Source: Opeltia flavorubescens (Eukaryota; Ascomycota; Lecanoromycetes; Teloschistales; Teloschistaceae). From it: a DNA stretch of 64,000 nucleotides. Positions 1 to 64,000 of this stretch are shown here, piece after piece. Below the pieces are notes generated by a model. The model made no database searches and was not told the origin of the DNA. It was given only the letters and a program-made list of their open reading frames with translations. The translations under genes were made by a program, and so were the position numbers. The DNA is taken from positions 186,001-250,000 of the forward strand of contig KE546976.1 in NCBI GenBank assembly GCA_000442125.1, given 5' to 3'. The number at the start of each line of letters is the position of its first letter. Position 1 is the stretch's first letter.

Positions 1-2225
1 ACTGGTTAATTTGCAGTGATCGTAGGTTTCTACCCGAGAGTTAAACATATCACCGCCGTTACGACGCAAGCACCCTGTTCGGGACTAAGCATCTGAAGTT
101 TAAAAGACAAGCATAATCACGATTGTCCCGACCTTTCAGCCGAGAATCCCCGATTTACTTGGAACCAATACACGTATCAAGCGGTTGCAGTCTGCCGTTC
201 CCTGGAAATAGTCTTCGATCTCGTCCTTTCAGGTGAATGCTTGAAGGGTTACAGCCTGGACCTACGGATAAGGGAAACGCACATAGAAGCCATTCTGTTT
301 TCTATTGTGTCACGTACCACAATGCATGTACCACCTTATCGCATCTCGCCTTGTTCTCAACGGCGGTCGAAATTTACAAAGACCATGAGCAATGCAATGT
401 CCGAGTATGGTGATTGACAACGTAGTTGAGCGAAGTATATTACCGTATGCTATTGTGCCGAACAATGGTAATCTGCATACGAGATTCTTTCAGTCAATGC
501 AAACATGGATTAGCATAGGGTCATGGGGCCAACGGCGACGTGGTCAACGGCATGCAAGCTGATCGCGATGATTGAACATGCACCATGGAGTAAAAGACAC
601 CATAGTATAATAGTAAATATGAATCACAAGAATTTACAATAATGAATGCATCTTACGGAAGGTATGTATTTGCGTCCCGCCTCCGAGGCACTACAACAGA
701 ATGATACTCCCGGGAAGTCCTTCGAAAGCGGCCCGCGGCGGAGCGCTCCAATGTCTTAATTTATACTTCACCGGCTGTAAAGCACTAAACCCTGAGGAAA
801 TCCCGGATTGTTGATAATCGCATAACGGGGAGGGAATTCACATTTTATGCTTTCATAACTTATGTCTGCAGCTAATGGAGGCTCATTGAACGCCAAGTGA
901 CGGGATTTGTGACAAGCCTTGGCATGGATCTGCTCACGTCAGAAGCATAGATTGGCTGAAACGCTGAGTCATAGGAGGATTGAGCACACCGACATGATAC
1001 GTTTCGGCATCCTTGAGACGATTCCGATGCTCGTGAAATTTTCTTCCCGAAACTGTAAAACTTGCACCATGGAACTGATCAAGAGTTTGCATCGTTGAAT
1101 CGAAGCTGATGGAGAATAGGAGAACGTGAAATGTGTTTGTAGTCAACCAATCGCAATGTCCGGGAAGCAATGACCGTGCCTCTTGCTAGAAAGTTCCAAC
1201 AGAAAACTGCCCTGTACCAATGTCTCGCAGCTATCGATGTCACTCTCCCGTGATAGCCCTATCTTCGAGTCGTCAATCTACCGAGAGATGACGGATAAGG
1301 TTGCTTCCATGGGCCGTTAATGATTCGAGAAGCGCTAGAAGCCACGTGTGTCAGATTGACAAACTGCATTAGACTCATCGGATCGGGTACCAAAAGTCAG
1401 ATTGGCTAAGATAGCGCCCGTGTCCGTCCTCACTTAGAACCTAACTATTCAGACCTATCACTTCAGTGTAGATACTTCTCTGATACTCCTTGAATTTCGA
1501 TACTCTGATGCGGAATCAGGATGGGAAACAAAAACAATAGGAATTCTCGGATTTTCGAAATCTTCGTAACAGAATCCGATGCCTGCTAGCATCGTGATCC
1601 TGCCAAAATAAGCTGACTGGAGCCTCCACACATCCTTGTTTGATTGGATATTCTTTATTTTGATCGGATCGAATTCCTCCGCGTGTTATTGGCAGAGGAT
1701 GCGATGCCGTCATCAGGCCTTTATTCGGATAAGTGTCCGCTCGGCATTCCCTATGAGGCGCATTAGTGACAAGGCCCGGACTTCTTTCCTCGCTCCGTCG
1801 CTCTCATCGCAATGCCCAAACAGTGAGCTGAGTGAGCCTGCACAAGGCAGTCGCAATGGATCCAGCCACCCAGCATCGGAAGGCACGAACCCCCGCGGGA
1901 TCAGCTATGATTACCATTACACCTCCTGCTGACGCTATCCTGTCTTGGGGTGAATCCCTGTCCTTGAAGAACAAAATCACTGCTATCTTGTCTCACTTCC
2001 TATATCTGCTGCAATTTTCATCATACGCACCATCTCATCTGCAAGTCCTGTACCAAAGGAGAACTCGTGAAGTCACCACACGTCGTTCATTCTTGCACTA
2101 CTCGAAGCCCTCCTTCCTCCGTGGTTCTCCAGCAGCATTCTCCAGTGGGATCGGGTGAAGCGTTTGGTGCTTAGGAGCTTAGGCTCGAACTTACCCTTTA
2201 CACCAATCTCAGGGTAAACTTGAAC
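1..2225. other. Intergenic region left of the ABC transporter gene
   Basis: I see no convincing gene here. Open frames are short, overlap on both strands and lack domain-like composition. The last few hundred bases before 2226 should contain the promoter and 5' leader of the ABC transporter gene; they are pyrimidine-rich (about 1980-2160), which is common upstream of fungal starts. No clear TATA box or named regulator site could be assigned. Confidence 0.5.
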
Positions 2226-5200
2226 ATGTCAACAAGAGATTCCTGGCGGAATTCCTGGGGTAGTGGTTATGGTGGAGGTGGTCTCTCATTCGGTGGTACA
2301 TCAGCTTTCGGTGTTGGTGGTGGAGATACTATCTTTCGTGTCCTTTCTGGCACTTCTCAACGACAGTCCAAACGACGGTCAACAATAATATCCGGTTTCT
2401 CGGAAGATGGCATCCATGAAGAAGATGATGTCTCCGTCTACTCGGAGCGTGAGCGTGATGTCAATATTCCTCCCATCAGCAAAGCCGAGGAATGGGCTCT
2501 TATGCCTGACGTAAAGAGCTATGCCGAGCGAGGCGAAAAGGACAACCTCAAATCAAAGAAATTGGGTGTCACCTGGAAGGACCTGACTGTCAAGGGTGTC
2601 GGCTCAGATGCAGCATTCAATGAAAACGTCCTATCTCAATTCAACCTCCCTCAAAACATCAAGGAAGGCCGCCATGGGCCTCCTCTCAACACCATCATTG
2701 ACGATTCCCATGGCTGCGTCAAGCCAGGCGAGATGCTTCTGGTCCTCGGTCGACCCGGGTCAGGCTGCACCTCGCTCCTCAAGATGCTCGCTAACCGTCG
2801 CAATGGCTATGCTGAGGTATCTGGCGACGTTCACTTCGGCTCTATGACGGCTAAAGAAGCAGAGCAATACCGTGGTCAGATTGTCATGAATACTGAGGAA
2901 GAGCTCTTCTTCCCCACCCTTACCGTCAAACAAACTATGGACTTTGCCACGAGGTTAAAGATTCCCTACCACAGATTATCTGACCAGGCTACCAATAAGG
3001 ACGCCCAACAAGAATATCGCGATTTCTACCTAAAGTCAATGGGCATAACTCATACATCTGACACCAAAGTTGGCAACGAGTTTGTCCGCGGCGTTTCTGG
3101 TGGAGAACGAAAGCGTGTCTCAATCATTGAGACTCTGGCTTCTCGAGGAAGTGTTTTTTGTTGGGACAATAGCACTCGTGGATTGGACGCAAGTACCGCA
3201 CTTCAGTACACTCAGGCCGTCAGAGCCATCACAGATGTTGCAGGATTGAGCTCTGTGGTCACTCTATACCAGGCTGGCAACGGTATCTATGACTTGTTCG
3301 ACAAGGTATTGGTTCTCGACGAGGGCAAGGAAATCTATTACGGTCCAAGGGAAGAAGCTCGGCCATTTATGGAAGAACTTGGTTTCATCTGTGGAGAAGG
3401 CGCCAACGTCGCTGACTTCCTGACTGGTGTGACCGTTCCAACCGAGCGACAGGTTCGCCAAGGGTTTGAGGCTAGCTTTCCCCGTACAGCGGACGAGATA
3501 CGGGCAGAATACTTACGGAGCAACATCAGAATGACGATGGAGAAGGAGTACAGCTACCCTCAATCCGATGAAGCAGCCCAGAATACCGAAGACTTCAGAG
3601 CAGCAATCGCTTATGACAAACACAAGTCATTGCCCAAGAATTCTCCTTTGACCATCAGCTTTGGCAAGCAAGTCGTGGCTTCCGTTGTGCGACAATACCA
3701 GATCGTTTGGGGAGACAAGCCAACTTTCATCATCAAGCAACTTGCGACACTCTTACAGGCCCTCATCGTCGGTTCACTGTTCTACAATTCAACGACAGAC
3801 TCATCAGGTATATTCGCAAAATCGGGAGCATTATTCTTCTCCCTACTGTACCAGGCTCTCATGGCGCTTTCGGAAGTGACGGATTCTTTCGCCGGAAGAC
3901 CTGTCCTCGCCAAGCACAAGGCCTTCGCTTTCTTCCATCCAGCTGCCTTCTGTATCGCACAAATAGCAGCCGATATACCAATACTCCTCTTCCAAGTCAC
4001 CCAGTTCTCCCTTGTGCTTTACTTCATGGTAAATCTCAAGATGGAGGCATCGGCTTTCTTCACCTACTGGGCTACCCTATTCGCGATAGCCATGTGTATG
4101 AATGCCGTCATGAGAGCGATCGGAGCTGTCTTTAGTACCTTCGATGGCGCCACGAAGCTTTCAGGATTCTGGTTTTCGGCCCTGCTTATGTATACTGGTT
4201 ACTTCATCCGCAAAGATCAGATGCACCCTTGGTTCGTTTGGATCTATTGGATCGATCCCCTCGCCTATGGATTCGAGATGCTATTGGCCACCGAGGTTCA
4301 TGGGCGGAATATTCCTTGCGTGAATAATAACTTGATCCCCAATGGACCTGGTTACACTGACCCACTCTTCCAATCGTGCGCAGGAGTACCTGGCGCTAAA
4401 CAGGGTGCTACATTTGTCACTGGCGATGATTATTTGAAGGCATTCTCATACAGCCATTCCCATGTCTGGCGTAACTTTGGCATAATATGGGCATGGTGGG
4501 CATTCTTTGTCGTCGTGACCATTATTGCTACCAGCAACTGGAAAGAGAGTGCTGGCAAGACTGGTTTCTTAGTCATTCCCAGGGAGAATGCCAGCAAAAA
4601 TCGTGAGCTTCTGAAAAATGACGAAGAATCGCAGATCAAGGAAAAGTCGCGCAAAGGTGATGCCCTGGCACCCGCAAATAGTAGCAGTAGTTCTTCCATG
4701 GACGGCAAAACAATCGACAATCAGCTCATCAGCAATACCTCAGTCTTCACATGGAAAAATCTAACCTACACAGTGAAAACGCCTTCGGGTGATCGTGTTC
4801 TGCTGGACAATGTTCAAGGGTGGGTCAAGCCTGGTATGTTGGGAGCTTTGATGGGTTCATCGGGTGCCGGTAAGACTACCCTACTCGATGTACTTGCTCA
4901 GCGCAAGACCGAAGGCACGATTACTGGCTCAATCCTTGTTGATGGACGACCATTATCTGTATCGTTTCAAAGATCTGCCGGTTACTGTGAACAACTCGAC
5001 ATCCATGAACCTACGGCCACTGTCCGAGAGGCTCTTGAGTTCTCTGCTCTCCTTCGTCAATCGCGTGACACGCCCAGAGAAGAAAAGATCAAGTACGTCG
5101 ATACTATTGTCAACCTCCTCGAGATGCAGGATATCGAACACACCCTTGTCGGTCGGACCGGAGCTGGTCTATCTGTGGAACAACGCAAGCGCTTGACCAT

Positions 5201-6641
5201 CGGTGTTGAACTTGTGGCTAAGCCAAGTATCTTGATCTTTTTGGACGAGCCTACATCTGGCCTTGACGGCCAGGCTGCTTTCAACACACTCCGTTTCCTC
5301 CGAAAATTAGCTGCTGTAGGTCAAGCCGTCCTCGTCACTATTCATCAGCCTTCAGCTCTACTTTTCAAGGAGTTTGATACCCTTCTACTACTCGCTCGAG
5401 GAGGCAAGACAGTTTACTTCGGCGACATTGGTGACGAAGCACAGACACTCAAGGACTACTTTGCGCGCAACGGAGCTCCTTGCCCTCAGGGTGCGAACCC
5501 AGCAGAGCACATGATCGATGTTGTTTCGGGTACCGCGTCTCAAGGCAAAGATTGGAATCAAATTTGGCTTGAGTCTCCCGAGCATAAGCAAGTCACCAAT
5601 GAAGTCGATCGGATCATCGAAGACGCAGCATCCAAGCCACCAGGTACAGTGGATGATGGATATGAATTTGCAATGCCACTGTGGCAACAATTGAAGCTGG
5701 TCACGAATCGCGCAAATGTCGCTTTGTTCAGAAATACCGAGTACATCAACAACAAATTTGCACTTCACATCGGCTCGGCCTTGTTCAATGGATTCACTTT
5801 CTGGCAGGTTGGCAACAGCGTTGCCGACTTACAACTGAAGCTCTTCACCATCTTCAATTTCATCTTCGTCGCTCCCGGTGTGATCAACCAACTGCAACCA
5901 CTGTTCATTGACCGGAGGGACATTTATGAATTCCGAGAGAAGAAGTCAAAGATGTACTCGTGGGTCGCCTTTGTGACTGGGTTAATTGTGTCAGAGATCC
6001 CATACCTGTGCATTTGTGCAGTGATGTACTTTCTACCATGGTACTACACGGTTGGCTTCCCTGGCGACTCCAACAAAGCAGGAGCAATCCTGTTCGTGAT
6101 GCTATTCTACGAGTTCATCTACACTGGAATCGGTCAATTCATTGCAGCCTATGCACCCAACGCAGTCTTTGCCTCGCTTGCCAACCCAGCATTCATCACG
6201 ATCTTGGTGGCCTTCTGTGGAGTTCTTCTCCCATATAACCAGATCCAAGAGTTCTGGCGCTATTGGATGTACTACCTCGACCCATTCAACTATCTGATGA
6301 GCAGTATGCTCAGCTTCACCCTATTCGACGTTAAAGTTCAATGCGATGACCACGAATTCGCTTTGTTCGATACGCCCAACAATCAGACTTGCCAGGAATA
6401 CCTTGCTCCTTTCAAAGCAGGAATGGGATCTCGAACGAACCTTGTCAATCCAGATGCCACGTCCGGTTGCCGGGTTTGTCAATATCGTTATGGAAGTGAC
6501 TATCTTTCGACACTCAACATCCCGGATTACTATGTCGGGTGGAGAGATGCCGGCATCGTTGTCATCTTCGCTATCAGCTCGTACGTTATGGTGTACTTGC
6601 TGATGAAGTTGAGGACCAAGGCCACCAAGAAGGCCCAGTGA
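2226..6641 (+). CDS. Full-size PDR-type (ABCG) ABC efflux transporter
   Basis: Uninterrupted 1471-residue protein of the fungal pleiotropic drug resistance family, which pumps toxicants, azoles and other lipophilic molecules out across the plasma membrane. The layout is NBD-TMD-NBD-TMD. The first Walker [13 protein letters not shown] (about residues 175-186), has Cys where Lys is usual; the first signature is VSGGERKR near 290; the first Walker B region reads [10 protein letters not shown] near 312. The second NBD has canonical [12 protein letters not shown] near 877, a degenerate signature LSVEQRKR near 982 and [10 protein letters not shown] near 1006. This asymmetry of two half-degenerate sites is normal for PDR pumps. 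Membrane spans fill roughly 500-770 and 1170-1460. The N-terminus is Gly/Ser-rich. I chose ATG 2226, since the two codons before it begin with TTG. Length fits the family (about 1450-1550). Substrate cannot be told from sequence; some relatives confer fungicide tolerance. Confidence 0.96.
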
Positions 6642-7104
6642 GGAATTCCGATTTCTCTGAGCACAAATTCTGCCGACGAAAAGTTCAGAATCGAAATGGA
6701 TGAGCGAAGTTGCTCGGGTAATATTTGTTTGAAAGGCATCTATCAGCGTGCATTAAGGGCATTTTTTGTCGTCCACAATTGTTAGCATTTACATTGCATA
6801 GCGAATCTCTTTGATAGAAATTAGATACTCACGTACGGACTTGCATATAGATAGATATCCAAGCATAAAGAAACAAAATAAAATGGAGATATGGAAGAAT
6901 CGAATGCGTCATTACCTGTCTAGTTGTACTTCGCGTATTGTTGATGTCTTTGGATGTGTGTCTTCCTTGAAGCACGGACATCATAGATAGTGGTTTACAG
7001 CGGTGATATGGCATTCAACCATGTGGTTGTTCAAGGGAGCTTGCATCGGAGGTCGGCCAAGTACGTACTCTTCCGAAATATGCGTGGCAGACGTGCATGG
7101 ACAA

Positions 7105-7400
7105 TGCACGCCATCTAGGCCCTGCATCCATTGAGAGTCCACCTGCTGGAACCTCGATACTCCATTCTCGGACATCGAGCCAACGTTCCTGATCCTTGAG
7201 CCCGTCTATCTCGAACTCTGCTTAAACTTACCTTGTCCTCGAGACACGTACCTCTCAGAGCATCTGATCCAGACAGCATGCTATTGATTTCTGCACGCCA
7301 CCTAGGCTCTGCATCCTTTGTTTCCCCTACATCCATTATTGTTACTCCACTCATACACATCGATCCGATATCTCTGGGCCCTACTAGTTCTATCTATCTT
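7105..7400. repeat. Diverged direct repeat pair, offset about 187 nt
   Basis: The segment starting TGCACGCCATCTAGGCCCTG at 7105 recurs as TGCACGCCACCTAGGCTCTG at 7292, and weaker similarity continues downstream (for example CTCGAGACACGTACC versus CTTGAGACATACATG). The pair looks like an old tandem duplication. I cannot tell whether it was ever coding. Confidence 0.5.
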
Positions 7401-7682
7401 CCTTGAGCATTGCTTGAGACATACATGATTCCGCCTTTGATGGGATTCGATGACGCTTTTGATCTCCCGATCCTTTCTATGTCTTACCATGGTCCTGTCA
7501 TCATATATCTCACTAGGAAGGGTTCTTTTTTAGCTTGCTCTTGAGTGGACTTTTGGTAATCTTGGATACTTTCATGCAGGCACGTCTTTCCTGCGATCTG
7601 TGTCAAGGTTCCTTAGTCTTTTATGCTCGTCTTCCTGCTAGCACTTCAAGACCATGAGCTTGCTCTCGATGATGAGTGCCTT

Positions 7683-7930
7683 GAATATGCGACTAAGTGA
7701 TGGGTACCTGATGTATCTTGTTCTCTTCCTGCTATCAATGATGATGATGCTAAGCTTTCGGCCAGGAATCAAATATGCAGCTAAGCGACCGGATGTCTCT
7801 CTTCTTGAGGCTTGATGTACACGACGAAGTGCGAGCCACGGATTTCTGGCCAACCTCCACCGACGGAGCGGCGGACACACATGGTTTGATATGCGGCCAA
7901 GCGATGGATACCTTGAAGTATCTTCTCATC
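7683..7930. repeat. Three diverged tandem copies of an ATATGC-x-x-C-x-AAG motif
   Basis: Copies begin near 7684, 7772 and 7888 (spacing 88 and 116 nt). They read AATATGCGACTAAGTGATGG, AATATGCAGCTAAGCGACCG and ATATGCGGCCAAGCGATGG. Two are followed by a similar ACCT-x-x-x-GTATCTT stretch. The changes are largely transitions. The origin is unknown; it may be an eroded minisatellite or an eroded gene array. Confidence 0.5.
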
Positions 7931-8432
7931 TTTCCAAGGGCTTAAGCAACTACGGTACTCGTACAGGACGACTTTCTCCATCGAGGTATTGGAGGGAAGT
8001 GGTGACGATGTGGATTCTTGAGGCGAGGGATGGTCGGTCGTACGGGGACCCTTGCGTTTTTGGTGCTCCGAGCCTGGGAGGCTCTGAGAAAGCGTTGAGT
8101 GGGTTGGTGAGTGGGTGGGTTGGCTGTGTGACGAAGGGTATATATTCCACTGCTGATTTTCTTCTTCGATTTTGTTGAGGTATATCTATGCAAAATTTTC
8201 CCCTGCTGTGCTTGAAGTCCGTTTTCCCAATCAATTTGAAGAATACTTCGGCTGAGGGTTCGCAGTATCGTTTTGATTAGCTCGACATATTAGAAAACTC
8301 GTCAATCCTCTTAGACTGTTGAGAAACATCCTCTTTCTCTCTCCTCTCTCCAGCAAACAAACTTAAGACATATCACCCACCTCACACCCAACTCCCTCTC
8401 TCCAATCCTCCCAACCATATATCGACCACAAA

Positions 8433-9308
8433 ATGGCAACGACCTCCACCGTAACCCGCCGCCCCCTCACCGTATCCGCCTCCGGCATCGACACCTCAAA
8501 CCCCCTCTTCGACCCCAAATCCGAAGTCTCAATCTCCTCCGACCTCAAACGCGAAGCGGAGTCCACTTCCTCCGACACCACCACCACCACCACCACCGCT
8601 CCCCCCGCCACCATCGCCTCAGCCGTCTCCACCGCCACCGCCCGCGGCGCAGAAGTCTACTCCCGCTTCAACTTCCTCTCCGTCTACGACTGGTGGGTCC
8701 TCGGCGTCGTCACGACCTTCGCCTGGGCATGCTCAGTCCCCAATTTCGTAGTCCCCTGGTGCCGAAAATCAATCCGCCGTGGAGGCCAGCATTTGGACAT
8801 CGGTGTCGGCACGGGATATTGTCTTACGAAATGCGACCTCGAAGGCGTGAAGTTGACGTTGGCGGATCTGAATCCTGATGCGCTGAAGACGACGAAGGGG
8901 AGGTTGGTTGGGATGGGGAAAGTGCTCGAGGAGGAGACAGAGACGTTGTTGTGGGATATTACACGCCCTCTTCCCGCGTCGTGCCCGAAGTTTGATTCTA
9001 TCTCCTTGTACTACCTCTTGCATTGTATGCCTGGCCCTGTCTCCAACAAAACCGCTGTCTTCTCGCACCTCAAACACAACTTAACGCCCGATGGCGTTAT
9101 CAGCGGTACTACGGTCCTCGGAAAAGGTGTGTCACATAACCTTTTCGGGAAGGTTATATTGTATTTCATGCATAGGAATGGGTGGTTTGATAATCGGGAT
9201 GATGGGGAAGAGGACTTTTTAGAGGCGTTGAGGGAGAATTTTGCGTTTGTGGAGACGAGGGTTCAGGGTGTGGTGTTTGTTTGGAGGGCTAGTGGGCCGG
9301 GGGGGTGA
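8433..9308 (+). CDS. Class I SAM-dependent methyltransferase
   Basis: Single-exon 291-residue protein. A low-complexity Ser/Thr-rich leader (residues 1-70, with a run of Thr codons near 50-56) precedes the Rossmann-fold domain. Motif I is LDIGVGTGYCL at about 121-131 (SAM-binding GxGxG), the acidic post-I residue sits in LADLNPDAL near 143-151, and WDITRPLP near 173-180 matches the adenine-contact region. A hydrophobic helix (about 84-110) lies just before the domain, as in small-molecule methyltransferases of this type in ascomycetes, several of which lie in secondary-metabolite clusters. No synthase gene is nearby, so a cluster role is not supported. The ATG at 8433 has a good context (ACAAAATGG) and follows a CT-rich leader. 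The substrate is unknown. Confidence 0.87.
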   Translation: MATTSTVTRRPLTVSASGIDTSNPLFDPKSEVSISSDLKREAESTSSDTTTTTTTAPPATIASAVSTATARGAEVYSRFNFLSVYDWWVLGVVTTFAWACSVPNFVVPWCRKSIRRGGQHLDIGVGTGYCLTKCDLEGVKLTLADLNPDALKTTKGRLVGMGKVLEEETETLLWDITRPLPASCPKFDSISLYYLLHCMPGPVSNKTAVFSHLKHNLTPDGVISGTTVLGKGVSHNLFGKVILYFMHRNGWFDNRDDGEEDFLEALRENFAFVETRVQGVVFVWRASGPGG

Positions 9309-11646
9309 TTGTTGTTGTAGTGAGGGGAGGGAGGAAGAAGGGGGTTGAGAGGGAGGTTGGAGAGAAGGGGTAAGGGGGTGGAAGGGGTAAGGGTGAGTGG
9401 GTTTGCTTTTGATAATGGAGTTGCTTGGACTTGGAAATACTTGAGAGTGTTATGAACCCATAGACGTAGAGAAGAAAGCCTTCGACAGGCAGAAGGAAAA
9501 AAAATGCATCTTCTTCACCATTGTTCTTCCTTTGCGGTGTATTTCGAATGAAAACTATTTTTTTAATTTCCGCTCTATCACACAATGGACTTACCTTGGA
9601 GTTCCATGTGACTCCATTCAAGAATTACTCAAGCAGTCCTGATGGATACTCGGACAATTCCGTCCCCGCATCTGTATCGATAGTTCATCATAGAATAGCC
9701 TCCGTGGCTCCATTTACATGCATGCATACAACATGGGATAACGGATCGAAAGGATCATCTCCGGGTTGCCGAGGCCAAATGTTCCGTGGGCGTTTAACAA
9801 ATGCATGAGTACGACGATGTACATAAACTAATAACACTGGACGAACAAGAAGACGGCAAGATGCCATACGTTCTTGTAATATCTATGGCTTGGAATGGTA
9901 GGGCTATGTCAGTCTAGAAGATGAAATGAAAGCGGATGACATCCCAGGAAGAGGGGTAGATATGTTGAGGATATGAAATACAATAACAAGACAAAAAGAA
10001 GAAGACGAAGAAGGTGAAAAGGATTACTAGACTTAAGGATATGAGAAGCTCGAAGGAAGAAGTTCGTCCTCCTCTGCTACTGCAGGAGCTTTTGCAGCGA
10101 GTGTTCAATTTCAAGCGGAGAACATATTACAAACCTTCTCCTCTTGTCTTGTGTGAAAGGAAAGTACCCGCAATTTCAAGCCTCCGAGGAGTAGTCATCC
10201 CAAAAGGCTCCAATATCCAAACCCAGTAACAGGGAAAGAGAAGAAACAAAGATTTACTACCCAGCCTGCTGCTGTTGCCACCCACCCCCTTGGCATAATT
10301 ACTCATACTCATACTCAATTGATCCCAACATATTGTTGCATACTTTTAGCATCCTCCATCGTAAAAGCAAAAGTCAACATCCTTGTTAGGGACGATGCCT
10401 GATGCAGCTAACACATCTGTCTGGGCCGGAGAATGACAAAGATCCGGCGGGGGCTTTTGCTTTTGCTTGTAGTTGGGGCTGGAGCTGGGGCCGGCAAAAG
10501 GGGTATTTGAGATGAAGCCAGGGAGGCTTCATCAGGGTATGTATTCCAATAAATAAGATGCGAGATGTAAAGAAAGAGAGAGAGGCAACGAAGCAAAATT
10601 CGAATCTTTTGATAAGTTGGGAAATACCTGAAGAAAACCCAGCAAGAGAAAACCAATAATAATCAGTGAGTTGATGTCGGACGAAGAGCAAAGACCCTCT
10701 GTCAGCTCTCTTCCTGCGTACATACCGGTGTAACTTCCAGCCTTCCCTCCGTCTCTCCATACCTTTTGCACTTTCCCTAATCACTATGCGGTAAAGACAT
10801 CGACCATCCCCTTCTAGCCTTCTACCCTTTACCCCATTACGAGGAAAAGTAAAAACTTGAAAAGATGCATCTACCAAGGAGACTGCGTCCGCAATCTTCC
10901 GTCTTCCTTCCCCCAGCACCAACATTTCACCCTGCAAAAACGACTCGTAATTCCATCACGGAAACATCAAACTTCCAAATTTCAAACTTTCGTCGTTGAT
11001 GAAAGTCCGAAGCCCCGATGCATGTATGCGAGGCATGTGCAAGGTTGCAGTAGTGTAGTGGAGTGTGTGGTGGAGTGTAGATCCCAGCCACGATTAGCAG
11101 GAAACCTAATTGGTGTAGGGAAGGATTGGTTAGTGCTGACCACATGCTCTCACGTCTCACACGGGTTTTCACACCGCCCCCAAGTGCTTATCCATGTAGA
11201 TCACCAGATCGATGAATCGATACCAGAGATTGATCTGGTTTCCAGAGAAAGGGTGTAAAATTCGTGGTTAAGGGGAAGATGTATGATGAATCTTTAACAG
11301 AAAGAGAGAATTGAGACAGATGATAGCTTTATATTGCTTTGTTTTATTGTGTTTTGTGTACTTGGTGTATATAGCTAGAAACTTGAAAATGATATCAATG
11401 ATACAGTTACCATATGCCCAAAGCACCATGACCAACGCCGACATTGCACGTGAAAATGTAGCGACTGCGCTTTGTTCTTCTTCTTCTTCTTCTTCTTCTT
11501 CTTCTTCTTCTCTCCATCAGAGACAGCCTCTCTCGAGGGACTTGAGCAGCTTTTCGATCACACGCACCTCTTTTCCCCCTTGCCATACCTCCATCACCTC
11601 CTCCTTCCCTACCTATTCACCCGCCCCTGGATCTCAATCAATCAAA
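9309..11646. other. Intergenic region, no gene recognised
   Basis: Open frames of up to about 180 codons occur on the minus strand near 10.4-10.9 kb, but they overlap each other in different frames and show no domain, so I do not call them. The region includes the methyltransferase 3' flank and a TTC microsatellite at its right end. Confidence 0.45.
11475..11510. repeat. (TTC)12 microsatellite
   Basis: Twelve uninterrupted TTC units, directly followed by TCT. It lies about 140 nt beyond the stop codon of the minus-strand hypothetical gene, so it may fall in its 3' untranslated region or flank. Confidence 0.9.
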
Positions 11647-12339
11647 TCAAGCCATCGACCCCCCCGCCCCAAGTCCCCGAAAACTAGCCGCCAACCCCTT
11701 CAACACCCTCGTCAACCTCCTCCTCTTCCCCGGCCGCCTCTCCGGCCCCGTAATCTCCTGCTCATCCCGTTCAACATGACTAGGCAACACACTAACCCTC
11801 TGCGTGTTCCCCCCCGCGTGCCCATTCCCCGTACTAACAACACTACTCCTCACATTCTCAAACACCGTCGCCGTCGTACTCCCAATGGAGTTATTCCACC
11901 TCTTCCTCTTCCTCTGCTGCACCCTTGGGCGAGCGTCATCGGCTGCCGTTGGGATACCCCCCGCAATAGTCCTGCGGTTGCCGAAGTCGAAGATCTCGCT
12001 CGTGCGGCTCCAGCGGGTGCTGTTTCTCGGGAGAGCAGGGTCCGGGGAACCGGTGACGGCGGAGCGGCGTTTTCGGGCGTAGGTTGTGGAGGCGCGGGTG
12101 TAGGTCATGTCGCAGCGCATGTTTGGGCCGGCGATGGAGACGCGTTGGTTGGGGATTGTGGAGGGCATTTGGACGAGGGGGATGGCGGCGCCGCCGTCTT
12201 CCCAGTCTTCGCCTGAGAGGAGGGAGTAGCGGTTGTTTCTGCTCCAGCGTTTGGAGCCTCTTTGGAAGGTTTCGGTGGGGAGAGTTGGAGGGAGGGCGGA
12301 GCAGGGGTGGGTGAGGGGGGTGAATGGATAGAGAGCCAT
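11647..12339 (-). CDS. Hypothetical basic protein, Arg/Ser-rich
   Basis: An open frame of 230 residues, read from ATG 12339, whose context CACCATGG is the best start in the stretch; the frame is open 24 codons further upstream. The N-terminal part holds WSRNNRYSLLSGEDWED and a second WSRTSEIFDF, so a W-S-R-[NT] motif occurs twice (about residues 31 and 111). The C-terminal half is strongly basic (clusters of Arg/Lys near 110-165 and 205-220), with a short Gly/Ala end. No domain was recognised. The opposite strand is also open, but its translation is Pro/His/Arg-biased low complexity, as expected of a shadow. The protein could be nuclear given its basic clusters, but this is only composition. 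Confidence 0.5.
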   Translation of the reverse strand: MALYPFTPLTHPCSALPPTLPTETFQRGSKRWSRNNRYSLLSGEDWEDGGAAIPLVQMPSTIPNQRVSIAGPNMRCDMTYTRASTTYARKRRSAVTGSPDPALPRNSTRWSRTSEIFDFGNRRTIAGGIPTAADDARPRVQQRKRKRWNNSIGSTTATVFENVRSSVVSTGNGHAGGNTQRVSVLPSHVERDEQEITGPERRPGKRRRLTRVLKGLAASFRGLGAGGSMA

Positions 12340-12411
12340 GGTGATGGATGATGTCTCGTATGAATGGACGGATAGATTGGTGGTGGAGCGGAGAGTCGGA
12401 AGGAAAAGCAA

Positions 12412-15400
12412 TGGACGGATTGCCGGTACAATTAATGCTTATCGAGGTCAAGATCCCAGGACTCGAGAAGACGAGAGTATCTTTGAGTGAAGGAAGCTTG
12501 GAATAGAACAATGAGGCTGGTGATGAGAATCACTCCTACTCATCTTATGTCAGATGGGTGGCCTAAACCTCGGGTGCAACCTTCATACACACCACAACAA
12601 TGAGACCTGTAAATATCTTACTCTTTATACCTGTGACAGAGCCTTGCCCATTACCATTGTTTCAAGTCACATACAGGCAGGGAAGTTGGTGGCGAAGGTT
12701 GCCAGGCAGAAATAGCAAGCAAGGCAAGAGACGAAGGGAAAGGTGAAATCTCCCAACCACGAGGAGTGGCCGGAAGCCTACAGCGATATATCAATGGCTT
12801 TGGGATCATCATCCTTCCCCGCATTGTACAGACTTTCAAAGTCAGCATCACGAAAAGAGAAGGAGCTGAACACCACACGGAAGTCCATGNAAAGGCCGCA
12901 GCAAAAAAGCCCCCAGCAAGTAACCGGATCAAGGAACAGAATAAGGATGGGATGGCACTCTACGACGTCAACCTACAGCGACCCTCCCACCTAGATAATC
13001 CCAGCCTTTCGGGCATCACGAAAAGCAACATGAAATGTTTGGATGTAGATGGATCCTAGATGCATTGGTAGACATTAGATCATGTTGGCCTAGAGTAGGA
13101 GTTTGGGGGGATGCAAATTGTCGGACTTCGAAGGCCGGAGCAAGCCCGAACGATCAGCCCCGCCCATGCAATGCCATGCAGTGTAACGTGCTGACTCAGA
13201 TTGATTCCTGTTCCTGGCTGGTCCTTTTCAGCTGAATTGAGTGTGCTTTTTCGATAAGCCGTAAGATGGATGTGAGATGACTTGTTCGAGTCAGCAACCA
13301 ACAACGGATGATCTTGATGATCACACGTCTTCCCTCCGCACTTTTACGAAGCAAACTCTAATTTTGAAACACTACAGAGATGGCCAAGGCTGGGGGCTGT
13401 TGCCAGTTCCATGTTTGCGACATATTATTGATTGGTCGATGAACGTTCAGCATGGCTGGGAAAGGGTCCATCTACTTTGAGCTGAGTGGAGGATCGGCGA
13501 TTGACGAGGGATGACGGGTTCCGGGGAAGTTATTGAGGAATAAGAGTAATGACCCATGGGGTAAAAGTGCCGTTGCTCGCGTGCTCACGATTGCAGATCC
13601 ATGCCCTGAAATGCTTGGCCTATCTTGACAATCCTTGGCGTCGATCCTAGTTTTCGAGGACATGAGATGCCGCACATCCGTTTGTCACTGTATCACCTCT
13701 GTCTAAGATCTTATTTCCTACAACGAAGACTAGAGCTCTCTTTGTTGTTAACGAGCGTATCTGAACCTCTGGGCTCATCATAGCTTCTGTAAAGCAGTTG
13801 TGGTCCTTGCTGAGAGTCCGTGGCCTGCCTCACTACATCGTCAAGTCATGGAACCCTTGACAGCTCCGGTTTCATTTCGACCCGGCACCCATGTCATCGT
13901 ATGCGGATATTGTTGCGAAGGTAGGGTGTAACAAGTATCTCATTACCCGGAAAGATATCTCGTAAGAGGATAATTCATTTGATTGCCCTCGTCCATTCTC
14001 GCCGTCTTTTCATTCCGCCATCTATTCGATAGCGCTGTTCTATCTCATTACATAGGGAAATGGCAGTCAGAGTGTATCCGTTTTGAGCGTTTGACATTAC
14101 TAGAGGCCATACCAAAGAACTTGTTACATGATCCATGTCCAAGACCCAACCTTCGGCGCCCGAGTTCCAATAACTCGCTCACTGCCAGCTTATCACGTGA
14201 GTGCCTCCTCGCAAGATGCCTGCCTAAGTGACGAATGCCGGGACCCGGCTGTATGAGTACGCCGTCACTCCACTCTATTATGTTTCGTCTGGGCGGGTAA
14301 TCTAGAAGCCCCCAGATGAAGGATTCACAACTGTGCAGCACGACCTTCCTCCAGCGTGTTTCCCTTTTCTCTTCTCGAGCTTCTCTCTTGTACTCTCTCG
14401 TCAACAAGGGGTGAAATAAATGGGTACCCAGACTTGGCAGGCAGCTAGATAGAAACCGCGCTTTACGCGGGATACTCATATATTTCACCCACTGGTATCG
14501 TCCCAGTACTCCTTTTCTTTCTTTCACCTATATTCTGTTCCTACTTACCTCCCTACATTTTTTACTTTTCATTCTTTTCCTAGTCTATACCTAGCTGGAA
14601 GTGACTATCAGGCTCCGGTCAAAACGTTTCACACCCTCGTCTAGGGCTCCCTGGCCGCCAGAGCTAAAGCATCGCAGATTCTTCATTCTCCCTTTCCGCT
14701 GGTCTTCCGGTTCAGGTTCCCCATAGCTTTATACAATGCTAACCTCTCCAGCTAGGAGATGTGTAGTTGAGATACCGGGATGGAGATGAGACGATATGTT
14801 CGGCGAGGGTTTCTCCTCCAGAAAAATGGAATTTCAGAGGATTGGACTCCCAGCTCGGGAACCGGGTTGAAGATGGTGGCAAAACCCGTGAATGGCTCGT
14901 GATCTCTCTGCTTTTTCCTCCGTTCTCGATCATCCCTGCTATAACCACAGTAAGTAGTGAGAGCTGAGATACACTATTGATCTATTCTTCTTTTCCTTCA
15001 GAATCCTCAAAAGATGAACGCTTCTTCTTCCCAGGAGATGGTGGAGAGAGACGAGGGAATCTAAATGTTTTGTTCTACAGTACGCCCCATTGCATTTCTT
15101 TACCATCATGCTGTGTGTATATATCCCTCCCTGTACCTGTATAGAACACAACTGCCCTATGCAAGCCTTACTTCTAGTCATTCGACATCACATTCCTCAT
15201 TCCTTTCCATCTGCCAAAGACGAACCTCAAAGCTTTCTCCCTCCCCTATCCTCTTCATACCTGCAGAAACGAGCATTATTGCCCAGGATAACAGATACTT
15301 GCCCCCCCCCCAAAAGAGAGAACATAACGACAAAACTTCCTGAAGCTTCAAACCATGATGACTAAAAAAGAAAAAAAAAAGTAGGGCTTACAGATCTCCT

Positions 15401-16249
15401 TCCTTATCATCATCATCCAACCCTTCAGCACCAATACCCCTCTCTGAAAAAGAAAGGGAAAACTTAATGTATAATCTACCATCTAAAGCTTCCATCAGCG
15501 AAGACTCAGCCACCCCTCAACCCTTTTCTCCAGTCCAATCAAATCAAATCGAATCAAATCAGAAAAGAAAGATACAGAAAATCCAAAACTAGAATAGCTA
15601 TCAGACCAACAAAATATGAAAGACCGACCCACAAGCTGTAATCAATCCCCCCCCCCAACTCCTCCTTCTCCGCTATCCCCCTTAACAAGAGGAAAAAAGC
15701 ACGAAAAACCAAAAAGGGCGAACAAACCAACAACCTCCATGCAAGCTGAACCCAAACCCCTCGGCTAAAACAAAACAATAAAAAAAGCCCCCAAACTTAA
15801 ACCCCCCTCCCACGCATCCCAGAAAAAAAAAGCAAAGAAGTATACGGATCCACACCAAGTGTGCCATGCAGCCGAACACCCCCAATAAAAACAATCCGTC
15901 TCAACACCAAGAAGGCCAAGGAATGAAAAGAATCGAAGAGAAAGAAAAGAAAATACCAAGAACAGAAGTGAGAAGAAAAACACCAATCGTGTATAAATGT
16001 AAGATTCCACACGTATAGCCTGAAACATTTCCCATACACCCACGGCACTTAACTCAATAAAAAGCAAGTCTGCAACCACAAATTCCATCATGAGATTTGA
16101 GTCAGAAGTCTCCCCATTGACTTTTAACATTACACATCCACTCTCGCCGTACTAGCCCTCTGATTGGCTCTTCGGCCTCCGAAGGCTCTCTTCTAACACT
16201 ACATACCCATGCCTTTCCAGCACACACACCACACCACAAACTCAGCCCA
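12412..16249. other. Long intergenic region, no gene recognised
   Basis: This is 3.8 kb without a supportable gene. The minus-strand frames at 14.0-14.5 kb and 15.55-16.13 kb are open, but composition-driven: the second set translates A/C-rich DNA into Phe/Leu/Gly-rich peptides. Homopolymer runs occur near 15301 (C) and 15365 (A). A single unresolved base is at 12890. Confidence 0.4.
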
Positions 16250-18184
16250 TCAAACCACAAATCCCCCCGAATTCTTCTGTCTCGGCTCCCCCGCCGCCTC
16301 AAAAGTCCCATTCGGTAACCTCCTCAGCGCCTGCGCCGTGCTCTGCCCCGGCGCAATCCACGTGACATTATGGCCCAAGCTCTTCATAAAAGCGACTGTT
16401 TGGTTATTGTACGCGTATTCGAACGTTACTCTGTGATCCTGTTAGCTAGAGCAAGTTTGACGTGGGAGTAAGAGGGAGGAGCTCTTACTGATTCGGTTCC
16501 AATTGATCATGCAACCTCGGTTGCGCCAATGCCGCTGGAGAACTCAACCCTTGATCAAGGACATGCCACAGGTTTTGAATCGTGGCGGTGATGATGCGAC
16601 TACCACCTGCTGCTCCGACGACAAAGTACAAGGTACCGTTTGCGAGGAAGTCGACCATGGTAGGTGAGATGGACGAGAGAGGGCGCTTGCCGGGACGGAT
16701 GAAGTTGGATGGCGAGGGTACGTATCCGAAAGCGTTGGAGGAGTTGGGGATTGAAAAATCGTTCATCTCGTTGTTCATGATCACTCCCGTCTCTGGGACC
16801 ATTAGTTGAGATCCGAAGAGAAGGTTGACCGTAGTGGTCAAGCTGATGGCCATGCCGGACGCATCGGCTGTGACGATGTGGGATGTTCCAGGGCTTGAAG
16901 ATAGTATTAGCAAGGGAGAGAGGTCTGAAGGCTTGGAAGGCGTACGTCTCTAGAGATTCTAATCCTGTTGGGTCATAGTCGGAGACATTGAGCGTGTGAA
17001 AGTCGGATATCCTGCTCCTCACACGAGCTGCAGTGGTTTCGTTCAGCATCTCGCTTTGATACTCGTCTAGGCCAGGGACAAATAGTGGGTCTCCGAGGTT
17101 TGCTCGCTGCCATAAACATTAGTTCGGTCGCTGTGTTCAAAGTTGAATCGAAGATACCTCTCCATAGCCAAATCTGATCGCTTCATCAAGACGATGAGTG
17201 CTTAAATTCGTCGTAGCCGGGCTCCCAATGTCGGGATAGCCTTCGATTGTTTTTAACACACTCAATGCCACTTCCCCGCTCGAAGGCGCGCTGCACGATG
17301 TGAGCTTATAACCTCGGTATGTGATCGAAGCGGGTTTGCGAATGGCCACAGTGTAATTCTTCAGGTCCTCCAGGGTCATTGTGCCGTTCTTGGCTTGTAA
17401 GGCGTTGATGGTCGCATTGGCGATAGGACCAGTATAGAAGGCATCTGCTCCCCTCTTAGATACAGTCTCCAGCGTATCTGCATAACGCCTCCTTGTGATT
17501 GTATCACCAAGACCAAGTCTGGTACCATTCGGTGCGAAATCAATTGCCCATGTCGGTACATCCACCAGGAAATTCTCTTGGCCCTTCGTAGCCGAATTCA
17601 TGTAGTTGACAAGGTCCTGGGTGACCGTGAATCCATTGCGCGCGACATTTATAGCAGGTCGCATCACGCGCGACCATGGTAACTTCCCAAAGTGTGTATG
17701 GAGGTACTCCAAGCCACGAAGCTCGCCTGGAACACCGCTGGAGGAGATGTTAGTGCATGGCCATTGCATCAGGATGGCAGCTGGCGTACCTTGCGAGACC
17801 ACCAAACAATGACAGATCGGTATCATTGTTGTACATATCTTGAAAGGCCGCAGCAGGAGCGGTTTCGCGAAAGTCGATGAAGGTGTAAGATCCATTGCTG
17901 GCACGCACGAGCATGAAACCACCGCCACCAAGGCCACTATGGTACATGCCAATGACTCCAATACAGAAGACAGTACCCACAAGGGCATCAGCAGCATTAC
18001 CTCCATCTTTGAGCAGATTCACTCCAATCCTGCTACAGACGGAGCTCTCTGATGCTGTAGCACCAAGCTTATTTGATTCATGATGCTGAGCGGCATTTCG
18101 CTTAGTTAGCGCATGCGGCAAGCTCAACCCTGTTACGCCAATGAAAGCCACCCATGACAGAGCGAACAATTGGAAGAGGTGCAT
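16250..18184 (-). CDS. Gamma-glutamyltransferase (glutathione hydrolase)
   Basis: Five exons on the minus strand: 18184-17790, 17737-17158, 17106-16946, 16893-16489 and 16430-16250, with introns of 51-58 nt; the frame closes to 573 residues. The enzyme cleaves the gamma-glutamyl bond of glutathione and its conjugates, and fungal forms are secreted or vacuolar. Residues 1-25 look like a signal peptide (MHLFQLFALSWVAFIGVTGL). Large-subunit features include GGNAADA and the SGLGGGGFM loop. The self-cleavage site and catalytic threonine lie in GTSHIVTADASG, just after intron 3. Later come the oxyanion and substrate-loop segment GAAGGSRIITA and the hallmark C-terminus FEAAGEPRQKNSGG. N-glycosylation sequons are frequent (NGT, NTS-like, NVT). 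Length matches fungal relatives (about 560-600). The TGA stop follows FVV. Confidence 0.95.
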
Positions 18185-18677
18185 CGCAAGAAATTACGTG
18201 TGCTGTTAGGAGCGAACAGACAGTCTAATTTGAGAGGAATTGGCACCCTATATAGCTGTAATTGCAAGCCGTCTTTCCAACGGAGGCTGGCCAGCTAGTT
18301 TCTTTTGCAGTTAGATGAGATCGTCATTGCCCGAAGAGGAAGGAGCCCGGTACCTGAGTAGCCGTTATAATTGCCCGTTTTGACGACTTCGACGTTGTTT
18401 CACACCAGAGTGGGGGAACATAGCACGATATGATGCTTGCTCAGAAGATAGCTTTTGAAGAACACATCAATCGTTATAACAGCTTCTAAAACGCGCCTCC
18501 CGACTGCTTCGTGCCCTTCGTTTCATTTACCAAGTTCAAAAGAAATACTCCCTTCGACCAGCGCATTCAATCCGATAATGTTGCGGAAAAAGATCTCGTA
18601 CTGCAGTAGCTTCGTCGTCCATCTCGTCTGAATCGTCGTCCAAGTCCTGTAACAAAGATAGCTTTCGATAATCAGTA

Positions 18678-19159
18678 TTATAGATGGTACAGCTTGCTAT
18701 AGCAACAAATCCATAGCCTTCGGGTGACCTCAGTCACCAGGCAGCGCTCGTAATCCCTCCCCGTGATTGTAAACCGCAGCATGGAATGCTTACAGCCCTC
18801 GTCATCCAATTCGTTACTACATCGACTCTGAATCAAGGGTAAGTACAATCGTTTGTACTAGTTGAATCAACTCACTAGGTAGTCAATAACTGAGTCCCAT
18901 GCTACAGTGTTCCGCTTGAAGCGGTTTGTATGGAAGCTCCAGAACCAAGGAGGGCATCTCTTCTTCTGGGTCTGGAGCTCATCACAATTGAAACGCATGC
19001 GCGAAGAGACCCAAAAGTCTTCTTCGTCATCATAGCCTGCATTGTCATACGTCGACTCCGTGACAGGTAATTTGGTTTCGTCGAAATCAAGGCTGGGGCA
19101 GGTATCGGCACACACAAAGATAGGATGTATAATGATAGGAAGGTGACTGTTGGTCCCAT
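18678..19159 (-). CDS. Candidate small secreted Cys-containing protein; frame of N-terminus unresolved
   Basis: The downstream part reads well: an open frame to 18876, a 48-nt intron 18875-18828 (GTGAGT...TTCAG), then 18827-18678 ending in TAA. It gives segments such as FNCDELQTQKKRCPP, SRCSNELDDEGCKHSM and TGRDYERCLV, with several Cys that could pair. Just upstream, ATG 19159 opens a peptide MGPTVTFLSLYILSLCVPIP that looks like a signal peptide with an AxA-like cleavage site. It is in another frame than the Cys-rich part, and I found no intron of acceptable length to join them. In the domain's own frame the sequence is open upstream to about 19250 with Met codons near 19214. It may be a gene with an unseen intron, a frame error or a decaying gene. 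No family was recognised. Confidence 0.42.
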
Positions 19160-19386
19160 GACTTTGAAGGGCCCAGCAGATTCCCTTCACAATACCAGAC
19201 AATGAAGGCATTTTTCGTTGACTCTCCGATACTGCCAGATGTCCGTGCATTAGCCACTAGTGATCTCAATCGAAAGAATTGTTGCAGTGGGTATACATGG
19301 ATCATTCGAGTACAACTTACATTAAATACGTGTAAACTCTTCTCCATAGCTTTCGTGGATATACATACGTGCAGTTTTTTCCCATC

Positions 19387-20652
19387 TCAAAGCTTCCAGA
19401 CAGTCCACCCACGCAGATTCATTTTCTTCAACACCCCCCCAAGATTACCCTGGAGCTCTTTTCCTTCTTTCCAAACTTTAGGGCCTGCAAAATGCTCCAC
19501 AAATCCATCCGGACCGGAGATCAGTATCAGATTCTTCGCAGTAGTCGTTCCTGGACCCAGATCACCATTGGTACGAGCGGTGTTTTGCACGCTTCTTTGA
19601 ATGTCTTGTTGAGTAATAAACCGCTGCTGATCGTCGGCAAAGTAGCTGACGCGAAGATCTCCGGTGTATCTATTCCTGAGCGTTGATAGCTCGCTCACGA
19701 GAGGTGATTCCGGCGAATTCACATTGACCCCTTCTTTCGGCTGCCCAGAGTCCTTACCCACCAAACTCGACCACCATCGAAGGAGAATGTTGTCAGAGAG
19801 AGGAGGGGAGGCTATTGGTGCACCTGAACAATCTTCCGATCGTCTGTTGGCCCAAAGTATGTTGATGCTAGGTTTGAGAGCACCAGGAGGGCTTTGAAGC
19901 AGCGAATGTGCCATCTGGATGGCAGGGGAAATACCCGTACCGCCAGCGAGAAACAGGATATTGTCGACTCCCTCTGGAATCTCGAATTCTTGGTATGGGC
20001 CTCGAAGTTCGAGACGGCCACCGGCTTGCATGCGTGACAAGTATTTGGACAGCTCGCCCTCTGGATAATTGCGGATCAAGAAGCGCAGTTGGTTCTCCTC
20101 AGGATGCTTTGAGAGAAAGCTGAATTCCTCATTTGCAGTTGGCTCAGGTGAGTCCGATAAGAAAGGAGGCAGCGGCGTGTAGAACCTTGCGATTGTCAAG
20201 AGCGGATGCTTGATTTGTACGCTCCACACCCCCTTCTTCGCGGCTTCTGCAACTCTTTCATTGTCAAGACTCGATTTGTATGCCCTTGGCCCAAATGTAG
20301 ACGGCTGAATGGTGAGGAGGTTACTGCTGTTCGATATTCTTTTGTTCTTCAGCAGCTCATAATCTTGGAAGGCATTTAGCTGTGGGGCTTCTGATTCTCT
20401 GGTATTCGCAGCCCAGGTAGTAAGACTGATGATGCTGACGCCTGCCAGGCCGACTCCTGCAAGTGCCAACCATCGTCGCTTTGGCTGGTCCTCGGAGGGT
20501 TTCTTGTAGGGCTCCTCGGCAGGTTCATCAAAAGGAGGCTTCACGGTGCGGGCGAAGTGACAAGCATCGCTCGAACAAAGTAATCTCACTGATGGTTTTG
20601 CGAGTAAAAATTTACGACTTGTTGGTGGCAAGTGAAAGGACGACCTGAACAT
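19387..20652 (-). CDS. CYC2: Mitochondrial FAD/NAD(P)-binding reductase, Cyc2-like
   Basis: Single-exon, 421-residue protein resembling fungal Cyc2, an inner-membrane flavoprotein acting in mitochondrial cytochrome c maturation, where it helps keep haem reduced for attachment by the haem lyase. The first 40 residues are basic and hydroxylated, like a mitochondrial presequence. One transmembrane helix lies at 61-80. A ferredoxin-reductase-type fold follows: the FAD-binding motif ARFYTPLP (about 155-162; family consensus RxYTP), GGRLELRGPY near 211 and the pyridine nucleotide loop LFLAGGTGISPA at about 233-244. The C-terminal LISGPDGFVEHFAGPK is the usual NAD-domain end. It is divergently transcribed from the permease gene. 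The NADH-cytochrome b5 reductase family is the alternative, but the IKHPLLTIARFYTPLP stretch and the single membrane span favour Cyc2. Confidence 0.88.
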   Translation of the reverse strand: MFRSSFHLPPTSRKFLLAKPSVRLLCSSDACHFARTVKPPFDEPAEEPYKKPSEDQPKRRWLALAGVGLAGVSIISLTTWAANTRESEAPQLNAFQDYELLKNKRISNSSNLLTIQPSTFGPRAYKSSLDNERVAEAAKKGVWSVQIKHPLLTIARFYTPLPPFLSDSPEPTANEEFSFLSKHPEENQLRFLIRNYPEGELSKYLSRMQAGGRLELRGPYQEFEIPEGVDNILFLAGGTGISPAIQMAHSLLQSPPGALKPSINILWANRRSEDCSGAPIASPPLSDNILLRWWSSLVGKDSGQPKEGVNVNSPESPLVSELSTLRNRYTGDLRVSYFADDQQRFITQQDIQRSVQNTARTNGDLGPGTTTAKNLILISGPDGFVEHFAGPKVWKEGKELQGNLGGVLKKMNLRGWTVWKL

Positions 20653-20896
20653 CCCTCCAAGATGCTTATTACGGAGAGAAATGTTTCTTGACTTTGGCGG
20701 ACATCGGAAAGTTTCCGCCTCTCCAATTCATTTGTGAGCTGTTTGCCGGATTGGGAAGTAATAGCCGGCAAGCGCACATGAATTCAAGATCGCATCTTAG
20801 CCCGCCGTCTTTGACTTTTCTACACAAAAGAAAAAGGAGGAGTCGATACGATGATCGCCTTGCTACACTGTTGCTGCCGATGACAACACACAAAGC
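20653..20896. promoter_or_regulatory. Shared divergent promoter region between CYC2 and the amino-acid permease
   Basis: The start codons of the two genes are separated by 244 bp and point away from each other, so both core promoters must lie within or overlap this stretch. No distinct TATA box or named binding site was identified. Confidence 0.6.
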
Positions 20897-22810
20897 ATGT
20901 CCCGCATGCCCACATACGCCTCCCTGAACGGTGCCACGAAGCAAAGTCAACGCCCTCGTGACTCCCTCGAACTCGCATCTCTCGCGTCGTCCACGCCAAC
21001 GTCTTCCCATGCCTCGCGCTCTTCCTCTCCCTCGGGAATATCCTCCTCTCGCAAGCTCTCGCTATCCGCCGAAGACCCTCTCTCTGCTTCCAGTCCCGCT
21101 GCTACACGACCCTTGAACCATAGCCGGTCTTTCTCAGTCTCTTCTGCTTTCGATTTCGCTTCCAACCTCTTCCCATTGTCTACGACCGCCGCAGGATATA
21201 CGTCCCTTGGATCAGCCACGAACAATGCCCTCGATGTTGATGCAGGAGGGAATCTAGAAAAGCATAAGACAATCACGTACCTCAATGGCCTTTCCCTCAT
21301 CGTGGGCCTCATCATTGGGTCCGGCATCTTCTCTTCTCCCGCTCAAATCACAACAAACGCTGGATCGCCCGGTGCATCGCTTGTCGTTTGGCTAGTAGCC
21401 GGTATACTTGCCTGGACAGGTGCATCATCATACGCAGAGCTGGGTGGAGCCATCCCCCTTAATGGCGGAGCTCAAGTCTACCTTTCCAAAATCTTCGGAG
21501 ATCTCTTCGGCTTCCTCTTCACCTGGTCTTCCGTCTTCGTTTTGAAGCCAGGTTCTGCAGCCATCATTGCCATTATCTTTGGCGAATACATCGTCCGCGC
21601 CTTCTCCCCCGCATCCACTTCAGCCGATCCGCTTCCCAACACCAGCATAAGCATCATATGGATCAATAAGGGAATATCGCTCCTCGCTCTCGCTCTCGTT
21701 ACGGCTCTCAATTGCATATCCACCAGACTCACCACACGCGCTAGCNACCTCTTCATGTTCTTCAAATTCCTCGCTCTTCTCTGCATCGCTATAACCGGCT
21801 TGGCCGTAGCAGTGACAAACAGCACCCTAACATCCTACTCCCCAAACGATGAATGGAAAACCCAATCCTGGTTCGCCGGCACCAGCACCAACTCTTCAAA
21901 CTGGGCCGTAGCCCTCTACGCCGGCCTCTGGGCCTTCGACGGCTGGGACAACACAAATTTCGTCCTCGGCGAATTCAAACACCCAACCCGCGACCTCCCC
22001 CGCGTCATCCACACCGCTATGCCCCTCGTCATACTCTCCTACCTCCTCGCCACCCTTTCCTACACCCTCGTCCTCCCCGCGAAAACCATCGCCTCCACAA
22101 ACACCATAGCCGTTACCTTTGGCGCCCGCGTCTTCGGCCCCAACGGCGCTCTTATCCTCGCGCTGATAGTCTCCGCAAGCTGTTTCGGCGCTTTGAACGC
22201 AACGACATTCACCAGCGGCCGTCTTGTCTACGCAGCGGGTAAAGAAGGTTTCCTCCCCTCTGTCTTCGGCACAATCGGCATGCCGGGCGCGGAACCAAAC
22301 AAGTTTCGTCGTCTTCAGCCCACATCTACATCATCAAACAGCGATTCTTCCTCATCATTCCTCTCCCGCACCCTAGCTTCCCTCTTCACAGACAACGGCC
22401 GCATCGGCTTCACCCCCATCACAGCAATGACGTTCAACGCCCTCCTCACAGCCGCATACGTCCTCGTAGGCGAGTTTTCCACCCTCGTCACGTTTTACGG
22501 CGTTGCTGGCTACTCTTTCTATTTCCTCACCGTCCTTGGACTCATTGTGCTAAGAATCAGAGAACCACATTTGGAAAGGCCGTATCGGACGTGGATTTCT
22601 ACACCGATTATTTTCTGTTGCGTTAGTTTGTTTTTGCTGTCTAGGGCGGTTTTTGCGAAGCCGGTGCAGACGCTGGTTGTGGTGGGGTTTGTGGGTGTGG
22701 GTGTGCCGGTGTATTGGTGGAGGGTTGGGGGGAGGGATGGAGCGGGTGGTAGGAGGGGGGAGGAGGGGGAGAGGGAGTGGAGGTTTTGGAGGAGGTGGGG
22801 GAGGGGGTGA
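20897..22810 (+). CDS. APC-family amino acid permease, LAT/Mup1-like
   Basis: Single-exon, 637-residue integral membrane protein. A Ser-rich cytosolic N-terminus (about 1-120; it probably carries phosphorylation or ubiquitin signals, an inference) precedes about twelve hydrophobic spans. The first span carries NGLSLIVGLIIGSGIFSSP, the G-S-G-I-F unwound helix that binds the substrate amino and carboxyl groups in APC transporters. The segment WAFDGWDNTNFVLGE near residue 340 matches the L-type amino acid transporter branch (W-x-[FY]-x-G-W-[DN]). Span ten contains SGRLVYAAGKEGFLP, also typical. A short Ser-rich cytosolic loop sits near 480-490. One base (21746) is unresolved and falls inside a codon. 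The start follows 244 bp after the divergent CYC2 start. Substrate is likely neutral amino acids, possibly methionine, by family only. Confidence 0.92.
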   Translation: MSRMPTYASLNGATKQSQRPRDSLELASLASSTPTSSHASRSSSPSGISSSRKLSLSAEDPLSASSPAATRPLNHSRSFSVSSAFDFASNLFPLSTTAAGYTSLGSATNNALDVDAGGNLEKHKTITYLNGLSLIVGLIIGSGIFSSPAQITTNAGSPGASLVVWLVAGILAWTGASSYAELGGAIPLNGGAQVYLSKIFGDLFGFLFTWSSVFVLKPGSAAIIAIIFGEYIVRAFSPASTSADPLPNTSISIIWINKGISLLALALVTALNCISTRLTTRASXLFMFFKFLALLCIAITGLAVAVTNSTLTSYSPNDEWKTQSWFAGTSTNSSNWAVALYAGLWAFDGWDNTNFVLGEFKHPTRDLPRVIHTAMPLVILSYLLATLSYTLVLPAKTIASTNTIAVTFGARVFGPNGALILALIVSASCFGALNATTFTSGRLVYAAGKEGFLPSVFGTIGMPGAEPNKFRRLQPTSTSSNSDSSSSFLSRTLASLFTDNGRIGFTPITAMTFNALLTAAYVLVGEFSTLVTFYGVAGYSFYFLTVLGLIVLRIREPHLERPYRTWISTPIIFCCVSLFLLSRAVFAKPVQTLVVVGFVGVGVPVYWWRVGGRDGAGGRRGEEGEREWRFWRRWGRG

Positions 22811-23196
22811 GGGGGTGGTAGTACAAATAGCATGGATAGGAAATGCGAGCATCGTATAGCAAGATCAGCAATATATTACTGATAAAAATTACTTTTGAGA
22901 TTTCTAACAGGTCTCTTAGTTTCGAGTAGGAGAGAAAGTTGATTGTGCTATATAGAGCTTGCTTTATGACTTGGTCGGATAATCCCACTAAATTAAATAA
23001 CAAGAGGCCATACGGAACAACATCAATCTGTACATAGCGTACAATAGATATCGACATTTCTCATGGAGGTGTACCTTTGCATGTTCTTGGTCGATGTGAA
23101 ATACCGGTATCGTACCAAATTTCCTTTCACATGCACTGAGTTCTCCAAAATGGTTTTTTGAAAACAAATCCTCAGCGTCTGAATTCCGGCGAGGGA

Positions 23197-23475
23197 GTTG
23201 TACATGTCGAAATTGAAAACGAAATGATTGGTAAGAATACTGTACTAGGTGTTGACTAGAAAATTTGACTTCATGGGTGTATGAGTCCAGTGCGGGTTTT
23301 GGTGTTTGACAGTGTGAGGAGTCGTGCAAGTCAAAATCGAGCCATCGAAATAGAATGACAGGTGAGAATACTGTACCGGTGCTTCGCGGGTTTCGCATGA
23401 ATATTGACTCCATAGGTCGGATGAGTCCGGCGCGTTTTGCGGCTATTTGACAATTAAGGAGAGGAAGAAATTGTA
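23197..23475. repeat. Imperfect tandem repeat of about 125-140 nt, two units plus a partial third
   Basis: Unit 1 (from about 23197) and unit 2 (from about 23319) share several blocks in the same order: TGTACATGTCGAAATTG versus TGCAAGTCAAAATCG, TAAGAATACTGTAC versus TGAGAATACTGTACC, TGAGTCCAGTGCG versus TGAGTCCGGCGCG, and GTTTGACA versus ATTTGACA. A third beginning, TTGTACAAATTGAAATGA, starts near 23472. It lies just beyond the 3' end of the F-box-like gene. Confidence 0.6.
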
Positions 23476-23667
23476 CAAATTGAAATGAAGTAGGAGTGGC
23501 TGATGTTGATGCTCTATGGGCTTGATGATGGGTTGTGTGTTCGGTCGGTGAAGAAGCCGGTGAGTTCGGTGAGTTTTGTTGTTGTTTGATAGGTAGAGAG
23601 GGACTGAGCGAGCCGTCGAAGATGCCTCCACAACTTCCCTGCCCATCTCCAACCAAAGAACCTCCAC

Positions 23668-24485
23668 TCAACACTGAAGCATCCTCATGGAAGCCTTATT
23701 AAATGAGTATATCAACTCCCCCACCCCCTTCCACCTCGCTCTGTCCAACTCTTCCCGCACGAGCGCCGTCGGAAACGCAGGCTCAGAATCGTACTCCCCC
23801 TTCAACTCCTCTTGAGTCTTCTTCTTCTGCTCCTCACTCCCATCGCTCATCATTAACCGCTCTAGATGCTGCTGATACGCAACCTTCGGCTCATCATGTG
23901 CAATACACATTTTGTACCCTGTAGACGGAGATCCATCACGCCAGTATGAGACGCCATAATGAGCGACGTCAATCTGCACCAATCCAACACCTGAGAGCTT
24001 CTCAAGGTCTGTAAGGTACGGGACTTGGTAGGATGTAGCAACAATAAGGAGATACCTGAGTTTGTGCTCTGGCATCAATGTGTCGACGAAGTACGAGAGA
24101 TAGCTGTCAAGAAAAAACGACTCGAAGGACGTAGTAGGCTGAATATTCAAAATACAACGCCGAACGCGGTTTAAGGTTGGGGAGAAAGGCTCGCTAGAAG
24201 GAAAATATGATTCAGCAACGCGTGAATTCAAGAGGAATGCATTTTCCGCGTAGAATATCTCTGAACTTTCGGCGTAGAGTTGTCGTGAGGCGAGGAAGAT
24301 GTTGAGATGTGAATCCATGGAGAGAGGTTTTTCTCTTACGCCGTTAGGGAAGACGACGAGGTTGCGATAGATCTGTTGGCGGAGTTCGGGGGGGAGGGAG
24401 AGGAACGGAAAGGGAGTTTTGGCTTGTATGTGGGCGCTACGGCGTCCGGGGGCTTTGGCGGACTGTTGCTGTTATTGTCAGTCAT
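23668..24485 (-). CDS. F-box/2EXR-like domain protein, frame break near the N-terminus
   Basis: The body of the protein reads from about 24414 to the stop at 23668 in one frame and begins with LSLPPELRQQIYR, the degenerate F-box-like (2EXR) motif abundant in Pezizomycotina. It is followed by LASRQLYAESSEIFY, the usual second helix, and a region with SFESFFLDSYLSYF. Those proteins are thought to act as substrate adaptors, but few are characterised. The motif frame meets a stop upstream before any ATG. The best start, ATG 24485 (MTDNNSNSPPKPPDAV), is in the neighbouring frame, so a one-base slip near the C-rich stretch at about 24400-24420, or an unseen small intron, is needed. It could be an assembly error, a true mutation or an alternative first exon. 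The C-terminal part is acidic/Lys-rich. Confidence 0.6.
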
Positions 24486-24894
24486 TGGAGCCAAAATTTC
24501 GGTACTTCGCTTGAAAAAAGCCAAAAAAACCTACTGAAGTCCTGCCTTCCTTTTTTCCCATCTTGAAGGGCGGTCCGTCAGACATATGAGGAATCTAGGA
24601 TCGTTCGAGTTCAGGACCTGTGTATGTAAGTATCACCAGTGATCGTCTTCAGTCAGTCTGAAGTGCCTATTTGAGTGTCCTTAGTGCCTTAGAAAGCTAC
24701 AGCACAACAAGCGACAAGCTCAGAAACTTATGCTTGATGATGGCTATTGCTCAAAGCTCGTCAACGATTCCGGTGGATGGAGGAAGAGAATGTGCAAGTG
24801 AAGAGGAAAGGAATAAGAGGAAAATGATTGATAGTCTGAGCTCATTTGAGTAAAAAGTAAAAGGCACTTAGCAATTTTTGGTCATATCAATAAT

Positions 24895-25140
24895 GTCTTC
24901 TGATTGGCTTCCAGCTATCCTTTCAAGATTTGATTTAGACTGAAAGAAAATTTGAGCGAATTAAAGCAGAATGATGTGACTGTATGTAAAGTTAGGGAGT
25001 AGCCATAGGTTCGTGACTTTCTTTCATCTTTTCAACGCTCGCTTCTGACTGGCTTCCAGCTATCTTTGCAAGTGTCGAGTCCGACGGAAAGCAAATTGAG
25101 GAGAGTGAAGGGTCTGTGTGTGAAGATAAAGAAAAGTCAT
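24895..25140. repeat. Imperfect direct repeat, about 145-nt period
   Basis: TTCTGATTGGCTTCCAGCTA near 24898 recurs as TTCTGACTGGCTTCCAGCTA near 25044, and the similarity extends over the next 90 nt (GACTGAAAGAAAATTTGAG versus GACGGAAAGCAAATTGAG). In one frame both copies translate to S-D-W-L-P-A-I, so the unit may derive from a coding sequence. No larger open frame supports a present gene. Confidence 0.55.
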
Positions 25141-25290
25141 GATATCTATCAGGCTGCTTAAACCATCACATTCAGGTGGAAAGGCTCAGTTCAGAGACCA
25201 AAAGTGTGCACATATCAATGAGATATTCGATGGTCTATCAGAAGAGGTGATTGGATTCTTGGTACATTGTCCAGCTTGTAGAACTTTGTA

Positions 25291-25685
25291 GTGCTACGGG
25301 GAGAAGAACATGCACTCCTAACAAAGGCAATATCCGGGTTTGGAGGTCGTCTGCCGAATGAGGTGTTGACAGATACCGGTTTTGACGATCCTCATGAAGG
25401 GCTGGGTCTTTCTGACAGCTTCACGTATCTCCTCGCCTGCGTATACTTGTGCGACAATGGTCACGAAGGATTGAGGTGCTTTCGTGTAACTTTAATAGTA
25501 ATGAAGCAGCAGAGGCAGAAACGTGGTGGATGTATGATCCTCCATCAGATAAAGCTAGCAAGCTCATTGAAGGACTTAATACGCACATCGCTACTTATTG
25601 CCTTACGACAAATCCACGAGTCATAAAATTCAAGACGGCCCAATTGAATCCGGGCTTCTCGACTCGATTCAGCCTAGTGTGCTGA
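25291..25685 (+). pseudogene. Possible eroded or unresolved coding stretch
   Basis: Two overlapping frames read like protein one after the other. The first covers about 25291-25480 (GFGGRLPNEVLTDTGFDDP, then SFTYLLACVYLCDNGHEG); the second covers about 25460-25685 (NEAAEAETWWMYDPPSDKAS, then IATYCLTTNPRVIKFKT). A frame change between them near GGTCACGAAGG would be needed, and neither frame has a family match that I recognise. It may be a relic or a gene with an unseen intron. Low certainty. Confidence 0.28.
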
Positions 25686-26500
25686 AATCTACTGATAGCC
25701 TGGGTACGCCACGGACCGCGTACGGTCCGTACTGTCGTGCAACCACACCGAGACACCCACTTAAAAACGACTTGGCTAAGCTATGAAAGGATATCACCGC
25801 AGGGGCAGTATAGGATCGGTCGCAGGAGATGAATAGGATTCTTTCCATTGAATTTGTCGTTCGAAGAAACTCTTTTACTCTGTGGCCCGGCCCGATGTTG
25901 GTTCCTTCGCGCAACCGAACGGCCGGAAACTTCATGTAAGTATTGCGTACCTTAGTCGCTATCATTCACCAACTTGCAAGCGCAGCATTAGGAAAAGTCT
26001 AAACCCATTTTTTCCTCACCTGCATGGGGCGTTCGTCCACACAAACCACTACCACCCCTCCACATATCTGAATTGCAGCTGTCATCGTTCGCCTTATTGG
26101 ACGAAATGGAAACGTTTAGAGGAATTGGCCCTCGCGCCCGCCACTTCCCCGGTAACTACGCCCTTCCAACAAAGCTTGAAGTGTCAGTCACTGAGATGGA
26201 TTGGATGATCCATGCCTCACTTGCCTTGCGGAAGGATACCGCAATCGTAGGAGAGGGTGGGGCAATTTCATTCCTTCCAACCAGTATGGTGACCGCATAA
26301 ACCAAGCCGCACTGCAAAATCGCCTCGCTGAATGCACAACACTCAAAAAAAAACATTGTCAATGGAGAGGAGCCCTAGCCTTGCGATGCCTACATGACAG
26401 GACTCGATATAAACATATTCGAAGCCATGCTCATCATGCTCAGGCTCTCAATTTAATATACCACCATCTATCTTGTCCTGAAGACTCTGCAGCGTGCAGC

Positions 26501-27877
26501 ATGCCTGCTCCTTCACCGGCAGCGATTCAATATCAGCTCCAGCACTTCAACGATGATAAATCGAATCAGATCATCTACTCCTTTGGTATCAGCCTTGGCT
26601 TTGCAATCATCGCTGTACTTCTCCGATTCTTAGCCAGACACCTCAACCGAGCTTCACTGGGAGCTGACGACTGGACCATCGTTGTGGGATTAGTAGGTCC
26701 CCCGATTGATCGAATGGTATAAAGCGTATTGCCAGTAGGGGCAGTGGTTAATAGTTTTTCTTCGGTCTAGTTTCTTGCCATAGGCTACGTCGTTGGACAA
26801 TCCGTTGGTACGTCTTTACGGTAAACCTCTCTAGACGTATATGCTAACCTCCTTCAGGAATCTATTATGGTCTAGGCAAACACGCTGTGCGAGTCACTGA
26901 TCCAGTTGCTCTTGCACGGGTAGGTCTACCTCTTCAAATCTGCAGGGAAAAGATTAACGCATCATCTTTAGACGATCAATGCAAGCGTTCCCTTCTACAT
27001 ATCGTCGCTATCGGCTACCAAGGCCTCTATTCTTTTACTATATCGAAGAATCTTCCCAAACCGAAGATTCCACATCATCCTCTGGGCTATCGGAGCTTTC
27101 GTACTTGCGTTCACTGTCGCGAATGTTCTCTTCATTATCTTCCAATGCAGGCCAATCAGTGCTGGATTCAATCCTCTCATCAAGGCCAAATGCATCAACA
27201 ACGAGGCTGCAGTACTGGTGGTTGCGATTCTGACCATTATCACGGACTTCATCATCCTTTGCTTGCCACTTCCTCTAGTCTGGAAATTACAGTTGCCTAT
27301 GAGCAGAAAAATCCAGATTAGCTTGATCTTGCTCCTTGGGACGTTGTACGTATGCCTGTTGCGATCCCACTACTATGGATGCATGTTTCTGACCTTTTGT
27401 TGCCACAGTGCTAGCGTGATTAGCATTTATCGGGCGACTGTTGTCATGAATGTCAAGAAAGATGATCTCAGCTGTACGTATCATACCCAGTCATTGTCCC
27501 ATACTTGAGCTGAGAGGTTTTACATAGACACCTCCTCCAAACGCGCGATCTGGTCCGGGGTTGAAATCTGCGCTGCAATCGTGTGCGCCAATCTAGCCCC
27601 TCTCAGACCAATCATAAAATACATCTTCAAGGGCCACTCCCTTTCGAGCGATAGATCTGGCAGCGGCTCCAGAAGAACGGCTAGCAGTGCAGGCAAAAAG
27701 AGTCATTATCAGAGGTGGACTTGGCGGACCATTAAACCAGCGGCGGAGAACAAAGACAGCCGTTCCAATCTGTTGCAACCGCATTCACCATTTCAGAAGC
27801 TTGATGACATCGAGGGGCAGAAATATGAACGATATTTGATGTCACCTGTGAACTCCCCCAAGCCCGTGCATCTTTGA
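26501..27877 (+). CDS. Fungal rhodopsin-domain integral membrane protein
   Basis: Six exons: 26501-26692, 26771-26807, 26858-26919, 26972-27345, 27409-27473 and 27528-27877; the frame closes to 359 residues. The protein belongs to the fungal rhodopsin-domain family (seven spans, no retinal lysine evident), common near secreted or host-interaction genes in ascomycetes; its molecular role is unknown. The hallmark pieces are present in order: helix one followed by FLARHLNRASLGADDW (the R-x-x-R and DDW motif), GYVVGQSVGIYYGLGKH, FYISSLSATKASILLLYRR-like helix three, IFQCRPISAGF with the conserved Cys, CINNEAAV, ITDFIILCLPLPLVWKL and ASVISIYRA. It ends in a basic then acidic cytosolic tail of about 90 residues. 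All intron borders are GT-AG. The start is the first ATG that precedes the helix. Confidence 0.92.
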
Positions 27878-30402
27878 GGAAGGAACCACGGCACAAAAGA
27901 GTTGGAATCTAGGAAGAAGGAGAAAAGGTTTTCCATGAGGAAATACATGAAAGAGTAGGCCCTAAAGTGGAGCCTAGCATGATGAAGTGCCGTGGGCATT
28001 GAGCCTTTCCAGTATACCCAGCAACCGCGGGCCTCAAAAGATCCATGCTGCTTGCGAGCATGGCTGGAACGACTACGCAGATTTTGGGGAAAGCACGATA
28101 ATGTTAGCTAGGGGGAGCTAGCCTGCTATTTCGGCCGCAAATGCCCGAGCGCTAATAATAAGAGTCATGGCTGGTACCCCATCCGAGCTAGACAAGCTCC
28201 CGAGACGCCTCTAGCAAAGGAGAACAGTCATGATAACGACTTGACCGTTGTATTCACGCTTCTCAAAAGCATGGAAAGGCCCCTCGCATCACGACTCACA
28301 TCACGACCTCCGTCACAACCTTTGTCACGCACTCGCAAGCTGACAACGCCGATCCAACGGGCTGATACCTCTCGACCCGGTCGTTATGGAGGATCTGTCT
28401 GTCCCATTCAGCACTATCGGACTACCTTCTTGACCAAATGGCTGCCAAGTGTTGCATGCGCTCGCATGAATCAAGTAACTTCACGCTCCATTTAATTCAA
28501 TGCTTGGCCGAGTTTTCTGGGTAAAGAATTGTGGTTTGAACTTTCGGAGGATGTAAGGTTGGATATATATACCTGGATGAATAATGGATAATGTCTAAAA
28601 CAAGTTACTCGAGAGGTTGGACGAGATGAAGGGGCTTGAACTCTGCAATTAGACCACTCATGACCCCTGAAATCTCAAAATAATGACCATTGCAAACGTA
28701 ACGTGTAGATTGTGAACCGCCTTCTCAACGTGATTTCCTGTCGACAGCATGTCCCTTTCCGCTCCTCTCCCAAACAATATTAAATAGCCATTCTTGGGAG
28801 TTTTACATAGTGTCACGCATCCAGAATATGTAGTCGTTGAATATTCCTACCCAGGGCATTTCCTTATATTGCTTGTCATATCGTATACCCTCCGTAGGTT
28901 TAGGATTCGTCCGCTCTCTTTAGTTCCTTTTTTTAATCGTACTTTGTTCGTAAGGATGATGGAGAGATTCATGTTGAGCTCTCTGCTTTGAATATTTCGG
29001 CTGGCTGAGTATCATTTCGTTCAGGTTGTATGATGATTTAGGGCTGAGTAGCTAACACTTTGGTCTTTGTTTGACTGGTTGATTTTCAAGGCTTAGCTCC
29101 ATGCCGATGCGGGTTTTTCATTGTGTGATGAGGGTATCATATCGGAGGGAAAACCTTTCTTTAAAAAGCTCTATGAAGAGGAAAATATCAATGTTCTAAC
29201 AATTGTAGTCAATACACTACTCTGAACCCAAAGGGATGACACCCTCAAGATCTTCCCATCCGGGCGAAGAATGTTTTTTGAGATTAGGATTCGTTCGTCG
29301 GTGGTATGATGACATGGCTTCTTCGGAAATGGGAGAGGGGAGAGGTACATGCGCAACAAAAAATGACCAAGCGTTTTCCTGGTAGCTTATCCTATTTCTG
29401 CTCTTATTGTTGTTCTTCTTCTTATCACGGCGGCGATCTTTCGATATATTTTCATCAAAAATCTAAAGCTGAGGTTTGATATCCTGGCCAGGGTAATAGG
29501 CGAAGCTGGGCTGGGGGATGGGGCAGAGAGCTTCTGAGAAAGTGGGGTGGTAAAAGGGTTCATTGGAAAGGTGGGGTGATGATGGAGATAGGATACTGCG
29601 AAGGGGGCTCGATAGGGGCCGTGAAGAGAAGGAAAGATGGATGTGAGACGGTGCCGAAGAATGGACCGTTTTGGTCAAAGCGGATATGTACGTGGTACTC
29701 TTGTACGTTCCTCCTGGGCCTTGTTTCAAGCTCCTCGGCGTATGTATCTTGCAAAGTCAGATGTCTTTCTTGGATAAAAAGAGCGGAGACCAGTACTAGA
29801 TGGCAGGGAAAGGGGTGGGGATAGAAATTTGATGAACTAAGGTGAGTGAAAAGATGATAGGAGGAAGGAGGAACTGATATGAAACAATCTCGGAGCAGAA
29901 AAGGGGTGGGGATGATGGTAAAAGGAAAGAGGGTGGGACGGGAAAGGGAAGGGGTTTGAGATGATGCATAGGATTTTTCGATGTCTGTTTGTGGAGAGAG
30001 AATTGTAGCAAGTTTTGGGATCGGCGATGAGAAAAGGGATATCTCTGATTTTCGTTTCAGCTTTCTTTCGTTTCTTCATTCTTTTTTGAATGGAGACACG
30101 AAGGAGGAGGAGGAGGAGGAGGAGGAGGAAGAGGTGGAGGAATTAAGATGATATAGCCAAGGCTCTCATATTGCCAATGCCTGTCGTAAATCTTACGATG
30201 CCTGATATCTCTTTCTGAAGACTGGACTTGTATAGAGTATGTTACCCCCTCTCCGTATCTTGAGATTGGGTGTAGCCTACTTCGTCCCTCCCTTAGGCTC
30301 AAGCCTAAGCCAACCTGGCCTGGCAGCTGGTAGCGCACCATATATTACTTGTTTTCGTATTCCTGTGACCGGTTTCAAACTCTTAAACCCGTCCCTCACT
30401 CA
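27878..30402. other. Intergenic region, no confident gene
   Basis: No domain-bearing frame was found over 2.5 kb. A minus-strand frame at 29560-29754 reads plausibly (YHVHIRFDQNGPFFGTVSHP) after a possible acceptor CATCTAG, but no upstream exon could be found, so it is left uncalled. A GAG-type microsatellite lies at 30101-30130. Confidence 0.4.
30101..30130. repeat. (AGG)n microsatellite
   Basis: About nine consecutive AGG/GAG units followed by AAGAGG. It sits about 270 bp beyond the 3' end of the NB-ARC/TPR gene, on its downstream side. Confidence 0.85.
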
Positions 30403-33265
30403 TCACCTCGACCAAAACATCACCAAATCATCGAGATCCTTCATCATCATCTTCCCTCTTGGTTTCGGTTTGCCCTGCTCCCTTAGGTACGTCTTCCTCA
30501 ACTTGTAAGCTTTGGCTTCTGCAGTGATAGCCTGTGCCTTGTCGCCCATCGATGAGAGAATCGCGGATTGGAGAAAGGAGGCTCGCGCAAGCTCGGGCTT
30601 GTAGACTTCGGGCCACGCGTGCCAGACTTCGATGGATTGTTTGAGTAATTCCCTGTCAGGGTCGAGTGTCTGGTTAGCCTGGTGGTCTGGTCTCAAATAG
30701 ATGTTGAATCCTATGAGATGGAGAGAGGGAAACCATTGAAGGAAGTATGAGAACAGAGCAACGTACAAAGCTTTTTCATAATTCCCCTCCCGTAATTGAT
30801 GCTGTGCAATCTTGTAGCCCGCATCCGCCGTACGGTGATCAGTGATACCGACTGAAGATTTATAATGCGAATAAGCCTTGAGATGAAAGTAGTGGCTTCC
30901 ATCCATCCGGTATTGACCTTGGTATGACCTTAGATTTCCCAGAGCAAAGAGCAGAAGACCGGTCCTGCAATCGGGTTAGCCGGTGAAGCAGATCATGGGA
31001 AATCTCGCTACTAGCCTGTAAGACTCATCATCTGGTTCTCCCAGGATCTGTCTCCGCAAGCCCAAGGCTTCTGACAAGATAGCTTCACTCTCAATCAACC
31101 TGCCCTGCATCATGTATGCAAAGCCTAGGTATGATTCCAGTTCAGATGGCAGATAGGTGGATAGGTCCGTGTTCCCTGCCTGGGTACGTAAGATATTACC
31201 CTCAATGTTCGGGCAGGCGAGGGCGCGGTTCATAGAGAGCTTTTTCCGCTCGCGCTGCGCACTCAATAACATGTTGATAGCCTCATTGAATTGGCCGTCC
31301 TGGATTGCAGCGACGGCCAGCTCGATAACGCTGAGAATCGCTCTTTCACCAACCCTTCCATGAGGTTTTAACATGTCAAATTGCATCCTGTAGGATATAC
31401 ATTTGTGTTCACGACTGACTTTATGCTGGTTCATATCGGCTGCGATGGCGCCCAGGAAGAAGTGAATGTCGATCATCAGGAGGGTCTTTCTTGGATCTTT
31501 AATCGTTTCGGAGATCTCATTTGAAGTTTTCAGAAGTTCGTCGAGGTCTTGCCTGGAGCCCCTTTCGTGCTGGTACCTACATCGTTTAGTCGCTGGCCCC
31601 GAAACACGTCAGACGCAGACCCAAGCTTACCAGGCAGCGTTGTTCAACAGGGCGCATAATCTTATCTTTGTGATATCAGGTATCGCCTTGGTAAGCTCCC
31701 ACATATACTTCAGCCGTAATACGTGAGGATACAGCGACGCACACCACGGCCATCGAGATACGATATCGCGCTGATTGCACGTTTTCGGGTGTAAATCTGG
31801 CTTTCGTAGCGACGATCCTGGTGTCGCCGATGGCCATCTGTACCATATCAGAAAAACCGTGAAGCAGAACAATGAATCGAATTTATTCGACTCAAGCTTA
31901 GCAATGGCAACATCTTGAACAACGCCATGAATAGTCAGGTCGATGCCTTCTTGATCCCGTTTCACCAGAGATGACCGCATGAGCTCATCACGTGCTTCAT
32001 TGAATGATGCAGGACCTTTGGGGACGCTCAGAACCCCAATATCGTGATATATTTTGTCAAACAGTCGCTCTTGAATCTTGTTCGGATCCAGGAAAGAAAA
32101 GGTGTCTAAGATCGTTTTTGCTCCAGGCCCGAGCGTCTCCAGTTTCCATACGGTAGCGAGGTTATGGGGATAAGCATAAGTGGTCGGTTCGACAGACGCA
32201 GTATGTAGGTTGGCGTGCTGATTTGGTCGATTATAGAGTTTGTACATCTCTCTAAGACTAAGCTTGCGGGAGACGGAGATCGTAGCCATCTGAAAGATGG
32301 CAAGTGGCAAACCGCCTAGGATTTCGACAAGGTTTTCTGCGGCTGTATCATCGTAATCGGTCTCATTCGTCAACTTCTTGAGCAGAGAGGTACCCTCATG
32401 CTTTTGCAGACGTCCTAGGTCAAGCCCGGCGGGTTTTTTTGACAAGATCGTTTTTGCGGAGGGGTCGCGACTTGTAATTAGAATGGCACCACAGTCGAGT
32501 GAACGAAAATCCTGGAGAACGAGTGGATTGTCGGCACCATCGAGAACAAGAAGCCAGGTGGCTCGAGAGCGTTGGAGAGGAGCAGCTTCGAGGTCACTTT
32601 CCAATTCTGTTGCAAGCTTCCAAGGATCTGACAGCCAGCTCCAAATTGTCTCTTTGTTCGCTTCAGATCTACAGTCATTGGACTGGTCTCGCAGGCCCAG
32701 CTGTAGCAGCATGTGCCACAAAGATGTTTCAAGCGCATCACGACTGCCGGCATGAGCCCATAGGATCACATCAAAATCATCTCGATGGCGGTAGGCGAAT
32801 GCGATAGCAGTGTCTGTCTTACCGATGCCGCCCATACCACATAACGCAAATACCCTTGGACCTTCGACCTGCGAAGCCGTAGCGGGAAGTTTAGGCAGAA
32901 GTAGCGTGTCAGCGATAGCTCTGAGCGCATCTTCACGACCAGTAAAATTGTGATTGCGAGGAAGGTCGTCAAGCTTATAGTGCGGAATATTTGGTTGAGA
33001 TCTTGGGAGCGTTCGTCCATGATTCGTTTCGGTGTCGTCGTTCGAACACTGTGGCATCGTTTCTACTCATTCTGATCTAAAAATGGTAGTCTGATCAGAG
33101 CACATGATGTAAATAGATCAAGCTCACCTGAAGAAGAGCTCGCCGATTACTGCCTAGACTTTCTCTGCACATTCGCACAGTTGATGTATGAAAAGCTGCT
33201 TTCAGCTGGGCAATTGGAGTAGAGGATTGTAGCAATGAAGAACGGAGGGTAGAGATATCCACCAT
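30403..33265 (-). CDS. NB-ARC/TPR protein (fungal NLR-like STAND ATPase)
   Basis: A STAND-type signalling ATPase; fungal members act in non-self recognition and regulated cell death. Counting from Met 33057, the NB-ARC core has P-loop GMGGIGKTD (about 74-82), Walker B WLLVLDGAD (168-176), ILITSRD (192-198) and GGLPLAI (248-254), then a winged-helix-like part. Exons: to 31631; 31576-31016; from 30964 onward. Intron 31630-31577 is GT-AG. Intron 31015-30965 appears to start with GC; only that donor keeps the repeat frame (YR then TGLLLFALGNL). A further small intron near 30.7 kb is likely but uncertain. The C-terminal part has TPR-like helices (SYLGFAYMMQGRLIESEAIL, QLREGNYEKAL). Start: either 33057, or an extra exon 33265-33128 (MVDISTLRSSLLQSS) joined in phase to 33048. 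No recognisable N-terminal effector domain is present. It lies beside the nine-gene array. Confidence 0.88.
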
Positions 33266-33953
33266 CCAGGGATGTCACCCGTTTCTTGAGCGGGGCATAG
33301 GTTGCACAAGGCCAATAGTCAGAAGGCATGTGGAGTGCACTTCAGATAATGGCTTCCAAGTTTTTGGGAGAGGTGGGAGGGTCCGTTAAATGCCAAGTCT
33401 GTTTGAGCCATAATCGATCATTGCACGATATATTTGGGCGCCTCATGTCGGTACAGTGAGGTAGACAATGGATCAAACCTAGGGTATCGCTGAGCATAGA
33501 CTCTGGGTGTTTTGTACGAATGGACTAGGTTGTTCCCTCAACTCAGTCAGTTCCATTCGCACAGTTGGAACAGGCGGCGGGTCTCCCCGTCAACAGGTTG
33601 AAACCAGTAAACGCTGCCCGTTGCGTTTTTGGGCCCTAGCGGAAATTACTTTCAGTCCCAGAGTTGGACAGCCGGTGACACACTGGATCCAATGGTTCAA
33701 GAAGCGCCACAGGTGATAGATGTGCCGTCTCCGTGCTTCGGACGTCGGTGCTGTGGGGTACTGTCTGCACAGACGCTTTTTGGAATCCGTCTGCGGAGGC
33801 TGCTGATAGGCTATGCATGATAGAAGTAGAATTGAATCCCGTCCGCGGGTTCTTTGCCCTCCATGTTCGTCCAGCACAGGAACGCGGGACGTAGAACGAT
33901 AAACTTCTTTATCTAACTTATGCCAGCTGCAATTTGTGCAGGGAGCACAAAGA
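33266..33953. other. Divergent intergenic region between the NB-ARC and HAD genes
   Basis: These 690 bp separate two divergently transcribed genes and should hold both promoters. Small open frames on both strands overlap and show no domain. I see no other element. Confidence 0.45.
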
Positions 33954-35072
33954 ATGTCGTTAACCTTGCATCGTTCACCAACTCCAAAGCCTGTCCGAGC
34001 TTGTCTCTTTGGTGTCGATGGACTTCTCATCAATTCCGAGGACATCTACATTGACATATTCAACGAAATTCTGAGACCTCATAAGGCCTTGCCATGGACT
34101 ATTAAAGCCATTCAACAAAGTCAGGGCGACGAGGTAAGGGCATTCTAGAGCCCGTTTATCCGTTCAGCGTCATGTCCCTTGCGATGTTTGAAATGCCCAG
34201 TTCCTGAGGAGCATCATGATGTTGCTCTTACTCGATAAGATTGGAGTTTATACTTCGTTCACCTCGTGCTGACTGTGACTTAGGGCTACGAGTTTCTCCT
34301 GGAATGGGCTTGTAGTTCGAATTCCATCGGTGAGCTCAAGGCGGAGATCATGAAGCGTAAGCTTAGGTTCGGAGCCTGCCAGCTTCTACCAGGCGTCGAA
34401 AAGCTCCTCTCAACCTTTTCCAACGTCCTATCAGAGCCCCCATCTTTGGAGCCAATCAAGGTGGGAATTGCATCTTCATCTCTGAAATCACTTTTCGATG
34501 TCAAGACAATGTATCTGTCTCTAGGCCGATGGTTCCGCAACGATTCCTGTGTCTTCATAGACTATCCAGTTACTCAGGGTGACGGTCGAAAAGCAAAGCC
34601 AGCGCCAGATCTCTTTCTTACGGTTTTGGATCGGATCAATAAATCATTGACAGCAACATGGTCCAAAGGATCCGACGAAAAAGCTGGCAGCCTCATAGCG
34701 CCTGCGGAATGTCTCGTGGTTGAAGACTCCATCGCTGGGGTCGCCGCAGGGCGAGCCGCGGGGATGAGAGTCTGCTGGGTGCCACATAAAGGGTTGAGAG
34801 AGGTCTGTAGGGGTATGGAACAGATGGTGCTAGAAGGAAAATTGCATGAAGTGGAAGATATGCTGATGAGGATGGAGTATAAGATTAAGAAGGGAGAGGC
34901 CAAAGAGTTGGAAGATATCAGGAACACCTGCGATGACCAAGAGAAGTGCGGCGAAGAGGCGATAATTGAGGGTATGGAGAGTGTTGTGTCGAAAGATGGA
35001 TGGGCGGAAATGATCAGCAGCTTAGAGCATTTCGATTATGATCGATACGGGATTATGGTCGGAGCTTCCTAA
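33954..35072 (+). CDS. HAD-superfamily hydrolase-like protein lacking the nucleophile Asp
   Basis: Two exons, 33954-34133 and 34284-35072 (150-nt intron, GTAAGG...ACTTAG), 322 residues. It resembles the sugar-phosphate or pseudouridine-phosphate phosphatase group of the HAD fold. Motif I normally reads D-x-D-G; here it is CLFGVDGLLINSED, so position 20, the aspartyl nucleophile, is Gly (codon GGT) while the second Asp (22) stays. The other motifs are intact: motif II VGIASSS, motif III Lys in GRKAKPAPDLF and motif IV VVEDSIAGVAAGRAAGM. A single A-to-G change at codon position two would explain it. The protein should therefore be unable to form the phospho-enzyme, unless the base is a sequencing error. 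The C-terminal 80 residues are acidic and helical. It is transcribed divergently from the NB-ARC gene. Confidence 0.85.
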
Positions 35073-35893
35073 GAAAGTGAATTAGGGTAGACTGAAGGGG
35101 ACAACAGGTCTTATCCAGGATGATAGATTACAAACATGGAGCTCCATACCAGTGGCAGTCCAGGGTTCTCGATGGTACCCAATGAATCAACCATTTGGAG
35201 GCCACAGTTTCACTCAATTCCTATTAACATGCTGTACGTAAATTTTGAGCTATGTCCGTCGATACACAGGCCATGTACCTCGAGTAACAATGTTGTCTAT
35301 GACTTCGAAGATGAAACGAAGAGAGTGAAGATTATTACAGGGCAGTGAGGGCTTAAACCTTATCTAACGCCGCTATCGCAAGGCTTGGCAGGCTTGGTAT
35401 CCTCATATCCTCGTCCTGTCTTTGCCCTACCACGAGCCCCAGCTACTTGAGCCTCTGAAGCTGACGGTTGGTATTCTTTGTATACATGAGTCTACCGAAT
35501 ACGAACTCGCACAGAAACAATCTATTCAGGAGCGTCCTTTGATGGACCGCGACCAAGATCCAAAATGACTGCAGAGGTCAAAGCACAAGGCCTTCAGGCG
35601 GAGTCTGCGATCGTCAAAGTTCCCTCAATACGAACCCAGGTTGTCGACATATCTACATGAGGAATCTCTCAATGTCCTATCAGCCTTGTCCTACCAATGA
35701 ACTTCAATTACTCCTTCGGACGACGGTCGAGCGACCTGCCTCAACAAGCAGTATGCTTCTCGTCATCTGGATGGCTGCATATGTCGTGGATCCACACCAT
35801 GGAGTGGAGTGATTGAACCGCAACTTCTGCCCCAAACAGCCTTCCTATGCGAACAAGAAACGATCACTGGATTCCAGATGATATTCTGTTCAC
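35073..35893. other. Intergenic region, no gene recognised
   Basis: No open frame with protein-like content was found between the HAD-type gene and the next start. It should hold the 3' flank of the first and the promoter of the second. A further upstream exon of the next gene cannot be excluded. Confidence 0.4.
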
Positions 35894-37270
35894 ATGGAGA
35901 TGCAACCGTTAAGAACTTGGCATAGGTCTATCCAGACGACAGTACCAACACAACGTCAAAGAGCTTGGGCGGAGGCACTATTTTACATGAGCCTAGATCC
36001 TGTAGCGGCTGGCACTATTCCAAGGTCCCACATGCTAAGACGATTGACCGAGTTTATGGAGAAGAAGCTTTTGGAGATGGAGCCATACTCTCTTCGGCCT
36101 ATGCTTGTCCGTCTGCAACATTCCTCGGACGAGGCTAAAGGTGATGACGTTTTCTGGCTGGTGCAAAAGGTGGCTTCCATGTTTAGGCAGGATGAGAGTC
36201 GAGAACTAAGCATTGATATTATCATCCGCCAACTTTGTAATGGCTGTGACACGCCCGGTACCGATGGGGAATTCGATACCGAGCCAGCACTGCCATTGAG
36301 ATTAGCTATTTTTGCTCTCCTCGGGAGGCTCACCATGTCATATGAGATATTCGATAACGCTCCCATGGGAAAGCTTTGTATGAAGGAGCCTGCTACTGAG
36401 TGGATATCTGGATCGAAGAGACGATCGGAAGATGCTGGCGAATCTACCGGGACTTTGATTCGGTTCTTTGGAACATTTCATCCATGGATCCCGCCACTTG
36501 ATGGGCAACCAGCTTTCACAAAACGAATTCAAAAAATGTTGACTATAGTCGAGGACCTACATGTCTCTGTCCTCAACGCTCATGTCTTAGTGATGATAGG
36601 AAAGGTAAACATAGAATGGTCAGACCACTTGAGTGCTCACTTGTCGTTCAACGAACGATCGAGAACTCTGAAACTATTCCGCTTTGCATCGTTCTGCGCG
36701 CTTAATTATTTTCCCGAAAAGGAGCGAACTCTATTTGATGAGTAAGTCGTACGGAATCGAAGAAATGATTCACATATTGATCTAGAATGCAGCATCATGG
36801 ATGACGACGTACGCTCCGCATCAGAGCTACGGCTTGCAAATCAGTTCATGCACAAAGAAGTCCTTCTTTCATACCGATTGCTTTTTGGACAAGATAGTAG
36901 CTCAAGGAAACTTTTTAATGGTCAAGAGCGCGAAAAAGCGAGCTTGGACGGGATTTCTGATCCCCTCCTAGAGCAACTCTGTGGTCGAGCACAAGGGGCA
37001 GGTACTGTCCTACTCGACGACAGATTCACCGAGAGCGATTCCTATCATACCAGCTTTGACTTCCCATTCTTGGGAGCAAGACTTGTCAAATTACAAGAAT
37101 ATGCTCGGTCTCGTACACCACGTAGATATCGGGACATTTGGTACGATACAAGAGATCCAGCCAAATGGCTTGTGATATGGGCTGTCATCTTTCTTGGAAT
37201 TCCTAGCTTGCTCCTGTCCTTCTGCCAACTTGTTGTGGCGATTTACCAAGCTGTCAGAACTACTAAATAA
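35894..37270 (+). CDS. Unknown protein with C-terminal membrane anchor
   Basis: Two exons, 35894-36741 and 36793-37270, with a 51-nt intron (GTAAGT...AATGCAG); 441 residues. I do not recognise the family. The N-terminal part is helical and carries PLRLAIFALLGRLTMSYEIF and a repeated [FL]-x-x-F-H-P-W-like segment. The C-terminal region has RYRDIWYDTRDPAKWLVIW leading directly into one hydrophobic span, WAVIFLGIPSLLLSFCQLVV, and a short tail. The R-x-x-D-x-x-x-[PN]-x-x-W pre-membrane motif resembles that of uncharacterised fungal proteins often met near NLR-type genes, which is a recollection, not a database result. It should be tail-anchored, with most of the protein facing the cytosol. It lies between the HAD-type gene and the nine-gene array and points toward the array (convergent with it). 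Confidence 0.72.
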
Positions 37271-37331
37271 TGAAAGACGCGTGTGAAAATCCTAAACCAG
37301 TGAGGCAGTAATGAGACTTGAAGTCGCAATT

Positions 37332-38039
37332 CTAAATAATCTCTTGGATGGCAGCAAAAAGCTCCTCACCAACCTCTTTCACAACTTTCTCCTTCCGGGG
37401 TATATCTTTCCAATGGTCAGTGGCTGATCAATTGAAGTAAAGAGCTCGCGTACCAAATTGTAATAGTTCTATTGCACCTGCTAGGAAACCTTCTAGTGCC
37501 ATCACAATTTTGGCTGTTTTCTGGAACGTATGCTGCCCCGAGAGAGCAATCTGCGTAAACGAATTCACGTCGTCATCTATTCTGTCCAGCGCCGCTGTTA
37601 CGGCCATAAAAATTTCCAATTTCTCGTCACAGCAGACCTTTATGACACGATCAGTCCTGGTGTAATGTTTGCTGTCTGATTTAACAGAGTAACGCACTGT
37701 AGCAATACGACCGAGTAGTTTCCAGCACAATGTTGGATCTAGGTCGCTGTATAGTTGCGCAGAGAGCAGTCGGGAGAGAATACTGGTGTTACAAAGAAAA
37801 TCCTCCAGGTTCGCGATTGCTTTTAGCGCTGTAGGGTGGACTTCATTGTCCTCCAGCCAGATATGGAACGCTGGGAATGCCGCCAGATCATGGAGTTCAC
37901 TGCGAGTCTTGAAGCCAAGGAGTCTGTAAGAGGTCTCTTGACAAGCCTTCAATCGCTGGCTCAGTGCCTGTATTCGACTGGATCTATATCAGTACCATCA
38001 AGGATACGCGAATCGATATACCGACTTAATGTGATTCAT
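37332..38039 (-). CDS. Array paralogue A, unknown helical protein
   Basis: Exons 37983-37698, 37637-37454 and 37405-37332, plus a tentative first exon 38039-38026; 185 residues and the shortest member. Exon 2 is 286 nt, exactly as in paralogues G and H, and the phase-0 and phase-1 introns sit where the others have them. The first exon (MNHIK) would need a 42-nt intron with donor GTCGGT, which is weak. Motifs: LSQRLKAC in place of the usual W-x-x-C, FHIWLEDN, and the Glu helix KIVMALEGFLAGAIELL. The tail is only 24 codons (KEKVVKEVGEELFAAI). The family function is unknown, and there is no signal peptide or membrane span. Confidence 0.72.
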
Positions 38040-38438
38040 TACAACGGCTTCTGTCGTTAGATGTCTGTTGTGTGCGAAGTCAAGGCCACGTGCTAACAAG
38101 AGTCACTTTGCCTGCTAGTTCAGAGTGAGTAGATAACAAAGGCTAATATTTCGGGACGTTTCTTTGAATCCACGCAGTTGATAAAGCATACGACTTCTAC
38201 AGAAATAATACAGAAGATTGAGCACCCTGGACCATTATTTATGCGGGTGCGTCCGGACCCGCTAGTGAGTTCTTGCAGCGTCTGACGAACCATTGGGAGC
38301 TTCACTTGGGGCGTAGGCGCCGGTCTGTTACACTTGACAATCCATGGAATGATTTGAGGCAGTGTAAGGAAGATTATTGAGTGTGGGTCACGAATACACC
38401 GGTAGTCGTGTACTCTACATGGTTGGCTAATCATTGTA

Positions 38439-39413
38439 CTACAGAGGACCTTCCATGTTTCCCACACAGTTCGGTGGCTGTCGACATACTCGTGCAGGTT
38501 TTGACTCTCCAGAATCCTTTGCTCGCAGCTCGATTATCCTTGCCATTGTATCATCCGCAGATGGAAGTTCAAATCTCCGGAAATAATCATCTATCCAACG
38601 TCTACGATTCTCCAACCCCGTTCGGAGTTCCTGTATATCTGACAACGCACGATCTTGGGCCCCTATCATACGATAAGCTCGTCCCTTGTCCATCGGAAGG
38701 TGGGATCTCACCATCCCGCACTGCCTTGGCAGCTTTAGCAAGAAAGGTTTCCAAGATCATGTCCTCGTAGATTATCAAATAAGCCCGGATCGAGGAAAGG
38801 TGGTTCTCATAGGATGATGTGCAGCTACTTATGGTCATAGATACCATAAACCGCATCCCCGACAGAGTCTGCAAGACTTCGGTCCGAATCGATGCATCTG
38901 CGTGCTGCAGAGTTGACCATGTCAGCAAACCTAGTCATGAATGGCATGCCGTATCAAGAGGATTACCCGGATCCGACGCATGTAATAGTAGCGCATAGAT
39001 GGAAGCAGTGTCTGTCGGTGTTCTCTGGACACAAATGTATGAAGCTTGGTCATGGTGGATAGAACGTCATATGCCTTGGCAGTTCCGGCCTTCTGGCTGT
39101 AGAGTGGATCGCTTTTCTCCAGATAGGAGTGCCAAACTCGTGCTTTGCATCGTTCCCACCAAGGCGAGAAATTTCTGATGCCTTGCTCAGGGAAGCCAAA
39201 CGCTCGTCGGCCATCATTTACGCATTGGTCCCAAGCCTCAACGACGGACTGATTCCTGTTGAGAATCAGTTCGGGCGGTGGAAGACAAGAAGGACCTTTG
39301 GCTTACAACTCCGACGCGGAGGATATGCCATCATCATCGATCAGGTTCTTTGGAGGCCAACGATCATCATCGTCATCCGAAAGGTTTCCTTGGGAGGAAT
39401 CGAGTCTATTCAT
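38439..39413 (-). CDS. Array paralogue B, unknown helical protein
   Basis: Four exons: 39413-39307, 39255-38967, 38904-38712 and 38638-38439; introns 51, 62 and 73 nt; 262 residues. All borders are GT-AG, and the phases 2, 0, 1 match the family. The first exon encodes an acidic leader with a five-Asp run (LSDDDDDRWPPKN). Exon 2 opens with VVEAWDQCVNDGRR, one of the clearest W-x-x-C examples. Exon 3 (193 nt, same as D and E) holds RAYLIIYEDMILETFLAKAA. The tail is charged and helical (LENRRRWIDDYFRRF) and ends with CRQPPNCVGNM. The four coherent exons make this a safe model. Confidence 0.8.
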
Positions 39414-40521
39414 TGATATTCAGATGCATGGAAGATCCGGTTACAAGTCTGACAGTCGTATGGCACGAGGATGAAGTTTGGAGAGCTATAATCGGATCGT
39501 CTCAGAGGAAGAAAGGTGGCGAATAAATAGGGTGAGCCCAAGCGTGTGCCTCGGTACATTCAATCAATCAATCAATCAATCAATGAATGAATGGACCCAT
39601 CATTGATGTCGTACCAACTGAAGGCTGTCAAACACATGAGTCAACCGGGTCGTATGTTCCGAAGTTGGGCAGTGCAATTAGCAGCATACCAGAAATACTC
39701 CAGCTAGGATGCGAAAGGAGGTTCCACATGCAGCCTGTCGGGAGCACACCTGAGCACGGAGGATGACGAGGCAGGAATGAAGAACATGATACCGGCCGAA
39801 CCGGGGATGTTCCATATCAATGGCTTCGTGCTCTATCATCATAGATGCAAGGCGGTCGATGCACAGCTACCCGCAAGGCAACAGCTTGTACCTGATTGGC
39901 ATCATACAGTAGCGGCAGACTCCTTTGGATGTATCGGCAGCAGGTTGATCCATGTTTCACTGCAGAAAAATACACAAGTCACCACTGGCTGGGGACCGTT
40001 CCTACTGAACGTCTCATGCATAAGGGTAATGCTACTAGGCATGCACCGCAGTCACTGGCGCGTCAGTGCATTCACCGCTCCAAGAGCAGACGTTAGCACT
40101 TCGCACGGACAAAGAGCGGCTTGACGCCCACACGGAAAAGGGATGCAATCTGCCTCGGAGTGCGAACACAGCGACAATTGTAGTCTACTACGCGTGACGA
40201 ATTCCTAGAATGAGTTAAGAAAGGCGAAGAACCCTGATTTCGACTATTCGCTATCTATGAGGTATCATCTGATCCATGATTCTAGTAACCATTGCAAACC
40301 AATTGCGTTGACAAGCTGGCAGATAATTCCCGAGATTCTGGAAGGAGCGAAACCTGGCGAACTTGCCGGCGGGTGAGTTTTAAAATCCAATTGCTCAACA
40401 TCACGAAGCTGCCGAATCGGTCAACTAGCGAATTTGGGGCCCAGAGATTTGGAAGAAGTGAAGCCTGGCATTTGCCTCTATGAAACCTAGTCTACCAACG
40501 ATACCATTTTCAGCAATGCTC
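39414..40521. other. Intergenic spacer between array copies B and C
   Basis: No gene was recognised. A (CAAT)n tract lies at about 39560-39590. Two similar stretches, GGAAGGAGCGAAACCTGGCG near 40338 and GGAAGAAGTGAAGCCTGGCA near 40450, look like a diverged direct repeat just beyond the 3' end of copy C. Confidence 0.4.
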
Positions 40522-41309
40522 TTACAACGCATATAAACCTTTCTTTAACTCCTTCATGAAAGTACAGTCAACCGAAATGTTCTGTTTGGCCTTGAAGGCA
40601 TCATGACGGCTCTCTTTCCAACATTTCTCTATATTTTCAGCCTTACCTCGCAGCAATTCGGTCTGCCCTCGAGCAGACGCACGACTTGACGAGGAAAAGA
40701 CTAACACCAACGTCAGTCCTTATGTCGTTGTGAAACCCGATTTTCGAGCGAGTTTGTGTCAAATCACCTTCATCCTCATCGCTTCCGTATGCGTCATCCA
40801 TCCATTTGACTATTCTGCGAATGGACTTTCCAATAAGGACTTCCATTTCCATGCTTGCAAGACGGATGCCTGGCCCCGGGTGAACAATATTGGTAGTGTG
40901 CATGTCAACGACCAAGGGTCGAAAGAGTTTTAGAACCTGTACGATCTCGGCATAGAAGTCGTATCGCTCGTCTTGTCCTCCTTCGTATGTCTAAGGATAT
41001 CATTACTTCTGCCAAATCGATTTAAAGGGACTGTCTCTGTTAACGTACCTTCAATGTTCTCACAAACTTGACTTCCTCATAATCGATCAACGAGTCTTCT
41101 TCTTCAGCAGAGGTGTTCATGCTACGCAAGGAGTCGAGGACCATGATTGTGTCTACTGCGTCTGCAGCGTTGCGTAGTAAATCCGCTCCCCAGTATCCAC
41201 GATGATAATCGCGTTCAACGTTGATCCATGAGAGGAGACTTTGTAAGTCTGGCAGGCAAACGCGTGGAATGTGTTTGCTCTTCTGATCAACTTGAGGCTC
41301 GTCGCTCAT
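40522..41309 (-). CDS. Array paralogue C, unknown helical protein
   Basis: Exons 41309-41049, 40990-40768 and 40700-40522; introns 58 and 67 nt in phases 0 and 1; 220 residues. It starts at MSDEPQVDQKSK; the usual phase-2 first intron and the W-x-x-C opening were not found, so it either lacks them or has an unseen first exon. The central exon carries LPDLQSLLSWINVERDYHRG, which lines up with LHNLHSWIECERL of copy E. The Glu helix reads ASMEMEVLIGKSIRRIVKWM. The acidic end of exon 3 (YGSDEDE) is followed by a Ser/Lys-rich tail with Cys. This is a divergent member, supported mainly by intron phase and helix position. Confidence 0.68.
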
Positions 41310-42218
41310 GTCTGATTTCCCAGGGTTGTTGACGTCACTTCCGCCATGAGAGAACTGTCAGCTTCTCAGGTCAACGTTGATGAACAGATATTCAACTCAC
41401 GGATTCATAGTCTTTATCTTGTTGTGATCTGGTGTTGCGAAGCTTATGTTTTGACGGTCCGAGATGGACTTGCCTTGATCAGCTATGATGTGTCCTGGAA
41501 GATGGCGAGAAGAATGTCAAGACTGCACTGCCCTCTAATATATCAAAATTACTCACAGCGTGTAACATACGGCCCCTCCAAAAGAAGTCACTGTAACCTG
41601 TCCTCTGCGCTCTGCCCACCAACCGGATCATCCTTTATCAAAATCCGGAGCCGGGTACATTCTGGGCTCAATCACCATGCAAGTCGGCCGAAAAAGTGTT
41701 CAGATGATGTGAAGAAGGTAGTACGAGGCTGAGCTGCTGCAAGGCAACATAGCTTGAAGATCCCGATTGGTAGGAAGATCCGCACAAGCATTGTTTACCC
41801 ATGACGCCCATTGCATGTGGTTTAATCTGCATGGTTCAGGCTAAGGGACTGCAGCCAATTACTAATCTAGTTTTGGTATACTACACCGCAATTTTTCATA
41901 CTGATATGTGACCGACATATATACCTCCTAGATGGGTCAACAACACAGGGAATGGTGCAGGACTACCACCTCCATTACTAGCTGCGTTGAAGCTTCACTA
42001 GTGTTGTTACAAAACTTCATCAAACTCATACTCGATATTTCGGCGCGCAACAGTCATACGATGAGATGCACATGCAGAATGCAAGACGTTGAACGAGATT
42101 CATCGTTCGCCTATATTGGTTGACCATTGTTTGTTGTACAGAAAACTCCAGCCTCCTCCATGACCGTGCCTGGGTATCTCCTGCAACATTCGTTCTTCCT
42201 GAATATCATCAAACCACC
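41310..42218. other. Intergenic spacer between array copies C and D
   Basis: About 900 bp in which I see no gene or repeat. It should contain the promoter of copy C and the 3' flank of copy D. A further 5' exon of C could lie near 41360-41420 but could not be joined in frame. Confidence 0.4.
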
Positions 42219-43226
42219 TTACATAGCTATCCGGGATCGCGCTTTCCGCAGGACTCTTTTTGCAGCAGAATCTTGACTTGAACATCGACTTTTACCAGAC
42301 GGCTTCTTCAAATCGGCCTCGGATTTCCTTGCACATCTTGCAGCCTTGTTAGACCTCTCCATCAAATGGTCATTATTTTGAATCTGCTGTGGACGAGTAC
42401 CATATCCTCTTCGATTAAATCGCCACTCTATCACCGTCTGTACGTCATCCAGCGCTGATGGCAATATCTCATCGCGTACGCAAACATCAAGCGCTCGAGC
42501 CTTTTCCAAAAACTCTGTCTTGAATTGTTGGGTCGCCGGGAGTGCTTGCTCTGGTCGCTCTATGATCCGGTCAGCTGCGAGCTTCGCGCCTGATGTAGTC
42601 CGGTGGAGAAGGTCGCTTACCCTCTTTGAATACCTTGGTTATCCTCGACAGAAGGTCTTCTATGATGGTCTCTTCATATATGACAAGTGACCCCAGACGA
42701 CCCAATGTAACAAGACCTTTGGAACGGTATTCTTCGAACAGCTTCCGTGTTTTCTTGACTGCTGGTTCCAACATGCTTATGGACCTCATAATATCCATCG
42801 CAATAGCTTTGTCCTTCTAAGTATCTCAGAACTACATCAGCGAGATAGACTGGCCTAAACGCTTCGTGACCTGAATGTTACCTTCTTGAGAAAATCAACG
42901 TGAGCGAAGGATAAAGGGAGATCAAGCCAGAGTGGCTGCTGTTTCGCAATCCGATCATGAAGATTATATAGCTCGCAGATGATCGGTATCTCTAAGGAGT
43001 CGCCCTTTTTGGCAAATGGACAGAGAGCAGTGATAAGATGTCGGTTCCTTTTCATAAGCTGCCTTTCTGGGCTTGGGAACCCTTGTGGTGTTTTCTCCAG
43101 CCGAGGATCCGCTAAAGTCTGACGGCCGGCATCCACGCATTTGTTCCAATTCCTGATCTCGAATTCTTGCCTAGATGAGTTTAGCCGGATCATCATTTTG
43201 GAAGAAGGCCCTGCTTACAGCTCCAT
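42219..43226 (-). CDS. Array paralogue D, unknown helical protein
   Basis: Four exons: 43226-43219, 43170-42882, 42813-42621 and 42559-42219; introns 48, 68 and 61 nt; 276 residues. The first exon is only eight nucleotides (ATGGAGCT), the same mini-exon as in copy I, followed by a phase-2 intron. Exon 2 (289 nt) opens with FEIRNWNKCVDAGRQ. Exon 3 (193 nt) has GRLGSLVIYEETIIEDLLSR, close to the family consensus. The tail is strongly basic (KKPSGKSRCSSQDSAAKRVL), unlike the acidic leader and short tails of its neighbours, so D may bind nucleic acid or acidic partners; that is inference from charge only. Confidence 0.78.
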
Positions 43227-44198
43227 CTTGACAAGCGTCAAGATGACAAGGCATGGATTGATAATGATGATCTGTATCAAAGCATGATATCTGTCAAATT
43301 ATAATACATGATGGGCATGAAAGCTTCGACAGGAATCTAAGGAACTTGAAAGTTCGGAGACAATGCCGACCTGACGAGAGATGCGGGACTTTGGTGGCGG
43401 ACGCACCTTACCGCCTGCCCCAACTTTCATCAAGCAATCATTGTGACAGAACATGTGAATATTCTAGCATTCAGGCATACTGTCAATTGCGAGAAGGCTA
43501 TCATCGCTCACCTTTGGACGACCTTTACTCCATTCAACCCAAAGACGTGGTTCAAGCTCTTTGTACACCCCCCCTGCGACACTTTGACTGCAACTCCTTT
43601 CAAAGCCGAGCTTGGACCACACGTTCAACGCTTCGGAGTGCCGATCCCCTGAGCTAGCAGCAACATCATCCATGGTATGCTCCATGGCGTGCATGCAGCC
43701 ACGGGAGCTGCATGTCGAAACCTCCTTTCTATTGGCCGAGAATATTTGCCACTAGCGGATGTTGAACGGGGTGACAGGTAGGCTACCAAGTCCCTGCAGA
43801 TTTCACCGGCCAGCCTTACGACTTGGTGTACCTGCCCCCAAAACTATTGTTCGTGGGCGAAAAGGGGTGGAATTGTCTCAATCCTAGAATCACGCTTCGA
43901 TATTAACACGTGATTTCAACACCCAGGGCTCACAATCATTCATGGAAATCCAGCCAAAGTATAAAATTTCCCTGTGAGATACTAATGGAGAGCCGGATTG
44001 CAGGAAGAAGTAACCTAAAGGCGTACAAGTACCTAGTAGGCAAGATCTTAGATAGCGAATTGCGCAAGGCCTCAAGGCCAGATCCAAATCCATCATTCTC
44101 CTATCAATTATCGCATCAACCGCATCGCAGCACGAACTCCAGGCGATATCCACAACCCGAACTCATCTCTTCTCTATAGTACACCCAGTATCTTGCTC
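43227..44198. other. Intergenic spacer between array copies D and E
   Basis: No gene was called. A plus-strand frame at 43443-43652 (LWTTFTPFNPKTWFKLFVHP) reads fairly like protein but has no family, splice partners or neighbours to support it. The stretch should hold the promoter of D. Confidence 0.35.
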
Positions 44199-46037
44199 TC
44201 AACTCCATGCCTCTGTACGTCTTGACGACAACGACCTAGCCCTCCGCTGTCTGTTTTCAATCCGATCGAATTGCGCCCCAACTTGAGTTCCAGCTACTTG
44301 AGTCTCAGCAACGTGAGTCTCAGCAACCTGCTCCTCAATATCTCTCGTCTCAGCGTCCATCGCCGCAACATCTTCAGTCTTAGCTTCTTCGGCCTCATTC
44401 TCGCCCTCCTCTGGCGGAGAAATCTCCCGCATTTGGGGAATATCCTGATATGCCGTCCGTCGCTGATCATCCCACCAGTTTTCAAGCCTACGAAGATTTT
44501 CCCAGGTATTTTGCTGGAGCTTTGCGACGGCATGAGATTTTGCCTCTGAAAAATGTTCATACCCTGTAGATGGCACCGTTGTATTTTGCTTGGGCTTTGA
44601 AGCAGACGGTTGAAGTGCGGGTTGGGAAGGTAGTGTTGGTGTGATATGCTTGGAATCTTCTTTGCCATGATGTCCTCCAGGGACGTTAGGCTGAGAGAGG
44701 GTCGTTATCTTGTTGGTTCCTGGTACTTTCTTCTCCTCATCAGGATTCGAAGATTGCGTCACTGCATCTCGCGCAGGCTCTCTTCGTGCATATTTCCCAT
44801 GTGCTACTCCACATCTCTCACATGTCATCCTGTCTTGCTGAGAAGTTTTCGTCGCCGCATTTGACGATGACCTATCTTCCTTTCCCGCGGAACCAGAAGG
44901 TCCCGTCGTCGTATTCTGTTTGGGTTCCGCTGTCACTTTTCCAAGATTGTCAGAACTTACTGCCGTCTCGAGTCCAGATTTCTTCGTGTCTTCCTCACTC
45001 CAATGAGGTCCAGCCACGAGAGCTCGCTCAGAATGTGCTATCACCCTGTCAGTCTCCTTCCACTTACATTCTCCCTCCTCTATATCACCACTTACAAGGA
45101 GGCATCAACCCCTTGATCCCCTCGACAAATTGACTCAAAAGACCTTCGATCCTCTCGACTAACCCTCCCACCTCACGTCTCGGCTTAGTATCTGCGGCGT
45201 AATAGGCCTCGGTACTGAGACGATAGAGGTGTTTCAATACATCAATGACAGCAATGAGATATGGACGATGGGCTTCATCTTCGTAATCCTAGGATTTCAA
45301 CACGTCAACTTCGTCTTTATGGTAAAGATATACTTCGAAGACGTACGAATTCAATAACCTCAATCCCACAGTTCTCGATCAATGGCGGGTTCGTATCCAG
45401 CAGCATTTCGTAGCAGTCAGTGAGTATTCGGACGGTATCGATTGCGTCCCTAATGAAGAGCAGCACAGGCGATTGAGGATTTTTCAGGCGTTCGCACTCG
45501 ATCCAGGAATGTAGGTTGTGAAGGCCGGGTACGTGATGGACGTGGCGCCGATTTTCAGGTGCGATCTCCGTCGTGGCTTCACTGTCTTCATTCTGCTCCG
45601 CCAGATCGTGGGTCTCCTTGATTTCGTCTTCTTCATTGATACCTTCCTTTCTGGTAGCATCGCCGTCTTTTGCCGTGTTTGGGCGCTCCAGAATACCTGC
45701 CTTATTGGTCTCGTTATCCCAGCCAAATTCCTCTTCGGTAGTGATATCTTCATCTTCGGTGGTCTGGTCCTCCTCCAGACCTCTTGTCTCAATAGACAAG
45801 GCCTGCTCCATCGATATCTTTTCCCACTTGCGGACGTCATCTTTCGTGGTAGCTCCTCCATTTCCTGTGATTTTCTCACCGACCCAAAATTGCGACTCGC
45901 TATCCAGAATCTGCTTCTTTGATGGAGGATCGGGTGAGCTGGAGCTATGTATCATATCAGTCTTTCTAGTGAAACCGTTTCAATGGAGAACGTTAGGCAT
46001 ATACTTACCCGCTCGACCTCTCTCGCGCACGTTTCAT
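44199..46037 (-). CDS. Array paralogue E, long form with disordered arms
   Basis: Four exons: 46037-46009, 45944-45347, 45288-45096 and 45037-44199; introns 64, 58 and 58 nt; 552 residues, twice the family norm. Phases are 2, 0, 1, and exon 3 is 193 nt as in B and D. The helical core sits at about residues 155-275 (GLHNLHSWIECERLKN, DAIDTVRILTDCYEML, VGGLVERIEGLLSQFVEGIK). Before it is a Glu/Asp-rich arm (TTEDEDITTEEEFGWD); after it is a Ser/Thr/Pro/Lys arm with CERCGVAH, a single C-x-x-C pair too small for a normal zinc finger. The end holds a short repeat (VAETHVAETQVAGTQV) and a basic stretch. It looks like a core embedded in disordered regions gained by exon extension. Confidence 0.76.
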
Positions 46038-46853
46038 CGTCGAGACAGTCGAAAAAGATCAAATCCCGGATTGAGGGTTTTTCGAAAAAAGAAAGATCCT
46101 CGACAGAAAGCTCAATGTCATCAAATGATATATGTCATAATACTTTGTAGCCAAGAAAACCCAAGGACAGAAAAACACAGATCAGAATGGAGAACAAGGC
46201 TCAACCCTCAAAAGACCTACCCCCGAAAAACAAATCGTGGGATCGAATTCCAAACACTCTCCCGACTGTGGAAATTGCAGCAGGATGCTATCCACACTAT
46301 TCACCCCAACCATCACTGTAACACCAAATTACGCACCTCCCCCATCTTCCCAACCCCACCACCCCGTACAACCTACCCACGCGCTCGCCTACACCGGTCT
46401 GCAGAACATACAAACATGCATGCATACCGCCCTTTTCCTTATCAACCTATCGGATCTCAATCCTCACGATTGCCAAAGAAACTTATATGGCTCAGGGTCA
46501 ATCACATCTCATGACTCAGGGTACTTAGGGCTCTTCCTAGAAGGAAGTGTTGTTGTACAAAAGCCTTACACAGCCCCCGCCTGTAAGACTTAGGCGCCAC
46601 ATCCATTCATTGCGCTTTGTCTGTTCAGGGAGAACGAACTCCCGAGATGATCATTTCGATAGGTCAAGTAATGCTTCGTAGCTGATAACACGTATGTGTG
46701 GTATATAGCCTGTATGATCGACAAAAGAACAATAAAACAAAAGCGAATGGTATCACCTGTATCTTATCACAAAGGTGATAATAGTCTTTCAAACCCCCTA
46801 TATTCAAGTGTCACAGCAAGAAGGAATAAAGGGATAGACCTTCCAGAACCAGC
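46038..46853. other. Intergenic spacer between array copies E and F
   Basis: No gene seen. It contains the presumed promoter of copy E (immediately above 46037) and possibly the 3' flank of copy F. The plus-strand frame crossing 45.6-46.5 kb is a shadow of copy E. Confidence 0.4.
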
Positions 46854-47285
46854 TCATGATCTATCCCACAAGAACTCTCTAATCAAACTCCATTCCTCTC
46901 CTACACCATCACCTGAAGAATTCCGCCAACCTTCTCCAGCAATCCCGATATCCTCGTACAATTCCTCGCGTGATACCGCCAAATCACCGACTTCTGTACG
47001 AGGACTAGACGAGATTAAAGCAGAGTCGATATTCCTATCTGTCGCTGCAGTTCCGCCCAGAGTACCGCACCAATTCAATTGATCAGTCTCAGTATACTCC
47101 TCCAAGTCACCACCCTCGAAAGAAGAATAAGCTTCGGTGAATAGACCTCTATCAAAGCGAGCGTTCCATTCTGCATCAGAGATATCCCACAAGCCCAACT
47201 CCTCAATCCCAATACCTCCATCCAATCCATCCAAACCACCGACTTCCGCAAGGGAACCAGTCTCAGCAGAAGGACCCGGATCAGA
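46854..47285 (-). CDS. Possible extra 3' exon or repeat of the paralogue F tail
   Basis: The frame is open from about 47285 to a stop at 46854 and is acidic, Gly/Ser-rich and non-random (GGLDGLDGGIGIEELGLWD, then SFEGGDLEEYTETDQLNW). SSSPRTEVGDL echoes SPVTEIGDL in the tail of copy F, and EEWSLIREFL echoes DMWNALREFL. So it is either a last exon reached by an intron I cannot place, or a tandem copy of the tail exon. A possible acceptor is the TAG before GATTTTGCC; no matching donor with a good GT was found. Confidence 0.4.
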   Translation of the reverse strand, partial: SDPGPSAETGSLAEVGGLDGLDGGIGIEELGLWDISDAEWNARFDRGLFTEAYSSFEGGDLEEYTETDQLNWCGTLGGTAATDRNIDSALISSSPRTEVGDLAVSREELYEDIGIAGEGWRNSSGDGVGEEWSLIREFLWDRS

Positions 47286-47317
47286 GGCAAAATCCTATTC
47301 CGGTCCTGGAAATCCAC

Positions 47318-48481
47318 TTAGGATATTTCAGTGGAGAAATCTGGAACAGAGTAATATTTCGACTCTGGTCCCAGAAACTCGCGTAGGGCATTCCACATAT
47401 CGATTTCTAGAGTAGTATCGGTATCCTTTTGCAAGGTTTGCAAGTCGCCAATTTCTGTAACAGGACTAGCTTCGGTAGAGGGAGTTGTAGCAGAAGCCGG
47501 TGTATCGATTCCAGAGGCAACGGTGTCCGAAGGAGTGGTTGATGGATCTGGAGCAGGAATTGCTGCAGGACACTCATGATGCATCCCTCGCTGGATGATT
47601 GTATGCACTGCCTCGTATGGCGATGGAAGAATAGATAGCCTCCAAAGGTCCATCAAGTGGTCAATTTCGGCGATGAACCCTGTTGCAAGTTGAATCATGA
47701 ACATTTTCTTTTCTTCCGCACGCGCTTGATATCATCAGCAGCAACCTTCGACTTTCATGGATCAATGGGATCTGTTTTACCTTTCCGCGAGGTCCAAGCA
47801 ACATCGACCATCTCCGCGAGATAATAGGTCCATCTTGTTTCGAGATGTAGGACCACACAGTTCAGACCAGGCTTGCGAACATCCCAAGCCAGGAATTCCT
47901 CCTGATCGTCAATTCCCATTCCGAGATACGTATTTTGCAAAGCCAAGATTGTTCTCCTTGCCCCGTATTGAACAAGCTTTACAGCACCTTTGTTCGCCGC
48001 CCAACTGCTTGGGGATCTCTGTCCAATGGTCAATCACCGTTTGACTTTTCCTTCCGCCTTGATGAGTGGATAGCTTACATGAACAATGAGCCAAAGCAAG
48101 CGCCAACACAATGGCGGTGCTAGAATTGGACTTGAAGTCTTGATGACCGCATTGTGCATTTTATGGATCCGCCGCAATGCCAAAACGTTCAAGTAATCCT
48201 CGTAGTCGAATTGTTTGTTCGCTGGGCCGAACTTGAGATGGTCATCTATCAACCATTCCTCGAGATCTTCTAAGGATCTATAGAGCTCGGACAGTTCCCT
48301 TCGACGGTGTGTGATCTTGCTCCTGGCGTATGAACAGCACTGTTTCCATTGTTCTACATCTATCGGATCAAGAACATACCTGTTCTGGATCAGCCAGTGC
48401 GTTTGAGCTATTAGCAGTTCATGCTTACGGGGATCTGGGTGTAGACCGAGGTATCGATTGTTCTTGGATCGCTTCTGCCAT
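47318..48481 (-). CDS. Array paralogue F, unknown helical protein with Thr/Pro tail
   Basis: Four exons: 48481-48429, 48379-48079, 48018-47781 and 47724-47318; introns 49, 60 and 56 nt, phases 2, 0, 1; 332 residues. Motifs: DPIDVEQWKQCCSYARSKI at the start of exon 2, LEDLEEWLIDDH, then KPGLNCVVLHLETRWTYYLA as the Glu helix (P-G-L kept as in G and H). The last exon encodes a helix (LVTGFIAE-like) and then a Ser/Thr/Pro-rich tail with TPSDTVASGIDTPASATTPS and TEIGDLQTL. A minus-strand frame further on (about 47285-46854) has related text (TEVGDLAVS) and could be another exon, but I found no convincing splice pair, so I end the model at the TAA at 47318. Confidence 0.75.
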
Positions 48482-48722
48482 GGCAGTGTTAGGTATAATC
48501 ACGCAGACACTAATCAAGGAATCAGTCAAAGTCATGAAGTTCACCCATAAAGAAGGAGAATTTACCAGTGACAGTAGTTTTGGAGATATTATTAGAATGA
48601 CCTCTATGTCTTTGCACTTGGAATGTTATGAATAAGTAGTAATGTAGAGTATGTGAATACTGGCAGTGCCACCGCAAGAACGAGATATGTAAGGCATACG
48701 TTTTCCGAACAAGAAGTTCTCA

Positions 48723-48986
48723 TTAATTGGCAAAAGTACAATGGAAGGAGCAGACTTCAAAGTTCCAGGAAAGAGCAGTCCTCAAGAGGCTTACGACCGA
48801 TCGAGGTCTCGGATCGGGCCTTCTACCAATAGCAGGATCATACGCAATGAGTTTGTTAGTCATGATCCAAGACTGCGACTTGTATCGCAGGCGCATTCCC
48901 ATCAAGGGCAGCAGATGTTGCGATCTTCGTTCTGCGATCCCAAGATCGAAGGGTGATATCTCGTTCCTTAGATCGATATCAGTCAC
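48723..48986 (-). CDS. Small uncharacterised open frame between F and G
   Basis: Eighty-seven codons from ATG 48986 to TAA 48723, with text such as LRNEISPFDLGIAERRSQHL and RLRYKSQSWIMTNKLIAYD that looks more protein-like than chance. There is no known domain, and no sign that it belongs to the array family. It may be a relic of a duplicated neighbour gene. Confidence 0.25.
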   Translation of the reverse strand: MTDIDLRNEISPFDLGIAERRSQHLLPLMGMRLRYKSQSWIMTNKLIAYDPAIGRRPDPRPRSVVSLLRTALSWNFEVCSFHCTFAN

Positions 48987-49187
48987 TTACTATTGCAGCC
49001 ATAAATCAGCATTTCTAATGCGTAATCATATTCCTTGGTACAGAGGAAAAGGATAGCATGTCAGCGGACCAGGAAGAGTATGCTAATTGACCTGAACTTA
49101 ATGTGTTGTAGTAATATGGGCCCTTAAAATCCTTCCTTGTGCGCATTGGCTCATTGCAGTATTACTCGGGACAACAAATCAATAGCC

Positions 49188-49622
49188 TCACCTAGGTAGT
49201 AAACACACCAATCCACGTCGAAAATATCCCCGCCAAAACTTGCAAGGTCCCCAATACCCATCATCCGGCAAAGCAGCCATACATCCCGCCTTCGACCCGA
49301 GAGAAGAGAATCCTGTGCTCAACCCATTCAAATCACATGCATAAGCCTTCCGAATCACGAGTTCCCCGCAAATTCTGCCATGCATGCCTTCCCCGCTCAG
49401 ATACCATGACTTGAGACCGCCACCATCTCTCGAAATTAGTCCGTTGCACAGGACCCACAGAACCCGACGTTGGAAAAACTCAGCCTCGCGAGGGGAAAAT
49501 TTCAGGGTCAAATGGATTCCCCAGCTTTTCTTCGGTTTCTCGTAGTACTCAAACAGCGAAAAGATGGCACAAGGAGGATTTTCTACTAAAAATACCATTG
49601 GGACTAAATATGCCCCATCCAC
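49188..49622 (-). pseudogene. Relic block downstream of paralogue G, shared with the G/H spacer
   Basis: A minus-strand open frame of 144 codons contains EKPKKSWGIHLTLKFSPREA and HGRICGELVIRKAYACDL. Within it, 49430-49550 is clearly similar in DNA to 51185-51300 downstream of copy H. In an alternative frame both copies read [ND]-P-F-D-P-E. Because neither copy keeps one frame across the whole match, I treat it as a decayed duplicated segment, not a confident gene. Confidence 0.4.
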
Positions 49623-49864
49623 GTTCCTCGTATGGATGAAATGTGTGCTCTCGGAATATGAACCTCATTAGATTTCCCCAATGTTAAAACAATGAATCTA
49701 GTACATAAATCGCGTACTGTGGTGTGATAGGTCACTAGAGAGCCCCGACGAGATAATTTTCCTATACATTGAATGTAAACCTCTACCTACAAAATTTTCA
49801 TTCCATTTTTTTCATGATTGGAGTCTACCAAGCCCCTCAAATTACCTAAATACAGTGGACACGT

Positions 49865-50788
49865 TTATGCACACCGGCCCTTTCCCTTATCCTCGTCCGT
49901 CGTCGTCTTGCGTGCAATGACTTCACGGATATCTTGATTCGCAGAGGAGAGAGTCCCCGCCATTAGACATCTCGTCGTTTTCTCAATCGAGGTGTCTAGA
50001 CGTGTACCTTCCAAACGTATCAGAGATTGTGAAAGTGCAAGCTCTTCAAAGTCTTTGCAATCTGGTGGCGGTGCTGCTCCCTTCAATATCTCCAAGAGTG
50101 TTGCCAGAAACTCGGTGAGCAAGCACTCGAGGTAGATGATGACTGAACCGAGGCCTGGGGATGCTGATCCTGCTTTTATTCTCTCCACGATTAAGGTGAG
50201 GGGTTTGTGGAATAAGGCGAGGCCTTGGTAGGCCATGTACAGGACTCCGGGGCAATTTTGCTTGATTTTCTGGGTATGTGTTAGCTATCTTCATCTGCTT
50301 AGGCGGGAGGTTTTGTATTCACCGTGACGACGAGGAATATCTGTGGGCAATAAACAGCGGAGATGAGTGGTGACGGCATTGCTTTGGAGACTGCCACGTG
50401 GAGAACCTCCAAGATCTTGATGACTTTGATAGCATCGCTGACGACGTTGTTCATGATGTAGAGGACTTGGAACTCGATTTGGTCTTTCAGCCATTCAATG
50501 AGGCGTCGGCTTGTCGAAGGAGTGGCAACATGGAAGAGTTTGTCTTGTCCAGAAATTTTACGACTGCTTTCGCTGCATTCATCCCAATGTTCGATGTCCT
50601 CAGGACGACTAGAAATTAGGCATCAGCTTTTCACTCTTGAGATGATGGATTTGGTTAGCTTACAGCTTCATAGCAATTGGAATCGAAGGTTCGAGCAAGC
50701 TCTGCTTAAGTTCTTTGATCATAACGCTGTTGGAGTCTGCGTCTTTCTTAAAGTGGTCGTCTCGAATGCCACAATAAGTGTCAGCCAT
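49865..50788 (-). CDS. Array paralogue G, unknown helical protein
   Basis: Three exons: 50788-50664 (125 nt), 50608-50323 (286 nt) and 50269-49865 (405 nt); introns 55 and 53 nt in phases 2 and 0; 271 residues. Exon 1 and exon 2 lengths equal those of copy H exactly. Motifs: LRPEDIEHWDECSESSRKI across the first junction, RRLIEWLKDQIEFQVLY, and SPGLGSVIIYLECLLTEFLA for the Glu helix. G is the only member without the third intron; the reading frame runs through that site. A Met 20 codons upstream (50848) is in frame; I preferred 50788 because it equals the exon length of H. The tail is Thr/Lys-rich (RKTTTDEDKGKGR). Confidence 0.82.
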
Positions 50789-51654
50789 TCTGTAACGGTG
50801 GTACTGAGATGGTTTAGAAGAAGGATTTGTATGAAGCTCCACCTGCACAGATTATGTACGTGAGAAGTGCATGAATAATTGAAGCAAAACCGGCATTTCG
50901 CGAAGCTTATACAATAGCTGTGTGGTTACACGAAGGGTGGTACAAGACTTCGGGAATGAGTGAATGGTGCAATCCATCGTCTATCATAGCCGTAGACTTA
51001 CCGTGAAAGTCCTGACAGTGGCCGAACTTCACACCGAATATAGGTGGATTCTGCATCATTCATGAAGCCGTCTATATGTTGAGAATTAGCATCATGTATA
51101 GTACCAGCACCACCACCTGTAGTAAGAAGTATTTACTATGGAGATCCTTAAATAATTTTCCAGAATCATCGGATATGCTTGCCATCCTGTCGCACATGTT
51201 TGCCCTGCAACATAGACGTTGTAAAGTCTCAGCCTTGCAAGTGGGGTTTGTTCAGGGTCAAACGGGTCCCCGGCTTTTCTTCGATTCTTCCGCCTTGATT
51301 ATGATGATAGGGTTTAGTATGCTGGGTTTGTCACAGTGCGCGAAGGTTAGTGGAAGGGGTTTGGATGATCTCCCTTGATGTCTAGCTATGATCATCATAC
51401 TGATCTTTGTCAATTTCTTTTAGCATTGCACTTCATACTGGCCTTTGATTCTGGTTGATACTTGAGTTTACCCACGTCGCTTTAAATGGGAAGCTTAGAC
51501 ATGGTGTAGAAGATGGAGGAGGTATATGTGATCTACCTAGATCTCGATAATTCCAATTTTGTATGTAAGATGACATCTCCGGCCCTGGAGTCTCTCCTAT
51601 TTTTACGACTCATCGCCAACTTTTGACAAGCGAGGAATCACTCCACGAAATTTC
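50789..51654. other. Spacer between copies G and H with a decayed duplicated block
   Basis: It contains the copy-H-side relic at about 51185-51300 that matches the block at 49430-49550 downstream of G. Read on the minus strand, it gives DPFDPEQTPLARLRLYNVYV and GQTCATGWQAYPMILENYL in one frame. No intact gene is visible. The promoter of G lies in the lower part. Confidence 0.45.
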
Positions 51655-52735
51655 CTAGCCCAGAGACCAAAGAAATTGCCCAAATTTGAGGTTTTGGATG
51701 AAGATACGCCGAAAGGATGTTTGCGAATAGGAGTGATCCTCCGGTGCGACCGCCGTATTGAGCATCATCTCATCTGCCATGTTCTCTAGAGTATAATCAT
51801 GACAAGCAAGCCCACTTACTCCAATCTTCCGCCTTGTTCTTGACCACCGTATGAACTTCTTCAACCTCCGAAGGCAAAATACCCATCTCAAGACACGTCG
51901 TTATCGTTCCAGTCAAGCTCTGTATCGTTGCACCGCTTATATGTGCCTTCTCTTGCATGAACGCAAGTTCCTCGAACTGCTCTTTGAAACTTGGATCTGC
52001 TGTGGCTCCGCAATCATTCATGTGGTCCAGGATATGGACCAGGGAGCTCGCTAGCAAGCTCTCAAGGTATAGGATGAGAGAACCGAGGCCTGGGAGTGCT
52101 GATCCGTTATTGATTTTCTCGGCGATGATTTTACATGGGCGGTAGAACATGGAGACGAGTTGATAGATTGTGCTTATGACTCCTGGAACAATATGCTCGG
52201 CTCCCTGCGAAGATATTAGTATATTTGGTCTCTCTCTGTACAAGATGCTTTTGCAACCTACTTTGACAACAAGGTACACTGCCTGGCAGTGCATGGAAGC
52301 AGTGAGCGCCGACGGCATCGTCTTGGGAATTTTCTCGTGGAAAATGTCCAAGAGTTTCAGGGCCTTAACAGCATCGCAAGCATGACCGCTTGTTGTATAC
52401 ATGACTTGGAAGTCCATCCGGCCTTTGAGCCATAGTATAAGCCCCTGACTCGTCATGTAGTCGGCAGTGTCGTCGAGCTGATGTCGAGGAGCAGTCGTGC
52501 GGTTGATTTTGCTCCAATTTTCCCACGCTTCTACATCCGCAGGACGACTGGAGGGAGGGCAAAAGTCAGTCTCAATTCCCGGATCTTATTAAAAACCTGT
52601 TCAAACTCACAGCATCATCGCTTTCATCATTGCTGGATCGCGCAGTGACTCTGTTAGTTCTGCAATCATGTTGAAGTCAGAGCTCTCGTTCTTTTTCGTT
52701 TTATCTCTCCAGATTTGGCTGAATGGGAAGGGCAT
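51655..52735 (-). CDS. Array paralogue H, unknown helical protein
   Basis: Four exons: 52735-52611, 52547-52262, 52204-51820 and 51773-51655; introns 63, 57 and 46 nt; 304 residues; all GT-AG. Exon 2 starts LRPADVEAWENWSKIN, where the family Cys is Trp. The middle has GLILWLKGRMDFQVMY, close to copy G. The Glu helix is LPGLGSLILYLESLLASSLV. The tail adds QFEELAFMQEK and an end FRRIFIQNLKFGQFLW that is basic and aromatic. G and H are the most similar pair and share a decayed downstream block, so they are probably the most recent duplication still readable. Confidence 0.82.
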
Positions 52736-53230
52736 TTTGCAATAGCGGTAGAAAATTTGACAAGGAACTAATGAGGATTATTAAAGAATTCGAAGTGGCG
52801 AGGTGGTAGAGAAAGCGATATAGTCTTTGGATTATAAGGTGCAGAACGAAACAGAGAATGTTGGGTATGCCACGGACTATATATACCGACGGTGTATTGC
52901 CGAACGGAGGTAACACATTTGTCCGCAGGGACATCGTCATTCGGTGTTACAGCATTAGATAGACCATGGGAATCTCAACGCTACCTATCTCACTGAACAG
53001 CCTCCAGCATGGACAGTATTGACATTCTTGGCATGATTATGGCAGATATCATAAGTCATCCTGTTCATGAGGCCAATGGCCGTTTGGGGCTATACGAAGC
53101 ACAGTACCTATGACATGAGCTTATCTTGGGTCTAATTCTCAATCCCAAATATCTCAATGCCCAGTCCTCGATTTCCAGGTGTGCCTTATCATCATACGCC
53201 ATACTTTTAGTCCTAATAGGCCATTCGTTT

Positions 53231-54049
53231 TCAGGTTTGTACCTTTTCAGCGTGCTCAGACCCAGCAAGTCCTTTTTCTACGAGCTTCCCAATCTCCTCA
53301 AATTTATCATCATCTTCCAAAGGCATCGTAGAGTATCGAAGCAAGTAAACTATCTCGATCATTCTGAGCTCGATATCGTGTTGTAGACGGTTCGGTCCAT
53401 CCTGAGAATAATTGAATGAATGCCCTTCAGTATGTTAGCAAATCAAGCTGAATCAGGTTCACTCAGAAAAGTACCTTGCAATCCCTTGAGGATCTCGATA
53501 AGAAAATTTTCCAGAATGATTTCCACATATATACACACTGAACCAAGCCTTAAAGGAGTTGGATCCAGCGTCGTATCCAAAATGGTAGTGCAAGCGTGAT
53601 GGCAAGAATTGATTGTATTGAGAATCTGCTTGAAATCGAACATGGACAACTTCCTACAATTCTTATGACGAGTCAGCTGTATACCAGACATCTTGTGTAG
53701 GATGAATTACCTGATAGATGATGTAGAAATAGCGATCTGCTACCAAGGCCCGTACTTTCGAAGATGTCATGACTCGACGATGCACTGTCTGAAAGAGTTC
53801 AAGAGTCTCGATGGATTCGAATGCTAGGACTTCGAGTTCATTGAGCTCTTCACGGCCTTCGTTTCTACGAAGCCAGCAGATGAGAGTTTGATATGCTGGA
53901 TGGTATGCGGCGCCCGCAAGTCCTTCCTTACGAACGACTTTCTCCCCAGCTTTAAGACATTCGTTCCAGGCATCTAGATCTTGTGGGCGTCTGAGGTACG
54001 ATCAGCTTTGTCTATCAGCTAACAAGATTTCTCTGACGTACAGCTCCAT
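53231..54049 (-). CDS. Array paralogue I, unknown helical protein
   Basis: Four exons: 54049-54042 (ATGGAGCT), 53990-53711 (280 nt), 53661-53475 and 53424-53231; introns 51, 49 and 50 nt; 222 residues. The second acceptor would be ATAAG, which is unusual. The third intron holds a perfect GCTAAC branch-like site. Exon 2 opens with RPQDLDAWNECLKAGEKVV. The Glu helix is PLRLGSVCIYVEIILENFLI. The tail has LQHDIELRMIEIVYLLRYST and EEIGKLVEKGL. The mini-exon start is the same as in copy D. An upstream first exon like those of G and H was not found. This is the 5'-most copy of the array in transcription order. Confidence 0.75.
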
Positions 54050-54578
54050 ACTTCGATACAAAGCCAATCTCAAGAGTCAGACTGCGTGGCAGAAGGTGTT
54101 TCGATCTTAGATGATTGGTTAACTGCTTCAAGGTTACAGGCTGAAATAATGATGATCTTGAAGGACGAAGAGAAAGATGATGAACGCGATGCCAACAAGC
54201 AATGCAAGTAGACCAAAGATGGCAGGAATCCTCGACATTCGTTCGAATCACAGCCTTGGTACAACTCCAATCTTGTCAAATCAGGCTAACGGTTAGATAC
54301 TTGAGAACGGAGCTGGTATATAGACCGCGTTGACTGCCAGCGAGGTAGGCAAGCAGAGAGAGCAGGCTGAAGACAAATGACCCAATAGCTATGGTTTGTT
54401 GGTAGCATCGCACAGCATACTCACCGCTTTGTTTCTCAGCCAATCGGCACAGAGAGAGAGCGATACGTCAGCAGCTGCGACTGCATTTTCTCAGTCAGCG
54501 CCATTTGTACAACTTTAGATCCCATAACAAAGCGCGTGATATGAAGTAACTCTTATGCAAGCCTCCCGTTTGATCCGA

Positions 54579-54829
54579 ATATTCCACAGCTACCATGGAA
54601 TTACGAATTGCTCTCGGAGGGCGGTAAATGGCGACTCTCATGCATGAACTGTGCCGAAACTTGGACCCTGCAAGCCACCATGCACAAGCAAACATCAGGT
54701 ACCGGATACATCCCTACGCTCAATGCTCAATATTTGTTGTACAATGACCCAGACTGTTCCATGATGTGTGGAACATGGATCAATCCAATTCAGATCGGTA
54801 GATTCAAGTGGCAAACCGTTTCCGGATAA
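54579..54829 (+). other. Protein-like open frame of unknown status
   Basis: The plus strand stays open over about 83 codons to a TAA, reading PFDPNIPQLPWNYELLSEGG, then RLSCMNCAETWTLQ and YNDPDCSMMCGTWINP. Four Cys lie in two close pairs. No ATG opens the frame in a good context and no upstream exon was found. A P-F-D-P string also occurs in the relic blocks downstream of copies G and H, on the other strand; one short string is too little to claim kinship. Confidence 0.28.
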
Positions 54830-57218
54830 AATTTTGCCTGTTTTGTATGTATTGAACTCATGTAATATTACAGCTCTGGCTTTTAACTCCATACGTCAAC
54901 CACGCGAGTGTTGACAGGGGCTTTAAAACAACCTGCATAAGTGCCCGTCCCATGAGCTTAAATTGACAGCAGAGAGGCAAGCATAGCCTTCGAAATCAAC
55001 CATGAACTTGTCGTGTCCAGGCAAGAGAACATAAACCCGCACACCAGCTACCCATGATACGATACAACACACTACAGTTATTTTGGGAATATTTACAAAA
55101 TTTTCGAGGTATCGTGGAAGAGAACAAAACACGCTGAACTTTTGGGCAACGCTGTCCGCTAGTGCCGCGGCGGCTGCTTGCAGCCAGACTCTGTGCATCT
55201 GAGGTTGTACGGCAGGTGCACCAGGTTCGGCCTCGTGAACTGATCAGCGTACCTAGGATTGTTGGTAAGCTTCTTTGGTAAGAGTCTCGGCAAGCTCTCC
55301 CCAATCTCGGCCAGCGTCCACCTACATCCTAGAAGTCAGTCTCCCGACTGTGAGCCTTGCATTAGCCTTTGCCACAAACACGCTGGCCGTCGTACAATGC
55401 AAGTTTCAAACGTTCGAGCACATCTACACAGTGCTAGCCTTGCCGGCATTGCAGATCTTTCATGACTCGGTATTGGTCGCTGCCGTGACTTCTGGTTGGT
55501 CGTTGCGATGATCCACATACCGCAACGCCAGGCATTTTTCAGAACCATGGGTCGATATGCCAAAATAGTCTAGACCCTCTCTTTCCCGTTGAACCTGCCG
55601 GGATTGCATTCAAGCTAGCTTACGTTCGATGGCATAGCCCCCTTCGTTCTTCGGATGCGCAAGGCTACGTGCCGAACTGCTCTTAAGACCCAAAATAACG
55701 CCCGTGTATTCTTACCCAGTATTCCATGGCGTAGGAAGATTTGCCGTCTTTTCTAGGAATGGGGACTATAGGGTCCTCAAAGGTGGTACTGCATGACTCC
55801 TTCTGTATGGACCAATAGCCTAAAGCATTGCTAAAGTCACTATCTCAATGGCTGTTCGGCCAGTAGGTCTCCACTATGCCTTGCTTCTTGGAGCCTTCTC
55901 TACCCACTGCCGTATACCTCTGATTTTGCCTGGGTTGACCACAATGCAACCACTTAGTGCCTCCTACTCTGTATTTGTAAATATCATCAAGGCGTTTCAT
56001 GAAGCACCATGTGGCATAGTAGTCTACCCACAACTATCAGCTGCACAAGAGTGTGATTCTTCCAACGGTGCTAGACGCTCGACTATGTAATCTCCTAAAC
56101 TGCTGGTGCCAATTTGGAATAAAGCTTGGCCGATTCAGCCAGCTTCCAGGCTAGATTCATCTCCGAGTAGATTTTGGAACTTGTCTAGTCATAGGTACAT
56201 AGCGTTCCTTGCTCCTCAAGTTTTCGGAATAATTAATTCTCAAGAAGTTAAAATGTGATAAGGATATATGTAATCTGAAGGAAATTGATTAGCTGAATCT
56301 ATCGAAGCGTAGGATATCAACATGCATGGCCGACTGATTGTAAAGGAAATAGATGGTCATACACACACAATCCGCGATTGAATCCTTATTCAGATCACGA
56401 AGACTATGTCCGAACAGTTCAAGTTCTCACTCCACTGAAGCGCCTAGAGATGACTGTTGTCCACTGATCGGGCTCGAATTCTAAGTAGGAAGGACATTTT
56501 CTTTCATGCTTTGGGAAGGAACCGTTGGTCATTGCAGAGCTAACAACCTGTACTTCGGACGTTTACCTCTCGGTCCTCCAAATGTTCATCATAGTCAAGT
56601 TGTCTATTTGAATTCCCTTTCCATCGATCAAAGCGACAGGTGTCTTCCAGCGTTCAGGTCGAAGATATTTCCTTCCTGTGTTGACTAGCTCGTCCGATCA
56701 CTTTGAGCAACGCCTTGAAGAGTGCGGTTGTATTTGTTCACAGCTCATCCTGGTCGAACAGCCTCTTCCTTCAATCTTTCCCCTAACTAATCGTATCTCA
56801 TATATCTCATGTCACTAGATCACTAGCACTTTGACGGCCTCCGTACCAGGTAGTCGACATTCTAGATCAAATATCCATCGTCCTTCACACCTACCGACCG
56901 AAAGCTCGCGCAATCCCTACAAAGCCAGGACTCTTTGAAAGAGACTACATATCATGCGAACGGGGGACGCCGTCTAATGAAATCCAATCATATCAATAGT
57001 CTCTTCCTCCTTTTCCAAGCATTTACGGATTCAATTAATTTCTTCGTCCCTCCCTTTTCGGTATTCAGAGCAAAAGACAATAAACGAACTGTGGNTGATA
57101 AGAGCAGCCAATGTGAAGTGACTATTACCGTTGACTAATAGTCAAGAGATGAGCATACAAATATATACATGCTTTATATGAACCTACATACCTCTTCCTT
57201 AATTGAGGGTGGAAGTAG
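54830..57218. other. Intergenic region, no confident gene
   Basis: No supportable gene over 2.4 kb. A plus-strand frame at 55275-55511 (SLALAFATNTLAVVQCKFQT) is hydrophobic in places and could be a fragment of a membrane protein, but it has no partners. An unresolved base is at 57095. Confidence 0.4.
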
Positions 57219-58437
57219 TCACCAGGGAACCTCTTCCAGGCCACTAGAAGATCTCCACCCCACAACCACTCTCCCCTCCCCCTTTCCTCGAACCAAAACC
57301 TCGTTTCCCCCAACTATTCTCATTTCCTCCACCCCATCATCATCCACCATGGAAACCTCATCCCTCCAAATCTCAAACCTCTCCCACTGAGGCGTACTCC
57401 ATTCTTCCCCCATCCTTAAGAACCCCACAACGCGCTCCGCCTGCTCCATATCGCCCACCTCCATCGCCACAACCTTCGGCCCAGTCTGCTGCGCAACGTG
57501 CAGAATTTCGGGGTAGAAGCGATCCCCAACGCTCTCATCACTATCCCTATCCCTCCTAACACCAATACTGATACCAATACCAGAAGAGCAAGAAAATTCA
57601 ACCGGCCGATACCTCGGCGGAGGAACAAGCGCCCTCTTCGGCTCCCACTGCCTCACCGAGCGCGTCGTAGTACACCTATACCCCTCGGGAGAAATATACG
57701 GCGGATTTGAAACCAAAATATCCCATCCCCCTCCACCATCACTCATTTGCCACGCCAAAACTTTCTCATTAAAGATATCGCCTTGGATGAATTTGATCTG
57801 GGAGGCTGCAGAGGAGGGGAGGAGGCCTTTTGAGATGTTATGGTGGAGGTTTTGGTCAGCGAGTTGTACTGCTTTAGGCGAGAGGTCGATGCCGAGGATC
57901 TCTAGAGAGGGGTAGGAAGGGTGGAGGAGAGAGTGGAGGAGGAGGGAAATGCATCCTGTGCCGGTGCAGGCGTCGAGGATGCGGAGGGGTGTAGCTTTTG
58001 TTTCGGTGATGGGTGGGGAGTGGGAGAGGATGCGGTTTGCGAGATGGGTGGTCCATGTTTCTGTTTCCGGCCTATACGCATGAGGAGTATGTCAGTTATT
58101 TCGTAGCGGAGAAGAGGATTGGGCAATGGTTAGTCTCTTCTAACCTCGGGATCAAGACACCAGGTTTACAGAGGATCTCCAAATCTCCAAAAGGCTGGTC
58201 ACCGATGATATACTGCAGGGGCTTCCCTCTTGAGCGCTCAAAGCATAATCTCCTCAAGGACTTCCTGAAAGATCGTGAATCGTCGAGGCGGTTGTACATT
58301 CTCGAGGACAGATGGTCGCGAAGCCATCGGAGCTCGTTCCGTGCTGACGGTAGCTGACGACATGATCGCAGCAATATAGGGAGGAGTGGATCAATGGCAT
58401 GAGCATGGCGGAGAAGTCGAGAAGGCAGACGTGGCAT
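57219..58437 (-). CDS. MTQ1: HemK/PrmC-type glutamine N5-methyltransferase, mitochondrial Mtq1-like
   Basis: Two exons, 58437-58145 and 58071-57219, with a 73-nt intron (GTTAGA...GCGTATAG); 381 residues. The enzyme methylates the Gln of the GGQ motif of peptide-chain release factors; yeast Mtq1 acts on the mitochondrial factor Mrf1. An N-terminal helical substrate-binding part includes KPLQYIIGDQPFG and GVLIPRPETE, the signature of the PrmC group. Next come the SAM motif I, RILDACTGTGCISLLLHS, and the catalytic NPPY motif in ILVSNPPYISPEGY at about residues 220-223. The first 30 residues are basic without acids, fitting a mitochondrial presequence. The cytosolic paralogue Mtq2 is smaller and lacks this N-domain, so Mtq1 is favoured. 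Confidence 0.92.
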
Positions 58438-58965
58438 ATAATTAAAGCAGATCCTCCAAAAGGATTAACATCATGTTTCTCGGAGCCTCGGCCGCTAATC
58501 TTCGGGGGCTCGGGGAGTTCGAACTATCAGATTCCGTTCTCTCGACTGACGGAGGGCGTGGTACTCCGTACTAAAAGTTTCTCACCAGAGTGATACGGTA
58601 TTTTTGAGCTCAATTCCTTATGATGTTACCATTTCTTGAAGCGTTGTGATTATATTTGGAGACAAATCAAGATTGGCGCAATGTTATAAGTCCCGCAAGT
58701 GGAGTACACGAAGAGTAGTCGGAACGTATCATGCCTATGATTAATTGATGGACTCATTCTCGAACTCGACATATCACAGAACCCTACGGCTACGATACTA
58801 AAGTTGAGATCGTGAGGAATAAAGCCGATCCATTAGATTCAATATTTGCTTGTATTCAGCCATATAAAATGTCCCTTGAGTATACTAGGCACCGATTCAA
58901 ATGCGGCTAATGATGACCCCACGAGCCATGAATGCCTTCTTGTTCCACCGAGACCCTCAATTATG
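58438..58965. other. Intergenic region right of MTQ1
   Basis: Roughly 530 bp containing the MTQ1 promoter and the 3' flank of the next minus-strand gene. I see no gene or repeat. Confidence 0.45.
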
Positions 58966-60277
58966 TCAGACTCCATCGTCATCAGTATCACTATCCCAAT
59001 GCTCCACGTAACGCGGAGAGGCGTACAATTCTGCTCGTGGTGCTTCTTTCGTTCGCAAATCTCTTCCATTCACCATATCTGCAGCAGGCTTTCCCACCAA
59101 TGACATCGTGCGGTCCAGGAGCTCTTGAACAGTGGTTAGAAGGGCGAGACCAAGACCCACAGTGGTACCGCCCTTCTCCTCAGAGCCACTGGACCGCTGA
59201 AAGTTATTAACCTTCCTTGTAAGCTTGCTGGCTTCGGTGACCAGTTCCGCCATAGCCTCAGTGTGATTCTGCGGTTCCGTATCGGTATCGCAGCTCTTGT
59301 TGATAGGAGCTGGGTTGTTGGTAGGGGCCACCCTCTCCGGAGGATCTAGAGGCGTTCCCCGCCCCCATTCCAAGCGAAGTTGAGGGTTAGCTGTGATCTC
59401 AAATGATCGTCCTTGACCTACTGTGTTCTGAATGTCGAGCGAGTGACGATAGTCTTTGACACGCTGATAACAAAATGCCAATTTCTTCAGCTCAGCTTGC
59501 GTTCCGTGTGCTGCCAACCAACGGCGCCTCACATTGAAATATGAGAGGATAGTCTCGACTTCAGCAACTTTTTTGAGCGTATGCAAGAAGCTCGGATGTA
59601 CCATAGCTTCATGATCAGCATTGGATTGAACTTCGTTGAACTCTCTACTCGCACCCGATTGACCGTCAAGCTGTATCATGAGTCTGAGCGAAGCCTCGTG
59701 ATCTTTGCGACACAAGTCCACACGCAAGATGCTTTTCTGATCCGTTGCTTTGGTATGGATGATTTCATGTCTCAAATCTCCAAGCTTCGTTTTGGTGTCT
59801 GCAATACGAGCCTTCATCTTCTCTTCCTTCGTTTGGGGTTTTTTTGGCAAAATACGTTGTGGGTGTTGCAATGGCTCATACTTCCCATTTGGTAGATGGC
59901 GCACCATAGAGTTTGTGCTGTAACTTTGGAGTGGCTCCCGGTGGATGTACTGCTGAGAAATTAGTTACCACTCTAGCAGTGCCCCTTGGCCAGTGTTTTC
60001 TGATACTGACAGGATTATCGCTGAGCTGAGAGTAGTTGCCGTTCATGCTCATGATTTCGGAAGAATAGAAGCGGTCGCGTGAGCGCCGAGAATCATTGTA
60101 GAAGTCCTGATTGCCCTCATAGATAGTCCCAGGCTCCAATTTGTAGACACTTACTAGCGACTGGGGCTGCACAGCTTGGCTCTTCGAAGATATACGCTGA
60201 TATGGCATGTAACGCTGCGTTGGGTGTTGTTTCGATCTCACCACTAATGGATTACTGGCGCTCATCGTAGCCTCCAT
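58966..60277 (-). CDS. Hypothetical protein, charged and partly coiled-coil
   Basis: Two exons, 60277-60011 and 59952-58966, with a 58-nt intron (GTCAGT...TTTCTCAG); 417 residues. I do not recognise the family. The N-terminal 110 residues are polar, rich in Ser/Gln/Tyr and probably disordered. A Lys/Glu-rich helix follows (KKPQTKEEKMKARIADTKTK), then a region with VETILSYFNVRRRWLAAHGT and KDYRHSLDIQNTVG. The last part has MAELVTEASKLTRKVNNF, which could form a short coiled coil, a Gly/Leu stretch and an acidic end HWDSDTDDDGV. No signal peptide or clear membrane span. The strict frame across the intron and the length make it a real gene. Confidence 0.72.
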
Positions 60278-61541
60278 CTTTTGCTCTGGCCAGAAAGCAC
60301 CGAGGACAAAAAGGAAGGACGAGGTAAAGAGGAAGAAGAATTGAAGTCTGGATTAGTATTTACCTTTGCAGAAGTTATGTGTACATGCCGAAGTGAATGA
60401 AGAAATCAATACAACACTATGAGAACAACGGAGAAAATGGGGAAAGAGCTACCGATTACCGGCGTGTTGCTAATGAAGTCGATGTCTCGAAGTACTCTAA
60501 TTGCATCCATGACCGCCCAAGGCGCTCTCTCGTGAGCCCTCTTTAAGAGCTCGTATTCTATTCAATTACCGGTTGATCTCTTCCACATGACCTCGCCATC
60601 TCCGAGCCTCATGATTAAATTTCATATGCTAGATCAAAACAAGTGTCGGGTGAGGGCCCTGCGAACGATTTGTAATACCAGGCATAGTACATTGTGGGCT
60701 GGTTGCAGGAAATTCGACGACAGATGACCTTAACTATGTCTTCGATGGAGAAGTAGCTGTCATTCACCTATTTCAGCAGCGTTCACATACAGGATTTTGA
60801 TGGAACTTTGACTGAGCCATGGCGGCAGACCTGACACATAAGAAGATGGAACGATTCGGGTTTATGTAGACGCTATGCTCCACAGAGGAACATCATCGAG
60901 GCATGCATTCAACCACTGTTCCGATTTCACACGTAATCAGACCATATGGGTTGATCTCGTCGTGTAGAAAGCTTCATCCCTAAACACTCGGCAAAGACGC
61001 GCTGTAGCTGTAACACATAAAACANGAATTCTCGTCAGCCACACATGCACAGACTCTAGTTTTCTGCTGCTCGCTCTGTTTGTGAGCTCAATGCTTGACT
61101 AATTCTGTGCGTCCTATATTGTTTCGAGCGTTAATGCTGCCTATATCCAGTCAGGGAAGACAGGTTGTATGAAGCAATGCATTTATAGATTGGGTAGCTT
61201 GGCCACAGGTAGAGTCTATGCTTGGCTATTGGTCCTTGAGGCGGTACCCAGTCAATAATATATGGTCCAATAGGCTGCCAGTATCCGGGGTTCCTTTCAA
61301 AACAAAAATTGGCTCATCATACTCCGCGTTCACCTTCCAAATTTGAACGCTTTCTCTTCCATTTGACTCACATTTTTAATTGGATAATCTTCCCTGGAAA
61401 GCAGGCTGATCGTCATTGCAGGCTGCTTGCACAATCATCGCTTATCAGCATATTGGTCGACTTTGGAACTGCATATTAGCACCACTCTTAGGGAAGTCGT
61501 ACCGCNCTAGCTTCATACTGCTCTCAAGAAGAGAAAAGAGT
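60278..61541. other. Divergent intergenic region
   Basis: This 1.26-kb stretch separates a minus-strand gene from a plus-strand gene and should carry both promoters. No gene or repeat seen. Unresolved bases lie at 61025 and 61506. Confidence 0.45.
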
Positions 61542-62449
61542 ATGCCACAGGAATCCGACAAACGTCCGAACGACAATACGAAGTCATCATTCGCATCTCT
61601 GAATGGTCTACAGCCTCCTTGCGAAGGGCCGAAGCTTCATCCCTTTGCGGAGCGCAATGCCGCTATACAGTATATCCGCCCGCTCAGCGATCCCGAACAG
61701 GATGGACAAGGCTATGTCTTCGAAGTCATGATAGCTCAAAGGCGATATGCCCTCAAAATTGTAAGCAATGTTGAATGCTTTATGTGTCGTTGACCTTATA
61801 CTCTCTTTCAATGACATAGTTCGAATTCTACGACGAGGGCCCAGACTTCGATGCTCTCTCCGATTCTGAGCTCGGTGATGTAGGACTTGAAACAGTGCAT
61901 GCCCACTCTGATCCGTTTTACAACGAATGCCGCGCATATGGAAGATTGATCGAGTCGAACCTAAACGGGCGCGTCGCTGTCAAGTGTCATGGTTATACGA
62001 CAATCTACTACAAAGAAGTGCGTCAGCTTGGAAAGAAATTCGATATCGAGGAACTCGAATGTTCCCACGTCCCACCGGAAAGGTATTTTTACAGAGCAAT
62101 CGTCAAAGACTTAGTTGTGGAAGACCCATCTCTTACCCACGTGAGAGTTAAAAAGATGCTGCGCGATCTGCTGAAGATGCGGGATCTAGGTATCTATCCC
62201 ATGGATATCAAATCGAGAAACTACAAAGGCGGCCTGCTTGTGGATTTCAGCTGCGCCATTACAGAGCCACACTTCACGTTCAAAATCTTCCCTGAATGGC
62301 GGATTAGGACTATTAAGAATACTGATTTGGCTGAATTCGATGAAATGGTAAAGGAAGCAAAAGTCAAGACGGGAATCAAAGCATGGAATGTAAATTACAA
62401 GCGGAAGCTTCGTCCAAGGGATCCAGCCAGGGAAAGATATCCTCAATAG
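61542..62449 (+). CDS. FTA2-family (kinase-like) protein
   Basis: Two exons, 61542-61760 and 61820-62449, with a 59-nt intron (GTAAGC...GACATAG); 282 residues. It matches the FTA2 family, named for a subunit of the Sim4 kinetochore complex of fission yeast, but expanded in filamentous fungi, where most members are uncharacterised and have a protein-kinase-like N-lobe. Visible landmarks: GYVFEVMIAQRRYALKI (Gly-rich strand and the Lys of the A-x-K type), DPFYNECRAYGRLIES (the family motif FxxExRAYGRL), AVKCHGY, RDLGIYPMDIKSRNYKGG (in place of the catalytic HRD loop) and LVDFSCAITEPHF (DFS in place of DFG). So it may be a degenerate kinase. I start at ATG 61542; the frame is open further upstream. 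Confidence 0.86.
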
Positions 62450-62755
62450 ATGGTGTACGGCGACAACCAGTATATGGGGAAGTAGAAGTAGTGGCCGGAG
62501 AATAGCTGGACACAGTCCAAAGGTCTTGAAGATAGTGGCATATCATGCGGTGACTTTTGGTTGGACATCAATTTTTTACTCCTCAAGAAGAGGTAGATTC
62601 ACTGGAGCTACAATAAGACTACGGGCTTCGTTGGACAAATGTTTCTACAGTATGACTGATTTGGTTATATTTCGAACGCATGTAAAAATTGTAAAAGGAA
62701 CATGACAGTAAGAACAAACAATTGTAAATGCAGTACCATCGGTAGGTCTTGCGTG

Positions 62756-63022
62756 CGAGGGTCGGTGACAAAAGTCATGCAACATAGGGGCTCTTGGCAA
62801 CCCCCATCAAGTCGAACTTTTGCAAAAAGTGATTTGAACCACACAGTCGATATCACGATTAGCTTTCATCGCCAATCGACGTGAAAATGAAGTTCTAGTA
62901 ATCTGAATCGGAAGTTCAATCAACTCCCACTATCATTGTCGTGCACTGCCTGTGTAAGGTCGAAGAAGTACCGCGAAGCCAGAATTACCCCTGTGTTGCA
63001 TGACTTTTGTCACCGACCCTCG
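62756..63022. mobile_element. Small inverted-repeat element (MITE-like), 267 bp
   Basis: The 35-bp arms 62756-62790 and 62988-63022 are inverted copies with a single mismatch; the arms begin CGAGGGTCGGTGACAAAAGT. The interior of about 197 bp has no coding capacity. High arm identity suggests recent mobility or hairpin maintenance. No clear target-site duplication was seen, so the exact ends are provisional. It may be a non-autonomous DNA transposon. Confidence 0.6.
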
Positions 63023-63280
63023 GTGGCACACTCCATCGGGTAACAAAAAAAGTGAATAGAGGCGAACACGACACCTCGATTTCCAGTCAACAACCACGAA
63101 AAATCGTACAAAAAGTTGCGCATGTAGTTTCAACAGTAGTTTTAATACTAGAGCTTTAGAAAATCCGGGTTTAATTGCAGCATTCGTGGGGTATTATCCA
63201 TTGTTTGAGGAGCAATTATTATGGTGGTCGTATGCCAAGGCGAGCCTCTCTGTTCACTTTTTTTGTTACCGTCCAAGACA

Positions 63281-63492
63281 CTGTCACGCGGGGTAAAATA
63301 TTGTTTTCACACTTTAAAGGGTAATTAAAGGAATATTTATGGCTAAAATCTTTTCTCGGCTGTACTCGTTAATTATATGCTATATAATTCGCCCACTGGC
63401 ATGAAGTTAGTTTGATGCTCTAAGTGGAATGGGGCTTTGGTGTAGTGAGTAAAAATTTTGGTGTGAAAACAATTCTTTACCCCGCGTGACTG
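63281..63492. mobile_element. Small inverted-repeat element (Tc1/mariner-like MITE?), 212 bp
   Basis: The 32-bp arms 63281-63312 and 63461-63492 are inverted copies with three mismatches. The right arm, read inward, begins CAGTCACGCGGGGTAAAG and is flanked by TA; the left flank is CA. Arms starting CAGT with a TA target are typical of Tc1/mariner elements, so a mutated TA on the left is plausible. The interior is AT-rich and non-coding. It lies 258 bp right of the other inverted-repeat element. Confidence 0.6.
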
Positions 63493-63782
63493 TACAGGGC
63501 TTTAATGCCAAGACTTACCTTCCCGATAGCTTGGCACGCGGAAATAAGGCACTGCTTGCGAGCCTTTCTCGGATTTAAACGGGAGGAATCGAGGCAAGTA
63601 ATACATAAATGTCTTCAACTTCCTTGCAGAGCCGGATCAAGTGGCTCTAATGAGAAATTTTCCAAGCGCTGATTCCATCCGGTTGTTCCGGCAGTAGTAG
63701 TCTACATGGATCGCTGCTGTTGACAGTACCCTCCGGGTTTTCCCAACCCATGATGAGCCTGGCTGCTCTATCACCTGTTCTC

Positions 63783-64000
63783 CTACGACTTCAATCCTTG
63801 AAGCTTTGCTGTCAGGTTCCTGAGCTTCATTTCGTGGTCTACCTCCGCCAAATCCGCCAAGGTTCTACATTCAGGACACTCTCTGGCCGGAATCTTCCAA
63901 TCGCTAGAGGCACGACGACCACAGAAGGCGATTGCGCGTGTGGTGTCCAATTTCCAAACGGTCTCACGATCGATCGTACCAGACCTCTGCTCAATACCGT
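63783..64000 (-). CDS. 3' end of a partial gene running off the window
   Basis: An open frame enters at the right edge and ends at TAG 63783-63785, giving the last 71 residues of a larger protein. The text is protein-like (ETVWKLDTTRAIAFCGRR, then ASSDWKIPARECPECRTL) and includes a C-x-x-C pair. It ends in a charged helix (EVDHEMKLRNLTAKLQGL). No family was recognised; the start and any domains lie outside. Confidence 0.5.
   Translation of the reverse strand, partial: GIEQRSGTIDRETVWKLDTTRAIAFCGRRASSDWKIPARECPECRTLADLAEVDHEMKLRNLTAKLQGLKS

Follow-up and report, generated by a model that had tools for sequence, protein, structure and literature searches.

Nine gene models on the minus strand of the window (the whole 64,000-nucleotide stretch of Opeltia flavorubescens DNA analyzed here) most plausibly represent a family of small, intracellular, mostly helical proteins that grew by tandem duplication and then diverged, a reading to which we give a probability of roughly 0.7. 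Judged by sequence, homology holds for six of the genes (B, D, F, G, H, and I). The remaining three (A, C, and E) are probably members, supported by weak profile scores and, in C and E, by a shared intron.

RESULTS

Nine gene models in one orientation

As the original prediction held, nine models (A to I) can be built head to tail in a single orientation over positions 37,428 to 54,049, which lie 223 to 240 kb inside a 1,598,914-base contig that begins with telomere repeats. Our own ab initio gene finder, run with a small hexamer model, recovered just parts of G and E, and we therefore built the models by hand from open reading frames and GT-AG pairs. Closed frames with GT-AG introns had been claimed for all nine; this holds for the eight models B to I, with introns of 48 to 73 nt. 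For A, which is an open frame, no start could be located, and those of C and E are uncertain.

Probable member A (37428 to 37988) contains a candidate in-frame, phase-0 intron of 60 nt (37638 to 37697) with a weak acceptor. Member B (38439 to 39413) comprises exons 39413-39307, 39255-38967, 38904-38712, and 38638-38439, and probable member C (40643 to 41309) comprises exons 41309-41049 and 40990-40643. Member D (42219 to 43226) opens with a very short exon encoding Met-Glu-Leu only (43226-43219), followed by exons 43170-42882, 42816-42621, and 42559-42219. Probable member E (44199 to 46037; exons 46037-46009, 45944-45347, 45288-45096, and 45037-44199) has its family core at about residues 140 to 280, with long extensions on both sides. 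Member F (47318 to 48481) has exons 48481-48429, 48379-48079, 48018-47781, and 47724-47318, and its tail may extend into the open reading frame at 47294-46854. Members G (49865 to 50788; exons 50788-50664, 50608-50323, and 50269-49865) and H (51797 to 52735; exons 52735-52611, 52547-52262, and 52204-51797) follow, the last intron of H being 57 nt long and in frame. Member I (53231 to 54049) again begins with an exon for Met-Glu-Leu only (54049-54042), joined to exons 53990-53711, 53649-53475, and 53424-53231. The products are typically about 200 to 280 residues long, E and F being longer. That the array holds no other confident gene was borne out for five unassigned open reading frames inside it, none of which scored above the Pfam cut-off.

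Could the gene set be decaying or partly spurious, a collection of pseudogenes and misread frames? The missing start of A and the two partial genes recovered ab initio would fit such a reading, but eight of the frames are closed, introns are conserved (see below), and the hexamer score, from a model trained on 23 kb only, ranks the chosen frame best of its three in all nine models; we regard this explanation as extremely unlikely.

Homology of six members and shared introns

In all-against-all phmmer searches, the matching pairs included G-H (E = 1.7e-53), G-I (2.2e-12; reverse I-G, 1.2e-12), B-D (3.4e-9; reverse D-B, 7.2e-9), and I-H (2.7e-9), along with F-G (4.7e-6), D-H (1.4e-5), D-G (3e-5), F-H (1.4e-4), and B-I (1.8e-4). 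Some pairs were without significance on their own (D-F, 0.08; B-F, 0.19; F-I, 0.21; B-H, 0.64). When each member was omitted in turn from the profile, the top match outside the training set in 104 kb was the omitted gene's own exon in six of six cases (B, E = 0.0093; D, 4.4e-5; F, 0.0018; G, 5.3e-16; H, 1.6e-28; I, 1.4e-5), the weakest of these values, that of B, being only moderately lower than the best reversed-ORF control of the full profile (E = 0.046). The six members are thus linked by mutual matches, and the claim of nine paralogues is firm for them and probable for A, C, and E.

Knowledge of the homologous exon partly guided the choice of splice sites: we positioned intron 1 of B, D, E, F, and I and intron 2 of H by hand, and introns 2 and 3 of I, like intron 3 of D, came second in score. 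With this proviso, intron 1 is in phase 2 in six of six models, in one alignment column for five of them and three columns off in F. In all eight spliced models (B to I), intron 2 is in phase 0 and its positions agree to within four alignment columns. Intron 3, found in B, D, E, F, and I and always in phase 1, occupies a column that shifts with the alignment: in the eight-way alignment it lies at 245 in B, D, E, and F and at 250 in I, compared with 232 to 241 in the six-way and 263 to 301 in the nine-way alignment. For E, the eight-way alignment puts intron 3 at the family column and the nine-way alignment does not.

Membership of A, C, and E

Against the six-member profile, A, C, and E did not stand out, lying at ranks 30, 59, and 314 of the 388 matches listed, mostly shuffled sequences; their scores were matched by 15, 40, and 55 of 1,000 shuffles, respectively. 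These results, together with a best pairwise z score of only 2.8 for A, would suit a family made up of just the other six genes, with A, C, and E as unrelated helical neighbors by chance. We consider this unlikely. With seven-member profiles the score of C was matched by 1 of 1,000 shuffles (E added) and that of E by 4 of 1,000 (C added), and with an eight-member profile none of 1,000 matched A, so that with larger profiles the three outscore 996 to 1,000 of 1,000 shuffles. Moreover, C and E have intron 2 in the family phase and position, the pairwise z scores of C-E and C-H are 5.4 and 4.2, and the order B-C-D-E is interleaved. In A, the candidate intron and the "Y/E" helix are as far apart, counted from the sequence, as in G and H, to within about one residue.

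Motifs and predicted protein properties

An exon opening in W-x-x-C text had been described for every member. It is present as described in A, B, D, F, G, H, and I: G and I carry LRPxDxxxWxxC text, B, D, and F have related forms, H has Trp for Cys, and A reads ALSQRLKAC at the motif, without the Trp. C and E lack such an exon; E does carry W-I-E-C, yet in the segment aligned to the x-x-W-[LI] helix. The supposedly invariant Glu proved to be common rather than invariant, B having Asp, and the residues invariant in the six-member alignment are L42, W50, H112, L177, and L192.

Simple hydropathy revealed no obvious signal peptide or membrane span in the members (the Kyte-Doolittle mean peaked at 1.81 over 19 residues and at 0.92 over 12 residues of the N terminus), in line with the original prediction. 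We ran AlphaFold2 two times on H, supplying paralogue exon fragments as the alignment. The first run, in which several fragments were misplaced, gave a mean pLDDT of 52.1; the second, for which agreement with our own alignment decided among 160 random fragment sets (683 residues placed versus 135 still misplaced), gave a mean pLDDT of 60.7 and a pTM of 0.37. Both models consist of helices plus a single questionable pair of strands within or next to the read-through intron. Because the better model reaches only these values, the helical prediction is weak: the fold would be mostly helical, as had been proposed, at a confidence too low to name it.

Database and genome searches

H and the six-member alignment found no match among 5.8 billion proteins, fungi included, while FTA2, from the same window, found 185 in the protein collection, the named ones shown being fungal. 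This search requires shared five-residue words and similar length, and orthologues may therefore exist unseen. Among PDB sequences the best match (E = 0.14) was an engineered repeat protein, which we take as chance, and no relative was found. No member scanned exceeded the Pfam cut-off (E was scanned by exons, except exon 45096-45288), and the nine matches of the family consensus were likewise all below it, KAR9 coming first (E = 0.017). Two further matches below the cut-off, a 25-residue one of B to RepB_primase_C (E = 0.0068) and one of A to DUF7339 (E = 0.15), were also set aside as chance. Within the genome itself, word-limited searches with eight of the nine proteins as queries returned 27 matches, all inside the array; the G query missed B, D, and F. 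Among the titles and opening abstract lines listed by literature searches, in which papers are not searchable by sequence, none described the family. Consistent with the earlier view that no named family fits, and with neither a Pfam nor a PDB sequence match, the family is, on sequence grounds, genuine, unnamed, and so far seen in this array alone; any function is putative, and we infer that it is restricted to a lineage.

DISCUSSION

Probable duplication history and divergence

Tree pairs (B with D, 0.94; G with H, 0.94; C with E, 0.85) fit the gene order. A block about 0.3 kb 3' of G (49466 to 49537) and another about 0.5 kb 3' of H (51215 to 51286) are 78% identical (E = 2e-8), which fits duplication of a unit made up of a gene and its 3' flank. 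Gene order and the relatedness of B to D, C to E, and G to H suggest that a two-gene block was copied and that the H/G duplication came later. The family would then have expanded at one chromosomal place through successive tandem duplications, with C-B and E-D as copies of the block and H and G copied at a later step together with the 3' flank, after which the copies would have diverged through ordinary fast protein evolution under residual constraint. Each protein might work as a helical module for binding or as an adaptor, and the copies might be suited to different partners or conditions, an assignment that we offer tentatively and think doubtful.

Identity is 15 to 22% in 14 of the 15 pairs among the six, and 37% for G/H. 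A cause in RIP was rejected: no RIP signature was found, the RIP indices inside the array resembling those outside it. A fast-diversifying recognition family, its variability maintained by positive selection, would account for a dense one-strand array with such low identities. However, in the pair best suited to measurement, G/H, dS is 1.36 and dN 0.54 (dN/dS of about 0.4), while B/D (dS 1.91, dN 1.01) is nearly and G/I fully saturated; moreover, tandem orphan pairs of Neurospora crassa are likewise strongly diverged, with a mean identity of 36% and no traces of RIP (Kasuga et al. 2009, PMC2684829). We consider positive selection quite unlikely here, and given the lack of a RIP signature and the G/H ratio, the "selection for variety" once proposed for the array lacks support.

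Comparison with known systems

Some N-terminal domains of fungal NLRs (the group of HeLo, HeLo-like, Goodbye-like, sesA, sesB, and others) are helical. We examined a link to DUF7708 (PF24809) because of intron position. The array proteins could be stand-alone relatives of the DUF7708/NACHT_N-type (PF17100) helical, signaling N-terminal domain of fungal NLRs, with a role as partners or decoys when non-self is recognized or in regulated cell death. Of six loci examined in this genome, three DUF7708 genes (L025, L029, and L030) likewise have a phase-0 intron right after a hydrophobic helix, and a Tyr/Phe-headed helix follows 46, 54, and 47 residues past it; counted by eye, the distance is 46 in G, H, and B and 47 in D, but 41 in I and 58 in F. 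The first-ranked alignment that hhalign gave between the six-member family and DUF7708 is in this register, and a nearby gene has NB-ARC (31627 to 33066) and TPR (30976 to 31608) matches. That alignment, however, has a probability of 0.12% and a score of 13.3, against 14.1 and 15.3 for reversed controls and 16.6 for the best of 60 column shuffles (mean, 11.3), and the eight-member alignment scores 12.2, its top alignment being in a different place. Neither DUF7708 nor NACHT_N was matched by eight members, the scanned exons of E, or the family consensus, and the family lacks the WGA-x-K and LPR-like residues of DUF7708. Phase 0 is, besides, a common intron phase, and the resemblance was first spotted by eye. 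After the hhalign controls we dropped the link as a claim, and we rate kinship of this kind very unlikely. The two groups are alike in helical appearance, intron phase, and helix spacing (the last in G, H, B, and D only); they show no profile similarity, and the array frames and models scanned with Pfam contain no NACHT or NB-ARC match, the NB-ARC match found in the window being the one at 31627 to 33066. The other N-terminal domains listed in PMC4986451 (HeLo, HeLo-like, Goodbye-like, sesA, sesB, and others) likewise have no Pfam match above cut-off in the array members scanned. It is more improbable still that the array is a set of stand-alone helical effector or decoy domains, distant kin of NLR N termini, expanded in one lineage for non-self or symbiont recognition.

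On the preferred reading of a tandemly duplicated, diverged family, the array is a compact, well-bounded example of how fungi may build a private gene family by stepwise tandem duplication, probably with a two-gene block among the steps, its intron positions outlasting most of the similarity between the protein sequences. Pfam has no entry for the family, which could become one, and if lichen relatives differ in copy number, it would be a candidate for lineage-specific or symbiosis-related functions. The closest parallel is in N. crassa, for which PMC2684829 describes head-to-tail clusters of diverged orphan paralogues, with 73 of 82 adjacent pairs in head-to-tail orientation and clusters of at least five paralogues marked according to the legend of Figure 4. 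Because fungi are already known to carry such rows of rapidly diverging orphan copies, the array adds an example and not a novel phenomenon. Like those described clusters, it consists of adjacent head-to-tail paralogues that are strongly diverged and without traces of RIP; it differs in belonging to another fungus, in uniting nine genes at one place, in its greater divergence (mostly 15 to 22% identity versus that mean of 36%), and perhaps in its location, which is 223 kb from a telomere and not clearly subtelomeric.

The array as a tandem gene family

The array holds a real tandem family without a name, comprising at least six and probably all nine of its genes, A to I from the lowest to the highest coordinate. 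We assembled the models from stop-to-stop frames linked via GT-AG pairs, with introns of 48 to 73 nt; all lie on the minus strand and have their highest hexamer score in the chosen frame (training set, 23 kb). As in the original prediction, nine models share one strand; eight have closed frames, and A is an open frame whose start was not found. The nine stretches scanned with Pfam included five unassigned array ORFs, and these gave no match above a cut-off, consistent with the original prediction that no other confident gene lies between the members. Diverged repeats of a TE[IV]GDL...(E/D)I..W...REFL-like motif were read by eye at the end of F and in the ORF that follows it (46854 to 47731, minus strand), and a TCAA short tandem repeat of about eight copies (39560 to 39592) precedes the start of B by about 150 bases.

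Homology is firm for B, D, F, G, H, and I. In phmmer comparisons (E-values computed for a set of nine sequences), the strongest pair is G-H (1.7e-53); I matches G (2.2e-12), H (2.8e-9), and B (1.8e-4), D matches B (3.4e-9), H (1.5e-5), and G (3.1e-5), and F matches G (1.1e-5), with some other pairs among the six not significant (e.g., B-H, 0.64; F-I, 0.21). Each of the six was then dropped from their joint profile and 2701 six-frame ORFs from 104 kb were searched; the top non-training match was the dropped gene's own exon in all six cases (E = 0.0093 for B, 4.4e-5 for D, 0.0018 for F, 5.3e-16 for G, 1.6e-28 for H, and 1.4e-5 for I). The six-member profile found no further members in the window and 20 kb either side, where no unassigned ORF did better than E = 0.71, against E = 0.046 for the top reversed control. 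The mutual profile matches predicted for all nine were obtained for the six, but A, C, and E fail this profile, their scores being matched by 15, 40, and 55 shuffles per 1000, respectively. When the profile was enlarged (by E to test C, by C to test E, and by both to test A), the counts fell to 0 for A, 1 for C, and 4 for E per 1000, in a test that is generous because shuffling removes helical periodicity and with a profile for A partly built from C and E.

Intron positions and the DUF7708 comparison

Intron 1 is in phase 2 in all six firm homologues, sharing an alignment column in five and lying three columns off in F. Intron 2 is in phase 0, within four alignment columns, in all eight spliced models, including C and E; A has a candidate 60-nt in-frame phase-0 intron (37638 to 37697) whose spacing matches but whose acceptor is weak. 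Five models (B, D, E, F, and I) have a third intron, in phase 1, that is missing from C, G, and H; its column is alignment dependent, and a nine-way alignment sets that of E apart. Some of these junctions were set by hand with the homologous exon in view, namely the first intron in B, D, E, F, and I and the second in H. Others were the second-ranked choice by score (the second and third introns of I and the third of D). F could extend via a further intron into 47294 to 46854.

Intron phase and spacing are also common to the array and three DUF7708-type genes in this genome (L025, L029, and L030), in which a phase-0 intron directly follows the domain's hydrophobic helix. The array proteins would then be relatives, acting as partners or decoys, of a DUF7708-type N-terminal domain of fungal NLRs (NLR domains are treated in PMC12258605 and PMC4986451). 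We consider this improbable: the link was not supported by a profile test in which it scored 13.3, below both reversed controls (14.1 and 15.3), an eight-member alignment scored 12.2 against DUF7708 in a different register, and the DUF7708 spacing has no fit in I or F.

Duplication history and genomic setting

Tree pairs, drawn from few and very diverged sequences, are B with D (support, 0.94), G with H (0.94), and C with E (0.85). Taken with the gene order B-C-D-E, the simplest reading of this pairing is that a block of two genes was copied within the array. The duplication of G and H seems to have included flanking DNA, since a block of about 72 bases outside the gene models, 3′ of G (49466 to 49537) and of H (51215 to 51286), is 78% identical; it may be mere duplicated flank or a conserved element. 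Identity among the six is 15 to 22%, except for G/H (37%; dS, 1.36; dN, 0.54); B/D has a dS of 1.91 and a dN of 1.01, and G/I substitutions are saturated. RIP indices in 2-kb windows are alike within and outside the array.

The window spans bases 186,001 to 250,000 of a contig of 1,598,914 bases, with telomere repeats at its start and a short TTAGGG-like stretch closing the opposite end, in a 34.4-Mb genome of 23 contigs. The array ends about 4.4 kb from a minus-strand ORF with NB-ARC and DUF7779 Pfam matches (31627 to 33066), which sits beside a minus-strand TPR ORF (30976 to 31608; Pfam match); together (30976 to 33066) they are probably a fungal NLR. The FTA2 kinetochore subunit is encoded on the plus strand (61820 to 62449; PF13095, E = 7.6e-32); among the matches listed, its top match is at 72% and the best named ones are cf. 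Caloplaca sp. (63%), Kuettlingeria (57%), and Squamulea (55%), genera of lichens in the Teloschistaceae. Judged by this single gene, the fungus probably forms lichens and belongs to the Lecanoromycetes, close to the Teloschistaceae.

Distribution, possible function, and known counterparts

Searching the genome with eight proteins (all except H, with D, B, F, and E represented by their cores; E-values up to 10) gave 27 matches, all inside the array, at a limited sensitivity (G recovered H and I and missed B, D, and F). Queries with H and the six-member alignment found no relatives among 5.8 billion proteins, a search that can miss spliced, fast-diverging genes. FTA2 gave 185 matches in the same collection, and the named ones among 120 listed are fungal, so the collection covers fungi.

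The original prediction recognized no named family, signal peptide, or membrane span, and we concur: the members scanned have no above-cut-off Pfam match, PDB sequences gave no meaningful match, and simple hydropathy found no signal-peptide-like or membrane-like segments. Two structure predictions are mostly helical but weak (pLDDT, 52.1; pLDDT, 60.7 with pTM, 0.37). On these grounds we tentatively suggest, at a probability of roughly 30%, that the proteins might act as intracellular helical binding modules.

Titles and abstract openings listed in literature searches yielded no description of this family. It is itself unnamed but of a kind already known, tandem orphan paralogues. In Neurospora crassa, PMC2684829 counts 82 pairs of neighbouring orphan paralogues (73 head-to-tail; mean identity, 36%; no RIP traces), as well as clusters of at least five paralogues; the present array is of the same kind as these clusters.
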